A stretch of DNA of 64,000 nucleotides, taken from positions 19,212,302-19,276,301 of the forward strand of contig NC_089732.1 of the NCBI RefSeq assembly GCF_035083965.1, written 5' to 3'. The position numbers and the translations under genes are program-made. Every line of letters starts with the position of its first letter. Position 1 is the first letter of the stretch. Below are positions 1 through 64,000 of the stretch, one piece after another. The DNA is from Branchiostoma lanceolatum (lineage: Eukaryota; Chordata; Leptocardii; Amphioxiformes; Branchiostomatidae). The notes below the pieces were generated by a model. It saw only the letters and a list, made by a program, of their open reading frames with translations, had not been told where the DNA came from and ran no database searches.

Positions 1-806
1 TACACAGGTATCCGCCTCACTGGCTGTAACACCACCAGTTTACTTTACACAGGTCTCCGCCACACTGGCTGTAACACCACCTGTTTACTTTACACAGGTA
101 TCCGCCTCACTGGCTGTAACACCACCTGTTTACTTTACACAGGTATCCGCCTCACTGGCTGTACCACCACCTGTTTACTTTACACAGGTATCCGCCTCAC
201 TGGCTGTACCACCACCTGTTTACTTTACACAGGTATCCGCCTCACTGGCTGTATCACCACCTGTTTACTTTACACAGGTATCCGCCTCACTGGCTGTAAC
301 ACCACCAGTTTACTTTACACAGGTCTCCGCCTCACTGGCTGTAACACCACCTGTTTACTTTACACAGGTATCCGCCTCACTGGCTGTATCACCACCTGTT
401 TACTTTACACAGGTATCCGCCACACTGGCTGTAACACCACCTGTTTACTTTACACAGGTATCCGCCTCACTGGCTGTATCACCACCTGTTTACTTTACAC
501 AGGTATCCGCCTCACTGGCTGTAACACCACCAGTTTACTTTACACAGGTATCCGCCACACTGGCTGTACCACCACCTGTTTACTTTACACAGGTATCCGC
601 CACACTGGCTGTACCACCACCTGTTTACTTTACACAGGTATCCGCCTCACTGGCTGTAACACCACCTGTTTACTTTACACAGGTATCCGCCTCACTGGCT
701 GTATCACCACCTGTTTACTTTACACAGGTATCCGCCTCACTGGCTGTATCACCACCTGTTTACTTTACACAGGTCTCCGCCTCACTGGCTGTACCACCAC
801 CGGTTT
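1..806. repeat. 45-bp minisatellite (right part of an array)
   Basis: The tandem units are 45 bp long and each contains the short motifs TACACAGGT and CTGGCTGTA. Variation is confined to a few fixed sites (gta/gtc, cctc/ccac, aac/acc/atc, ctg/cag). Because 45 is a multiple of 3, two reading frames stay open through the array, one reading a 15-residue repeat [15 protein letters not shown]. No start codon or gene context makes it a convincing gene. It matches 36919-37724. Confidence 0.95.
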
Positions 807-965
807 ACAATACACAGATTTCCACCATGCAGGTTTCCGCCACACAGGCTACACCACACAGGTATCCACCACACTGGCTATACCACCACACAGGTTTACA
901 GTACACAGATTTACACCACACAGGTTTAACGTTACACCACACCGGGTTACACTACACAGAATCTA
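807..965. repeat. Degenerate edge of the 45-bp minisatellite
   Basis: CACAGG and ACCACAC motifs continue at irregular spacing and fade out near 965, as expected for the decayed edge of a minisatellite. The 71-codon ORF here (827-1042) simply runs through this edge. Confidence 0.7.
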
Positions 966-1197
966 CCGTATACCGCGGCCGCTGGCACGCAGTTTCCACC
1001 AAGCAGGTTACAAAACAGTCAGGAAATTGGTTCAAAATCTAAATAAGCCAGCATTTGCCAATATTACAGCTTCACAATACGTTTACGTGTGACTTATGCC
1101 CTAAGTCAAAATGAAAAAGTCAAGGAAATTGGTACTTAGATACGTGAAAAAGAGAAATTTCTCGGGAGCTCTCGTGTTTGCTGCCGCTTACCTCCGC

Positions 1198-1640
1198 GCC
1201 TGCGCACTAAATGTCTCTCTTTCTGTTTGTAATACATCAAATCTGTTTCTTAATGTCAGTGCACTATATTTGTAGCTTATACTTGGATCTGCAAGGGAGG
1301 ACCAGTCATAGCGAGGGCATTTGGTTGCTGGCTTCTCGTTTCAACGTAGGCTTAGGCATATTTCAGCTGACACTATTCTGTGGTCTGAGATACTGAATGT
1401 GTTGTAGGCTTCACAATTCTCTACACTGTTTACCCACTTTCTGTTTACAAGGATGTAGTCCAACTGCGCTCTAGTGCCATTTGGATACGAAAATGTCCAC
1501 AGCTTTCCTTTACGTTTCTGGAATATCGTGTTTAGACATACTAGTCTGTTATTTGGTCCTTACCAATTTGTGCATTCATGTCACCACTTATTACATCTGA
1601 CTAGACATTCCCAAATCAGACATAGGCAAGGAATATCACG
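1198..1640 (-). mobile_element. LINE endonuclease-domain relic
   Basis: Minus-strand conceptual translation gives pieces typical of the endonuclease ORF of a non-LTR retrotransposon: GDMNAQIGKDQ near 1570-1605, then KGKLWTFSYPNGTRAQLDYI near 1430-1495, ISDHRIVSAE near 1360-1390, and RYDWSSLADP near 1285-1315 leading into RNRFDVLQ. The D-Y-I and SDHR motifs are the expected endonuclease/phosphatase-fold residues. The reading frame shifts between the first and second pieces with material missing, and an in-frame TGA follows CLSLR. It is therefore a dead 5' fragment, and no reverse transcriptase part is present. Confidence 0.75.
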
Positions 1641-1670
1641 ACAAATGGAATTTTGGAAATAACACAACTC

Positions 1671-2340
1671 TTTATTTCAAACCGAACAACTGGAACTCTG
1701 GAACAACTGGAGTTTTTCAGCTAACAGATTCAAGGAATAAAACACGCTATATAATGTATTTGCTTCTACTGTGTAGTTCTGATCTACTGTGAATGTTACA
1801 ACGTTCCTTATATTTCCCTATCTACCGGTACTTTATTTCAAACCGAACAACTGGAACTCTGGAACAACTGGAGTTTTTCAGCTAACAGATTCAAGGAATA
1901 AAACACGCTATATAATGTATTTGCTTCTACTGTGTAGTTCTGATCTACTGTGAATGTTACAACGTTCCTTATATTTCCCTATCTACCGGTACTTCATTTC
2001 AAACCGAACAACTGGAACTCTGGAACAACTGGAGTTTTTCAGCTAACAGATTCAAGGAATAAAACACGCTATATAATGTATTTGCTTCTACTGTGTAGTT
2101 CTGATCTACTGTGAATGTTACAACGTTCCTTATATTTCCCTATCTACCGGTACTTCATTTCAAACCGAACAACTGGAACTCTGGAACAACTGGAGTTTTT
2201 CAGCTAACAGATTCAAGGAATAAAACACGCTATATAATGTATTTGCTTCTACTGTGTAGTTCTGATCTACTGTGAATGTTACAACGTTCCTTATATTTCC
2301 CTATCTACCGGTACTTCATTTCAAACCGAACGACTGGAGA
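1671..2340. repeat. 161-bp tandem repeat, 4 full copies plus a partial
   Basis: Copies start at 1671, 1832, 1993, 2154 and (partial) 2315, with an exact period of 161 bp and almost no divergence. The first two begin with TTTATT, which on the minus strand is the polyadenylation signal AATAAA; later copies read TTCATT. The array lies directly downstream of the minus-strand zinc-finger gene and probably forms its 3' UTR and poly(A) region. Confidence 0.95.
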
Positions 2341-2391
2341 CCGTGAAACAATGAACATAAAGTAACGTTGCAAGAAACAATCAGTCTATAT

Positions 2392-2889
2392 TCAGTGGCA
2401 AGTCTTGGCGTGCCGGTGGAGACTGCCACCGTGTCTGAACTGCTTGCCGCACTTCTCACATCTGTAGGGCTTCTCTCCGGTGTGTAGTCTCATGTGCACC
2501 TCCAATGCTCCTAAGGTTGCAAACCTCCTGCCGCACTCCTCACATGTGTAAGGTTTCTCCCCAGTGTGAGTACGAAAGTGGCGCGAAAGGTTGCCTTTAA
2601 CTGCGAAGGCTCGGTCACATTCCTGGCACACGTAAGGTTTTTCCCCCGTGTGAGTCCGCATGTGCTTTGTTATTGCACTGAGGTCTCTAAAGTGCGACCC
2701 GCACGCATCGCAATGGTACGGTTTCTCGCCGCTGTGCGTCCTCTTGTGATAGATGTAGGAAGACGCCGTGCTGAACTGCTTGCCGCAATCCTTGCAGCGG
2801 TACGGGGTCTCACCCGTGTGGTTTCGTATGTGGACCCTCAGGTTGTACATCCTTGGAGTGGAGAACCCACAATGCTCGCAAACGAACAT
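2392..2889 (-). CDS. C2H2 zinc-finger protein, six fingers
   Basis: This 165-residue protein is almost entirely zinc fingers. Cys/Cys/His/His sets fall at residues 4/7/20/24, 32/35/48/52, 60/63/76/80, 88/91/104/108, 116/119/132/136 and 144/147/160 with a terminal CH pair (Cys164 or His165). They are joined by the classical TGEKPY-type linkers, so it should be a nuclear sequence-specific DNA-binding protein. There is no KRAB, BTB or other effector domain in this exon. The ATG lies only 8 nt inside a likely splice acceptor, so the coding part may be a single exon behind a 5' UTR exon. The DNA target is unknown. Short all-finger proteins of this kind are numerous in invertebrate deuterostomes. 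It does not share the histone-type 3' end of the island to its right. Confidence 0.9.
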
Positions 2890-2896
2890 TGTTGAC

Positions 2897-3525
2897 CTGG
2901 AATAGATTCAGAAGTTTGTTATTGAAAGCGATCAGGTAGGCATTACTACATAGCACAAAGTTTTTTCACAACATGGTACACGTTATTTCACAGAAAAAAG
3001 TTTTCCGGTCAAGGCTAGAATATAGCACACTTCAAGCCTTATTATCTTGCAATAAGGAGCTAATTTGCATAATTAGTAAGGAAAGTTTGTTAACCAACTG
3101 CCTTTCAATGGGACATGGGACAGTGTCAGGTCATGTAAACAGATAGCCTTGCATAAACGTACATGTAGGTCAAATAAATAAACTTTTCTCCAAGCAGAGG
3201 TGTGGGTCCTGCTGGTTTTTGACGCGTTCAGTTTAAGCATTGTTGTTCAACACGGTTGGCGACATAACGAAATAGGGACAAAATAGAAAGCCTGACTAGA
3301 AACACCTAAAAACGTGCCAGATCAACTTTCAACACTGCCATATCGAACCTTTGTGGCACGTAAATATAAATCACTTTCCATAATAAGCCTTGATTATTTG
3401 GCGAAGATAATGTGTTTGTGGAACTCTAGTTTACATTTACCAAACTTCATCACCAACGTAATAAGTTAGGCACACTATCTGGCGTAGCACTAAATAGCGA
3501 TAAAGTAGACATTGAAAGTACTTAC
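2897..3525 (-). other. Predicted 5' UTR intron of the zinc-finger gene
   Basis: On the minus strand a donor CTG/GTAAGTACTT (exon end at 3526) and an acceptor CTATTCCAG/GTCAAC (exon start at 2896) bracket 629 bp. The downstream exon carries the ATG 7 bases later. The upstream exon would begin somewhere right of 3540. I see nothing else in 2900-3860 apart from AT-rich, non-coding sequence. Confidence 0.65.
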
Positions 3526-3865
3526 CAGATCAGACGAGCAGATGACGAGATGAAAAAAAACTTGGCTATTTGAAGACGGCTAGAAAACGTTCCGAATCGT
3601 TTGAAATCGAATCAGGTACTGTCGACTACGAACTTCAACGACCATTTTATGTAGAAGCGGGCCCTTTGTTTATCCGTGAAATTAGCTATATCAACAATGC
3701 TATTGTTACATAATCAAACAGTTGTCTGACAAATCATGATGACCAGTGATTATGTAATTAGTCCCAGCGCGTGCAGATCTCATTGCGCTAATTGAATATT
3801 ACAACTTCTTTTGTATCAACTGATCAACAGCAAACGCCGCCCTCAAGCGCATCTCTGTGCACTGA

Positions 3866-3963
3866 CCAATCGCAACGTCAGATTTCGGCCAGGGAACCAA
3901 TCAGACGTCCGGGCGCCCACCAATTGTAATTTGCGGGCATCTGATTAGCGGGTCTCATAAATT
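3866..3963 (+). promoter_or_regulatory. Histone-type promoter of the H3 relic
   Basis: Three CCAAT boxes (3866-3870, 3897-3901, 3920-3924) and a TATA-like CATAAATT (3956-3963) precede the H3 relic by 70-170 bp. This is the usual composition of replication-dependent histone promoters. Confidence 0.65.
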
Positions 3964-4013
3964 CACTCCCCACCGCTCGACGACTACTTTTAATGTCTTG
4001 GACTTGAGCGTAG

Positions 4014-4782
<769 letters not shown>

Positions 4783-4798
4783 GGCCCTGAAAAGGGCC
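4783..4798 (-). terminator. Histone 3'-end stem-loop (truncated H2A relic)
   Basis: The reverse complement reads GGCCCT-TTTC-AGGGCC then ACCCACA. It lies 18 nt beyond the H2A stop at 4817, with CGAAAGAAC downstream as a possible U7 site. Confidence 0.93.
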
Positions 4799-4816
4799 GG
4801 GGTTCAGTTTCTTTAA

Positions 4817-5184
<368 letters not shown>

Positions 5185-5200
5185 GGCCCTTTTCAGGGCC
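5185..5200 (+). terminator. Histone 3'-end stem-loop (duplicated H3 end)
   Basis: Exact duplicate of the stem-loop at 4314, with the same ACCCACA flank and downstream purine motif. Confidence 0.92.
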
Positions 5201-5653
5201 ACCCACATATCCCAGAAAGATCTATATCCTTCCACCTTTCTTTAAACAGACGCAGTTGTTGCGCCTGAAATACAATTACACACCACTCGCACATCACCCC
5301 CCCCCCCCCACACACACACACAACTTATACCTGTACACGCAAATCAATTCAGCCGACAGTGTAATGACTTTATCAACGTTAGAGAATGTTATGTGAACGC
5401 GTGCATTCGGTCGCGAACACATAACCTGTACACGCGTATAATATACATATAGGTCAGCTAGCATTAAACGACACCGTATTGCGGTCATTTCTTGTACTTG
5501 TATGATCGGTCTTGCTCACGCTTTGCGATAATTGTCTGTCAGCTATCTTGGACTGGGATATGTCGTATTTGGGTAATTTTATTCGTATATCTGCATTGTG
5601 CAGGCACTTGATTCAGTGTGAAGAGAACACAGTTCTTTCGAGAGGATGTGGGT

Positions 5654-5669
5654 GGCCCTGAAAAGGGCC
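5654..5669 (-). terminator. Histone 3'-end stem-loop (H2A relic)
   Basis: Duplicate of the element at 4783, 18 nt beyond the stop of the longer H2A relic. Confidence 0.93.
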
Positions 5670-5687
5670 GGGGTTCAGTTTCTTTAA

Positions 5688-6499
<812 letters not shown>

Positions 6500-6955
6500 A
6501 CTACACACAACGCACACGCCGAAAAACCTGGGATCGCAGGCGACATAAGACAGTACAGAACTTATGTCCTGGAACACAACAACAACAACAAAAACAACAG
6601 GATGATCATGAAAGAAAACAAAGAAGTGAATTTTGACGTAATAAAAGTCTGCACACGTTCTTATTACACCAAACAAAGCTGACGCAACAAGAAACTTGCG
6701 CCCCTTGCCTTCTGCCGCCTGTGTCTAATTTTGTACCCGGAGGTAGAGAAGGTCGCTATACTTAGCTATAGGCGAACGAAGGGCACTGCCTTTCTTTCGC
6801 TCGTCTCAGTAAAAAAATACACACACACCTGTACCACCGTATACCATTAATACAGATATCAGCATTTATTCATTTCCACTTGTTTGGTAATAACAGATGT
6901 ATTCATTACGAATGTGAATGTGTGAGCGATATAATTCTTTCTTTAGGATGTGGGT
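6500..6955. other. Gene-free spacer with short AAC repeat
   Basis: It contains a hairpin near 6542-6568, a short AAC microsatellite near 6573-6598 and a short CA run near 6820. I see no coding signal on either strand. Confidence 0.5.
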
Positions 6956-6971
6956 GGCCCTGAAAAGGGCC
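6956..6971 (-). terminator. Histone 3'-end stem-loop of the SET-domain gene
   Basis: The reverse complement is GGCCCT-TTTC-AGGGCC followed by ACCCACA and, about 10 nt on, AAAGAAAGAATT, a good U7-type downstream element. It lies 28 nt after the stop of the SET-domain ORF, the spacing seen in real histone mRNAs, on a gene that is not a histone. Confidence 0.92.
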
Positions 6972-6999
6972 GGGGTTTCAAAGGGCTGGTTCTTCAGTA

Positions 7000-7977
7000 T
7001 CAGTCTACGGACGGGCGCAAGGTTTGAGAGTTACGAAGGAAATCGGCGCCTTGTCTCTCGCCATAGTCGAACAAGAGTTCCGTTCCCTCCGAAATGTCAC
7101 GGTTAGCTAGTAGGAGAACTGCCGGGTCTGGATCGCCTCCCGTCACTATAGCAAGTTTCAGATTTGCATTATTTCGGCTGTGGTTTATAAGCGCTGCCGG
7201 ATTGCTGTCGGACACATTGCCATCGATGACAAAAACTGCCGCGCCTGTATAAACCCAAAGTAATTTGGCATGGTCTCCTTCTTCTAGAGAGTCAAGGCGT
7301 TGGACTGCTACTGAATTGGCGATTCTCTCTCCTCTGTACTCAGAAACTATACTACCTCGGCGTATGGTTTCCGTAGCGATTGCGCAGAGCCCTGCCGGCC
7401 TGAAGTCTTTCTTGACGAGGGCGGGACGGAACGCAACGGGTCTCTCCGTGGCCGGCATACTGATGTATCTTAACATTTCTTCCCGCGTGGTCAGCGATGG
7501 ATGTCTGGTCGGCCTGGCAAACCGTATTCCAGAATAGCCTCTCTCACCTCCTCGAAGCTTTTTGGCGGTGACTAAGATTGCGTCTCCACGCTTGTTTTTT
7601 GACACCAGCGCAGCTGCAACTTGTCTCTCGAACCGCTTCTTCGTCAGCATGGCTTCCGTCTGTGAGTCATGATCAGAGCGTAGTTCGCAATATGACTGAT
7701 GGGATTGCCTCAGCTCGGAAGTCGTCACGAAATCCTCCAAATCGCCAGTAAAAATTAGGCAATCTCTGAGCCACTCATTCATAAGCGGGAGCGGGACTTT
7801 TCGTTTTCGCCTTCCGTTTAGAACATCTCTAATATGAGATGTGCCTCGTGCTGATCTAGACCCCATCATCTGCTTTCTGATATTGTTTGCTCGCGTTCGA
7901 GCACGACGCTTTGAGAGAAGTAACTCCGAAGTCTTACTTGGACACGATTGGTGTAAATAGTGGTTCTGACAGCGCAT
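7000..7977 (-). CDS. SET-domain protein (KMT5A/SET8-like) with N-terminal winged-helix-like domain
   Basis: This intronless 325-residue ORF has a basic N terminus (about 23-60). Residues 66-153 have a hydrophobic pattern with W69, F119-type RF..Q and RGYSGIRF, resembling the winged-helix (RFX-like) region found with viral and phage primase-helicases; that match is by eye. Residues 196-308 form a SET domain: GLCAIATE (196-203), SEYRGERI (212-219), LINHS (263-267), and NRDISEG through DYGER (292-308). The INHS knot, the DYG tyrosine and the overall spacing are those of lysine methyltransferases and look most like the H4K20 monomethylase KMT5A. There is no cysteine-rich post-SET domain. It is head-to-head with a degenerate paralog at 8242 and ends in a histone stem-loop. 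Predicted role: nuclear histone lysine methylation timed to S phase. Activity and target are inference. Confidence 0.8.
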   Translation of the reverse strand: MRCQNHYLHQSCPSKTSELLLSKRRARTRANNIRKQMMGSRSARGTSHIRDVLNGRRKRKVPLPLMNEWLRDCLIFTGDLEDFVTTSELRQSHQSYCELRSDHDSQTEAMLTKKRFERQVAAALVSKNKRGDAILVTAKKLRGGERGYSGIRFARPTRHPSLTTREEMLRYISMPATERPVAFRPALVKKDFRPAGLCAIATETIRRGSIVSEYRGERIANSVAVQRLDSLEEGDHAKLLWVYTGAAVFVIDGNVSDSNPAALINHSRNNANLKLAIVTGGDPDPAVLLLANRDISEGTELLFDYGERQGADFLRNSQTLRPSVD

Positions 7978-8241
7978 AAAATTTCATCCAATAGTGGCAT
8001 GGTAATCAGCAGTTCGACCAATGAGACACCGTCTACATGTCCGTCCAAAATTTGCATATATTATAACTTCATTTTGTATTTCTAAATTGACGGAGGTAGG
8101 CGGGGCTATAGGATCGGTCTTACTGGCGCCGGTCGCGGTCACCGGTCGCGAATAGCCACATTATTTCTTAGAGTGTCTGGCACGCCATCCAGAAAGCTTT
8201 ATTTATGTGGTGTCTAGCGTTCGACGTTTGCAGGCCGGAAT
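7978..8241. promoter_or_regulatory. Divergent promoter of the two SET-type genes
   Basis: CCAAT motifs lie near 7986 and 8019. An octamer ATTTGCAT sits at 8050-8057 beside an AT-rich TATATTATAA (8056-8066) that could serve the minus-strand gene. A CTTTATTTATG stretch near 8197-8207 could serve the plus-strand gene. The arrangement copies H2A/H2B promoters, but I cannot place start sites. Confidence 0.45.
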
Positions 8242-9495
8242 ATGAAGCATAGAGCTGTACCTTGCCCTCGTCTAAAAACGTGGTTTAGAAAACACGTAGT
8301 CATCACAGGACACTGGCACGATTTTTCACGGAGTTTCTCCCTGTTTCAGTCATACCGACACTTTTTGTCCAAGGCTGACGACAATACATGGCCTCTCGAT
8401 CTCGGTTACAGGCGATTTAGTGGTCAGCTTGCCCGTTTGATGGCCGCTAAATACGTTCCTGTCAACGCAGTACATGATAACTTTCGAGGCTGGAGAGGTG
8501 TACAGATTGTTTGCCACTTTCCTTCTCAATCCTTAATTGAACCCCCGCTTGAACCCGTGAACCTTGCTGAAATTATCGACGTCGATCAAAATCTTCAAGA
8601 AGTACAGGTGGACGTTCCTCGGGGCGGCGTTGGAGAAACAACATCGCAAAGCCAGCAGAATCCCACTGGACAGGGTGATCAGATAGAACAAAGGGCGACA
8701 AACGACAGGACGGCCTATATTATCGACGTCGATCAAAATCTTCAAGAAGTACAGGTGGACGTTCCTCGGGGCGGCGTTGGAGAAACAACATCGCAAAGCC
8801 AGCAGAATCCCACTGGACAGGGTGATCAGATAGAACAAAGGGCGACAAACGACAGGACGGCCTATATTATCGACGTCGATCAAAATCTTCAAGAAGTACA
8901 GGTGGACGTTCCTCGGGGCGGCGTTGGAGAAACAACATCGCAAAGCCAGCAGAATCCCACTGGACAGGGTGATCAGATAGAACAAAGGGCGACAAACGAC
9001 AGGACGGCCTATAGCTACGGCGAAGCCGTTCGACGGAGGAGAGACTTATCTCCGCGGGGATCCTTTCAGTATCCGCCACGCGTTGTCGAGTTTAACAGAC
9101 AATCGCAAGATGGTGACCATGTAGGTGACGAAGGCCTAGCCACTAAAGCGCTGGCAGAAAACACCGTTGTCTCAGAAATTTTTGGAGAGAAAATAAGTAC
9201 AGCTGAGGCAGATCGAAGAGAGGAAGACTGCTACCGTACCATGTGCCCTAAAATGATCAACTACAAAGATCGGAACGGTGCCCTTGTTGTTGTAGACACT
9301 CTAAGCGTCGCTAATAATTCTGTCAGCAAAATTCGCTTTGGGAGGAAAAACGCAAATTTGAAGCTCGTTGTGTGTTTTCAGAACGAAACTGAAGCTGTTC
9401 GCCTGTTTGCTGTTGCATCAAGACGGATAGATGAAGGAGAAGCACTCATTCTAGACACACGTATCCAGCACGACCAGTGTATGCAGGATCAGTGA
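8242..9495 (+). CDS. Degenerate SET-like protein with three 49-residue repeats
   Basis: The 417-residue ORF aligns with the neighbouring SET protein at both ends. The N-terminal region has W14, ITGHWHDF and RGWRGVQI (82-89), like the winged-helix-like part. The C-terminal region has GLATKALAEN (298-307), SEIFGEKI (311-318), NANLKLVV (370-377) and RRIDEGEALILD (394-405). The catalytic INHS is replaced by IRFG and the DYG tyrosine by DTR, so methylation activity is unlikely; it may be a pseudo-enzyme or partner. Residues 111-257 are three 147-bp repeats, apparently identical in DNA, rich in Gln, Asp and Glu. The intact frame and retained stem-loop suggest it is still expressed. A broken relative of its C-terminal part lies at 21822-22147. 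Confidence 0.75.
   Translation: MKHRAVPCPRLKTWFRKHVVITGHWHDFSRSFSLFQSYRHFLSKADDNTWPLDLGYRRFSGQLARLMAAKYVPVNAVHDNFRGWRGVQIVCHFPSQSLIEPPLEPVNLAEIIDVDQNLQEVQVDVPRGGVGETTSQSQQNPTGQGDQIEQRATNDRTAYIIDVDQNLQEVQVDVPRGGVGETTSQSQQNPTGQGDQIEQRATNDRTAYIIDVDQNLQEVQVDVPRGGVGETTSQSQQNPTGQGDQIEQRATNDRTAYSYGEAVRRRRDLSPRGSFQYPPRVVEFNRQSQDGDHVGDEGLATKALAENTVVSEIFGEKISTAEADRREEDCYRTMCPKMINYKDRNGALVVVDTLSVANNSVSKIRFGRKNANLKLVVCFQNETEAVRLFAVASRRIDEGEALILDTRIQHDQCMQDQ
8572..9012 (+). repeat. Three tandem 147-bp in-frame repeats
   Basis: Copies begin at 8572, 8719 and 8866 and look identical at the nucleotide level. Each encodes 49 residues starting IIDVDQNLQEVQVDV and ending NDRTAY. Identity at third codon positions points to very recent expansion or gene conversion. 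Confidence 0.97.
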
Positions 9496-9548
9496 AAAGA
9501 TATCACCACCACGTGGACTTGGCCTCGGCTAATCATCATGAAGAAACC

Positions 9549-9564
9549 GGCCCTTTTCAGGGCC
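9549..9564 (+). terminator. Histone 3'-end stem-loop of the SET-like gene
   Basis: GGCCCT-TTTC-AGGGCC then ACCCACA, 53 nt after the stop codon. AATAAAAGATC follows about 12 nt later and could act as a purine-rich U7 site or a poly(A) signal. Confidence 0.92.
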
Positions 9565-10319
9565 ACCCACATCCGCAATAAAAGATCTATATCGTTCACG
9601 CTACGATGTTGTAATTGTTGCTGCGTTCTTGTTAGGCTTTCACCTTCTACAGAATAGCCTACATTATATGTGCGCGTATTTGGCTGTGGCCGGCCGGCGC
9701 GGGCTGTTTGCGGGAACGGAAAAAAAAGTATACTGTAATTCTTGATTTGTTAGCTGTAACTTAATTTTAGCTAATTTAACTGTCACTAGTCAACCGCTGA
9801 AATTTCATCATCGCTAATATTTGATCACTAATATTTGAGACAGTAATGTTTGTTCAAACCGTTGAAATTAAGTGCCATGACCTACTCCTTTTTCCCCAAA
9901 CCGCTATATTTTCCTGCCGCTATATTAAAGTGATTTACAGAGTATGCCCAGAAATAGACACAAATTAGGCCGTTAGTATTCGTTATGTTTTGTGTGTTTT
10001 GTATCATACTTTTCTTTCCAGCAAACTGCCCGGCGGCACTTTTGTACTCTCTCTTTGATTAGTTATAAAGATAACGCAGGGAGCTGGTAAACAGACTGAT
10101 AATTTCTACCATTTCCGCCGTTGTTTCTTTATTCAATACCCACGTGCAACGCATGCACACGCCATACAGTTCTGCATCACACACCAACAACGGCAGAAAG
10201 AAAACCCAAATAGCAAAGAAATCGTGAGGAAGGGAGATCATGTTTAAAGAAAACAAAAAAGCAAAGAAAGTGTGAAAAGGTAGGATTTAAACCGTAAAGT
10301 TAGGAAACAAAGTAATGCT
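9565..10319. other. Gene-free flank with dispersed island repeats
   Basis: No gene is visible. It contains CGGGCTGTTTGCGGGAACGG (about 9698-9717), which recurs in variant form at 13345, 13555 and 15150. A stretch at 9968-10145, including CGTTATGTTTT and TTTATTCAATAC, recurs in part at 13712-13800 and 15178-15330. Confidence 0.55.
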
Positions 10320-10378
10320 TTCTACCACGTCCGTGCATGTTGATCCACTATGAATTTGCATAGAGATCTGATATAAAT
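10320..10378 (+). promoter_or_regulatory. H2B-type promoter of the divergent H2B gene
   Basis: TTCTACCACGTCCG (10320-10333), octamer ATTTGCAT (10354-10361) and TATAAAT (10372-10378) appear in the same order and near the same spacing as before the H2B relic at 6202-6263. The ATG follows 52 nt after the TATA box. Confidence 0.82.
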
Positions 10379-10430
10379 CAATCATTGCACGAGCGCATTC
10401 ACTCTTGTCTGAAACCCGAGCGCCATCGCC

Positions 10431-10769
10431 ATGTCCGACAAACCCAGGGTCACAGGAGACAAGAAGCGTCGAAAGAGAAGAAAGAGAAGGAACACAACCT
10501 TCGATGTCTACGTAAACAAGGTCCTTAAACTGATGCACCCCGGGACCAGACTTTCAAGAATGACCATGGCCATCGTGAACTCCTTTCTGAACGACATCTT
10601 ACAGCGGATCTCTGTCGAGGCTTCTCTCCTGGCTCACTACAACAAGCGCTCCACAATCGGCCCCCGGGAACTCCAGACAGCCGTGAGGCTGATTTTACCC
10701 GGCCAACTGGCCAAGTTCTCCGCCATCGAAGGCACCAAGGCCGTCAGAAGGTACGCCAGCTCCAAGTGA
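10431..10769 (+). CDS. Divergent intact histone H2B variant
   Basis: The 112-residue ORF has a short, very basic tail ([10 protein letters not shown], 11-20) and a full histone fold: [54 protein letters not shown], and the C-terminal helix ending YASSK. It is about 12 residues shorter than usual H2B because of the tail. Substitutions hit functional sites. The residue matching Lys120, the ubiquitylation site, is Arg107. The acidic-patch Glu105 is Gln92. The Glu113 equivalent (E100) is kept. The ORF has its own promoter and stem-loop and is identical in the two macro-repeat copies. It should pair with H2A in nucleosomes that resist H2B ubiquitylation and have a weakened acidic patch. Germline-type H2B variants are a plausible parallel. 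A young, still-open relic is the alternative. Confidence 0.88.
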
Positions 10770-10797
10770 GTCTATCAGCGCCGCTCGAGACAACCCC

Positions 10798-10813
10798 GGC
10801 CTTTTTCAAGGCC
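10798..10813 (+). terminator. Histone stem-loop with compensatory base-pair change
   Basis: GGCCTT-TTTC-AAGGCC, 28 nt after the H2B variant stop, followed by ACCCACA. The sixth pair, next to the loop, is unchanged in type, and the fifth pair is T-A instead of C-G on both sides, so pairing is kept. AATAAAGAGCT follows about 12 nt later. Confidence 0.92.
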
Positions 10814-11184
10814 ACCCACATCTTCAATAAAGAGCTGTAGCATCACGCCTTCAAATCAGGACGTACACTGTTATTAATATGTCCAAACACCACATGCCAC
10901 CGGCCTTACAATATGTATCTACACTAGTAAGCCTGGCCAATTGGCCCATCTCATCGCACAGACAGACAAGAACACTGCATTTGGAGTTTTAAAGCGTTCT
11001 TACCAACGCTCTTATCAACAAAACAGAGTAACAAGGTCTCAAACAGAATAACAAGGTCTGCGAGTTTCGGAATAGTTTTAGTATGAGAACATAACTATCG
11101 GTCATCGTCCTTTGTCATACAATGTTTGAATGTGCAAAGTGAAGAAAAGTGACACGAACACAGTCCGTTTTGGGGTAGTTTGGT
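10814..11184. other. Gene-free spacer
   Basis: Only a short imperfect direct repeat containing ATAACAAGGTCT/GTAACAAGGTCT (about 11020-11060) stands out. Confidence 0.5.
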
Positions 11185-11200
11185 GGCCCTGAAAAGGGCC
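11185..11200 (-). terminator. Histone 3'-end stem-loop without a clear gene
   Basis: The reverse complement is GGCCCT-TTTC-AGGGCC preceded by AACCCC and followed by ACCAAAC instead of ACCCACA. It implies a minus-strand transcript coming from 11.2-11.75 kb. The flank change suggests decay. Confidence 0.85.
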
Positions 11201-11298
11201 GGGGTTTTTGGTAGAGATAACACGGGTTTAAATCCTAGTCTTGTCCTGACAGGTTGCATGAAGCATAAAGTTTGCGTCCCTGAAAATGTCCAAGAATT

Positions 11299-11553
11299 TT
11301 AGTTAGGCGATAGAAGCTCATCTAAAAATTCCCAAACACTTCGAGACTTTACTCCTGCCCGTGGCCTTGCCGACTTCTCAACATTCTTGTCTTCTCCATT
11401 TCTTTGGCAGGGACAAGCGTGAGATGAAATATCCCCTGCCGTGTCTCCAGGCAAAAGTAGCTCTTTATAGGCCCAAGCATTTCGCCTCGCCGTCCCTCGC
11501 AGGTAATTCTGTGACGACCTGTCTCCGACCTCCATCTTTTTGTCGGACAGCAA
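11299..11553 (-). pseudogene. Candidate broken gene upstream of the orphan stem-loop
   Basis: Overlapping minus-strand frames (one of 84 codons ending EFLDELLSPN at 11299, another of 97 codons at 11349-11642 containing DIPAKIIPF) lie 98 nt or more before the stem-loop. Neither has a convincing start: the 84-codon frame opens with TTG. The DIPxKI motif is repeated in the adjacent copy of a direct repeat of about 60 bp (about 11591-11643 and 11655-11703). My reading is a frame-shifted remnant of another stem-loop gene. The family is not recognised. Confidence 0.35.
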
Positions 11554-12040
11554 ACAATCTCGAAACCTGCTTTTGTCGTGAGACGAAAGGGGATAATCTT
11601 GGCGGGAATGTCTGGCGTGGCGTCAAGCCTCAACCTGTTCACAGTAGAAGAAATGGATTAATCTTTCCAGGAATGTCTGTGACGAAGCCGAAACCTGTTC
11701 ACAGGAATTTGCCTTATCTGTGTTTCAGATCACTGTTTCCCTTGTGAGGTGAGAAATATCAGCAAAGAGTAACTAACGCTTGCTTTGAATATTTATTCAA
11801 GTTCCTTTTTTTCGTACACTAGTTGTAGAAGAACTATTGTAGAAGAAATATTCACTAAAAAGGGGATTTTACTTGTTTAATCTCAGGGCGTTATTATCGC
11901 AACATGGTAGGATATAGTTTACCATATCGACAGCCACGGAAAAGAAACAAGTGACCCTGATACATCGTTGTTTATTTAGTCACATCTCTATGACAGGTGG
12001 AGAAAGTGAAAGAGACAGTCCTTTCTTTATAGTAGTGGGT

Positions 12041-12056
12041 GGCCCTGAAAAGGGCC
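12041..12056 (-). terminator. Histone 3'-end stem-loop of the 133-aa gene
   Basis: The reverse complement is GGCCCT-TTTC-AGGGCC then ACCCAC, 23 nt after the stop. AAAGAAAGGAC lies about 12 nt downstream as a U7-type element. Confidence 0.92.
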
Positions 12057-12079
12057 TGTTTTCTGTCTTTAACCAATGC

Positions 12080-12481
12080 CTAGGCACAGTTTTTGTTTCC
12101 ACGGCGGGACGGCTTGAGTATGATGTTTCTTGGGAAGAGGTCGAGTTTGAGTTTGATTATTTTCGGGGTCACGCGCTTGGGAGGCTTGTCAGCTGTCTTG
12201 ACGTCTTGTAAAGCTTTCGCCATAGGAAGGGGTAAAGGCGTTTTGAAAACGGCAACGTACTCTTTGAAAAGGCGAAAGAAACGCAGCTTTTGGGCGGTGT
12301 CCATTCTTTCTTGCGAGGCCAAGAGTGCTGAGATTGGATAAGGCAGATGTGTGTAGGAGGCGGCGACATACATGGACGACATATGCAGCCAGCGCAGCTT
12401 GCCCTTGTAGCGGCGGTCCTCTAATGTCTTGCCGCCGAGTCGCCGCTTCTTTCGCGAGGGAGAGCTTCCCGCAGTTGACAT
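12080..12481 (-). CDS. Basic 133-residue protein of unknown family with histone-type 3' end
   Basis: The N terminus is short and basic (SRKKRRLGGK, 9-18; RRYKGKLRW, 23-31). The middle is likely helical (ERMDTAQKLRFFRLFKEYVA), and the C-terminal part is Lys/Pro-rich (PKRVTPKIIKLKL, then ILKPSRRG). I recognise no family. The size, strong positive charge and basic tail would suit a chromatin protein, but the core histone signatures are absent. The gene is divergent from a 106-residue ORF at 12662 across a 180-bp region with four CCAAT-type motifs, and ends in a histone stem-loop. A 5'-truncated copy was inserted at 14307-14927. Coding status rests on the clean ATG frame plus promoter and 3' element. 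Confidence 0.65.
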   Translation of the reverse strand: MSTAGSSPSRKKRRLGGKTLEDRRYKGKLRWLHMSSMYVAASYTHLPYPISALLASQERMDTAQKLRFFRLFKEYVAVFKTPLPLPMAKALQDVKTADKPPKRVTPKIIKLKLDLFPRNIILKPSRRGNKNCA

Positions 12482-12661
12482 ACTGCTAAGTGCTCGTTGC
12501 GAGTCAGAGAAGTGTTTCTCCTTTCCGTTTCAAGTAGATGCACGAACTTTTGCGGCCTCCAATCTGATTGGCTGTGGAATTCTGTATTCTCTGATTGGCT
12601 GTACGCGCTGATTGGTTGAATCCGTTACCACGTAAGTTCGGAAAACACGCGCTCCTCCCCC
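12482..12661. promoter_or_regulatory. Bidirectional histone-type promoter (133-aa / 106-aa pair)
   Basis: One CCAAT (12559-12563) and three ATTGG (12567-12571, 12594-12598, 12611-12615) lie between the two start codons. The last three sit in a repeated CTGATTGG context. TTACCACGT near 12626 partly matches the CTACCACGT motif of the H2B promoters. Confidence 0.7.
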
Positions 12662-12982
12662 ATGAATTCCAGTATCGTCTTCTGGCCGTCCAAGATGAAC
12701 ATAGAATTTATCCAGCCGGCTGAGCAGGGAGATTGGATGGGGTCGATTTTGATAAGAGCGGACACACCAGGCTTACCTCAGCTACTGTATGAACTAGAAA
12801 TGGATCTCGTTCAAATGGACGCCGATTTCACCATCCCCCTATTTGACGTCACCATTTGGCAGAAATCGTACGCTGTGATCATCTTTTACACGATCCTCGA
12901 CTTTCACCAGACCATCACAACTCTGAAAACCTCTCACCCTAATGTTGCCTTCATGGTACTCGGGCCTGGCTCATCATTTTGA
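12662..12982 (+). CDS. 106-residue protein of unknown family with histone-type 3' end
   Basis: The ORF starts at ATG 12662; a second in-frame ATG follows 11 codons later. The sequence is hydrophobic and looks alpha/beta, with short motifs GDWMGSILI, LEMDLVQMDADF, WQKSYAVIIF and HPNVAFMV. There is no signal peptide, and the protein is not basic like a histone. The ORF at 13968 is a paralog: GW/GDW, the VDFVELNADFSFSLF counterpart, ERSYKLIIF and HPNVTFTV line up at equal spacing. Conservation of that pattern supports real coding. Stem-loop and divergent promoter are shared with its neighbours. Function is unknown. Confidence 0.62.
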   Translation: MNSSIVFWPSKMNIEFIQPAEQGDWMGSILIRADTPGLPQLLYELEMDLVQMDADFTIPLFDVTIWQKSYAVIIFYTILDFHQTITTLKTSHPNVAFMVLGPGSSF

Positions 12983-13018
12983 AGACTTGGACGGCGCTCG
13001 GATCGGATCTAACAAACC

Positions 13019-13034
13019 GGCCCTTCTCAGGGCC
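13019..13034 (+). terminator. Histone stem-loop with altered loop (TCTC)
   Basis: GGCCCT-TCTC-AGGGCC, 36 nt after the 106-aa stop, then ACCCACATCCGCCAAAAGG. The loop differs from TTTC in one base; a pyrimidine there may still be read by SLBP. Confidence 0.88.
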
Positions 13035-13307
13035 ACCCACATCCGCCAAAAGGATATATCGTTCACGCTGCTATTGTTAGGGTTTTACTTTGTGTGTAGC
13101 ATTACATAGACTTCGCTCAGCAATATTTTATATTTTCGCCAAATGAAAATCCACAGAAACGTTAAAATGTAGGCGCCAGGCGAAGCGATGTAAAGATAGG
13201 CTAGAAGGAGGAACACACGACCCCTTCTCAACGGGCTTTTTTGGAGACGCAATTGTTTAGCTTTTACCGTTCCCCTCGTCGTACCGCTTGTTTGCTGCTC
13301 ACTGCTC

Positions 13308-13510
13308 ATGCTAGGGTCACATTTCCAAACCGGGGACCGGCCGGGCAGTCTTTGGGAACGAAAAGTATGATATAAAAGACAACAAAAACACAAAACGTAC
13401 CCAAAATTATTCAAGAGCGTAGCTTGTGCAAATGTATGGACACACACTTTGATTTTTCGTTTCCACAAATAGCCCGGTCGGGCCCCGGTTACCAAATGTG
13501 ACCCTAGCAT
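13308..13510. mobile_element. 203-bp MITE-like element with terminal inverted repeats
   Basis: ATGCTAGGGTCACATTT (13308-13324) is perfectly inverted at 13494-13510. Pairing continues imperfectly inward for about 60 bp (CCGGGG, CCGGGC, AACGAAAA). There is no coding capacity of its own. A diverged half-element beginning GCTAAGGTCACTATTCCC follows at 13526-13600. Related GGGAACGAAAAGTATGAT segments occur elsewhere in the island. The 203-bp size and structure fit a non-autonomous DNA transposon. I could not define a target-site duplication. Confidence 0.7.
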
Positions 13511-13525
13511 TACTAACCTCTGTAT

Positions 13526-13600
13526 GCTAAGGTCACTATTCCCAACCCGCGGCCCGGCCCGGCATTTTGCGGGAACGAAAAGTATGATGTAAAAGTAAAA
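13526..13600. repeat. Half-copy of the MITE-like terminus
   Basis: GCTAAGGTCACTATTCCCAA then GCCCGGCATTTTGCGGGAAC and AAAAGTATGATGTAAAAG parallels 13310-13375 with scattered changes and has no inverted partner. Confidence 0.6.
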
Positions 13601-13931
13601 CAAAACGCAAACGAAAAGTTTCAATAATAAATCATTTGTGTATACTATTGATATGAATTGTGTTAATTTTCATTCACGCAAAACAGTCCGGCCGATGCAT
13701 TAGCAGAGACCGTCACATATAAATGAGACGTAGGAAGCTTGTACACAAACTGATATTTTCTACAATTTCCGCCTTTGCTCGTTTATTCAATACGTGTAAG
13801 TTCTGTACGGTGAAATGTGTACATGCATACATTCTCAAGTCTCTATCTCCGACATTACGGCGCGCCGCTGACCCCGCCCTCTCCCATACGCTCAATTTTG
13901 GCCACGCCCCAAGGAACTCAAATCTGTCGTT

Positions 13932-14285
13932 ATGGCATGGTTGTTTCAGTGGCACTTTCGATCCTAGATGTTTTACCTCGAGGATAGTATCTCTGCGAGC
14001 GGGCAGGGCTGGCTGATTTCGTTATTGATATCAGCCAACAACCTAGGCCTACATAGCGATGTCATCAACTCACTCGAAGTAGATTTCGTTGAATTGAATG
14101 CCGACTTCTCCTTCAGTCTATTCGGCATCACCTTGTGGGAGAGATCGTACAAACTGATCATCTTTAACTCATCCACAGACTTCCTCCTGGCGATGATATC
14201 TCTGAGGGCTGAACACCCTAACGTTACATTCACGGTACTTGTACTTGCACTGGATCATCATTTCGACGTCCACATGTTCATGTAG
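13932..14285 (+). CDS. 105-residue paralog of the 106-aa protein, N terminus interrupted
   Basis: ATG 13968 opens 105 codons with GQGWLISLL, LEVDFVELNADF, LWERSYKLIIF and HPNVTFTVLV, matching the 12662 protein. An earlier in-frame ATG at 13932 gives 11 codons and then TAG immediately before ATG 13968. The paralog reads through at the equivalent place. So either the protein now starts at the internal ATG or the gene is dying. Its stem-loop was originally 22 nt after the stop, but a 656-bp insertion now pushes it to 14964, about 680 nt away. I annotate the span from the older ATG. Confidence 0.5.
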
Positions 14286-14603
14286 CACACCCAGAATCGA
14301 ATACAGGTGAGGTGAGAAATATCAGCAAAGAGTAACTAACGCTTGCTTTGAATATTTATTCAAGTTCCTTTTTTTCGTACACTAGTTGTAGAAGAACTAT
14401 TGTAGAAGAAATATTCACTAAAAAGGGGATTTTACTTGTTTAATCTCAGGGCGTTATTATCGCAACATGGTAGGATATAGTTTACCATATCGACAGCCAC
14501 GGAAAAGAAACAAGTGACCCTGATACATCGTTGTTTATTTAGTCACATCTCTATGACAGGTGGAGAAAGTGAAAGAGACAGTCCTTTCTTTATAGTAGTG
14601 GGT

Positions 14604-14619
14604 GGCCCTGAAAAGGGCC
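14604..14619 (-). terminator. Histone stem-loop carried by the insertion
   Basis: Copy of the element at 12041-12056 with the same flanks. Confidence 0.9.
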
Positions 14620-14642
14620 TGTTTTCTGTCTTTAACCAATGC

Positions 14643-14927
14643 CTAGGCACAGTTTTTGTTTCCACGGCGGGACGGCTTGAGTATGATGTTTCTTGGGAAG
14701 AGGTCGAGTTTGAGTTTGATTATTTTCGGGGTCACGCGCATGGGAGGCTTGTCAGCTGTCTTGACGTCTTGTAAAGCTTTCGCCATAGGAAGGGGTAAAG
14801 GCGTTTTGAAAACGGCAACGTACTCTTTGAAAAGGCGAAAGAAACGCAGCTTTTGGGCGGTGTCCATTCTTTCTTGCGAGGCCAAGAGTGCTGAGATCGG
14901 ATAAGGCAGATGTGTGTAGGAGGCGGC
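14643..14927 (-). pseudogene. 5'-truncated copy of the 133-aa gene
   Basis: It contains the C-terminal two thirds of the 12080-12481 protein, with Met for Lys in PMRVTPK, down to the same stop. The first 38-39 codons and the promoter were left out of the duplicated segment. An in-frame ATG leaves an 80-codon ORF that has no evident promoter. Confidence 0.85.
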
Positions 14928-14963
14928 ACATGTTCATGTAGCACACCCAGAATCGAATACACC

Positions 14964-14979
14964 GGCCCTTTTCAGGGCC
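14964..14979 (+). terminator. Displaced histone stem-loop of the 105-aa gene
   Basis: GGCCCT-TTTC-AGGGCC followed by ACCAAAATCTG rather than ACCCACA, with CACAAAGATC downstream. The upstream 35 bp duplicate the end of the 105-aa ORF. Confidence 0.88.
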
Positions 14980-15478
14980 ACCAAAATCTGCACAAAGATC
15001 TCTATCGTTCACGCTATGATTCCTGCGTTATTGTAAGGCTTTCACTTTCTACAGATTAGCCATTAGCCAGATCATTATATTCACTATTAGCCTAAAGCGT
15101 ACAGGTATTTGGCCGGCTGTGGCCGCATTTCCGAACCGGGTCCCGACCAGGCTGTCTGCAGGAACGGAAAATGAGGCCGTTAGTACTCGTTATGTTTTCT
15201 GCGTTTCTTTTCATACTTTACTTGCCCGCAAACTGCCCAGCGTTACTCTTGTAGTCTCCCGTACATTAATTATAAAGGAAACGCTGGAAGCTTGTACCAT
15301 CTCTTTTTTCTTTATTCAATACGTGTAAGTTCTATGGTGAAATGTGTACATGCATACCTATCCGTCCGGACTGTGGGAAGGCCTAGCTTTGTTTTTCCCG
15401 TCTGACATCAAGATGTGAAAGGTTTTGTTTTAGCCGCTAACGATGTGAGAATTGCGAATTAATGCATTCCAATGCAAA
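14980..15478. other. Gene-free flank with dispersed island repeats
   Basis: Segments resemble 9690-10145 and 13690-13820: GGCTGTCTGCAGGAACGGAAAATG (first half near 15145), CGTTAGTACTCGTTATGTTTT, and TTTATTCAATACGTGTAAGT (15309-15328). They look like ancient copies of the downstream flank of a stem-loop gene, suggesting the island grew by segmental duplication. Confidence 0.5.
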
Positions 15479-15739
15479 TTATCCGTTATATTGTTCTACT
15501 GCAGATATCGCCTCCTCGTGGGAATCTAGCAAATGCATCGTTAATGTGGCGCCGGCAAGTCTGAGGGCTATTCTAACGTCAGCCTTAAAAACCAGTCGCA
15601 TACCGAAATAGGCACAGTGTGCGTCCAGACACCGGCTCCAAACCACCTGTCTGATGGACGACTCGTCCAACGAAGGCCCCTTCGAGAAAAGGTATGAAAG
15701 CATTTTGTCAATCTGCATTTTCACGTTTTGTACTAACAT
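15479..15739 (-). CDS. Possible small unknown protein (86 codons)
   Basis: From ATG 15739 the frame reads MLVQNVKMQIDKMLSYLF onward to a C terminus LLDSHEEAISAVEQYNG, with the amphipathic helical look of a real protein (DVRIALRLAGATLTMHLLDS). The frame is open upstream to a TTG, but that part falls in a 143-bp direct repeat. I see no promoter, stem-loop or family match. It could be the last exon of something or chance. Confidence 0.3.
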   Translation of the reverse strand: MLVQNVKMQIDKMLSYLFSKGPSLDESSIRQVVWSRCLDAHCAYFGMRLVFKADVRIALRLAGATLTMHLLDSHEEAISAVEQYNG

Positions 15740-16010
15740 CCGACGGAGCGTTAAGATACTACGGCATAATGTGAAAACACTCAATCTTCACTGATGTACT
15801 TTACGTTTTGGTATTTCAAAAAATCGTCGAAAGAACCCGCCGAATTTCTGCCAAATTCACGTTTTTGTTTTTGTAATATCATCCGACGGAGCGTTAAGAT
15901 ATTACGGCACGAAACGAAAACACTCAATTTTCACTGACGTACTTTAGCTCTTGGTATTTCAAAAAATCGTCGTAAGAAGCTTAAGCCGCCGAAATTCTGC
16001 CAAATCCCTA
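15737..16010. repeat. 143-bp imperfect direct duplication
   Basis: CATCCGACGGAGCGTTAAGA occurs at 15737 and 15880. The following sequence (AAAACACTCAAT, TTGGTATTTCAAAAAATCGT, GCCGAA-TTCTGCCAAAT) matches with scattered changes. Confidence 0.85.
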
Positions 16011-16135
16011 ACCCCTACATTTTGCCGCTTTTTTGCCCAGCCGGCACGCCATGTGCTTAACCGAACAGGTTTTCTATGCAGTTCGAATCGCTCCGCTCCG
16101 GAATCGTTCAATCTTCTAGTATAACTTCTGAAAAT

Positions 16136-18105
16136 CTTGTTGGTTTGAAATCTGGAAGTGTTTGTAATTCCATTTCTACTGAGGTCACCTTCTCAACTGT
16201 TTTACGCCAAAATGTTTCAAGGCGTTGGTGTAGTTGATTTTGGTGCAGTCGACCTTTGACAAAAAGTTGCGGTACGGAAATGCCTCTCCAGTATTGTCAA
16301 AAGAGGGCCTACAGCAACTAGATGCGTGTAGTCGGACAAAATTCGCAAAGGCTATCTTATTTTTAAGGTTACTGGTACATAAAGATAGCGGTGCGGGTCT
16401 GGCGTGCGCTCTGTGGAACGGGTATGGACGCCGGTGCTGACGCGTTCATTTTTAGAATAAAAACGACGCCTCTGATAAAGTGGCCCCGCGCGATTTTGTA
16501 GGAAGGCCATTTCACACTCGAAATTGATAATGAATTATATACCACCTAAAAGTACAGACCTCAGCCGCCAAGCCACGTCAAGAGTTCGAGGCAGTTTTAT
16601 TTTCCTTCCGCGAGAGAAAGTAGTCCGTTCCATGACTCCGGGCGTCAACACCCCTTACAAAAAAGCTTGTCTCTGGAGCATATAACCGTATATCTTCCTG
16701 TTTTTACGTTATGTTTATCATTTCAGCCTCACTTGTTGCTTCTTTAGATTTATCGCTTTCCTGTCAATAATACGACCCGAAATCAGGTGATTTTCGTGTA
16801 ATTTCCCATCTTGTTTTAAACCTGTTGTAGATTTCAAACCAACAGGAAATCTAGTATGTACCAAAGAGCAAACTCTGTAGTTTCTGTCGGCATATGACTT
16901 GTCATAGATTTCGAGGGCGAAACGCAGATGCCCGCAATCCGCGCAAAAGCCATGTCATAATTTTGAGTCCAGAATAGAACGCGTCTAGTTTGACGTTTTA
17001 GTGATTATCTACTCTGGACATTTACTTGCAACGTAGAACTGAATCTATAATTTTCAAGCTTCCCATTTTCCTCCTACAGATTTTTAGACCTATTTTCAAC
17101 CTGTACCTGCACCTATTTGATAACATGACCTGAAATCAGTTGATTTTAGTGAGAACTTCGCCATGCGTTTTCCCCGATATCACAACAAAAGGAAATTTAG
17201 CGCGTAGAATAGACCAAAGTCTCTTCTCTCTGGTGGTATATAACTTATTCTGAATTTTGAGGCCGCTGTGGGCTTCCTTCTAAACCGCGCGAGGTCACCT
17301 CATCAGAGGCATCGTTTTAGTTCCAAAAAAGAATGCACAACACCGGCGTCAACTCCCGTTCCACCATGCGCACACCGGACCCGCACCGCCAGACTAAGAT
17401 AGCATTTACTAATTCAGTCCGTCTCCAGGTAGTTTGTTTCTGTAGGTATCCTTTGACAATACTGGGAAGGTATATAAGAGCCGTAACTTGTGTTTAAAAT
17501 TGGACTGCACTGGAATCAAGTGCACCGACGCCTCGCAACCTTTGGGCGAAAAACAGCCGGGAAGCTGACCCCGGGAGACATGGACAAACAGACCAGATTT
17601 CAAACCAACAAGACTTTTACAACAGTTATAGTCGAGGACTCTACGATTCTGACTCAGTATTAATCTAATATTGAATCGAGGGCGAAATGCAAATGCCCCC
17701 AATCTGAAAATCGTCAAGAATTTAACTCTTTACGGCACCGCCATCCTCCGAATCTTACTGTGTTCAAAATATGATCAAGTAACTAGCTAAAATCGTTGTA
17801 AGAAACACAAAAATGCCTCGTATCGAGAGCACATGGCATTCCCTTCTAGTTCATATAACGCAATTTAAGTAAAAAGGCCGCCAATCGGGTTTAACGCAGC
17901 TGTGAAAGTCGGATGAAATTTCATCTAACTATTGTGCGACAAGCGTTTTCTTAGCAACGCCGTCGCGGTACGATTCCGTAATGAACTTAAAATCGAAAAG
18001 ATATACGGTGATATACTCCCGTAACAAGCTTTCTTGTAAGGAGTCTTGACGCCCGGAGTGATGGAACGGACTACTGTCTCTCGCCGAAGGAAAAGAAAAC
18101 AGCAT
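16136..18105. repeat. Old inverted and direct repeat complex
   Basis: CTTGTTGGTTTGAAATCTGG (16136-16155) is perfectly inverted at 17593-17612. Around it 16200-16540 matches the reverse complement of about 17270-17555 at perhaps 75-80% by eye. A second block, 16590-16695 (AGTAGTCCGTTCCAT, CTCCGGGCGTCAA), is inverted at about 18000-18105. GAGGGCGAAA-GCA-ATGCCC-CAATC recurs directly at about 16915 and 17677. The block order is not that of one simple hairpin, which suggests nested or tandem copies of an old element. Small ORFs inside look like chance. Confidence 0.7.
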
Positions 18106-18309
18106 AGAACTCTCGGCATGGCGTGCCGGATGTGTGAGTTTTCATCCAAAGGAAGTCTAAACTATCATCGGGCGAAGCGATATAAAGAAAGGCTAGAAAA
18201 GTACAAGGCACACGGTGTAAACATATACGATGCGTGGCGCGCGTTCAACAGCCCGTCAGGAACTTATCAGAAATTCACAGTTTTACTGGATACAGTCACG
18301 CAAAAATAG
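18061..18309 (+). CDS. Possible 82-residue unknown protein
   Basis: MERTTVSRRRKRKQHRTLG opens a basic, Lys/Arg-rich sequence with CRMC (22-25) and a following YHR, reminiscent of half a C2H2 finger but lacking the second histidine. It continues with NIYDAWRAFNSP. The first 45 bp lie inside the inverted repeat shared with 16600-16650. A 45-bp stretch (GGCGAAGCGATATAAAGAAA) resembles 13172-13205. I see no promoter or stem-loop. It may be a transposon-derived fragment. Confidence 0.3.
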   Translation: MERTTVSRRRKRKQHRTLGMACRMCEFSSKGSLNYHRAKRYKERLEKYKAHGVNIYDAWRAFNSPSGTYQKFTVLLDTVTQK

Positions 18310-18841
18310 AAGTACAATGTATTGCGGTGTGCGGGGCCGTTTTAACATGACTTCACGGCTGTATTATCAAAGAAACAATTTTCATTTTGATTACAAGGAA
18401 AAGGACCTCTAGAATTGAAAAAAAAATGATAGAGAATAACAACTTTTCATCAACACTTCAGTACTTCCTAAAATAACATCGATCGCCGTTATTTGTAGCC
18501 TGGAAACCATACCATGGCATCGGCGGCTCTCCGATATCTCTACGGCCCTGGGAGTGACCCCCGCCCGCCCAGAGAGCTTAGCCCGCTCGGGGTGTTGGTT
18601 TACGGCCTTGGATTGAATTAGCTTAGCAACAAGAGAGCCTTGGAAGTAAATTGTTCTGCAGCCTTGTGCAACGCTCTCGTCGTCTTAGATGGCGGCCATG
18701 TTAGATATGGTAATGAGCAGCGGGACCGAACAGCTGACACGCGCGCTAACATTGCGCACCAATCAGAGCTCAGCGGAATAATTAGATCAGTCTACTCTGT
18801 TCCCATTGGGTGCATGGGATCGGGGCCGTAATCACTCGGTC
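18310..18841. other. Gene-free stretch with a YY1-like motif
   Basis: AGATGGCGGCCATGTT at 18687-18702 matches the YY1/5'-end motif common near transcription starts, and it contains ATGs. It may mark the start region of the 872-codon gene's transcript. Nothing else is evident. Confidence 0.35.
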
Positions 18842-18973
18842 CCAGTCTCTACGGTGGCGGCAAAACTACGGTGGCTGCGAAACTCTATAAGAAGACGATC
18901 CGACAGAAACGGGTAAATTTTGATATCAGACTGGGCCCGGTAAAACACGCCTAAGCCGATCCGTAGAGACTGG
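18842..18973. repeat. Short element bounded by 13-bp perfect inverted repeats
   Basis: CCAGTCTCTACGG (18842-18854) and CCGTAGAGACTGG (18961-18973) are exact reverse complements enclosing 106 bp. It could be a small MITE or a chance palindrome. A CTATAAGAAG TATA-like motif lies inside near 18884. Confidence 0.45.
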
Positions 18974-19048
18974 TGACCAGGCTATGTTATTTGCTGATTT
19001 CACAGTTCGTCTAAAACATGATTTTGTGCCTTTTGTCTCTTATGCAGG

Positions 19049-21730
19049 CATTACGACGATGCTGTCCGAGCGAACGACGGTCTCCTACAAAACCATTCAC
19101 TTCATCAATGCTTGGAAGGAGATTTGGAGGCGATTTCACCCGAACCAGCGTCCCTTCGGCTTCAGACAGACACCGACGGCATTACACTAGAGCTGAATTC
19201 CCTCCAGGCAATTCGCCCTCCATCAGACGTGTTTGTTGCAACAAGGTGGAAGCCAAAATGCTGCAGAAAACTGGTGGAAAAAATGACGCCGTCCTGGATC
19301 TACAGGTCTGTTCAACTTCAAAAGTATGGAAGGGATGTTCCCGGTGCATTTCTTTGTCAGTCATTATGTGGAACCAATATATTGCTGTGCGCATCTTTAA
19401 GATGGGATGCAGACTCCCAAGCCGCCTCAGATTTCTACGACGAACTCGGCTCCTCTACCCTGGGAAACTGGCTGTCGCAGCGTGCCGAGAGTTTGTTGAA
19501 ACGGACATGGGATGAACTACGGAGACTGGCACCCACATCGAACACCCTTCTCCATAACTTAGCGAGACAGAAACTTAACACCGGTATCCCTCTCAGGGTG
19601 TACAAGGCTGACTGGTTGCAATTCGCCATGGCGTTTGACAGCGCCCTGGCGCAACTGACGGCTGGAGACGGAGAGATGTGCCCCTTCGCCGTAAGGATAG
19701 TTCTTGAGTGCTTCGGCCAGAAAATGCCACATAACACCGCGAATGATGCCGCTCAGCTTGATGAGGTCAATGCCACTCCTAATGTCAATCCGCTTAAGAC
19801 CCTCGCCGACCTAAGAATTCGAAAAGAATTCGTGGGAACATCAGCCCTGCATATAGGTGTGTCAGTCGGCTTGCAGGATCGTGCCGTGTCCACGCTTTGG
19901 CACCGAAACTTACGCGTCAGCTTGTTCAACCAGAACTGGCAAAAGTACAACGTAATGGGTATGGATGACGTCATCAACATCACGACTAGAAAAGACAGAA
20001 AACCTGCAGCAGCTCTGTCCCGCGCGATGACAACCGATACATTTGATCTCACCTACGCCCAAGCATACAACCCGCTGTCTTCAAAAATGTCAAGCGGTTG
20101 GACGAAATCACTGACAAACGGGCTTCCAGTCACCTTAGCAGCGGCCTCAGGTCTTGCACTCCACAAGGCCACAAAGTCCACACACGACTTTGTACAAACG
20201 GCCCTAGATGGGACGGTACAAGCCAGTCTCGAAGAGATAACAATGGATTTAAACCCTGCTACGTATGCACGTTTTGAAGTGGTGCTGACATGTGATGGTG
20301 AGGATTTATCAAGTGAAGCTGCCACAGAACAGGTGAAATATCTGGTGGCGACGCTGAGGCGGGAACTTTCCGGCCCTATACCAGTCATCATACCGGTCCA
20401 TTCAACTGTCCTCCATCGGTTCGCCCACAGAACCCTGACCGACCTGACAAAGCCAATTCACGCGGCCAACGTGGACACCACGCAAGGGCACTCCCGTCTG
20501 GAAGTAACTACCATAGCAATATCTGAAGTGCTTTTCCGTCTTCTGCTTGTCGGGCGGGTGGATGGGCGGGAAAGCGCTTATCTCCACGGTTTGGGGATCC
20601 GGCCAGACAGTCCTTGGAATGGGTTCACTACCGTCGCAGAACCCAGCGACACCACCGGATGGACGGTAAAGAAAGGGCTTGTCGACACATGGGCCCGAGA
20701 AGGCGTGCTGTGCGCGCCTCCATGGCGTCTCCTTTCAGCCAATGACAACGGCATGTTTTGCCGCATGCACCGAACATTGTCTGTCATTCTCACTACTTGT
20801 GAGGACCACCCAGAGAGAGGCAGTGACTTGGCAGCAGCATTTGCTGAAATCTACTGGACGCACGTTAGAACTGAACTCACCCAAATAATGTTGTCCAGGA
20901 ATATGCGAGCCCTACTACCCATAGACGGAATAGATGCCCTGTTCGATGGTACGCTTGAGGGGAGAGGGGTAAGGGTTACTGGGAAAATAGACGTTGCAAA
21001 GGTGACTGACATGCTCTGTGATGTTGCCCCGGCCAACCTACCGACGTTTTGTAGCTTCGAGGCAGTGGTGGATGCAATCTCCAGACAGGGAATCTCGGCA
21101 GAGAGTCTGAGACACCAGATGTTAGAACTTCTCCGACAAGACAGGGAACTGACAACATTTCCGTATGTCGACGTAAAGAAAGGCGGACTGAAGGCCGTCA
21201 GGGCGGGATTTCTGCTCAGGGTACAGGGAGGAGAACACGTCTACCGCGATATCTGCATCCGGGCAAATGCAATAGTGTCTGGGGACTTTGGAGCTCGGCT
21301 GAAACGAGAATCTCTTGACCCATCCAAGTCGTGGGTCACCCAAGTTCTGCAGAGAATTGAAACGGTTTCCAACGAAAACACGACGCTGACGACCAACTGC
21401 ATTGCCTTTGTATATGCCGTGCTTCTCCACAAGAGGGGATTCAAGCTCAATGTTGCTGCTATCAAGAAATTCAGGTGCAACAGACACATTCCGGTTATGA
21501 AGTTACAAGAGGCCAACGTCCTGGGAAGGGGTATGTCAGGGCGTCTTAACGAGGCACACCAGGACATTGTCAGGTTGACAAACATTCCGGACAGGCGTCG
21601 CATGGTCAACGGCAGTCTGTCTACTTCGCCTAGTGATGATGAATCCGATAGGAGATGCAGAGCAAAACCTCCTAAACGGAGATTCCCGCTATCGGACGAA
21701 AGTGAGGACACAGCTAGAGCTGGACTGTAG
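19049..21730 (+). CDS. Large orphan protein (872 codons or more), 3' exon
   Basis: The frame is open from 19022 to TAG 21728-21730. TTTTGTCTCTTATGCAG/G ending at 19047 is a strong splice acceptor, so the true start is probably in an upstream exon. No ATG lies in frame before 19283 (the EKMTPSW region). The sequence is evenly mixed and protein-like throughout: RAESLLKRTWDELRRLA, VLECFGQKMPH, ATEQVKYLVATLRRELSG, ETVSNENTTLTTNCIAFVYA. It ends in a Ser/Asp-rich basic tail with the NLS-like PPKRRF. I see no Walker, polymerase, transposase DDE or protease motif and assign no family. The frame is intact in both macro-repeat copies. Its neighbour downstream is a SET-like fragment containing the first AATAAA (22174). 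A replication or mobile-element protein would be a guess. Confidence 0.72.
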   Translation, partial: HYDDAVRANDGLLQNHSLHQCLEGDLEAISPEPASLRLQTDTDGITLELNSLQAIRPPSDVFVATRWKPKCCRKLVEKMTPSWIYRSVQLQKYGRDVPGAFLCQSLCGTNILLCASLRWDADSQAASDFYDELGSSTLGNWLSQRAESLLKRTWDELRRLAPTSNTLLHNLARQKLNTGIPLRVYKADWLQFAMAFDSALAQLTAGDGEMCPFAVRIVLECFGQKMPHNTANDAAQLDEVNATPNVNPLKTLADLRIRKEFVGTSALHIGVSVGLQDRAVSTLWHRNLRVSLFNQNWQKYNVMGMDDVINITTRKDRKPAAALSRAMTTDTFDLTYAQAYNPLSSKMSSGWTKSLTNGLPVTLAAASGLALHKATKSTHDFVQTALDGTVQASLEEITMDLNPATYARFEVVLTCDGEDLSSEAATEQVKYLVATLRRELSGPIPVIIPVHSTVLHRFAHRTLTDLTKPIHAANVDTTQGHSRLEVTTIAISEVLFRLLLVGRVDGRESAYLHGLGIRPDSPWNGFTTVAEPSDTTGWTVKKGLVDTWAREGVLCAPPWRLLSANDNGMFCRMHRTLSVILTTCEDHPERGSDLAAAFAEIYWTHVRTELTQIMLSRNMRALLPIDGIDALFDGTLEGRGVRVTGKIDVAKVTDMLCDVAPANLPTFCSFEAVVDAISRQGISAESLRHQMLELLRQDRELTTFPYVDVKKGGLKAVRAGFLLRVQGGEHVYRDICIRANAIVSGDFGARLKRESLDPSKSWVTQVLQRIETVSNENTTLTTNCIAFVYAVLLHKRGFKLNVAAIKKFRCNRHIPVMKLQEANVLGRGMSGRLNEAHQDIVRLTNIPDRRRMVNGSLSTSPSDDESDRRCRAKPPKRRFPLSDESEDTARAGL

Positions 21731-21821
21731 GAACATGTATATGCTGCAAATAGATTATCTTTCTTCGATATATGTAACGATTGTTGAATACACATTGAAG
21801 TGTTTGCCGTGAATGTTCCCG

Positions 21822-22147
21822 ACGGCTTAGCCGCAGAAGCGCTGGCAGAAAACACCGTTGTCTCAGATATATTTGGAGAGAAAATAAGTACAGCTGAGTC
21901 AGATCGATGATTGGAAGACTGCTACCGTACCATGTGCCCTAAAATGATCAACTGCAAAGATCGAAACGGTGCCCTTGTTGTTGTAGACACAAACCAAGCG
22001 TCCCTAACAATTCTGTCAGCAAAATTCGCTCTGGGAGGAAAAAACGCAAATTTGAAGTACGTTGTATGTTTTCAGAACGAAACTGAAGCTGTTCGCCTGT
22101 TTGCTGTTGCATCAAGACGGATGCAACAGTTCCAAAATGTCATCTAG
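21822..22147 (+). pseudogene. Broken copy of the SET-like gene C terminus
   Basis: GLAAEALAENTVVSDIFGEK, then CYRTMCPKMIN, NGALVVVDT, NANLKYVVCFQNE and AVRLFAVASRRM parallel residues 298-396 of the 417-aa protein. A TGA after ESDR and small indels (extra bases around LGGKNAN) break the frame. It lacks the stem-loop and ends in an 8-bp hairpin GTTGCATC/GATGCAAC. It probably forms part of the 3' UTR of the 872-codon gene. Confidence 0.85.
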
Positions 22148-22173
22148 TCACAGAGGAAAATTATTGTTTCTCT

Positions 22174-22179
22174 AATAAA
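22174..22179 (+). terminator. Polyadenylation signal AATAAA
   Basis: First AATAAA downstream of the 872-codon ORF, followed by a T/G-rich stretch (GTTGTTTGTC). It is a plausible 3' end for that transcript, in contrast to the stem-loop genes. Confidence 0.5.
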
Positions 22180-22233
22180 GTTGTTTGTCTTAATTTTGAT
22201 GCCTTTGGCTATTTGTGTGCCCTGTTTTCGTTT

Positions 22234-22326
22234 AGGTAGATAGATAGATAGATAGATAGGTAGGTAACGTTAGATAGATGGACAGATAGATAGATGGATA
22301 GATAGATGGATAGATGGATAGATAGG

Positions 22327-22387
<61 letters not shown>

Positions 22388-22388
22388 G
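22234..22388. repeat. GATA microsatellite
   Basis: About 150 bp of GATA with GGTA, GGAC and GGAT interruptions. It is 4 bp longer than in copy 2, which changes the macro-repeat offset from 36918 to 36914. Confidence 0.97.
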
Positions 22389-22865
22389 GCAACAAATTTA
22401 GAAAAAATAGTTCTGAAGTACTAGTAATATGCCAAGAGTGTGAACAAAGCCATGTACGCACATGTCCTAGGCAATCACAATGCCACATTTGGTATAAACA
22501 CTAGGGCAGCTGACCCAGGAATGCAAGATAACTTGATTAACTCAATTGGCAAATCAGGCGGTCGCATTTTGGAATGCCGTGCTCCCATTGGCTGTCACGA
22601 AAAAACTCAATATAATCACATCATAGGTCTACATCGAAAAAAAATGAAGAAAAAAAAGCCTAGATGTATTTGCCCACACTACCTTTGTGCCAAATTTCAG
22701 GTCTTTTGTTACAAAAAAATGACAAAGATGAATCGATTTGAAGATTTAACAGAAACAGAATTTGAAGATTTAACAGAAGAAGAAACATGAGTAAAAATAA
22801 TATGTTGAGCCATACTAGGTATGGCTAAACATAATTAACCGCTTTACGTCGGCTTTGCGACAGGA
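22389..22865. other. Gene-free stretch
   Basis: A weak 113-codon frame from ATG 22452 ends in repeated FEDLTE motifs and a Lys-run. I do not regard it as a supported gene. Confidence 0.4.
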
Positions 22866-23352
22866 TCATCAGGTGATTTAACCTTTGACCTCAACTCCCT
22901 TAGTTTATCGTCAGACGGTCTTTGTTGAAAAAAAAAGCCCTTTTCTACACTATCCTTGATTCTCGGACCCTGAAAACAATGTGCCAGTTCGATCGCCGTG
23001 CGCTCCGACAAAAAATGTGGATCAGACGGAAGCTAGGTGAGTTTTGCTTGCCAATTGTCACGTCTTGTTTAAGAATGGGGGAGGGGGCAAAGCGACTATA
23101 TTTCTGCTAACCTACTAAGTTATCCAGATAATCAGGTGATTTAACCTCTGACCCACAACACTTGGTTTTAGACATCAGCGGCTACATTCATCCAGCGAAA
23201 AGTGTCTTTTTTCTACACTATCCTTGATTCTCGGACCCTGAAAACAATGTGCCAGTTCTATCGCCGTGCGCTCCGACAAAAAATGTGGATCAGACGGAAG
23301 CTAGGTGAGTTTTGCTTGCCAATTGTCACGTCTTGTTTAAGAATGGGGGAGG
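22866..23352. repeat. 268-bp tandem duplication containing a splice-donor-like site
   Basis: TTCTACACTATCCTTGATTC at 22943 recurs at 23211, and about 140 bp after it are nearly identical. CAGGTGATTTAACCT before it is also duplicated. Each copy contains GCTAG/GTGAGTTTTG, a strong donor consensus, raising the possibility of a duplicated exon end. No matching acceptor is clear. Confidence 0.9.
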
Positions 23353-24507
23353 GCAAGGGAGAACCTATTATGACAAATCAGTCTGACTCAGGGTTAAGCA
23401 GCCTGTCAGTGCTAAAACGGGATCCGTCGATTCAGCAATACACATAATAAAGCCAGTAGCCAGTAGAGTTTTGGCGTAATTTTGGCTTAATTTTTTTTCT
23501 TTTAAAAGTTCAGCATGGTAACTGAGACAATCTTAAACCAGAGGAACAAGGTTAGAGCGGTGTTACAGTAAGGGTAGTTTAAGTGTAAGCGTTGGGTGTG
23601 ATTAGGGTAGGGTAGGGGTAGAGCTAGGAGTCGGGTAGAATTAGTAACGGTTATATATGTAAGGCAAGGTGTTAGCTTAATGTTCAGCACCAAGGACATG
23701 TTTAGGTATGATTATGTAAGATCTGTATCTGTATAAGCGATTGATATCAGGCATAGGGGAAGGCCCCTGGCTCGTAAACAGTTCTCGTCTCGACATTGTC
23801 TCGTTTTGCCTAACAACGCCCCTACAGTTTTTTTAACGTCTCTGGGCCTTTACCTTTGACACTGCACATGCGTAGTAGTAACTGTGAACTAGCTTATAGC
23901 TTGTATGACCACCATTTGGTGCAACACACCAGCTTTGCAGGCATGCGGCACGGTGACAGCTGGTTTTATTACACTGAACAGCCTGTCACGCTAATAAAAA
24001 TGGATTGGATTTAACAAATTATTTCAATAGAATTGATCCAATCGCAATCAATTTTTGCAGTGTTGACACTCCAACCGTGATTGATTTTCCCTGGATCGGA
24101 TTATTTGAATCCAGCTCCAATCTAACCCTATCGAATATCGAGTGTGAACGCAAACCATGATTTCGGATTTTGGCTGGTTCTGACTCTTACCGCGTTCATT
24201 ACCTGTACTGCAGCTAGATCGATATATAAAAGCCATTGTGCTTCACACCTTCTCGCAATGATTACATTCACTTCAACGGCTACCTAAAATTCTCCAGTGA
24301 TAAAAATTTCATCAAAAATTGGGTAATTGACCTCCGGGGCCGATGCAGAGAAGCTTCGTAGGGCAGACCCGAGACTGGTGTGCGAGGGTAATATAAGAGA
24401 AGGACAAAAACCAGGCTGGTCAGGTCAAGTTAACCCGGTTGGCAAGCTATCACGGGAAGGGATCCTTTCACCTTAGGGGACAGCAGGGATCGAGGTAAAA
24501 GGTTTCA
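23353..24507. other. Gene-free stretch before the minisatellite
   Basis: It includes a G-rich degenerate telomere-like patch (TTAGGGTAGGGTAGGGGTAG, about 23605) and a TATATAAA at 24223-24230 with no evident gene downstream. No coding signal was found. Confidence 0.45.
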
Positions 24508-24592
24508 CTGACGTAACATTGTGGCCTGCCGTAAATACATGGCCACCGGCTGTAATGCTTAGTTTGTTTGTATCTTCAGGCCAGTACCTACC
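24508..24592. repeat. Diverged partial B unit leading into the minisatellite
   Basis: GTTTCACTGACGTAACATTG through CAGGCCAGTACCTACC matches the telomeric B unit with several substitutions. It is cut at CCAGTACCTACC, exactly where the minisatellite begins; the array at 35982 is cut at the same point. Confidence 0.85.
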
Positions 24593-25149
24593 TGTTTACT
24601 TTACACAGGTATCCGCCTCACTGGCTGTAACACCACCGGTTTACTTTACACAGGTATCCGCCTCACTGGCTGTAACACCACCTGTTTACTTTACACAGGT
24701 ATCCGCCACACTGGCTGTACCACCACCTGTTTACTTTACACAGGTATCCGCCTCACTGGCTGTAACACCACCTGTTTACTTTACACAGGTATCCGCCACA
24801 CTGGCTGTAACACCACCTGTTTACTTTACACAGGTATCCGCCTCACTGGCTGTAACACCACCTGTTTACTTTACACAGGTATCCGCCACACTGGCTGTAC
24901 CACCACCTGTTTACTTTACACAGGTCTCCGCCTCACTGGCTGTAACACCACCTGTTTACTTTACACAGGTATCCGCCACACTGGCTGTAACACCACCTGT
25001 TTACTTTACACAGGTATCCGCCACACTGGCTGTACCACCACCTGTTTACTTTACACAGGTATCCGCCACACTGGCTGTATCACCACCTGTTTACTTTACA
25101 CAGGTATCCGCCTCACTGGCTGTATCACCACCTGTTTACTTTACACAGG
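24593..25149. repeat. 45-bp minisatellite, second array
   Basis: About 12 units. It ends inside a unit at TTTACACAG and passes directly into GGTTAGGG, so the telomeric array is fused to it. The 15-codon frame is open from ATG 24555 in the partial B unit to the fusion. Confidence 0.95.
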
Positions 25150-28100
25150 GTTAGGGTTAGGGTTAGGGCTATGGTTACAGGATGAGGTCGGTTAAGTCAG
25201 TTTGGGTTGTCTTTTGGTGAAAGGTTTAACTGACATAACATTGTGGCCTGCCGTAGATAGATGGCCACCGGCTGTAATGCTTAGTTTGTTTGTTTCTTCA
25301 GGCCAGTACCTACCTTCTGATTCAAAAACTTTATCGCTTGGGTGGATTTAACCCGGAAAGCACCCTTTCACAGTTAGGGTTAGGGTTAGGAATAAGACCT
25401 AGGGTTAGGGTTAGGGTTAACTTTTACAGTCTCATGACTCGATAACAAAGCACGATACTTGAAATCTGTCTGCAGTTTCAAACTCCTGGCCAAAAGACCT
25501 TTTGAATGAGTCCAAGTTTGGCCCGTTTGAAGAATGGTTAGGGTTAGGGTTAGGGTTAGGATTAAGACCTAGGGCTATGGTTACAGGATGAGGTCGGTTA
25601 AGTCAGTTTGGGTTGTCTTTTGGTGAAAGGTTTAACTGACATGACATTGTGGCCTGCCGTAGATAGATGGCCACCGGCTGTAATGCTTAGTTTGTTTGTT
25701 TCTTCAGGCCAGTACCTACCTTCTGATTCAAAAACTTTATCGCTTGGGTGGATTTAACCCGGAAAGCACCCTTTCACAGTTAGGGTTAGGGTTAGGAATA
25801 AGACCTAGGGTTAGGGTTAGGGTTAACTTTTACAGTCTCATGACTCGATAACAAAGCACGATACTTGAAATCTGTCTGCAGTTTCAAACTCCTGGCCAAA
25901 AGACCTTTTGAATGAGTCCAAGTTTGGCCCGTTTGAAGAATGGTTAGGGTTAGGGTTAGGAATAAGACCTAGGGTTAGGGTTAGGGTTAACTTTTACAGT
26001 CTCATGACTCGATAACAAAGCACGATACTTGAAATCTGTCTGCAGTTTCAAACTCCTGGCCAAAAGACCTTTTGAATGAGTCCAAGTTTGGCCCGTTTGA
26101 AGAATGGTTAGGGTTAGGGTTAGGGTTAGGATTAAGACCTAGGGCTATGGTTACAGGATGAGGTCGGTTAAGTCAGTTTGGGTTGTCTTTTGGTGAAAGG
26201 TTTAACTGACATGACATTGTGGCCTGCCGTAGATAGATGGCCACCGGCTGTAATGCTTAGTTTGTTTGTTTCTTCAGGCCAGTACCTACCTTCTGATTCA
26301 AAAACTTTATCGCTTGGGTGGATTTAACCCGGAAAGCACCCTTTCACAGTTAGGGTTAGGGTTAGGAATAAGACCTAGGGTTAGGGTTAGGGTTAACTTT
26401 TACAGTCTCATGACTCGATAACAAAGCACGATACTTGAAATCTGTCTGCAGTTTCAAACTCCTGGCCAAAAGACCTTTTGAATGAGTCCAAGTTTGGCCC
26501 GTTTGAAGAATGGTTAGGGTTAGGGTTAGGAATAAGACCTAGGGTTAGGGTTAGGGTTAACTTTTACAGTCTCATGACTCGATAACAAAGCACGATACTT
26601 GAAATCTGTCTGCAGTTTCAAACTCCTGGCCAAAAGACCTTTTGAATGAGTCCAAGTTTGGCCCGTTTGAAGAATGGTTAGGGTTAGGGTTAGGGTTAGG
26701 ATTAAGACCTAGGGCTATGGTTACAGGATGAGGTCGGTTAAGTCAGTTTGGGTTGTCTTTTGGTGAAAGGTTTAACTGACATAACATTGTGGCCTGCCGT
26801 AGATAGATGGCCACCGGCTGTAATGCTTAGTTTGTTTGTTTCTTCAGGCCAGTACCTACCTTCTGATTCAAAAACTTTATCGCTTGGGTGGATTTAACCC
26901 GGAAAGCACCCTTTCACAGTTAGGGTTAGGGTTAGGAATAAGACCTAGGGTTAGGGTTAGGGTTAACTTTTACAGTCTCATGACTCGATAACAAAGCACG
27001 ATACTTGAAATCTGTCTGCAGTTTCAAACTCCTGGCCAAAAGACCTTTTGAATGAGTCCAAGTTTGGCCCGTTTGAAGAATGGTTAGGGTTAGGGTTAGG
27101 AATAAGACCTAGGGTTAGGGTTAGGGTTAACTTTTACAGTCTCATGACTCGATAACAAAGCACGATACTTGAAATCTGTCTGCAGTTTCAAACTCCTGGC
27201 CAAAAGACCTTTTGAATGAGTCCAAGTTTGGCCCGTTTGAAGAATGGTTAGGGTTAGGGTTAGGGTTAGGGTTAGGGTTACAGGATGAGGTCGGTTAAGT
27301 CAGTTTGGGTTGTCTTTTGGTGAAAGGTTTAACTGACATAACATTGTGGCCTGCCGTAGATAGATGGCCACCGGCTGTAATGCTTAGTTTGTTTGTTTCT
27401 TCAGGCCAGTACCTACCTTCTGATTCAAAAACTTTATCGCTTGGGTTAGGGTTAGGGTTACAGGATGAGGTCGGTTAAGTCAGTTTGGGTTGTCTTTTGG
27501 TGAAAGGTTTAACTGACATAACATTGTGGCCTGCCGTAGATAGATGGCCACCGGCTGTAATGCTTAGTTTGTTTGTTTCTTCAGGCCAGTACCTACCTTC
27601 TGATTCAAAAACTTTATCGCTTGGGTGGATTTAACCCGGAAAGCACCCTTTCACAGTTAGGGTTAGGGTTAGGAATAAGACCTAGGGTTAGGGTTAGGGT
27701 TAACTTTTACAGTCTCATGACTCGATAACAAAGCACGATACTTGAAATCTGTCTGCAGTTTCAAACTCCTGGCCAAAAGACCTTTTGAATGAGTCCAAGT
27801 TTGGCCCGTTTGAAGAATGGTTAGGGTTAGGGTTAGGAATAAGACCTAGGGTTAGGGTTAGGGTTAACTTTTACAGTCTCATGACTCGATAACAAAGCAC
27901 GATACTTGAAATCTGTCTGCAGTTTCAAACTCCTGGCCAAAAGACCTTTTGAATGAGTCCAAGTTTGGCCCGTTTGAAGAATGGTTAGGGTTAGGGTTAG
28001 GGTTAGGATTAAGACCTAGGGCTATGGTTACAGGATGAGGTCGGTTAAGTCAGTTTGGGTTGTCTTTTGGTGAAAGGTTTAACTGACATAACATTGTGGC

Positions 28101-31100
28101 CTGCCGTAGATAGATGGCCACCGGCTGTAATGCTTAGTTTGTTTGTTTCTTCAGGCCAGTACCTACCTTCTGATTCAAAAACTTTATCGCTTGGGTGGAT
28201 TTAACCCGGAAAGCACCCTTTCACAGTTAGGGTTAGGGTTAGGAATAAGACCTAGGGTTAGGGTTAGGGTTAACTTTTACAGTCTCATGACTCGATAACA
28301 AAGCACGATACTTGAAATCTGTCTGCAGTTTCAAACTCCTGGCCAAAAGACCTTTTGAATGAGTCCAAGTTTGGCCCGTTTGAAGAATGGTTAGGGTTAG
28401 GGTTAGGAATAAGACCTAGGGTTAGGGTTAGGGTTAACTTTTACAGTCTCATGACTCGATAACAAAGCACGATACTTGAAATCTGTCTGCAGTTTCAAAC
28501 TCCTGGCCAAAAGACCTTTTGAATGAGTCCAAGTTTGGCCCGTTTGAAGAATGGTTAGGGTTAGGGTTAGGGTTAGGATTAAGACCTAGGGCTATGGTTA
28601 CAGGATGAGGTCGGTTAAGTCAGTTTGGGTTGTCTTTTGGTGAAAGGTTTAACTGACATGACATTGTGGCCTGCCGTAGATAGATGGCCACCGGCTGTAA
28701 TGCTTAGTTTGTTTGTTTCTTCAGGCCAGTACCTACCTTCTGATTCAAAAACTTTATCGCTTGGGTGGATTTAACCCGGAAAGCACCCTTTCACAGTTAG
28801 GGTTAGGGTTAGGAATAAGACCTAGGGTTAGGGTTAGGGTTAACTTTTACAGTCTCATGACTCGATAACAAAGCACGATTCTTGAAATCTGTCTGCAGTT
28901 TCAAACTCCTGGCCAAAAGACCTTTTGAATGAGTCCAAGTTTGGCCCGTTTGAAGAATGGTTAGGGTTAGGGTTAGGAATAAGACCTAGGGTTAGGGTTA
29001 GGGTTAACTTTTACAGTCTCATGACTCGATAACAAAGCACGATACTTGAAATCTGTCTGCAGTTTCAAACTCCTGGCCAAAAGACCTTTTGAATGAGTCC
29101 AAGTTTGGCCCGTTTGAAGAATGGTTAGGGTTAGGGTTAGGGTTAGGATTAAGACCTAGGGCTATGGTTACAGGATGAGGTCGGTTAAGTCAGTTTGGGT
29201 TGTCTTTTGGTGAAAGGTTTAACTGACATAACATTGTGGCCTGCCGTAGATAGATGGCCACCGGCTGTAATGCTTAGTTTGTTTGTTTCTTCAGGCCAGT
29301 ACCTACCTTCTGATTCAAAAACTTTATCGCTTGGGTGGATTTAACCCGGAAAGCACCCTTTCACAGTTAGGGTTAGGGTTAGGAATAAGACCTAGGGTTA
29401 GGGTTAGGGTTAACTTTTACAGTCTCATGACTCGATAACAAAGCACGATACTTGAAATCTGTCTGCAGTTTCAAACTCCTGGCCAAAAGACCTTTTGAAT
29501 GAGTCCAAGTTTGGCCCGTTTGAAGAATGGTTAGGGTTAGGGTTAGGAATAAGACCTAGGGTTAGGGTTAGGGTTAACTTTTACAGTCTCATGACTCGAT
29601 AACAAAGCACGATACTTGAAATCTGTCTGCAGTTTCAAACTCCTGGCCAAAAGACCTTTTGAATGAGTCCAAGTTTGGCCCGTTTGAAGAATGGTTAGGG
29701 TTAGGGTTAGGGTTAGGATTAAGACCTAGGGCTATGGTTACAGGATGAGGTCGGTTAAGTCAGTTTGGGTTGTCTTTTGGTGAAAGGTTTAACTGACATG
29801 ACATTGTGGCCTGCCGTAGATAGATGGCCACCGGCTGTAATGCTTAGTTTGTTTGTTTCTTCAGGCCAGTACCTACCTTCTGATTCAAAAACTTTATCGC
29901 TTGGGTGGATTTAACCCGGAAAGCACCCTTTCACAGTTAGGGTTAGGGTTAGGAATAAGACCTAGGGTTAGGGTTAGGGTTAACTTTTACAGTCTCATGA
30001 CTCGATAACAAAGCACGATACTTGAAATCTGTCTGCAGTTTCAAACTCCTGGCCAAAAGACCTTTTGAATGAGTCCAAGTTTGGCCCGTTTGAAGAATGG
30101 TTAGGGTTAGGGTTAGGAATAAGACCTAGGGTTAGGGTTAGGGTTAACTTTTACAGTCTCATGACTCGATAACAAAGCACGATACTTGAAATCTGTCTGC
30201 AGTTTCAAACTCCTGGCCAAAAGACCTTTTGAATGAGTCCAAGTTTGGCCCGTTTGAAGAATGGTTAGGGTTAGGGTTAGGGTTAGGATTAAGACCTAGG
30301 GCTATGGTTACAGGATGAGGTCGGTTAAGTCAGTTTGGGTTGTCTTTTGGTGAAAGGTTTAACTGACATGACATTGTGGCCTGCCGTAGATAGATGGCCA
30401 CCGGCTGTAATGCTTAGTTTGTTTGTTTCTTCAGGCCAGTACCTACCTTCTGATTCAAAAACTTTATCGCTTGGGTGGATTTAACCCGGAAAGCACCCTT
30501 TCACAGTTAGGGTTAGGGTTAGGAATAAGACCTAGGGTTAGGGTTAGGGTTAACTTTTACAGTCTCATGACTCGATAACAAAGCACGATACTTGAAATCT
30601 GTCTGCAGTTTCAAACTCCTGGCCAAAAGACCTTTTGAATGAGTCCAAGTTTGGCCCGTTTGAAGAATGGTTAGGGTTAGGGTTAGGAATAAGACCTAGG
30701 GTTAGGGTTAGGGTTAACTTTTACAGTCTCATGACTCGATAACAAAGCACGATACTTGAAATCTGTCTGCAGTTTCAAACTCCTGGCCAAAAGACCTTTT
30801 GAATGAGTCCAAGTTTGGCCCGTTTGAAGAATGGTTAGGGTTAGGGTTAGGGTTAGGATTAAGACCTAGGGCTATGGTTACAGGATGAGGTCGGTTAAGT
30901 CAGTTTGGGTTGTCTTTTGGTGAAAGGTTTAACTGACATGACATTGTGGCCTGCCGTAGATAGATGGCCACCGGCTGTAATGCTTAGTTTGTTTGTTTCT
31001 TCAGGCCAGTACCTACCTTCTGATTCAAAAACTTTATCGCTTGGGTGGATTTAACCCGGAAAGCACCCTTTCACAGTTAGGGTTAGGGTTAGGAATAAGA

Positions 31101-34100
31101 CCTAGGGTTAGGGTTAGGGTTAACTTTTACAGTCTCATGACTCGATAACAAAGCACGATACTTGAAATCTGTCTGCAGTTTCAAACTCCTGGCCAAAAGA
31201 CCTTTTGAATGAGTCCAAGTTTGGCCCGTTTGAAGAATGGTTAGGGTTAGGGTTAGGAATAAGACCTAGGGTTAGGGTTAGGGTTAACTTTTACAGTCCC
31301 ATGACTCGATAACAAAGCACGATACTTGAAATCTGTCTGCAGTTTCAAACTCCTGGCCAAAAGACCTTTTGAATGAGTCCAAGTTTGGCCCGTTTGAAGA
31401 ATGGTTAGGGTTAGGGTTAGGGTTAGGATTAAGACCTAGGGCTATGGTTACAGGATGAGGTCGGTTAAGTCAGTTTGGGTTGTCTTTTGGTGAAAGGTTT
31501 AACTGACATAACATTGTGGCCTGCCGTAGATAGATGGCCACCGGCTGTAATGCTTAGTTTGTTTGTTTCTTCAGGCCAGTACCTACCTTCTGATTCAAAA
31601 ACTTTATCGCTTGGGTGGATTTAACCCGGAAAGCACCCTTTCACAGTTAGGGTTAGGGTTAGGAATAAGACCTAGGGTTAGGGTTAGGGTTAACTTTTAC
31701 AGTCTCATGACTCGATAACAAAGCACGATACTTGAAATCTGTCTGCAGTTTCAAACTCCTGGCCAAAAGACCTTTTGAATGAGTCCAAGTTTGGCCCGTT
31801 TGAAGAATGGTTAGGGTTAGGGTTAGGAATAAGACCTAGGGTTAGGGTTAGGGTTAACTTTTACAGTCTCATGACTCGATAACAAAGCACGATACTTGAA
31901 ATCTGTCTGCAGTTTCAAACTCCTGGCCAAAAGACCTTTTGAATGAGTCCAAGTTTGGCCCGTTTGAAGAATGGTTAGGGTTAGGGTTAGGGTTAGGATT
32001 AAGACCTAGGGCTATGGTTACAGGATGAGGTCGGTTAAGTCAGTTTGGGTTGTCTTTTGGTGAAAGGTTTAACTGACATAACATTGTGGCCTGCCGTAGA
32101 TAGATGGCCACCGGCTGTAATGCTTAGTTTGTTTGTTTCTTCAGGCCAGTACCTACCTTCTGATTCAAAAACTTTATCGCTTGGGTGGATTTAACCCGGA
32201 AAGCACCCTTTCACAGTTAGGGTTAGGGTTAGGAATAAGACCTAGGGTTAGGGTTAGGGTTAACTTTTACAGTCTCATGACTCGATAACAAAGCACGATA
32301 CTTGAAATCTGTCTGCAGTTTCAAACTCCTGGCCAAAAGACCTTTTGAATGAGTCCAAGTTTGGCCCGTTTGAAGAATGGTTAGGGTTAGGGTTAGGGTT
32401 AGGATTAAGACCTAGGGCTATGGTTACAGGATGAGGTCGGTTAAGTCAGTTTGGGTTGTCTTTTGGTGAAAGGTTTAACTGACATGACATTGTGGCCTGC
32501 CGTAGATAGATGGCCACCGGCTGTAATGCTTAGTTTGTTTGTTTCTTCAGGCCAGTACCTACCTTCTGATTCAAAAACTTTATCGCTTGGGTGGATTTAA
32601 CCCGGAAAGCACCCTTTCACAGTTAGGGTTAGGGTTAGGAATAAGACCTAGGGTTAGGGTTAGGGTTAACTTTTACAGTCTCATGACTCGATAACAAAGC
32701 ACGATACTTGAAATCTGTCTGCAGTTTCAAACTCCTGGCCAAAAGACCTTTTGAATGAGTCCAAGTTTGGCCCGTTTGAAGAATGGTTAGGGTTAGGGTT
32801 AGGAATAAGACCTAGGGTTAGGGTTAGGGTTAACTTTTACAGTCTCATGACTCGATAACAAAGCACGATACTTGAAATCTGTCTGCAGTTTCAAACTCCT
32901 GGCCAAAAGACCTTTTGAATGAGTCCAAGTTTGGCCCGTTTGAAGAATGGTTAGGGTTAGGGTTAGGGTTAGGATTAAGACCTAGGGCTATGGTTACAGG
33001 ATGAGGTCGGTTAAGTCAGTTTGGGTTGTCTTTTGGTGAAAGGTTTAACTGACATGACATTGTGGCCTGCCGTAGATAGATGGCCACCGGCTGTAATGCT
33101 TAGTTTGTTTGTTTCTTCAGGCCAGTACCTACCTTCTGATTCAAAAACTTTATCGCTTGGGTGGATTTAACCCGGAAAGCACCCTTTCACAGTTAGGGTT
33201 AGGGTTAGGAATAAGACCTAGGGTTAGGGTTAGGGTTAACTTTTACAGTCTCATGACTCGATAACAAAGCACGATACTTGAAATCTGTCTGCAGTTTCAA
33301 ACTCCTGGCCAAAAGACCTTTTGAATGAGTCCAAGTTTGGCCCGTTTGAAGAATGGTTAGGGTTAGGGTTAGGAATAAGACCTAGGGTTAGGGTTAGGGT
33401 TAACTTTTACAGTCTCATGACTCGATAACAAAGCACGATACTTGAAATCTGTCTGCAGTTTCAAACTCCTGGCCAAAAGACCTTTTGAATGAGTCCAAGT
33501 TTGGCCCGTTTGAAGAATGGTTAGGGTTAGGGTTAGGGTTAGGATTAAGACCTAGGGCTATGGTTACAGGATGAGGTCGGTTAAGTCAGTTTGGGTTGTC
33601 TTTTGGTGAAAGGTTTAACTGACATGACATTGTGGCCTGCCGTAGATAGATGGCCACCGGCTGTAATGCTTAGTTTGTTTGTTTCTTCAGGCCAGTACCT
33701 ACCTTCTGATTCAAAAACTTTATCGCTTGGGTGGATTTAACCCGGAAAGCACCCTTTCACAGTTAGGGTTAGGGTTAGGAATAAGACCTAGGGTTAGGGT
33801 TAGGGTTAACTTTTACAGTCTCATGACTCGATAACAAAGCACGATACTTGAAATCTGTCTGCAGTTTCAAACTCCTGGCCAAAAGACCTTTTGAATGAGT
33901 CCAAGTTTGGCCCGTTTGAAGAATGGTTAGGGTTAGGGTTAGGAATAAGACCTAGGGTTAGGGTTAGGGTTAACTTTTACAGTCTCATGACTCGATAACA
34001 AAGCACGATACTTGAAATCTGTCTGCAGTTTCAAACTCCTGGCCAAAAGACCTTTTGAATGAGTCCAAGTTTGGCCCGTTTGAAGAATGGTTAGGGTTAG

Positions 34101-35982
34101 GGTTAGGGTTAGGATTAAGACCTAGGGCTATGGTTACAGGATGAGGTCGGTTAAGTCAGTTTGGGTTGTCTTTTGGTGAAAGGTTTAACTGACATGACAT
34201 TGTGGCCTGCCGTAGATAGATGGCCACCGGCTGTAATGCTTAGTTTGTTTGTTTCTTCAGGCCAGTACCTACCTTCTGATTCCAAAACTTTATCGCTTGG
34301 GTGCATTTAACCCGGAAAGCACCCTTTCACAGTTAGGGTTAGGGTTAGGAATAAGACCTAGGGTTAGGGTTAGGGTTAACTTTTACAGTCTCATGACTCG
34401 ATAACAAAGCACGATACTTGAAATCTGTCTGCAGTTTCAAACTCCTGGCCAAAAGACCTTTTGAATGAGTCCAAGTTTGGCCCGTTTGAAGAATGGTTAG
34501 GGTTAGGGTTAGGAATAAGACCTAGGGTTAGGGTTAGGGTTAACTTTTACAGTCTCATGACTCGATAACAAAGCACGATACTTGAAATCTGTCTGCAGTT
34601 TCAAACTCCTGGCCAAAAGACCTTTTGAATGAGTCCAAGTTTGGCCCGTTTGAAGAATGGTTAGGGTTAGGGTTAGGGTTAGGATTAAGACCTAGGGCTA
34701 TGGTTACAGGATGAGGTCGGTTAAGTCAGTTTGGGTTGTCTTTTGGTGAAAGGTTTAACTGACATGACATTGTGGCCTGCCGTAGATAGATGGCCACCGG
34801 CTGTAATGCTTAGTTTGTTTGTTTCTTCAGGCCAGTACCTACCTTCTGATTCAAAAACTTTATCGCTTGGGTGGATTTAACCCGGAAAGCACCCTTTCAC
34901 AGTTAGGGTTAGGGTTAGGAATAAGACCTAGGGTTAGGGTTAGGGTTAACTTTTACAGTCTCATGACTCGATAACAAAGCACGATACTTGAAATCTGTCT
35001 GCAGTTTCAAACTCCTGGCCAAAAGACCTTTTGAATGAGTCCAAGTTTGGCCCGTTTGAAGAATGGTTAGGGTTAGGGTTAGGAATAAGACCTAGGGTTA
35101 GGGTTAGGGTTAACTTTTACAGTCTCATGACTCGATAACAAAGCACGATACTTGAAATCTGTCTGCAGTTTCAAACTCCTGGCCAAAAGACCTTTTGAAT
35201 GAGTCCAAGTTTGGCCCGTTTGAAGAATGGTTAGGGTTAGGGTTAGGGTTAGGATTAAGACCTAGGGCTATGGTTACAGGATGAGGTCGGTTAAGTCAGT
35301 TTGGGTTGTCTTTTGGTGAAAGGTTTAACTGACATGACATTGTGGCCTGCCGTAGATAGATGGCCACCGGCTGTAATGCTTAGTTTGTTTGTTTCTTCAG
35401 GCCAGTACCTACCTTCTGATTCAAAAACTTTATCGCTTGGGTGGATTTAACCCGGAAAGCACCCTTTCACAGTTAGGGTTAGGGTTAGGAATAAGACCTA
35501 GGGTTAGGGTTAGGGTTAACTTTTACAGTCTCATGACTCGATAACAAAGCACGATACTTGAAATCTGTCTGCAGTTTCAAACTCCTGGCCAAAAGACCTT
35601 TTGAATGAGTCCAAGTTTGGCCCGTTTGAAGAATGGTTAGGGTTAGGGTTAGGAATAAGACCTAGGGTTAGGGTTAGGGTTAACTTTTACAGTCCCATGA
35701 CTCGATAACAAAGCACGATACTTGAAATCTGTCTGCAGTTTCAAACTCCTGGCCAAAAGACCTTTTGAATGAGTCCAAGTTTGGCCCGTTTGAAGAATGG
35801 TTAGGGTTAGGGTTAGGGTTAGGATTAAGACCTAGGGCTATGGTTACAGGATGAGGTCGGTTAAGTCAGTTTGGGTTGTCTTTTGGTGAAAGGTTTAACT
35901 GACATAACATTGTGGCCTGCCGTAGATAGATGGCCACCGGCTGTAATGCTTAGTTTGTTTGTTTCTTCAGGCCAGTACCTAC
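25149..35982 (+). repeat. TTAGGG-bearing higher-order satellite array
   Basis: Two unit types each carry 3-7 TTAGGG repeats on the + strand. A is 164 bp (AATAAGACCTAGGG through TTTGAAGAATG). B is 242 bp (GGCTATGGTTACAGG through CCCTTTCACA). The usual order is B-A-A with a 570-bp period. B landmarks fall at 25574, 26144, 26714, 28021, 28591, 29161, 29731, 30301, 30871, 31441, 32011, 32417, 32987, 33557, 34127, 34697, 35267 and 35837. B-A occurs at the start and at 32011-32417, and a truncated B precedes a B at 27270-27460. Identity among units is very high. The last B is cut at CCAGTACCTACC by the next minisatellite. The G-strand direction would place a chromosome end to the right. Confidence 0.96.
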
Positions 35983-37724
35983 CTGTTTACTTTACACAGG
36001 TATCCGCCTCACTGGCTGTAACACCACCGGTTTACTTTACACAGGTATCCGCCTCACTGGCTGTAACACCACCTGTTTACTTTACACAGGTCTCCGCCTC
36101 ACTGGCTGTAACACCACCTGTTTACTTTACACAGGTATCCGCCACACTGGCTGTATCACCACCTGTTTGCTTTACACAGGTATCCGCCTCACTGGCTGTA
36201 TCACCACCTGTTTACTTTACACAGGTATCCGCCTAACTGGCTGTATCACCACCTGTTTACTTTACACAGGTATCCGCCTCACTGGCTGTATCACCACCTG
36301 TTTACTTTACACAGGTATCCGCCTCACTGGCTGTAACACCACCTGTTTACTTTACACAGGTATCCGCCTCACTGGCTGTAACACCACCTGTTTACTTTAC
36401 ACAGGTATCCGCCACACTGGCTGTACCACCACCTGTTTACTTTACACAGGTATCCGCCTCACTGGCTGTACCACCACCTGTTTACTTTACACAGGTATCC
36501 GCCACACTGGCTGTATCACCACCTGTTTGCTTTACACAGGTATCCGCCTCACTGGCTGTATCACCACCTGTTTACTTTACACAGGTATCCGCCTCACTGG
36601 CTGTATCACCACCTGTTTACTTTACACAGGTATCCGCCTAACTGGCTGTATCACCACCTGTTTACTTTACACAGGTCTCCGCCACACTGGCTGTATCACC
36701 ACCTGTTTACTTTACACAGGTATCCGCCACACTGGCTGTAACACCACCTGTTTACTTTACACAGGTATCCGCCTCACTGGCTGTACACAGGTATCCGCCT
36801 CACTGGCTGTATCACCACCTGTTTACTTTACACAGGTCTCCGCCACACTGGCTGTATCACCACCTGTTTACTTTACACAGGTCTCCGCCACACTGGCTGT
36901 AACACCACCTGTTTACTTTACACAGGTATCCGCCTCACTGGCTGTAACACCACCAGTTTACTTTACACAGGTCTCCGCCACACTGGCTGTAACACCACCT
37001 GTTTACTTTACACAGGTATCCGCCTCACTGGCTGTAACACCACCTGTTTACTTTACACAGGTATCCGCCTCACTGGCTGTACCACCACCTGTTTACTTTA
37101 CACAGGTATCCGCCTCACTGGCTGTACCACCACCTGTTTACTTTACACAGGTATCCGCCTCACTGGCTGTATCACCACCTGTTTACTTTACACAGGTATC
37201 CGCCTCACTGGCTGTAACACCACCAGTTTACTTTACACAGGTCTCCGCCTCACTGGCTGTAACACCACCTGTTTACTTTACACAGGTATCCGCCTCACTG
37301 GCTGTATCACCACCTGTTTACTTTACACAGGTATCCGCCACACTGGCTGTAACACCACCTGTTTACTTTACACAGGTATCCGCCTCACTGGCTGTATCAC
37401 CACCTGTTTACTTTACACAGGTATCCGCCTCACTGGCTGTAACACCACCAGTTTACTTTACACAGGTATCCGCCACACTGGCTGTACCACCACCTGTTTA
37501 CTTTACACAGGTATCCGCCACACTGGCTGTACCACCACCTGTTTACTTTACACAGGTATCCGCCTCACTGGCTGTAACACCACCTGTTTACTTTACACAG
37601 GTATCCGCCTCACTGGCTGTATCACCACCTGTTTACTTTACACAGGTATCCGCCTCACTGGCTGTATCACCACCTGTTTACTTTACACAGGTCTCCGCCT
37701 CACTGGCTGTACCACCACCGGTTT
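35983..37724. repeat. 45-bp minisatellite, long array
   Basis: About 38-39 units starting inside the cut B unit. Variant units GTTTGCTTTACACAG (36167, 36527) and GCCTAACTGG (36232, 36637) recur as blocks, showing expansion of multi-unit segments. A shortened unit occurs at about 36781-36798. Its right 806 bp equal positions 1-806. Confidence 0.96.
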
Positions 37725-37883
37725 ACAATACACAGATTTCCACCATGCAGGTTTCCGCCACACAGGCTACACCACACAGGTATCCACCACACTGGCTATA
37801 CCACCACACAGGTTTACAGTACACAGATTTACACCACACAGGTTTAACGTTACACCACACCGGGTTACACTACACAGAATCTA
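37725..37883. repeat. Degenerate minisatellite edge (copy 2)
   Basis: Same as 807-965. Confidence 0.7.
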
Positions 37884-38115
37884 CCGTATACCGCGGCCGC
37901 TGGCACGCAGTTTCCACCAAGCAGGTTACAAAACAGTCAGGAAATTGGTTCAAAATCTAAATAAGCCAGCATTTGCCAATATTACAGCTTCACAATACGT
38001 TTACGTGTGACTTATGCCCTAAGTCAAAATGAAAAAGTCAAGGAAATTGGTACTTAGATACGTGAAAAAGAGAAATTTCTCGGGAGCTCTCGTGTTTGCT
38101 GCCGCTTACCTCCGC

Positions 38116-38558
38116 GCCTGCGCACTAAATGTCTCTCTTTCTGTTTGTAATACATCAAATCTGTTTCTTAATGTCAGTGCACTATATTTGTAGCTTATAC
38201 TTGGATCTGCAAGGGAGGACCAGTCATAGCGAGGGCATTTGGTTGCTGGCTTCTCGTTTCAACGTAGGCTTAGGCATATTTCAGCTGACACTATTCTGTG
38301 GTCTGAGATACTGAATGTGTTGTAGGCTTCACAATTCTCTACACTGTTTACCCACTTTCTGTTTACAAGGATGTAGTCCAACTGCGCTCTAGTGCCATTT
38401 GGATACGAAAATGTCCACAGCTTTCCTTTACGTTTCTGGAATATCGTGTTTAGACATACTAGTCTGTTATTTGGTCCTTACCAATTTGTGCATTCATGTC
38501 ACCACTTATTACATCTGACTAGACATTCCCAAATCAGACATAGGCAAGGAATATCACG
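38116..38558 (-). mobile_element. LINE endonuclease relic (copy 2)
   Basis: Same fragment, frameshift and stop as 1198-1640. Confidence 0.75.
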
Positions 38559-38588
38559 ACAAATGGAATTTTGGAAATAACACAACTC

Positions 38589-39258
38589 TTTATTTCAAAC
38601 CGAACAACTGGAACTCTGGAACAACTGGAGTTTTTCAGCTAACAGATTCAAGGAATAAAACACGCTATATAATGTATTTGCTTCTACTGTGTAGTTCTGA
38701 TCTACTGTGAATGTTACAACGTTCCTTATATTTCCCTATCTACCGGTACTTTATTTCAAACCGAACAACTGGAACTCTGGAACAACTGGAGTTTTTCAGC
38801 TAACAGATTCAAGGAATAAAACACGCTATATAATGTATTTGCTTCTACTGTGTAGTTCTGATCTACTGTGAATGTTACAACGTTCCTTATATTTCCCTAT
38901 CTACCGGTACTTCATTTCAAACCGAACAACTGGAACTCTGGAACAACTGGAGTTTTTCAGCTAACAGATTCAAGGAATAAAACACGCTATATAATGTATT
39001 TGCTTCTACTGTGTAGTTCTGATCTACTGTGAATGTTACAACGTTCCTTATATTTCCCTATCTACCGGTACTTCATTTCAAACCGAACAACTGGAACTCT
39101 GGAACAACTGGAGTTTTTCAGCTAACAGATTCAAGGAATAAAACACGCTATATAATGTATTTGCTTCTACTGTGTAGTTCTGATCTACTGTGAATGTTAC
39201 AACGTTCCTTATATTTCCCTATCTACCGGTACTTCATTTCAAACCGAACGACTGGAGA
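38589..39258. repeat. 161-bp tandem repeat (copy 2)
   Basis: Same copy number and first-copy TTTATT variants as 1671-2340. Confidence 0.95.
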
Positions 39259-39309
39259 CCGTGAAACAATGAACATAAAGTAACGTTGCAAGAAACAATC
39301 AGTCTATAT

Positions 39310-39807
39310 TCAGTGGCAAGTCTTGGCGTGCCGGTGGAGACTGCCACCGTGTCTGAACTGCTTGCCGCACTTCTCACATCTGTAGGGCTTCTCTCCGGTG
39401 TGTAGTCTCATGTGCACCTCCAATGCTCCTAAGGTTGCAAACCTCCTGCCGCACTCCTCACATGTGTAAGGTTTCTCCCCAGTGTGAGTACGAAAGTGGC
39501 GCGAAAGGTTGCCTTTAACTGCGAAGGCTCGGTCACATTCCTGGCACACGTAAGGTTTTTCCCCCGTGTGAGTCCGCATGTGCTTTGTTATTGCACTGAG
39601 GTCTCTAAAGTGCGACCCGCACGCATCGCAATGGTACGGTTTCTCGCCGCTGTGCGTCCTCTTGTGATAGATGTAGGAAGACGCCGTGCTGAACTGCTTG
39701 CCGCAATCCTTGCAGCGGTACGGGGTCTCACCCGTGTGGTTTCGTATGTGGACCCTCAGGTTGTACATCCTTGGAGTGGAGAACCCACAATGCTCGCAAA
39801 CGAACAT
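39310..39807 (-). CDS. C2H2 zinc-finger protein, six fingers (copy 2)
   Basis: Protein identical to 2392-2889. The predicted 5' UTR intron lies at 39815-40443. If both copies are real, the genome has at least two identical genes here. Confidence 0.9.
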
Positions 39808-39814
39808 TGTTGAC

Positions 39815-40443
39815 CTGGAATAGATTCAGAAGTTTGTTATTGAAAGCGATCAGGTAGGCATTACTACATAGCACAAAGTTTTTTCACAACATGGTACACG
39901 TTATTTCACAGAAAAAAGTTTTCCGGTCAAGGCTAGAATATAGCACACTTCAAGCCTTATTATCTTGCAATAAGGAGCTAATTTGCATAATTAGTAAGGA
40001 AAGTTTGTTAACCAACTGCCTTTCAATGGGACATGGGACAGTGTCAGGTCATGTAAACAGATAGCCTTGCATAAACGTACATGTAGGTCAAATAAATAAA
40101 CTTTTCTCCAAGCAGAGGTGTGGGTCCTGCTGGTTTTTGACGCGTTCAGTTTAAGCATTGTTGTTCAACACGGTTGGCGACATAACGAAATAGGGACAAA
40201 ATAGAAAGCCTGACTAGAAACACCTAAAAACGTGCCAGATCAACTTTCAACACTGCCATATCGAACCTTTGTGGCACGTAAATATAAATCACTTTCCATA
40301 ATAAGCCTTGATTATTTGGCGAAGATAATGTGTTTGTGGAACTCTAGTTTACATTTACCAAACTTCATCACCAACGTAATAAGTTAGGCACACTATCTGG
40401 CGTAGCACTAAATAGCGATAAAGTAGACATTGAAAGTACTTAC
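39815..40443 (-). other. Predicted 5' UTR intron of the zinc-finger gene (copy 2)
   Basis: Same donor and acceptor as 2897-3525. Confidence 0.65.
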
Positions 40444-40783
40444 CAGATCAGACGAGCAGATGACGAGATGAAAAAAAACTTGGCTATTTGAAGACGGCTA
40501 GAAAACGTTCCGAATCGTTTGAAATCGAATCAGGTACTGTCGACTACGAACTTCAACGACCATTTTATGTAGAAGCGGGCCCTTTGTTTATCCGTGAAAT
40601 TAGCTATATCAACAATGCTATTGTTACATAATCAAACAGTTGTCTGACAAATCATGATGACCAGTGATTATGTAATTAGTCCCAGCGCGTGCAGATCTCA
40701 TTGCGCTAATTGAATATTACAACTTCTTTTGTATCAACTGATCAACAGCAAACGCCGCCCTCAAGCGCATCTCTGTGCACTGA

Positions 40784-40881
40784 CCAATCGCAACGTCAGA
40801 TTTCGGCCAGGGAACCAATCAGACGTCCGGGCGCCCACCAATTGTAATTTGCGGGCATCTGATTAGCGGGTCTCATAAATT
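40784..40881 (+). promoter_or_regulatory. H3 relic promoter (copy 2)
   Basis: Three CCAAT boxes and CATAAATT as in copy 1. Confidence 0.65.
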
Positions 40882-40931
40882 CACTCCCCACCGCTCGACG
40901 ACTACTTTTAATGTCTTGGACTTGAGCGTAG

Positions 40932-41312
<381 letters not shown>

Positions 41313-41700
41313 TGAAATACAATTACACACCACTCGCACATCACCCCCCCCCCCACACACACACACACAACTTATACCTGTACACGCAAATCAATTCAGC
41401 CGACAGTGTAATGACTTTATCAACGTTAGAGAATGTTATGTGAACGCGTGCATCCGGTCGCGAACACATAACCTGTACACGCGTATAATATACATATAGG
41501 TCAGCTAGCATTAAACGACACCGTATTGCGGTCATTTCTTGTACTTGTATGATCGGTCTTGCTCACGCTTTGCGATAATTGTCTGTCAGCTATCTTGGAC
41601 TGGGATATGTCGTATTTGGGTAATTTTATTCGTATATCTGCATTGTGCAGGCACTTGATTCAGTGTGAAGAGAACACAGTTCTTTCGAGAGGATGTGGGT

Positions 41701-41716
41701 GGCCCTGAAAAGGGCC
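41701..41716 (-). terminator. Histone stem-loop, truncated H2A relic (copy 2)
   Basis: As 4783-4798. Confidence 0.93.
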
Positions 41717-41734
41717 GGGGTTCAGTTTCTTTAA

Positions 41735-42102
<368 letters not shown>

Positions 42103-42118
42103 GGCCCTTTTCAGGGCC
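42103..42118 (+). terminator. Histone stem-loop, H3 fragment (copy 2)
   Basis: As 5185-5200. Confidence 0.92.
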
Positions 42119-42571
42119 ACCCACATATCCCAGAAAGATCTATATCCTTCCACCTTTCTTTAAACAGACGCAGTTGTTGCGCCTGAAATACAATTACACA
42201 CCACTCGCACATCACCCCCCCCCCCACACACACACACACAACTTATACCTGTACACGCAAATCAATTCAGCCGACAGTGTAATGACTTTATCAACGTTAG
42301 AGAATGTTATGTGAACGCGTGCATTCGGTCGCGAACACATAACCTGTACACGCGTATAATATACATATAGGTCAGCTAGCATTAAACGACACCGTATTGC
42401 GGTCATTTCTTGTACTTGTATGATCGGTCTTGCTCACGCTTTGCGATAATTGTCTGTCAGCTATCTTGGACTGGGATATGTCGTATTTGGGTAATTTTAT
42501 TCGTATATCTGCATTGTGCAGGCACTTGATTCAGTGTGAAGAGAACACAGTTCTTTCGAGAGGATGTGGGT

Positions 42572-42587
42572 GGCCCTGAAAAGGGCC
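42572..42587 (-). terminator. Histone stem-loop, H2A relic (copy 2)
   Basis: As 5654-5669. Confidence 0.93.
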
Positions 42588-42605
42588 GGGGTTCAGTTTC
42601 TTTAA

Positions 42606-43417
<812 letters not shown>

Positions 43418-43873
43418 ACTACACACAACGCACACGCCGAAAAACCTGGGATCGCAGGCGACATAAGACAGTACAGAACTTATGTCCTGGAACACAACAA
43501 CAACAACAAAAACAACAGGATGATCATGAAAGAAAACAAAGAAGTGAATTTTGACGTAATAAAAGTCTGCACACGTTCTTATTACACCAAACAAAGCTGA
43601 CGCAACAAGAAACTTGCGCCCCTTGCCTTCTGCCGCCTGTGTCTAATTTTGTACCCGGAGGTAGAGAAGGTCGCTATACTTAGCTATAGGCGAACGAAGG
43701 GCACTGCCTTTCTTTCGCTCGTCTCAGTAAAAAAATACACACACACCTGTACCACCGTATACCATTAATACAGATATCAGCATTTATTCATTTCCACTTG
43801 TTTGGTAATAACAGATGTATTCATTACGAATGTGAATGTGTGAGCGATATAATTCTTTCTTTAGGATGTGGGT

Positions 43874-43889
43874 GGCCCTGAAAAGGGCC
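43874..43889 (-). terminator. Histone stem-loop of SET-domain gene (copy 2)
   Basis: As 6956-6971. Confidence 0.92.
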
Positions 43890-43917
43890 GGGGTTTCAAA
43901 GGGCTGGTTCTTCAGTA

Positions 43918-44895
43918 TCAGTCTACGGACGGGCGCAAGGTTTGAGAGTTACGAAGGAAATCGGCGCCTTGTCTCTCGCCATAGTCGAACAAGAGTTCCG
44001 TTCCCTCCGAAATGTCACGGTTAGCTAGTAGGAGAACTGCCGGGTCTGGATCGCCTCCCGTCACTATAGCAAGTTTCAGATTTGCATTATTTCGGCTGTG
44101 GTTTATAAGCGCTGCCGGATTGCTGTCGGACACATTGCCATCGATGACAAAAACTGCCGCGCCTGTATAAACCCAAAGTAATTTGGCATGGTCTCCTTCT
44201 TCTAGAGAGTCAAGGCGTTGGACTGCTACTGAATTGGCGATTCTCTCTCCTCTGTACTCAGAAACTATACTACCTCGGCGTATGGTTTCCGTAGCGATTG
44301 CGCAGAGCCCTGCCGGCCTGAAGTCTTTCTTGACGAGGGCGGGACGGAACGCAACGGGTCTCTCCGTGGCCGGCATACTGATGTATCTTAACATTTCTTC
44401 CCGCGTGGTCAGCGATGGATGTCTGGTCGGCCTGGCAAACCGTATTCCAGAATAGCCTCTCTCACCTCCTCGAAGCTTTTTGGCGGTGACTAAGATTGCG
44501 TCTCCACGCTTGTTTTTTGACACCAGCGCAGCTGCAACTTGTCTCTCGAACCGCTTCTTCGTCAGCATGGCTTCCGTCTGTGAGTCATGATCAGAGCGTA
44601 GTTCGCAATATGACTGATGGGATTGCCTCAGCTCGGAAGTCGTCACGAAATCCTCCAAATCGCCAGTAAAAATTAGGCAATCTCTGAGCCACTCATTCAT
44701 AAGCGGGAGCGGGACTTTTCGTTTTCGCCTTCCGTTTAGAACATCTCTAATATGAGATGTGCCTCGTGCTGATCTAGACCCCATCATCTGCTTTCTGATA
44801 TTGTTTGCTCGCGTTCGAGCACGACGCTTTGAGAGAAGTAACTCCGAAGTCTTACTTGGACACGATTGGTGTAAATAGTGGTTCTGACAGCGCAT
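43918..44895 (-). CDS. SET-domain protein, KMT5A/SET8-like (copy 2)
   Basis: Protein identical to 7000-7977, including INHS and DYG motifs, promoter and stem-loop. Confidence 0.8.
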   Translation of the reverse strand: MRCQNHYLHQSCPSKTSELLLSKRRARTRANNIRKQMMGSRSARGTSHIRDVLNGRRKRKVPLPLMNEWLRDCLIFTGDLEDFVTTSELRQSHQSYCELRSDHDSQTEAMLTKKRFERQVAAALVSKNKRGDAILVTAKKLRGGERGYSGIRFARPTRHPSLTTREEMLRYISMPATERPVAFRPALVKKDFRPAGLCAIATETIRRGSIVSEYRGERIANSVAVQRLDSLEEGDHAKLLWVYTGAAVFVIDGNVSDSNPAALINHSRNNANLKLAIVTGGDPDPAVLLLANRDISEGTELLFDYGERQGADFLRNSQTLRPSVD

Positions 44896-45159
44896 AAAAT
44901 TTCATCCAATAGTGGCATGGTAATCAGCAGTTCGACCAATGAGACACCGTCTACATGTCCGTCCAAAATTTGCATATATTATAACTTCATTTTGTATTTC
45001 TAAATTGACGGAGGTAGGCGGGGCTATAGGATCGGTCTTACTGGCGCCGGTCGCGGTCACCGGTCGCGAATAGCCACATTATTTCTTAGAGTGTCTGGCA
45101 CGCCATCCAGAAAGCTTTATTTATGTGGTGTCTAGCGTTCGACGTTTGCAGGCCGGAAT
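44896..45159. promoter_or_regulatory. Divergent promoter of the SET-type pair (copy 2)
   Basis: As 7978-8241. Confidence 0.45.
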
Positions 45160-46413
45160 ATGAAGCATAGAGCTGTACCTTGCCCTCGTCTAAAAACGTG
45201 GTTTAGAAAACACGTAGTCATCACAGGACACTGGCACGATTTTTCACGGAGTTTCTCCCTGTTTCAGTCATACCGACACTTTTTGTCCAAGGCTGACGAC
45301 AATACATGGCCTCTCGATCTCGGTTACAGGCGATTTAGTGGTCAGCTTGCCCGTTTGATGGCCGCTAAATACGTTCCTGTCAACGCAGTACATGATAACT
45401 TTCGAGGCTGGAGAGGTGTACAGATTGTTTGCCACTTTCCTTCTCAATCCTTAATTGAACCCCCGCTTGAACCCGTGAACCTTGCTGAAATTATCGACGT
45501 CGATCAAAATCTTCAAGAAGTACAGGTGGACGTTCCTCGGGGCGGCGTTGGAGAAACAACATCGCAAAGCCAGCAGAATCCCACTGGACAGGGTGATCAG
45601 ATAGAACAAAGGGCGACAAACGACAGGACGGCCTATATTATCGACGTCGATCAAAATCTTCAAGAAGTACAGGTGGACGTTCCTCGGGGCGGCGTTGGAG
45701 AAACAACATCGCAAAGCCAGCAGAATCCCACTGGACAGGGTGATCAGATAGAACAAAGGGCGACAAACGACAGGACGGCCTATATTATCGACGTCGATCA
45801 AAATCTTCAAGAAGTACAGGTGGACGTTCCTCGGGGCGGCGTTGGAGAAACAACATCGCAAAGCCAGCAGAATCCCACTGGACAGGGTGATCAGATAGAA
45901 CAAAGGGCGACAAACGACAGGACGGCCTATAGCTACGGCGAAGCCGTTCGACGGAGGAGAGACTTATCTCCGCGGGGATCCTTTCAGTATCCGCCACGCG
46001 TTGTCGAGTTTAACAGACAATCGCAAGATGGTGACCATGTAGGTGACGAAGGCCTAGCCACTAAAGCGCTGGCAGAAAACACCGTTGTCTCAGAAATTTT
46101 TGGAGAGAAAATAAGTACAGCTGAGGCAGATCGAAGAGAGGAAGACTGCTACCGTACCATGTGCCCTAAAATGATCAACTACAAAGATCGGAACGGTGCC
46201 CTTGTTGTTGTAGACACTCTAAGCGTCGCTAATAATTCTGTCAGCAAAATTCGCTTTGGGAGGAAAAACGCAAATTTGAAGCTCGTTGTGTGTTTTCAGA
46301 ACGAAACTGAAGCTGTTCGCCTGTTTGCTGTTGCATCAAGACGGATAGATGAAGGAGAAGCACTCATTCTAGACACACGTATCCAGCACGACCAGTGTAT
46401 GCAGGATCAGTGA
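45160..46413 (+). CDS. Degenerate SET-like protein with three 49-residue repeats (copy 2)
   Basis: Protein identical to 8242-9495. The repeat number (three, 45490-45930) is also unchanged, although such arrays usually vary quickly. Confidence 0.75.
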   Translation: MKHRAVPCPRLKTWFRKHVVITGHWHDFSRSFSLFQSYRHFLSKADDNTWPLDLGYRRFSGQLARLMAAKYVPVNAVHDNFRGWRGVQIVCHFPSQSLIEPPLEPVNLAEIIDVDQNLQEVQVDVPRGGVGETTSQSQQNPTGQGDQIEQRATNDRTAYIIDVDQNLQEVQVDVPRGGVGETTSQSQQNPTGQGDQIEQRATNDRTAYIIDVDQNLQEVQVDVPRGGVGETTSQSQQNPTGQGDQIEQRATNDRTAYSYGEAVRRRRDLSPRGSFQYPPRVVEFNRQSQDGDHVGDEGLATKALAENTVVSEIFGEKISTAEADRREEDCYRTMCPKMINYKDRNGALVVVDTLSVANNSVSKIRFGRKNANLKLVVCFQNETEAVRLFAVASRRIDEGEALILDTRIQHDQCMQDQ

Positions 46414-46466
46414 AAAGATATCACCACCACGTGGACTTGGCCTCGGCTAATCATCATGAAGAAACC

Positions 46467-46482
46467 GGCCCTTTTCAGGGCC
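46467..46482 (+). terminator. Histone stem-loop of SET-like gene (copy 2)
   Basis: As 9549-9564. Confidence 0.92.
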
Positions 46483-47237
46483 ACCCACATCCGCAATAAA
46501 AGATCTATATCGTTCACGCTACGATGTTGTAATTGTTGCTGCGTTCTTGTTAGGCTTTCACCTTCTACAGAATAGCCTACATTATATGTGCGCGTATTTG
46601 GCTGTGGCCGGCCGGCGCGGGCTGTTTGCGGGAACGGAAAAAAAAGTATACTGTAATTCTTGATTTGTTAGCTGTAACTTAATTTTAGCTAATTTAACTG
46701 TCACTAGTCAACCGCTGAAATTTCATCATCGCTAATATTTGATCACTAATATTTGAGACAGTAATGTTTGTTCAAACCGTTGAAATTAAGTGCCATGACC
46801 TACTCCTTTTTCCCCAAACCGCTATATTTTCCTGCCGCTATATTAAAGTGATTTACAGAGTATGCCCAGAAATAGACACAAATTAGGCCGTTAGTATTCG
46901 TTATGTTTTGTGTGTTTTGTATCATACTTTTCTTTCCAGCAAACTGCCCGGCGGCACTTTTGTACTCTCTCTTTGATTAGTTATAAAGATAACGCAGGGA
47001 GCTGGTAAACAGACTGATAATTTCTACCATTTCCGCCGTTGTTTCTTTATTCAATACCCACGTGCAACGCATGCACACGCCATACAGTTCTGCATCACAC
47101 ACCAACAACGGCAGAAAGAAAACCCAAATAGCAAAGAAATCGTGAGGAAGGGAGATCATGTTTAAAGAAAACAAAAAAGCAAAGAAAGTGTGAAAAGGTA
47201 GGATTTAAACCGTAAAGTTAGGAAACAAAGTAATGCT

Positions 47238-47296
47238 TTCTACCACGTCCGTGCATGTTGATCCACTATGAATTTGCATAGAGATCTGATATAAAT
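47238..47296 (+). promoter_or_regulatory. H2B-type promoter (copy 2)
   Basis: As 10320-10378. Confidence 0.82.
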
Positions 47297-47348
47297 CAAT
47301 CATTGCACGAGCGCATTCACTCTTGTCTGAAACCCGAGCGCCATCGCC

Positions 47349-47687
47349 ATGTCCGACAAACCCAGGGTCACAGGAGACAAGAAGCGTCGAAAGAGAAGAA
47401 AGAGAAGGAACACAACCTTCGATGTCTACGTAAACAAGGTCCTTAAACTGATGCACCCCGGGACCAGACTTTCAAGAATGACCATGGCCATCGTGAACTC
47501 CTTTCTGAACGACATCTTACAGCGGATCTCTGTCGAGGCTTCTCTCCTGGCTCACTACAACAAGCGCTCCACAATCGGCCCCCGGGAACTCCAGACAGCC
47601 GTGAGGCTGATTTTACCCGGCCAACTGGCCAAGTTCTCCGCCATCGAAGGCACCAAGGCCGTCAGAAGGTACGCCAGCTCCAAGTGA
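47349..47687 (+). CDS. Divergent histone H2B variant (copy 2)
   Basis: Protein identical to 10431-10769, including Arg107 and Gln92. Confidence 0.88.
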
Positions 47688-47715
47688 GTCTATCAGCGCC
47701 GCTCGAGACAACCCC

Positions 47716-47731
47716 GGCCTTTTTCAAGGCC
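47716..47731 (+). terminator. Histone stem-loop with compensatory change (copy 2)
   Basis: As 10798-10813. Confidence 0.92.
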
Positions 47732-48102
47732 ACCCACATCTTCAATAAAGAGCTGTAGCATCACGCCTTCAAATCAGGACGTACACTGTTATTAATATGT
47801 CCAAACACCACATGCCACCGGCCTTACAATATGTATCTACACTAGTAAGCCTGGCCAATTGGCCCATCTCATCGCACAGACAGACAAGAACACTGCATTT
47901 GGAGTTTTAAAGCGTTCTTACCAACGCTCTTATCAACAAAACAGAGTAACAAGGTCTCAAACAGAATAACAAGGTCTGCGAGTTTCGGAATAGTTTTAGT
48001 ATGAGAACATAACTATCGGTCATCGTCCTTTGTCATACAATGTTTGAATGTGCAAAGTGAAGAAAAGTGACACGAACACAGTCCGTTTTGGGGTAGTTTG
48101 GT

Positions 48103-48118
48103 GGCCCTGAAAAGGGCC
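48103..48118 (-). terminator. Histone stem-loop without clear gene (copy 2)
   Basis: As 11185-11200. Confidence 0.85.
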
Positions 48119-48216
48119 GGGGTTTTTGGTAGAGATAACACGGGTTTAAATCCTAGTCTTGTCCTGACAGGTTGCATGAAGCATAAAGTTTGCGTCCCTG
48201 AAAATGTCCAAGAATT

Positions 48217-48471
48217 TTAGTTAGGCGATAGAAGCTCATCTAAAAATTCCCAAACACTTCGAGACTTTACTCCTGCCCGTGGCCTTGCCGACTTCTCAAC
48301 ATTCTTGTCTTCTCCATTTCTTTGGCAGGGACAAGCGTGAGATGAAATATCCCCTGCCGTGTCTCCAGGCAAAAGTAGCTCTTTATAGGCCCAAGCATTT
48401 CGCCTCGCCGTCCCTCGCAGGTAATTCTGTGACGACCTGTCTCCGACCTCCATCTTTTTGTCGGACAGCAA
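48217..48471 (-). pseudogene. Candidate broken stem-loop gene (copy 2)
   Basis: As 11299-11553. Confidence 0.35.
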
Positions 48472-48958
48472 ACAATCTCGAAACCTGCTTTTGTCGTGAG
48501 ACGAAAGGGGATAATCTTGGCGGGAATGTCTGGCGTGGCGTCAAGCCTCAACCTGTTCACAGTAGAAGAAATGGATTAATCTTTCCAGGAATGTCTGTGA
48601 CGAAGCCGAAACCTGTTCACAGGAATTTGCCTTATCTGTGTTTCAGATCACTGTTTCCCTTGTGAGGTGAGAAATATCAGCAAAGAGTAACTAACGCTTG
48701 CTTTGAATATTTATTCAAGTTCCTTTTTTTCGTACACTAGTTGTAGAAGAACTATTGTAGAAGAAATATTCACTAAAAAGGGGATTTTACTTGTTTAATC
48801 TCAGGGCGTTATTATCGCAACATGGTAGGATATAGTTTACCATATCGACAGCCACGGAAAAGAAACAAGTGACCCTGATACATCGTTGTTTATTTAGTCA
48901 CATCTCTATGACAGGTGGAGAAAGTGAAAGAGACAGTCCTTTCTTTATAGTAGTGGGT

Positions 48959-48974
48959 GGCCCTGAAAAGGGCC
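48959..48974 (-). terminator. Histone stem-loop of the 133-aa gene (copy 2)
   Basis: As 12041-12056. Confidence 0.92.
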
Positions 48975-48997
48975 TGTTTTCTGTCTTTAACCAATGC

Positions 48998-49399
48998 CTA
49001 GGCACAGTTTTTGTTTCCACGGCGGGACGGCTTGAGTATGATGTTTCTTGGGAAGAGGTCGAGTTTGAGTTTGATTATTTTCGGGGTCACGCGCTTGGGA
49101 GGCTTGTCAGCTGTCTTGACGTCTTGTAAAGCTTTCGCCATAGGAAGGGGTAAAGGCGTTTTGAAAACGGCAACGTACTCTTTGAAAAGGCGAAAGAAAC
49201 GCAGCTTTTGGGCGGTGTCCATTCTTTCTTGCGAGGCCAAGAGTGCTGAGATTGGATAAGGCAGATGTGTGTAGGAGGCGGCGACATACATGGACGACAT
49301 ATGCAGCCAGCGCAGCTTGCCCTTGTAGCGGCGGTCCTCTAATGTCTTGCCGCCGAGTCGCCGCTTCTTTCGCGAGGGAGAGCTTCCCGCAGTTGACAT
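48998..49399 (-). CDS. Basic 133-residue unknown protein (copy 2)
   Basis: Protein identical to 12080-12481. Confidence 0.65.
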   Translation of the reverse strand: MSTAGSSPSRKKRRLGGKTLEDRRYKGKLRWLHMSSMYVAASYTHLPYPISALLASQERMDTAQKLRFFRLFKEYVAVFKTPLPLPMAKALQDVKTADKPPKRVTPKIIKLKLDLFPRNIILKPSRRGNKNCA

Positions 49400-49579
49400 A
49401 CTGCTAAGTGCTCGTTGCGAGTCAGAGAAGTGTTTCTCCTTTCCGTTTCAAGTAGATGCACGAACTTTTGCGGCCTCCAATCTGATTGGCTGTGGAATTC
49501 TGTATTCTCTGATTGGCTGTACGCGCTGATTGGTTGAATCCGTTACCACGTAAGTTCGGAAAACACGCGCTCCTCCCCC
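49400..49579. promoter_or_regulatory. Bidirectional histone-type promoter (copy 2)
   Basis: Same CCAAT/ATTGG set as 12482-12661. Confidence 0.7.
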
Positions 49580-49900
49580 ATGAATTCCAGTATCGTCTTC
49601 TGGCCGTCCAAGATGAACATAGAATTTATCCAGCCGGCTGAGCAGGGAGATTGGATGGGGTCGATTTTGATAAGAGCGGACACACCAGGCTTACCTCAGC
49701 TACTGTATGAACTAGAAATGGATCTCGTTCAAATGGACGCCGATTTCACCATCCCCCTATTTGACGTCACCATTTGGCAGAAATCGTACGCTGTGATCAT
49801 CTTTTACACGATCCTCGACTTTCACCAGACCATCACAACTCTGAAAACCTCTCACCCTAATGTTGCCTTCATGGTACTCGGGCCTGGCTCATCATTTTGA
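49580..49900 (+). CDS. 106-residue unknown protein (copy 2)
   Basis: Protein identical to 12662-12982. Confidence 0.62.
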   Translation: MNSSIVFWPSKMNIEFIQPAEQGDWMGSILIRADTPGLPQLLYELEMDLVQMDADFTIPLFDVTIWQKSYAVIIFYTILDFHQTITTLKTSHPNVAFMVLGPGSSF

Positions 49901-49936
49901 AGACTTGGACGGCGCTCGGATCGGATCTAACAAACC

Positions 49937-49952
49937 GGCCCTTCTCAGGGCC
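49937..49952 (+). terminator. Histone stem-loop with TCTC loop (copy 2)
   Basis: Same loop change as 13019-13034. Confidence 0.88.
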
Positions 49953-50225
49953 ACCCACATCCGCCAAAAGGATATATCGTTCACGCTGCTATTGTTAGGG
50001 TTTTACTTTGTGTGTAGCATTACATAGACTTCGCTCAGCAATATTTTATATTTTCGCCAAATGAAAATCCACAGAAACGTTAAAATGTAGGCGCCAGGCG
50101 AAGCGATGTAAAGATAGGCTAGAAGGAGGAACACACGACCCCTTCTCAACGGGCTTTTTTGGAGACGCAATTGTTTAGCTTTTACCGTTCCCCTCGTCGT
50201 ACCGCTTGTTTGCTGCTCCCTGCTC

Positions 50226-50428
50226 ATGCTAGGGTCACATTTCCAAACCGGGGACCGGCCGGGCAGTCTTTGGGAACGAAAAGTATGATATAAAAGACAA
50301 CAAAAACACAAAACGTACCCAAAATTATTCAAGAGCGTAGCTTGTGCAAATGTATGGACACACACTTTGATTTTTCGTTTCCACAAATAGCCCGGTCGGG
50401 CCCCGGTTACCAAATGTGACCCTAGCAT
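50226..50428. mobile_element. 203-bp MITE-like element (copy 2)
   Basis: As 13308-13510. An a/c difference lies just outside at 50219. Confidence 0.7.
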
Positions 50429-50849
50429 TACTAACCTCTGTATGCTAAGGTCACTATTCCCAACCCGCGGCCCGGCCCGGCATTTTGCGGGAACGAAAAG
50501 TATGATGTAAAAGTAAAACAAAACGCAAACGAAAAGTTTCAATAATAAATCATTTGTGTATACTATTGATATGAATTGTGTTAATTTTCATTCACGCAAA
50601 ACAGTCCGGCCGATGCATTAGCAGAGACCGTCACATATAAATGAGACGTAGGAAGCTTGTACACAAACTGATATTTTCTACAATTTCCGCCTTTGCTCGT
50701 TTATTCAATACGTGTAAGTTCTGTACGGTGAAATGTGTACATGCATACATTCTCAAGTCTCTATCTCCGACATTACGGCGCGCCGCTGACCCCGCCCTCT
50801 CCCATACGCTCAATTTTGGCCACGCCCCAAGGAACTCAAATCTGTCGTT

Positions 50850-51203
50850 ATGGCATGGTTGTTTCAGTGGCACTTTCGATCCTAGATGTTTTACCTCGAG
50901 GATAGTATCTCTGCGAGCGGGCAGGGCTGGCTGATTTCGTTATTGATATCAGCCAACAACCTAGGCCTACATAGCGATGTCATCAACTCACTCGAAGTAG
51001 ATTTCGTTGAATTGAATGCCGACTTCTCCTTCAGTCTATTCGGCATCACCTTGTGGGAGAGATCGTACAAACTGATCATCTTTAACTCATCCACAGACTT
51101 CCTCCTGGCGATGATATCTCTGAGGGCTGAACACCCTAACGTTACATTCACGGTACTTGTACTTGCACTGGATCATCATTTCGACGTCCACATGTTCATG
51201 TAG
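50850..51203 (+). CDS. 105-residue paralog, interrupted N terminus (copy 2)
   Basis: Same TAG before the internal ATG (50886) as at 13968. Confidence 0.5.
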
Positions 51204-51521
51204 CACACCCAGAATCGAATACAGGTGAGGTGAGAAATATCAGCAAAGAGTAACTAACGCTTGCTTTGAATATTTATTCAAGTTCCTTTTTTTCGTACAC
51301 TAGTTGTAGAAGAACTATTGTAGAAGAAATATTCACTAAAAAGGGGATTTTACTTGTTTAATCTCAGGGCGTTATTATCGCAACATGGTAGGATATAGTT
51401 TACCATATCGACAGCCACGGAAAAGAAACAAGTGACCCTGATACATCGTTGTTTATTTAGTCACATCTCTATGACAGGTGGAGAAAGTGAAAGAGACAGT
51501 CCTTTCTTTATAGTAGTGGGT

Positions 51522-51537
51522 GGCCCTGAAAAGGGCC
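51522..51537 (-). terminator. Histone stem-loop in insertion (copy 2)
   Basis: As 14604-14619. Confidence 0.9.
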
Positions 51538-51560
51538 TGTTTTCTGTCTTTAACCAATGC

Positions 51561-51845
51561 CTAGGCACAGTTTTTGTTTCCACGGCGGGACGGCTTGAGT
51601 ATGATGTTTCTTGGGAAGAGGTCGAGTTTGAGTTTGATTATTTTCGGGGTCACGCGCATGGGAGGCTTGTCAGCTGTCTTGACGTCTTGTAAAGCTTTCG
51701 CCATAGGAAGGGGTAAAGGCGTTTTGAAAACGGCAACGTACTCTTTGAAAAGGCGAAAGAAACGCAGCTTTTGGGCGGTGTCCATTCTTTCTTGCGAGGC
51801 CAAGAGTGCTGAGATCGGATAAGGCAGATGTGTGTAGGAGGCGGC
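51561..51845 (-). pseudogene. Truncated 133-aa gene copy (copy 2)
   Basis: As 14643-14927. Confidence 0.85.
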
Positions 51846-51881
51846 ACATGTTCATGTAGCACACCCAGAATCGAATACACC

Positions 51882-51897
51882 GGCCCTTTTCAGGGCC
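51882..51897 (+). terminator. Displaced histone stem-loop (copy 2)
   Basis: As 14964-14979. Confidence 0.88.
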
Positions 51898-52396
51898 ACC
51901 AAAATCTGCACAAAGATCTCTATCGTTCACGCTATGATTCCTGCGTTATTGTAAGGCTTTCACTTTCTACAGATTAGCCATTAGCCAGATCATTATATTC
52001 ACTATTAGCCTAAAGCGTACAGGTATTTGGCCGGCTGTGGCCGCATTTCCGAACCGGGTCCCGACCAGGCTGTCTGCAGGAACGGAAAATGAGGCCGTTA
52101 GTACTCGTTATGTTTTCTGCGTTTCTTTTCATACTTTACTTGCCCGCAAACTGCCCAGCGTTACTCTTGTAGTCTCCCGTACATTAATTATAAAGGAAAC
52201 GCTGGAAGCTTGTACCATCTCTTTTTTCTTTATTCAATACGTGTAAGTTCTATGGTGAAATGTGTACATGCATACCTATCCGTCCGGACTGTGGGAAGGC
52301 CTAGCTTTGTTTTTCCCGTCTGACATCAAGATGTGAAAGGTTTTGTTTTAGCCGCTAACGATGTGAGAATTGCGAATTAATGCATTCCAATGCAAA

Positions 52397-52657
52397 TTAT
52401 CCGTTATATTGTTCTACTGCAGATATCGCCTCCTCGTGGGAATCTAGCAAATGCATCGTTAATGTGGCGCCGGCAAGTCTGAGGGCTATTCTAACGTCAG
52501 CCTTAAAAACCAGTCGCATACCGAAATAGGCACAGTGTGCGTCCAGACACCGGCTCCAAACCACCTGTCTGATGGACGACTCGTCCAACGAAGGCCCCTT
52601 CGAGAAAAGGTATGAAAGCATTTTGTCAATCTGCATTTTCACGTTTTGTACTAACAT
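52397..52657 (-). CDS. Possible small unknown protein (copy 2)
   Basis: As 15479-15739. Confidence 0.3.
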   Translation of the reverse strand: MLVQNVKMQIDKMLSYLFSKGPSLDESSIRQVVWSRCLDAHCAYFGMRLVFKADVRIALRLAGATLTMHLLDSHEEAISAVEQYNG

Positions 52658-52928
52658 CCGACGGAGCGTTAAGATACTACGGCATAATGTGAAAACACTC
52701 AATCTTCACTGATGTACTTTACGTTTTGGTATTTCAAAAAATCGTCGAAAGAACCCGCCGAATTTCTGCCAAATTCACGTTTTTGTTTTTGTAATATCAT
52801 CCGACGGAGCGTTAAGATATTACGGCACGAAACGAAAACACTCAATTTTCACTGACGTACTTTAGCTCTTGGTATTTCAAAAAATCGTCGTAAGAAGCTT
52901 AAGCCGCCGAAATTCTGCCAAATCCCTA
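52655..52928. repeat. 143-bp direct duplication (copy 2)
   Basis: As 15737-16010. Confidence 0.85.
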
Positions 52929-53053
52929 ACCCCTACATTTTGCCGCTTTTTTGCCCAGCCGGCACGCCATGTGCTTAACCGAACAGGTTTTCTATGCAGT
53001 TCGAATCGCTCCGCTCCGGAATCGTTCAATCTTCTAGTATAACTTCTGAAAAT

Positions 53054-55023
53054 CTTGTTGGTTTGAAATCTGGAAGTGTTTGTAATTCCATTTCTACTGA
53101 GGTCACCTTCTCAACTGTTTTACGCCAAAATGTTTCAAGGCGTTGGTGTAGTTGATTTTGGTGCAGTCGACCTTTGACAAAAAGTTGCGGTACGGAAATG
53201 CCTCTCCAGTATTGTCAAAAGAGGGCCTACAGCAACTAGATGCGTGTAGTCGGACAAAATTCGCAAAGGCTATCTTATTTTTAAGGTTACTGGTACATAA
53301 AGATAGCGGTGCGGGTCTGGCGTGCGCTCTGTGGAACGGGTATGGACGCCGGTGCTGACGCGTTCATTTTTAGAATAAAAACGACGCCTCTGATAAAGTG
53401 GCCCCGCGCGATTTTGTAGGAAGGCCATTTCACACTCGAAATTGATAATGAATTATATACCACCTAAAAGTACAGACCTCAGCCGCCAAGCCACGTCAAG
53501 AGTTCGAGGCAGTTTTATTTTCCTTCCGCGAGAGAAAGTAGTCCGTTCCATGACTCCGGGCGTCAACACCCCTTACAAGAAAGCTTGTCTCTGGAGCATA
53601 TAACCGTATATCTTCCTGTTTTTACGTTATGTTTATCATTTCAGCCTCACTTGTTGCTTCTTTAGATTTATCGCTTTCCTGTCAATAATACGACCCGAAA
53701 TCAGGTGATTTTCGTGTAATTTCCCATCTTGTTTTAAACCTGTTGTAGATTTCAAACCAACAGGAAATCTAGTATGTACCAAAGAGCAAACTCTGTAGTT
53801 TCTGTCGGCATATGACTTGTCATAGATTTCGAGGGCGAAACGCAGATGCCCGCAATCCGCGCAAAAGCCATGTCATAATTTTGAGTCCAGAATAGAACGC
53901 GTCTAGTTTGACGTTTTAGTGATTATCTACTCTGGACATTTACTTGCAACGTAGAACTGAATCTATAATTTTCAAGCTTCCCATTTTCCTCCTACAGATT
54001 TTTAGACCTATTTTCAACCTGTACCTGCACCTATTTGATAACATGACCTGAAATCAGTTGATTTTAGTGAGAACTTCGCCATGCGTTTTCCCCGATATCA
54101 CAACAAAAGGAAATTTAGCGCGTAGAATAGACCAAAGTCTCTTCTCTCTGGTGGTATATAACTTATTCTGAATTTTGAGGCCGCTGTGGGCTTCCTTCTA
54201 AACCGCGCGAGGTCACCTCATCAGAGGCATCGTTTTAGTTCCAAAAAAGAATGCACAACACCGGCGTCAACTCCCGTTCCACCATGCGCACACCGGACCC
54301 GCACCGCCAGACTAAGATAGCATTTACTAATTCAGTCCGTCTCCAGGTAGTTTGTTTCTGTAGGTATCCTTTGACAATACTGGGAAGGTATATAAGAGCC
54401 GTAACTTGTGTTTAAAATTGGACTGCACTGGAATCAAGTGCACCGACGCCTCGCAACCTTTGGGCGAAAAACAGCCGGGAAGCTGACCCCGGGAGACATG
54501 GACAAACAGACCAGATTTCAAACCAACAAGACTTTTACAACAGTTATAGTCGAGGACTCTACGATTCTGACTCAGTATTAATCTAATATTGAATCGAGGG
54601 CGAAATGCAAATGCCCCCAATCTGAAAATCGTCAAGAATTTAACTCTTTACGGCACCGCCATCCTCCGAATCTTACTGTGTTCAAAATATGATCAAGTAA
54701 CTAGCTAAAATCGTTGTAAGAAACACAAAAATGCCTCGTATCGAGAGCACATGGCATTCCCTTCTAGTTCATATAACGCAATTTAAGTAAAAAGGCCGCC
54801 AATCGGGTTTAACGCAGCTGTGAAAGTCGGATGAAATTTCATCTAACTATTGTGCGACAAGCGTTTTCTTAGCAACGCCGTCGCGGTACGATTCCGTAAT
54901 GAACTTAAAATCGAAAAGATATACGGTGATATACTCCCGTAACAAGCTTTCTTGTAAGGAGTCTTGACGCCCGGAGTGATGGAACGGACTACTGTCTCTC
55001 GCCGAAGGAAAAGAAAACAGCAT
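53054..55023. repeat. Inverted/direct repeat complex (copy 2)
   Basis: As 16136-18105, with one a-to-g difference at 53579. At that base copy 2 (ACAAGAAAGCTTG) agrees with the inverted partner near 18030, so copy 1 carries the derived base or copy 2 was converted. Confidence 0.7.
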
Positions 55024-55227
55024 AGAACTCTCGGCATGGCGTGCCGGATGTGTGAGTTTTCATCCAAAGGAAGTCTAAACTATCATCGGGCGAAGCGATA
55101 TAAAGAAAGGCTAGAAAAGTACAAGGCACACGGTGTAAACATATACGATGCGTGGCGCGCGTTCAACAGCCCGTCAGGAACTTATCAGAAATTCACAGTT
55201 TTACTGGATACAGTCACGCAAAAATAG
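54979..55227 (+). CDS. Possible 82-residue unknown protein (copy 2)
   Basis: As 18061-18309. Confidence 0.3.
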   Translation: MERTTVSRRRKRKQHRTLGMACRMCEFSSKGSLNYHRAKRYKERLEKYKAHGVNIYDAWRAFNSPSGTYQKFTVLLDTVTQK

Positions 55228-55759
55228 AAGTACAATGTATTGCGGTGTGCGGGGCCGTTTTAACATGACTTCACGGCTGTATTATCAAAGAAACAATTTT
55301 CATTTTGATTACAAGGAAAAGGACCTCTAGAATTGAAAAAAAAATGATAGAGAATAACAACTTTTCATCAACACTTCAGTACTTCCTAAAATAACATCGA
55401 TCGCCGTTATTTGTAGCCTGGAAACCATACCATGGCATCGGCGGCTCTCCGATATCTCTACGGCCCTGGGAGTGACCCCCGCCCGCCCAGAGAGCTTAGC
55501 CCGCTCGGGGTGTTGGTTTACGGCCTTGGATTGAATTAGCTTAGCAACAAGAGAGCCTTGGAAGTAAATTGTTCTGCAGCCTTGTGCAACGCTCTCGTCG
55601 TCTTAGATGGCGGCCATGTTAGATATGGTAATGAGCAGCGGGACCGAACAGCTGACACGCGCGCTAACATTGCGCACCAATCAGAGCTCAGCGGAATAAT
55701 TAGATCAGTCTACTCTGTTCCCATTGGGTGCATGGGATCGGGGCCGTAATCACTCGGTC

Positions 55760-55891
55760 CCAGTCTCTACGGTGGCGGCAAAACTACGGTGGCTGCGAAA
55801 CTCTATAAGAAGACGATCCGACAGAAACGGGTAAATTTTGATATCAGACTGGGCCCGGTAAAACACGCCTAAGCCGATCCGTAGAGACTGG
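55760..55891. repeat. Element with 13-bp inverted repeats (copy 2)
   Basis: As 18842-18973. Confidence 0.45.
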
Positions 55892-55966
55892 TGACCAGGC
55901 TATGTTATTTGCTGATTTCACAGTTCGTCTAAAACATGATTTTGTGCCTTTTGTCTCTTATGCAGG

Positions 55967-58648
55967 CATTACGACGATGCTGTCCGAGCGAACGACGGTC
56001 TCCTACAAAACCATTCACTTCATCAATGCTTGGAAGGAGATTTGGAGGCGATTTCACCCGAACCAGCGTCCCTTCGGCTTCAGACAGACACCGACGGCAT
56101 TACACTAGAGCTGAATTCCCTCCAGGCAATTCGCCCTCCATCAGACGTGTTTGTTGCAACAAGGTGGAAGCCAAAATGCTGCAGAAAACTGGTGGAAAAA
56201 ATGACGCCGTCCTGGATCTACAGGTCTGTTCAACTTCAAAAGTATGGAAGGGATGTTCCCGGTGCATTTCTTTGTCAGTCATTATGTGGAACCAATATAT
56301 TGCTGTGCGCATCTTTAAGATGGGATGCAGACTCCCAAGCCGCCTCAGATTTCTACGACGAACTCGGCTCCTCTACCCTGGGAAACTGGCTGTCGCAGCG
56401 TGCCGAGAGTTTGTTGAAACGGACATGGGATGAACTACGGAGACTGGCACCCACATCGAACACCCTTCTCCATAACTTAGCGAGACAGAAACTTAACACC
56501 GGTATCCCTCTCAGGGTGTACAAGGCTGACTGGTTGCAATTCGCCATGGCGTTTGACAGCGCCCTGGCGCAACTGACGGCTGGAGACGGAGAGATGTGCC
56601 CCTTCGCCGTAAGGATAGTTCTTGAGTGCTTCGGCCAGAAAATGCCACATAACACCGCGAATGATGCCGCTCAGCTTGATGAGGTCAATGCCACTCCTAA
56701 TGTCAATCCGCTTAAGACCCTCGCCGACCTAAGAATTCGAAAAGAATTCGTGGGAACATCAGCCCTGCATATAGGTGTGTCAGTCGGCTTGCAGGATCGT
56801 GCCGTGTCCACGCTTTGGCACCGAAACTTACGCGTCAGCTTGTTCAACCAGAACTGGCAAAAGTACAACGTAATGGGTATGGATGACGTCATCAACATCA
56901 CGACTAGAAAAGACAGAAAACCTGCAGCAGCTCTGTCCCGCGCGATGACAACCGATACATTTGATCTCACCTACGCCCAAGCATACAACCCGCTGTCTTC
57001 AAAAATGTCAAGCGGTTGGACGAAATCACTGACAAACGGGCTTCCAGTCACCTTAGCAGCGGCCTCAGGTCTTGCACTCCACAAGGCCACAAAGTCCACA
57101 CACGACTTTGTACAAACGGCCCTAGATGGGACGGTACAAGCCAGTCTCGAAGAGATAACAATGGATTTAAACCCTGCTACGTATGCACGTTTTGAAGTGG
57201 TGCTGACATGTGATGGTGAGGATTTATCAAGTGAAGCTGCCACAGAACAGGTGAAATATCTGGTGGCGACGCTGAGGCGGGAACTTTCCGGCCCTATACC
57301 AGTCATCATACCGGTCCATTCAACTGTCCTCCATCGGTTCGCCCACAGAACCCTGACCGACCTGACAAAGCCAATTCACGCGGCCAACGTGGACACCACG
57401 CAAGGGCACTCCCGTCTGGAAGTAACTACCATAGCAATATCTGAAGTGCTTTTCCGTCTTCTGCTTGTCGGGCGGGTGGATGGGCGGGAAAGCGCTTATC
57501 TCCACGGTTTGGGGATCCGGCCAGACAGTCCTTGGAATGGGTTCACTACCGTCGCAGAACCCAGCGACACCACCGGATGGACGGTAAAGAAAGGGCTTGT
57601 CGACACATGGGCCCGAGAAGGCGTGCTGTGCGCGCCTCCATGGCGTCTCCTTTCAGCCAATGACAACGGCATGTTTTGCCGCATGCACCGAACATTGTCT
57701 GTCATTCTCACTACTTGTGAGGACCACCCAGAGAGAGGCAGTGACTTGGCAGCAGCATTTGCTGAAATCTACTGGACGCACGTTAGAACTGAACTCACCC
57801 AAATAATGTTGTCCAGGAATATGCGAGCCCTACTACCCATAGACGGAATAGATGCCCTGTTCGATGGTACGCTTGAGGGGAGAGGGGTAAGGGTTACTGG
57901 GAAAATAGACGTTGCAAAGGTGACTGACATGCTCTGTGATGTTGCCCCGGCCAACCTACCGACGTTTTGTAGCTTCGAGGCAGTGGTGGATGCAATCTCC
58001 AGACAGGGAATCTCGGCAGAGAGTCTGAGACACCAGATGTTAGAACTTCTCCGACAAGACAGGGAACTGACAACATTTCCGTATGTCGACGTAAAGAAAG
58101 GCGGACTGAAGGCCGTCAGGGCGGGATTTCTGCTCAGGGTACAGGGAGGAGAACACGTCTACCGCGATATCTGCATCCGGGCAAATGCAATAGTGTCTGG
58201 GGACTTTGGAGCTCGGCTGAAACGAGAATCTCTTGACCCATCCAAGTCGTGGGTCACCCAAGTTCTGCAGAGAATTGAAACGGTTTCCAACGAAAACACG
58301 ACGCTGACGACCAACTGCATTGCCTTTGTATATGCCGTGCTTCTCCACAAGAGGGGATTCAAGCTCAATGTTGCTGCTATCAAGAAATTCAGGTGCAACA
58401 GACACATTCCGGTTATGAAGTTACAAGAGGCCAACGTCCTGGGAAGGGGTATGTCAGGGCGTCTTAACGAGGCACACCAGGACATTGTCAGGTTGACAAA
58501 CATTCCGGACAGGCGTCGCATGGTCAACGGCAGTCTGTCTACTTCGCCTAGTGATGATGAATCCGATAGGAGATGCAGAGCAAAACCTCCTAAACGGAGA
58601 TTCCCGCTATCGGACGAAAGTGAGGACACAGCTAGAGCTGGACTGTAG
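55967..58648 (+). CDS. Large orphan protein, 3' exon (copy 2)
   Basis: Protein identical to the 19049-21730 frame; the same splice acceptor ends at 55965. An unbroken second copy of an 872-codon frame indicates recent duplication, selection or both. Confidence 0.72.
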   Translation, partial: HYDDAVRANDGLLQNHSLHQCLEGDLEAISPEPASLRLQTDTDGITLELNSLQAIRPPSDVFVATRWKPKCCRKLVEKMTPSWIYRSVQLQKYGRDVPGAFLCQSLCGTNILLCASLRWDADSQAASDFYDELGSSTLGNWLSQRAESLLKRTWDELRRLAPTSNTLLHNLARQKLNTGIPLRVYKADWLQFAMAFDSALAQLTAGDGEMCPFAVRIVLECFGQKMPHNTANDAAQLDEVNATPNVNPLKTLADLRIRKEFVGTSALHIGVSVGLQDRAVSTLWHRNLRVSLFNQNWQKYNVMGMDDVINITTRKDRKPAAALSRAMTTDTFDLTYAQAYNPLSSKMSSGWTKSLTNGLPVTLAAASGLALHKATKSTHDFVQTALDGTVQASLEEITMDLNPATYARFEVVLTCDGEDLSSEAATEQVKYLVATLRRELSGPIPVIIPVHSTVLHRFAHRTLTDLTKPIHAANVDTTQGHSRLEVTTIAISEVLFRLLLVGRVDGRESAYLHGLGIRPDSPWNGFTTVAEPSDTTGWTVKKGLVDTWAREGVLCAPPWRLLSANDNGMFCRMHRTLSVILTTCEDHPERGSDLAAAFAEIYWTHVRTELTQIMLSRNMRALLPIDGIDALFDGTLEGRGVRVTGKIDVAKVTDMLCDVAPANLPTFCSFEAVVDAISRQGISAESLRHQMLELLRQDRELTTFPYVDVKKGGLKAVRAGFLLRVQGGEHVYRDICIRANAIVSGDFGARLKRESLDPSKSWVTQVLQRIETVSNENTTLTTNCIAFVYAVLLHKRGFKLNVAAIKKFRCNRHIPVMKLQEANVLGRGMSGRLNEAHQDIVRLTNIPDRRRMVNGSLSTSPSDDESDRRCRAKPPKRRFPLSDESEDTARAGL

Positions 58649-58739
58649 GAACATGTATATGCTGCAAATAGATTATCTTTCTTCGATATATGTAACGATT
58701 GTTGAATACACATTGAAGTGTTTGCCGTGAATGTTCCCG

Positions 58740-59065
58740 ACGGCTTAGCCGCAGAAGCGCTGGCAGAAAACACCGTTGTCTCAGATATATTTGGAGAGAA
58801 AATAAGTACAGCTGAGTCAGATCGATGATTGGAAGACTGCTACCGTACCATGTGCCCTAAAATGATCAACTGCAAAGATCGAAACGGTGCCCTTGTTGTT
58901 GTAGACACAAACCAAGCGTCCCTAACAATTCTGTCAGCAAAATTCGCTCTGGGAGGAAAAAACGCAAATTTGAAGTACGTTGTATGTTTTCAGAACGAAA
59001 CTGAAGCTGTTCGCCTGTTTGCTGTTGCATCAAGACGGATGCAACAGTTCCAAAATGTCATCTAG
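58740..59065 (+). pseudogene. Broken SET-like C-terminal fragment (copy 2)
   Basis: As 21822-22147. Confidence 0.85.
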
Positions 59066-59091
59066 TCACAGAGGAAAATTATTGTTTCTCT

Positions 59092-59097
59092 AATAAA
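59092..59097 (+). terminator. Polyadenylation signal AATAAA (copy 2)
   Basis: As 22174-22179. Confidence 0.5.
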
Positions 59098-59151
59098 GTT
59101 GTTTGTCTTAATTTTGATGCCTTTGGCTATTTGTGTGCCCTGTTTTCGTTT

Positions 59152-59244
59152 AGGTAGATAGATAGATAGATAGATAGGTAGGTAACGTTAGATAGATGGA
59201 CAGATAGATAGATGGATAGATAGATGGATAGATGGATAGATAGG

Positions 59245-59301
<57 letters not shown>

Positions 59302-59302
59302 G
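59152..59302. repeat. GATA microsatellite (copy 2)
   Basis: One 4-bp unit shorter than 22234-22388. Confidence 0.97.
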
Positions 59303-59779
59303 GCAACAAATTTAGAAAAAATAGTTCTGAAGTACTAGTAATATGCCAAGAGTGTGAACAAAGCCATGTACGCACATGTCCTAGGCAATCACAATGCCAC
59401 ATTTGGTATAAACACTAGGGCAGCTGACCCAGGAATGCAAGATAACTTGATTAACTCAATTGGCAAATCAGGCGGTCGCATTTTGGAATGCCGTGCTCCC
59501 ATTGGCTGTCACGAAAAAACTCAGTATAATCACATCATAGGTCTACATCGAAAAAAAATGAAGAAAAAAAAGCCTAGATGTATTTGCCCACACTACCTTT
59601 GTGCCAAATTTCAGGTCTTTTGTTACAAAAAAATGACAAAGATGAATCGATTTGAAGATTTAACAGAAACAGAATTTGAAGATTTAACAGAAGAAGAAAC
59701 ATGAGTAAAAATAATATGTTGAGCCATACTAGGTATGGCTAAACATAATTAACCGCTTTACGTCGGCTTTGCGACAGGA

Positions 59780-60266
59780 TCATCAGGTGATTTAACCTTT
59801 GACCTCAACTCCCTTAGTTTATCGTCAGACGGTCTTTGTTGAAAAAAAAAGCCCTTTTCTACACTATCCTTGATTCTCGGACCCTGAAAACAATGTGCCA
59901 GTTCGATCGCCGTGCGCTCCGACAAAAAATGTGGATCAGACGGAAGCTAGGTGAGTTTTGCTTGCCAATTGTCACGTCTTGTTTAAGAATGGGGGAGGGG
60001 GCAAAGCGACTATATTTCTGCTAACCTACTAAGTTATCCAGATAATCAGGTGATTTAACCTCTGACCCACAACACTTGGTTTTAGACATCAGCGGCTACA
60101 TTCATCCAGCGAAAAGTGTCTTTTTTCTACACTATCCTTGATTCTCGGACCCTGAAAACAATGTGCCAGTTCTATCGCCGTGCGCTCCGACAAAAAATGT
60201 GGATCAGACGGAAGCTAGGTGAGTTTTGCTTGCCAATTGTCACGTCTTGTTTAAGAATGGGGGAGG
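59780..60266. repeat. 268-bp tandem duplication (copy 2)
   Basis: As 22866-23352. Confidence 0.9.
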
Positions 60267-61421
60267 GCAAGGGAGAACCTATTATGACAAATCAGTCTGA
60301 CTCAGGGTTAAGCAGCCTGTCAGTGCTAAAACGGGATCCGTCGATTCAGCAATACACATAATAAAGCCAGTAGCCAGTAGAGTTTTGGCGTAATTTTGGC
60401 TTAATTTTTTTTCTTTTAAAAGTTCAGCATGGTAACTGAGACAATCTTAAACCAGAGGAACAAGGTTAGAGCGGTGTTACAGTAAGGGTAGTTTAAGTGT
60501 AAGCGTTGGGTGTGATTAGGGTAGGGTAGGGGTAGAGCTAGGAGTCGGGTAGAATTAGTAACGGTTATATATGTAAGGCAAGGTGTTAGCTTAATGTTCA
60601 GCACCAAGGACATGTTTAGGTATGATTATGTAAGATCTGTATCTGTATAAGCGATTGATATCAGGCATAGGGGAAGGCCCCTGGCTCGTAAACAGTTCTC
60701 GTCTCGACATTGTCTCGTTTTGCCTAACAACGCCCCTACAGTTTTTTTAACGTCTCTGGGCCTTTACCTTTGACACTGCACATGCGTAGTAGTAACTGTG
60801 AACTAGCTTATAGCTTGTATGACCACCATTTGGTGCAACACACCAGCTTTGCAGGCATGCGGCACGGTGACAGCTGGTTTTATTACACTGAACAGCCTGT
60901 CACGCTAATAAAAATGGATTGGATTTAACAAATTATTTCAATAGAATTGATCCAATCGCAATCAATTTTTGCAGTGTTGACACTCCAACCGTGATTGATT
61001 TTCCCTGGATCGGATTATTTGAATCCAGCTCCAATCTAACCCTATCGAATATCGAGTGTGAACGCAAACCATGATTTCGGATTTTGGCTGGTTCTGACTC
61101 TTACCGCGTTCATTACCTGTACTGCAGCTAGATCGATATATAAAAGCCATTGTGCTTCACACCTTCTCGCAATGATTACATTCACTTCAACGGCTACCTA
61201 AAATTCTCCAGTGATAAAAATTTCATCAAAAATTGGGTAATTGACCTCCGGGGCCGATGCAGAGAAGCTTCGTAGGGCAGACCCGAGACTGGTGTGCGAG
61301 GGTAATATAAGAGAAGGACAAAAACCAGGCTGGTCAGGTCAAGTTAACCCGGTTGGCAAGCTATCACGGGAAGGGATCCTTTCACCTTAGGGGACAGCAG
61401 GGATCGAGGTAAAAGGTTTCA

Positions 61422-61506
61422 CTGACGTAACATTGTGGCCTGCCGTAAATACATGGCCACCGGCTGTAATGCTTAGTTTGTTTGTATCTTCAGGCCAGTA
61501 CCTACC
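61422..61506. repeat. Diverged partial B unit (copy 2)
   Basis: As 24508-24592. Confidence 0.85.
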
Positions 61507-62063
61507 TGTTTACTTTACACAGGTATCCGCCTCACTGGCTGTAACACCACCGGTTTACTTTACACAGGTATCCGCCTCACTGGCTGTAACACCACCTGTT
61601 TACTTTACACAGGTATCCGCCACACTGGCTGTACCACCACCTGTTTACTTTACACAGGTATCCGCCTCACTGGCTGTAACACCACCTGTTTACTTTACAC
61701 AGGTATCCGCCACACTGGCTGTAACACCACCTGTTTACTTTACACAGGTATCCGCCTCACTGGCTGTAACACCACCTGTTTACTTTACACAGGTATCCGC
61801 CACACTGGCTGTACCACCACCTGTTTACTTTACACAGGTCTCCGCCTCACTGGCTGTAACACCACCTGTTTACTTTACACAGGTATCCGCCACACTGGCT
61901 GTAACACCACCTGTTTACTTTACACAGGTATCCGCCACACTGGCTGTACCACCACCTGTTTACTTTACACAGGTATCCGCCACACTGGCTGTATCACCAC
62001 CTGTTTACTTTACACAGGTATCCGCCTCACTGGCTGTATCACCACCTGTTTACTTTACACAGG
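61507..62063. repeat. 45-bp minisatellite, second array (copy 2)
   Basis: Same units in the same order as 24593-25149, including the fusion to TTAGGG. Confidence 0.95.
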
Positions 62064-64000
62064 GTTAGGGTTAGGGTTAGGGCTATGGTTACAGGATGAG
62101 GTCGGTTAAGTCAGTTTGGGTTGTCTTTTGGTGAAAGGTTTAACTGACATAACATTGTGGCCTGCCGTAGATAGATGGCCACCGGCTGTAATGCTTAGTT
62201 TGTTTGTTTCTTCAGGCCAGTACCTACCTTCTGATTCAAAAACTTTATCGCTTGGGTGGATTTAACCCGGAAAGCACCCTTTCACAGTTAGGGTTAGGGT
62301 TAGGAATAAGACCTAGGGTTAGGGTTAGGGTTAACTTTTACAGTCTCATGACTCGATAACAAAGCACGATACTTGAAATCTGTCTGCAGTTTCAAACTCC
62401 TGGCCAAAAGACCTTTTGAATGAGTCCAAGTTTGGCCCGTTTGAAGAATGGTTAGGGTTAGGGTTAGGGTTAGGATTAAGACCTAGGGCTATGGTTACAG
62501 GATGAGGTCGGTTAAGTCAGTTTGGGTTGTCTTTTGGTGAAAGGTTTAACTGACATGACATTGTGGCCTGCCGTAGATAGATGGCCACCGGCTGTAATGC
62601 TTAGTTTGTTTGTTTCTTCAGGCCAGTACCTACCTTCTGATTCAAAAACTTTATCGCTTGGGTGGATTTAACCCGGAAAGCACCCTTTCACAGTTAGGGT
62701 TAGGGTTAGGAATAAGACCTAGGGTTAGGGTTAGGGTTAACTTTTACAGTCTCATGACTCGATAACAAAGCACGATACTTGAAATCTGTCTGCAGTTTCA
62801 AACTCCTGGCCAAAAGACCTTTTGAATGAGTCCAAGTTTGGCCCGTTTGAAGAATGGTTAGGGTTAGGGTTAGGAATAAGACCTAGGGTTAGGGTTAGGG
62901 TTAACTTTTACAGTCTCATGACTCGATAACAAAGCACGATACTTGAAATCTGTCTGCAGTTTCAAACTCCTGGCCAAAAGACCTTTTGAATGAGTCCAAG
63001 TTTGGCCCGTTTGAAGAATGGTTAGGGTTAGGGTTAGGGTTAGGATTAAGACCTAGGGCTATGGTTACAGGATGAGGTCGGTTAAGTCAGTTTGGGTTGT
63101 CTTTTGGTGAAAGGTTTAACTGACATGACATTGTGGCCTGCCGTAGATAGATGGCCACCGGCTGTAATGCTTAGTTTGTTTGTTTCTTCAGGCCAGTACC
63201 TACCTTCTGATTCAAAAACTTTATCGCTTGGGTGGATTTAACCCGGAAAGCACCCTTTCACAGTTAGGGTTAGGGTTAGGAATAAGACCTAGGGTTAGGG
63301 TTAGGGTTAACTTTTACAGTCTCATGACTCGATAACAAAGCACGATACTTGAAATCTGTCTGCAGTTTCAAACTCCTGGCCAAAAGACCTTTTGAATGAG
63401 TCCAAGTTTGGCCCGTTTGAAGAATGGTTAGGGTTAGGGTTAGGGTTAGGATTAAGACCTAGGGCTATGGTTACAGGATGAGGTCGGTTAAGTCAGTTTG
63501 GGTTGTCTTTTGGTGAAAGGTTTAACTGACATGACATTGTGGCCTGCCGTAGATAGATGGCCACCGGCTGTAATGCTTAGTTTGTTTGTTTCTTCAGGCC
63601 AGTACCTACCTTCTGATTCAAAAACTTTATCGCTTGGGTGGATTTAACCCGGAAAGCACCCTTTCACAGTTAGGGTTAGGGTTAGGAATAAGACCTAGGG
63701 TTAGGGTTAGGGTTAACTTTTACAGTCTCATGACTCGATAACAAAGCACGATACTTGAAATCTGTCTGCAGTTTCAAACTCCTGGCCAAAAGACCTTTTG
63801 AATGAGTCCAAGTTTGGCCCGTTTGAAGAATGGTTAGGGTTAGGGTTAGGGTTAGGATTAAGACCTAGGGTTAGGGTTAGGGTTAACTTTTACAGTCTCA
63901 TGACTCGATAACAAAGCACGATACTTGAAATCTGTCTGCAGTTTCAAACTCCTGGCCAAAAGACCTTTTGAATGAGTCCAAGTTTGGCCCGTTTGAAGAA
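62063..64000 (+). repeat. TTAGGG-bearing higher-order array (copy 2, cut by window end)
   Basis: B landmarks are at 62082, 62488, 63058 and 63464, giving BA, BAA, BA where copy 1 has BA, BAA, BAA. Near 63858 a B-type start GGATTAAGACC is joined straight to an A-type continuation, a hybrid junction not seen in copy 1. Confidence 0.95.

Follow-up and report, generated by a model that had tools for sequence, protein, structure and literature searches.

Do non-histone genes of an amphioxus histone cluster carry the 3' ends of replication-dependent histone genes and, if so, are these ends likely to be used? To our knowledge, no mRNAs other than those of replication-dependent histones carry the stem-loop 3' end. 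In one report (PMC2781718), SLBP is described as never having been implicated in the direct regulation of non-histone genes.

Stem-loop elements and their placement

The window, that is, the whole 64,000-nt stretch analysed here, contains 26 matches to GGCYCTTTTCAGRGCC with at most three mismatches, against a mean of 1.56 in 100 shuffles (standard deviation 1.23, largest value 7). Only two of these, at 11276 and 48194 with three mismatches each, are without Rfam support. The Rfam model RF00032 (Histone3) gives 24 matches at or above its gathering score of 34 bits, which is 12 per unit of a tandem repeat with a unit length of 36,918 bp. The elements and reading frames of concern in the first unit, and the repeat of the arrangement, are as follows.

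6931..6976, minus strand: Histone3 element of the SET gene (stem-loop 6956-6971, ACCCACA, AAAGAAAGA downstream motif; 39.6 bits)
7000..7977, minus strand: SET-domain ORF, 325 aa (PF00856, 5.5e-12)
8242..9495, plus strand: SET-like (SETL) ORF, 417 aa (SET E-value 0.0092, below the curated cut-off)
9544..9588, plus strand: Histone3 element of the SET-like gene (stem-loop 9549-9564; RF00032)
10431..10769, plus strand: intact divergent histone H2B ORF, 112 aa (PF00125, 2.1e-16; 63% identical to canonical H2B over 90 aa)
10793..10838, plus strand: Histone3 element of the H2B-like gene (28 nt after the stop; RF00032)
12015..12061, minus strand: Histone3 element of the 133-aa ORF (stem-loop 12041-12056; RF00032)
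12080..12481, minus strand: basic ORF, 133 aa (no relatives found)
12662..12982, plus strand: 106-aa ORF with a tentative ferredoxin-like fold (model pLDDT 65.8, pTM 0.61)
13014..13059, plus strand: Histone3 element of the 106-aa ORF (stem-loop 13019-13034; RF00032)
13968..14285, plus strand: 105-aa ORF, a paralogue of the 106-aa ORF (40% identical)
14271..14961, no strand assigned: insertion duplicating the 3' portion of the 133-aa gene, including a Histone3 element (14604), between 35-bp direct repeats
14959..15005, plus strand: Histone3 element formerly of the 105-aa ORF (stem-loop 14964-14979; RF00032)
43849..51923, no strand assigned: the same arrangement in the second repeat unit (offset 36,918)

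At the SET, SET-like, 133-aa and 106-aa genes alike, the covariance model recognizes the 16-nt stem-loop above the gathering score; the stem-loop is perfect at three of the four and has a single loop change at 13019. All four elements lie on the coding strand shortly past the stop and have the ACCCA flank (ACCCACA at the SET, SET-like and 106-aa genes, ACCCACT at the 133-aa gene), and the 105-aa element has ACCAA instead (ACCAAAA at 14964). In the H2B-like element, both sides of the stem are altered in a way that preserves the stem.

The original prediction placed these stem-loops 23-53 nt past the stops of the four ORFs on the correct strand, and the RF00032 matches and measured distances confirm this: 28 nt for SET (6956, minus), 53 nt for SET-like (9549, plus), 23 nt for the 133-aa ORF (12041, minus) and 36 nt for the 106-aa ORF (13019, plus). 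These values are close to the 31-57 nt given for replication-dependent histones of Caenorhabditis elegans in PMC12803260, although two of the four (23 and 28) fall slightly below that range. All four ORFs are served in the observed arrangement; when 12 elements were placed at random in 4000-15100, none of 200,000 runs served all four and 22 served three. Conversely, an ATG-initiated ORF of at least 100 aa ends 15-60 nt upstream of 5 of the 12 elements, compared to a chance of 0.0156 per random site (sites in 1-25000 on both strands, the observed sites included); these five are the elements of the four non-histone genes and of the intact H2B-like ORF. The further claim that the 14964 element had served the 105-aa ORF before an insertion also holds: the 35-bp direct repeat (14271-14305 and 14927-14961) flanks a stretch 99.5% identical to 11744-12369 over 626 columns, and without this insert the distance from stop to stem, counted from the sequence, would be about 22 nt.

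Conserved and broken genes in the cluster

The protein encoded by the SET gene is 62-65% identical to three aligned homologues, two of which are named as Branchiostoma floridae. With the set-1-like proteins of B. floridae (LOC118408087 and a second one; alignment rows P0002 and P0003) it shares family membership from SHIRD to the C-terminal region, and the alignment shows no gap indicative of an intron in the window. Translation probably starts at Met37 or Met38 (7869/7866), near the start of the homologues. The solved structures closest to the SET domain are mostly those of KMT5A (SETD8/PR-Set7), the H4K20 methyltransferase, with which the SET protein has in common the NHS and ELLFDYG motifs, retained in the homologue alignment; the structural match begins at residue 196, and the first about 190 residues are without a match. 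The description of this gene as a chromatin modifier is supported by its family membership and intact catalytic motifs. Unlike KMT5A, the SET-like protein lacks the NHS and ELLFDYG motifs; it contains three 49-aa tandem copies, and we infer that it is a non-catalytic partner of SET.

The tandem repeat combines broken H3, H2A (two copies) and canonical H2B genes with the intact divergent H2B, a feature that the original prediction missed and that makes it necessary to weigh capture and decay. Under this alternative, unequal exchange within a histone cluster would have left unrelated ORFs with histone 3' ends; these genes would now be silent or on the way to being lost, and their stem-loops functionless hitch-hikers. 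Besides the broken histone genes, such decay could account for an orphan element at 11185, for which no ORF of at least 60 aa ends 15-60 nt before, for the inserted fragment of the 133-aa gene and for a decayed SETL fragment at 21821. It is also compatible with the 133- and 106-aa ORFs, which are unremarkable by length alone (the longest chance ORF of a simulated region averages 133 aa) and for which, as for the 105-aa protein, a search for relatives found none. The SET and SET-like ORFs, of 325 and 417 aa, are longer than any ORF in 400 simulated regions (maximum 257 aa). The conservation of SET, including its catalytic motifs, argues against a dying gene. Moreover, the SET, SET-like, 133- and 106-aa ORFs are open directly ahead of their elements, next to histone genes that are broken; the SETL copy at 21821, which lacks a stem-loop and has diverged by 8%, is interrupted by a stop and by frameshifts, whereas the stem-loop-bearing copy is open; and the stems remain perfect or compensated. 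Evidence for selection on the small ORFs is weak, dN/dS for the 106/105 pair being 0.65 (95% range 0.37-1.06) and that for the core 0.67 (0.36-1.22). On balance, we consider decay unlikely, albeit with a chance large enough to be taken seriously.

Spacers, downstream blocks and polyadenylation signals

Both the SET/SETL and the 133/106 pairs are arranged head-to-head, as in H2A/H2B, with the following spacers.

7978..8241, no strand assigned: SET/SETL spacer, with CCAAT at 7988 and 8018 and the octamer ATTTGCAT at 8050, oriented to the plus-strand gene
12482..12661, no strand assigned: 133/106 spacer, with four CCAAT boxes (12559 on plus; 12567, 12594 and 12611 on minus)

The octamer and CCAAT boxes are common to the SET/SETL and local H2A/H2B spacers, in identical order, and three of the seven octamers per 36.9-kb unit lie in the H2A/H2B, SET/SETL and H2B-like upstream regions. 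The 133/106 spacer contains no octamer, and its four CCAAT boxes in 180 nt compare with 1.64 per kb; upstream of the 105-aa ORF, neither octamer nor CCAAT was found. Alignment similarity between the spacers is weak, the best being that of H2A/H2B to SET/SETL (64% over 58 nt, E-value 0.016). An octamer followed by a TATA-like word is also present inside the SET ORF (7162).

Downstream of the stem, about 40 nt are alike in nine elements (mean pairwise identity 0.76, 0.56, 0.59 and 0.48 in successive ten-column blocks), and identity falls to 0.07-0.10 over the next 30 columns. Pairing with the 5' end of human U7, which may differ from that of the host, is strong for the H2A and H2B-like elements (z-scores of -4.5, -4.6 and -6.9) and weak for SET (-1.8), SETL (-1.3), 133 (-2.0), 106 (-0.8) and 105 (-0.1), as well as for the local histone H3 element (-0.5).

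This weak pairing, with the same proviso on the host U7, would fit functional genes that are expressed mainly through downstream polyadenylation and use the stem-loop in some cells only, or never. The motif A(A/T)TAAA occurs 13 nt past the SETL stem (as AATAAA), 86 nt past that of SET and 65 nt past that of the 133-aa gene, and histone genes of C. elegans also have polyadenylation signals near the hairpin, according to PMC1924863. At the 106 and 105 elements, however, A(A/T)TAAA is absent up to a distance of 300 nt, and the stem-loop and the downstream block are both retained; polyadenylation as the main mode appears distinctly improbable.

Fast-evolving germline histones are known, and the 133-aa protein is basic and helical in a poor, uninformative model (pLDDT 49.8), but the idea that the small ORFs are extremely diverged histones, leaving the SET pair alone as non-histone, is very hard to sustain given that the 133-, 106- and 105-aa proteins have no Pfam match of any kind at E-values up to 1 and that the 106-aa protein is modelled, with moderate confidence, in a beta-alpha-beta-beta-alpha-beta arrangement, which is not the histone fold.

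Predicted histone-type expression beyond histones

The SET, SETL, 133- and 106-aa genes share with metazoan replication-dependent histone genes (RF00032, SLBP/U7 snRNP) the stem-loop, the ACCCA flank, the purine-rich downstream block, the post-stop position, uninterrupted ORFs and head-to-head pairs. They differ in that the proteins are non-histone by profile (PF00125, at E-values up to 1, matches the 112-aa ORF and none of the SET, SETL, 133-, 106- and 105-aa proteins) and in the weak pairing with human U7, from which the host's may differ. With a histone-type stem-loop behind each ORF, poly(A)-less expression in step with DNA copying is predicted; that these non-histone ORFs bear histone-type gene ends and are expressed like replication-dependent histones is, judging from sequence, somewhat better than an even proposition. 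Transcription would proceed divergently from a likely H2A/H2B-style promoter, SLBP and U7 snRNP would direct cleavage past the stem-loop, and the resulting poly(A)-less mRNA would be kept only during DNA copying. The SET pair and the 133/106-aa pair may have taken over, or swapped ends with, histone gene pairs in the cluster, in which case entire expression cassettes, divergent promoter and SLBP/U7 3' end, would have passed to non-histone genes. SET would then be a putative KMT5A-type lysine methyltransferase with a supply tied to S phase.

The earlier reading, histone-type control of a chromatin modifier and several uncharacterized proteins, is strengthened with respect to the 3' ends by the covariance model, the placement of the elements, the shared downstream block and the histone-motif spacers of the two pairs. 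Its extension to a co-regulated chromatin-assembly gene set goes too far: in the SET-like protein the catalytic motifs are gone, and our searches yielded no relatives for the 133-, 106- and 105-aa proteins. We tentatively propose, as a possibility short of even, an amphioxus histone regulon that extends beyond histones: SLBP/U7-processed poly(A)-minus mRNAs and histone-type divergent promoters would serve a putative KMT5A-type methyltransferase together with a non-catalytic partner, as well as two new protein families.

If intact non-histone genes use the stem-loop end, it becomes possible to ask directly whether SLBP/U7 processing is able to tie an arbitrary gene to DNA synthesis, and how genes gain such ends, for instance by taking over histone pairs. 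Should the regulon exist, DNA replication would set the dose of a chromatin writer just as it does that of the writer's substrate, and histone-modifying enzymes might, more generally, be supplied in lockstep with histones.

Histone-type 3′ ends at non-histone genes

By their sequence, stem-loop elements of the kind found at the 3′ ends of replication-dependent histone mRNAs (Rfam RF00032, Histone3) are present at two head-to-head pairs of non-histone ORFs, SET/SETL and 133/106. The SLBP/U7 processing of such ends is outlined in an excerpt of PMC5706932. The relevant features of one unit of the tandem repeat are:

4040–4331, canonical H3, broken, middle missing; further tail piece at 5128–5202
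4826–5166 and 5697–6049, two copies of canonical H2A, both broken near residues 31–38
6282–6502, canonical H2B remnant, broken, without a Histone3 element
7000–7977, minus strand, SET-domain ORF of 325 aa (SET)
8242–9495, plus strand, SET-like ORF of 417 aa (SETL)
10431–10769, plus strand, intact, diverged H2B-like gene of 112 aa, 63% to canonical H2B
11160–11205, minus strand, orphan Histone3 element, no recognised gene attached
12080–12481, minus strand, 133-aa ORF
12662–12982, plus strand, 106-aa ORF
13968–14285, plus strand, 105-aa ORF, a paralogue of 106

The original prediction placed elements 23–53 nt past the stops of SET, SETL, 133 and 106 on the appropriate strand, and this was upheld for all four ORFs. 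Compared with the 31–57 nt given for C. elegans histones in part of PMC12803260, two of the four distances (23 and 28) are slightly shorter. Under random placement of elements, none of 200,000 trials equalled four served ORFs, and 22 gave three. Because the ORFs had been chosen for carrying elements, the reverse test was also run: ORFs of 100 aa or longer ended 15–60 nt upstream at 5 of 12 elements (these include duplicates and are not independent), compared to 1.56% per random site. All 12 Histone3 elements per unit exceed the Rfam gathering score, and a relaxed stem-loop pattern matched 26 times in the window versus 1.56 in shuffles. In 400 simulated regions no ORF was longer than 257 aa, a length that both SET and SETL exceed; the lengths of 133 and 106 are unremarkable, the longest chance ORF averaging 133 aa. 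The insertion predicted to part the 105-aa ORF from its element was also found (14271–14961), and is a copy of the 3′ part of the 133 gene between 35-bp direct repeats.

SET, SETL, 133 and 105 each have a perfect 16-nt stem-loop, and that of 106 differs by a single change in the loop; the H2B-like element is changed on both sides of the stem with pairing kept. SET, SETL, 133 and 106 carry an ACCCA flank, and 105 and the orphan element ACCAA instead. Across nine elements, about 40 nt downstream are alike (0.76, 0.56, 0.59 and 0.48 per ten columns), beyond which similarity drops to 0.07–0.10 for 30 columns and then partially rises to 0.27–0.39 in a gappy alignment. H2A and H2B-like are predicted to pair strongly with the 5′ end of human U7, which stands in for the host's own; for H3, the orphan element and every non-histone element the predicted pairing is weak. 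The elements of SET, SETL and 133 have polyadenylation-type signals nearby, which count against a histone-type reading; in C. elegans histone genes, according to part of PMC1924863, such signals adjoin the hairpins.

Putative divergent promoters

H2A and H2B are likewise arranged head to head. Both the octamer and CCAAT are known from histone promoters, and two spacers contain them in the same order and orientation:

H2A/H2B spacer: CCAAT at 6168, octamer ATTTGCAT at 6240, TATAAA at 6258
SET/SETL spacer: CCAAT at 7988 and 8018, octamer at 8050, TTATAA 3 nt after the octamer

Upstream of the H2B-like gene, an octamer and TATAAA are separated by a 10-nt gap, as at H2B. The 180-nt 133/106 spacer holds four CCAAT boxes, where the background rate is 1.64 per kb, and no octamer was found in it; neither motif was found upstream of the 105-aa ORF. 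Alignment between spacers is weak, the best (H2A/H2B versus SET/SETL) reaching 64% over 58 nt (E 0.016).

The encoded proteins

SET matches the Pfam SET domain (5.5e-12). Three of 7997 scored candidates passed as homologues, two of them B. floridae proteins, with 62–65% identity in the alignment. Family similarity begins near SHIRD, and therefore the true start is probably Met37/38. Upstream of the start, similarity to the homologue P0001 continues past an in-window stop codon, suggesting that the DNA there is related but non-coding. Among solved structures, KMT5A/SETD8 ranked top (4e-10), with 4ldg, a Toxoplasma-like SET protein entry, among them (1.2e-9); KMT2 and NSD structures scored 1.4e-5 or weaker. 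SETL, which aligns at 27%, has RFG and LDTR where NHS and FDYG would stand, and its interior contains three tandem copies of 49 aa; it is likely not catalytic. A SETL fragment at 21821–22144, 92% identical in nucleotides over 303 columns, is interrupted by a stop and by frameshifts and lacks a Histone3 element; this decayed fragment, set against the copy with a stem-loop, is a single contrast favouring constraint on the latter.

The 106 and 105 proteins are 40% identical; at the DNA level, same-strand similarity between them lies mainly in the coding core (70% over 196) and in the region of the stem-loop (80% over 64). Their dN/dS is 0.65 (95% range 0.37–1.06; below 1 in 96% of bootstraps), or 0.67 in the core (0.36–1.22; 92%), and both core frames stayed open in 5% of neutral-change simulations, weak evidence for selection on the small ORFs. 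The predicted model of 106 suggests a ferredoxin-like arrangement, with no specific relative found. Searches with 133 found no relatives, and its predicted structure was not usable.

Decay, duplication and possible origin

As assembled, the window consists of a tandem repeat with a 36,918-bp unit (1–26553 versus 36919–63473, 99.94% identity, 6 substitutions and 10 gap columns), which may reflect either a genuine array or the assembly process. Between units lies a satellite that repeats about every 570 bp (25373–35984), and after it come short repeats of about 45 bp (35977–37850). An intact 815-aa ORF without a stem-loop occupies 19283–21730; no Pfam match above the cut-off, PDB sequence match or close viral relative was found for it.

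Within 4040–6502, H3, both H2A and H2B are all interrupted in their coding regions, and three of the four (H3 and both H2A) retain the 3′ element. No ORF of at least 60 aa was found ending 15–60 nt before the orphan element (11185). These broken histones, the orphan element and stray copies show decay to be at work in the unit as well; this counts against a histone-type reading, as does the weakness of the evidence for selection on the small ORFs.

The economical reading would be that the SET and 133/106 pairs acquired a divergent promoter and 3′ ends from clustered histone gene pairs. We infer processing, timing and enzyme activity: if processed as predicted, the mRNAs of the SET and 133/106 pairs would be poly(A)-minus, would be bound by SLBP and would be cleared once replication stops. 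If this holds and SET is a KMT5A-type enzyme, the supply of a histone writer would be coupled to the supply of histones.
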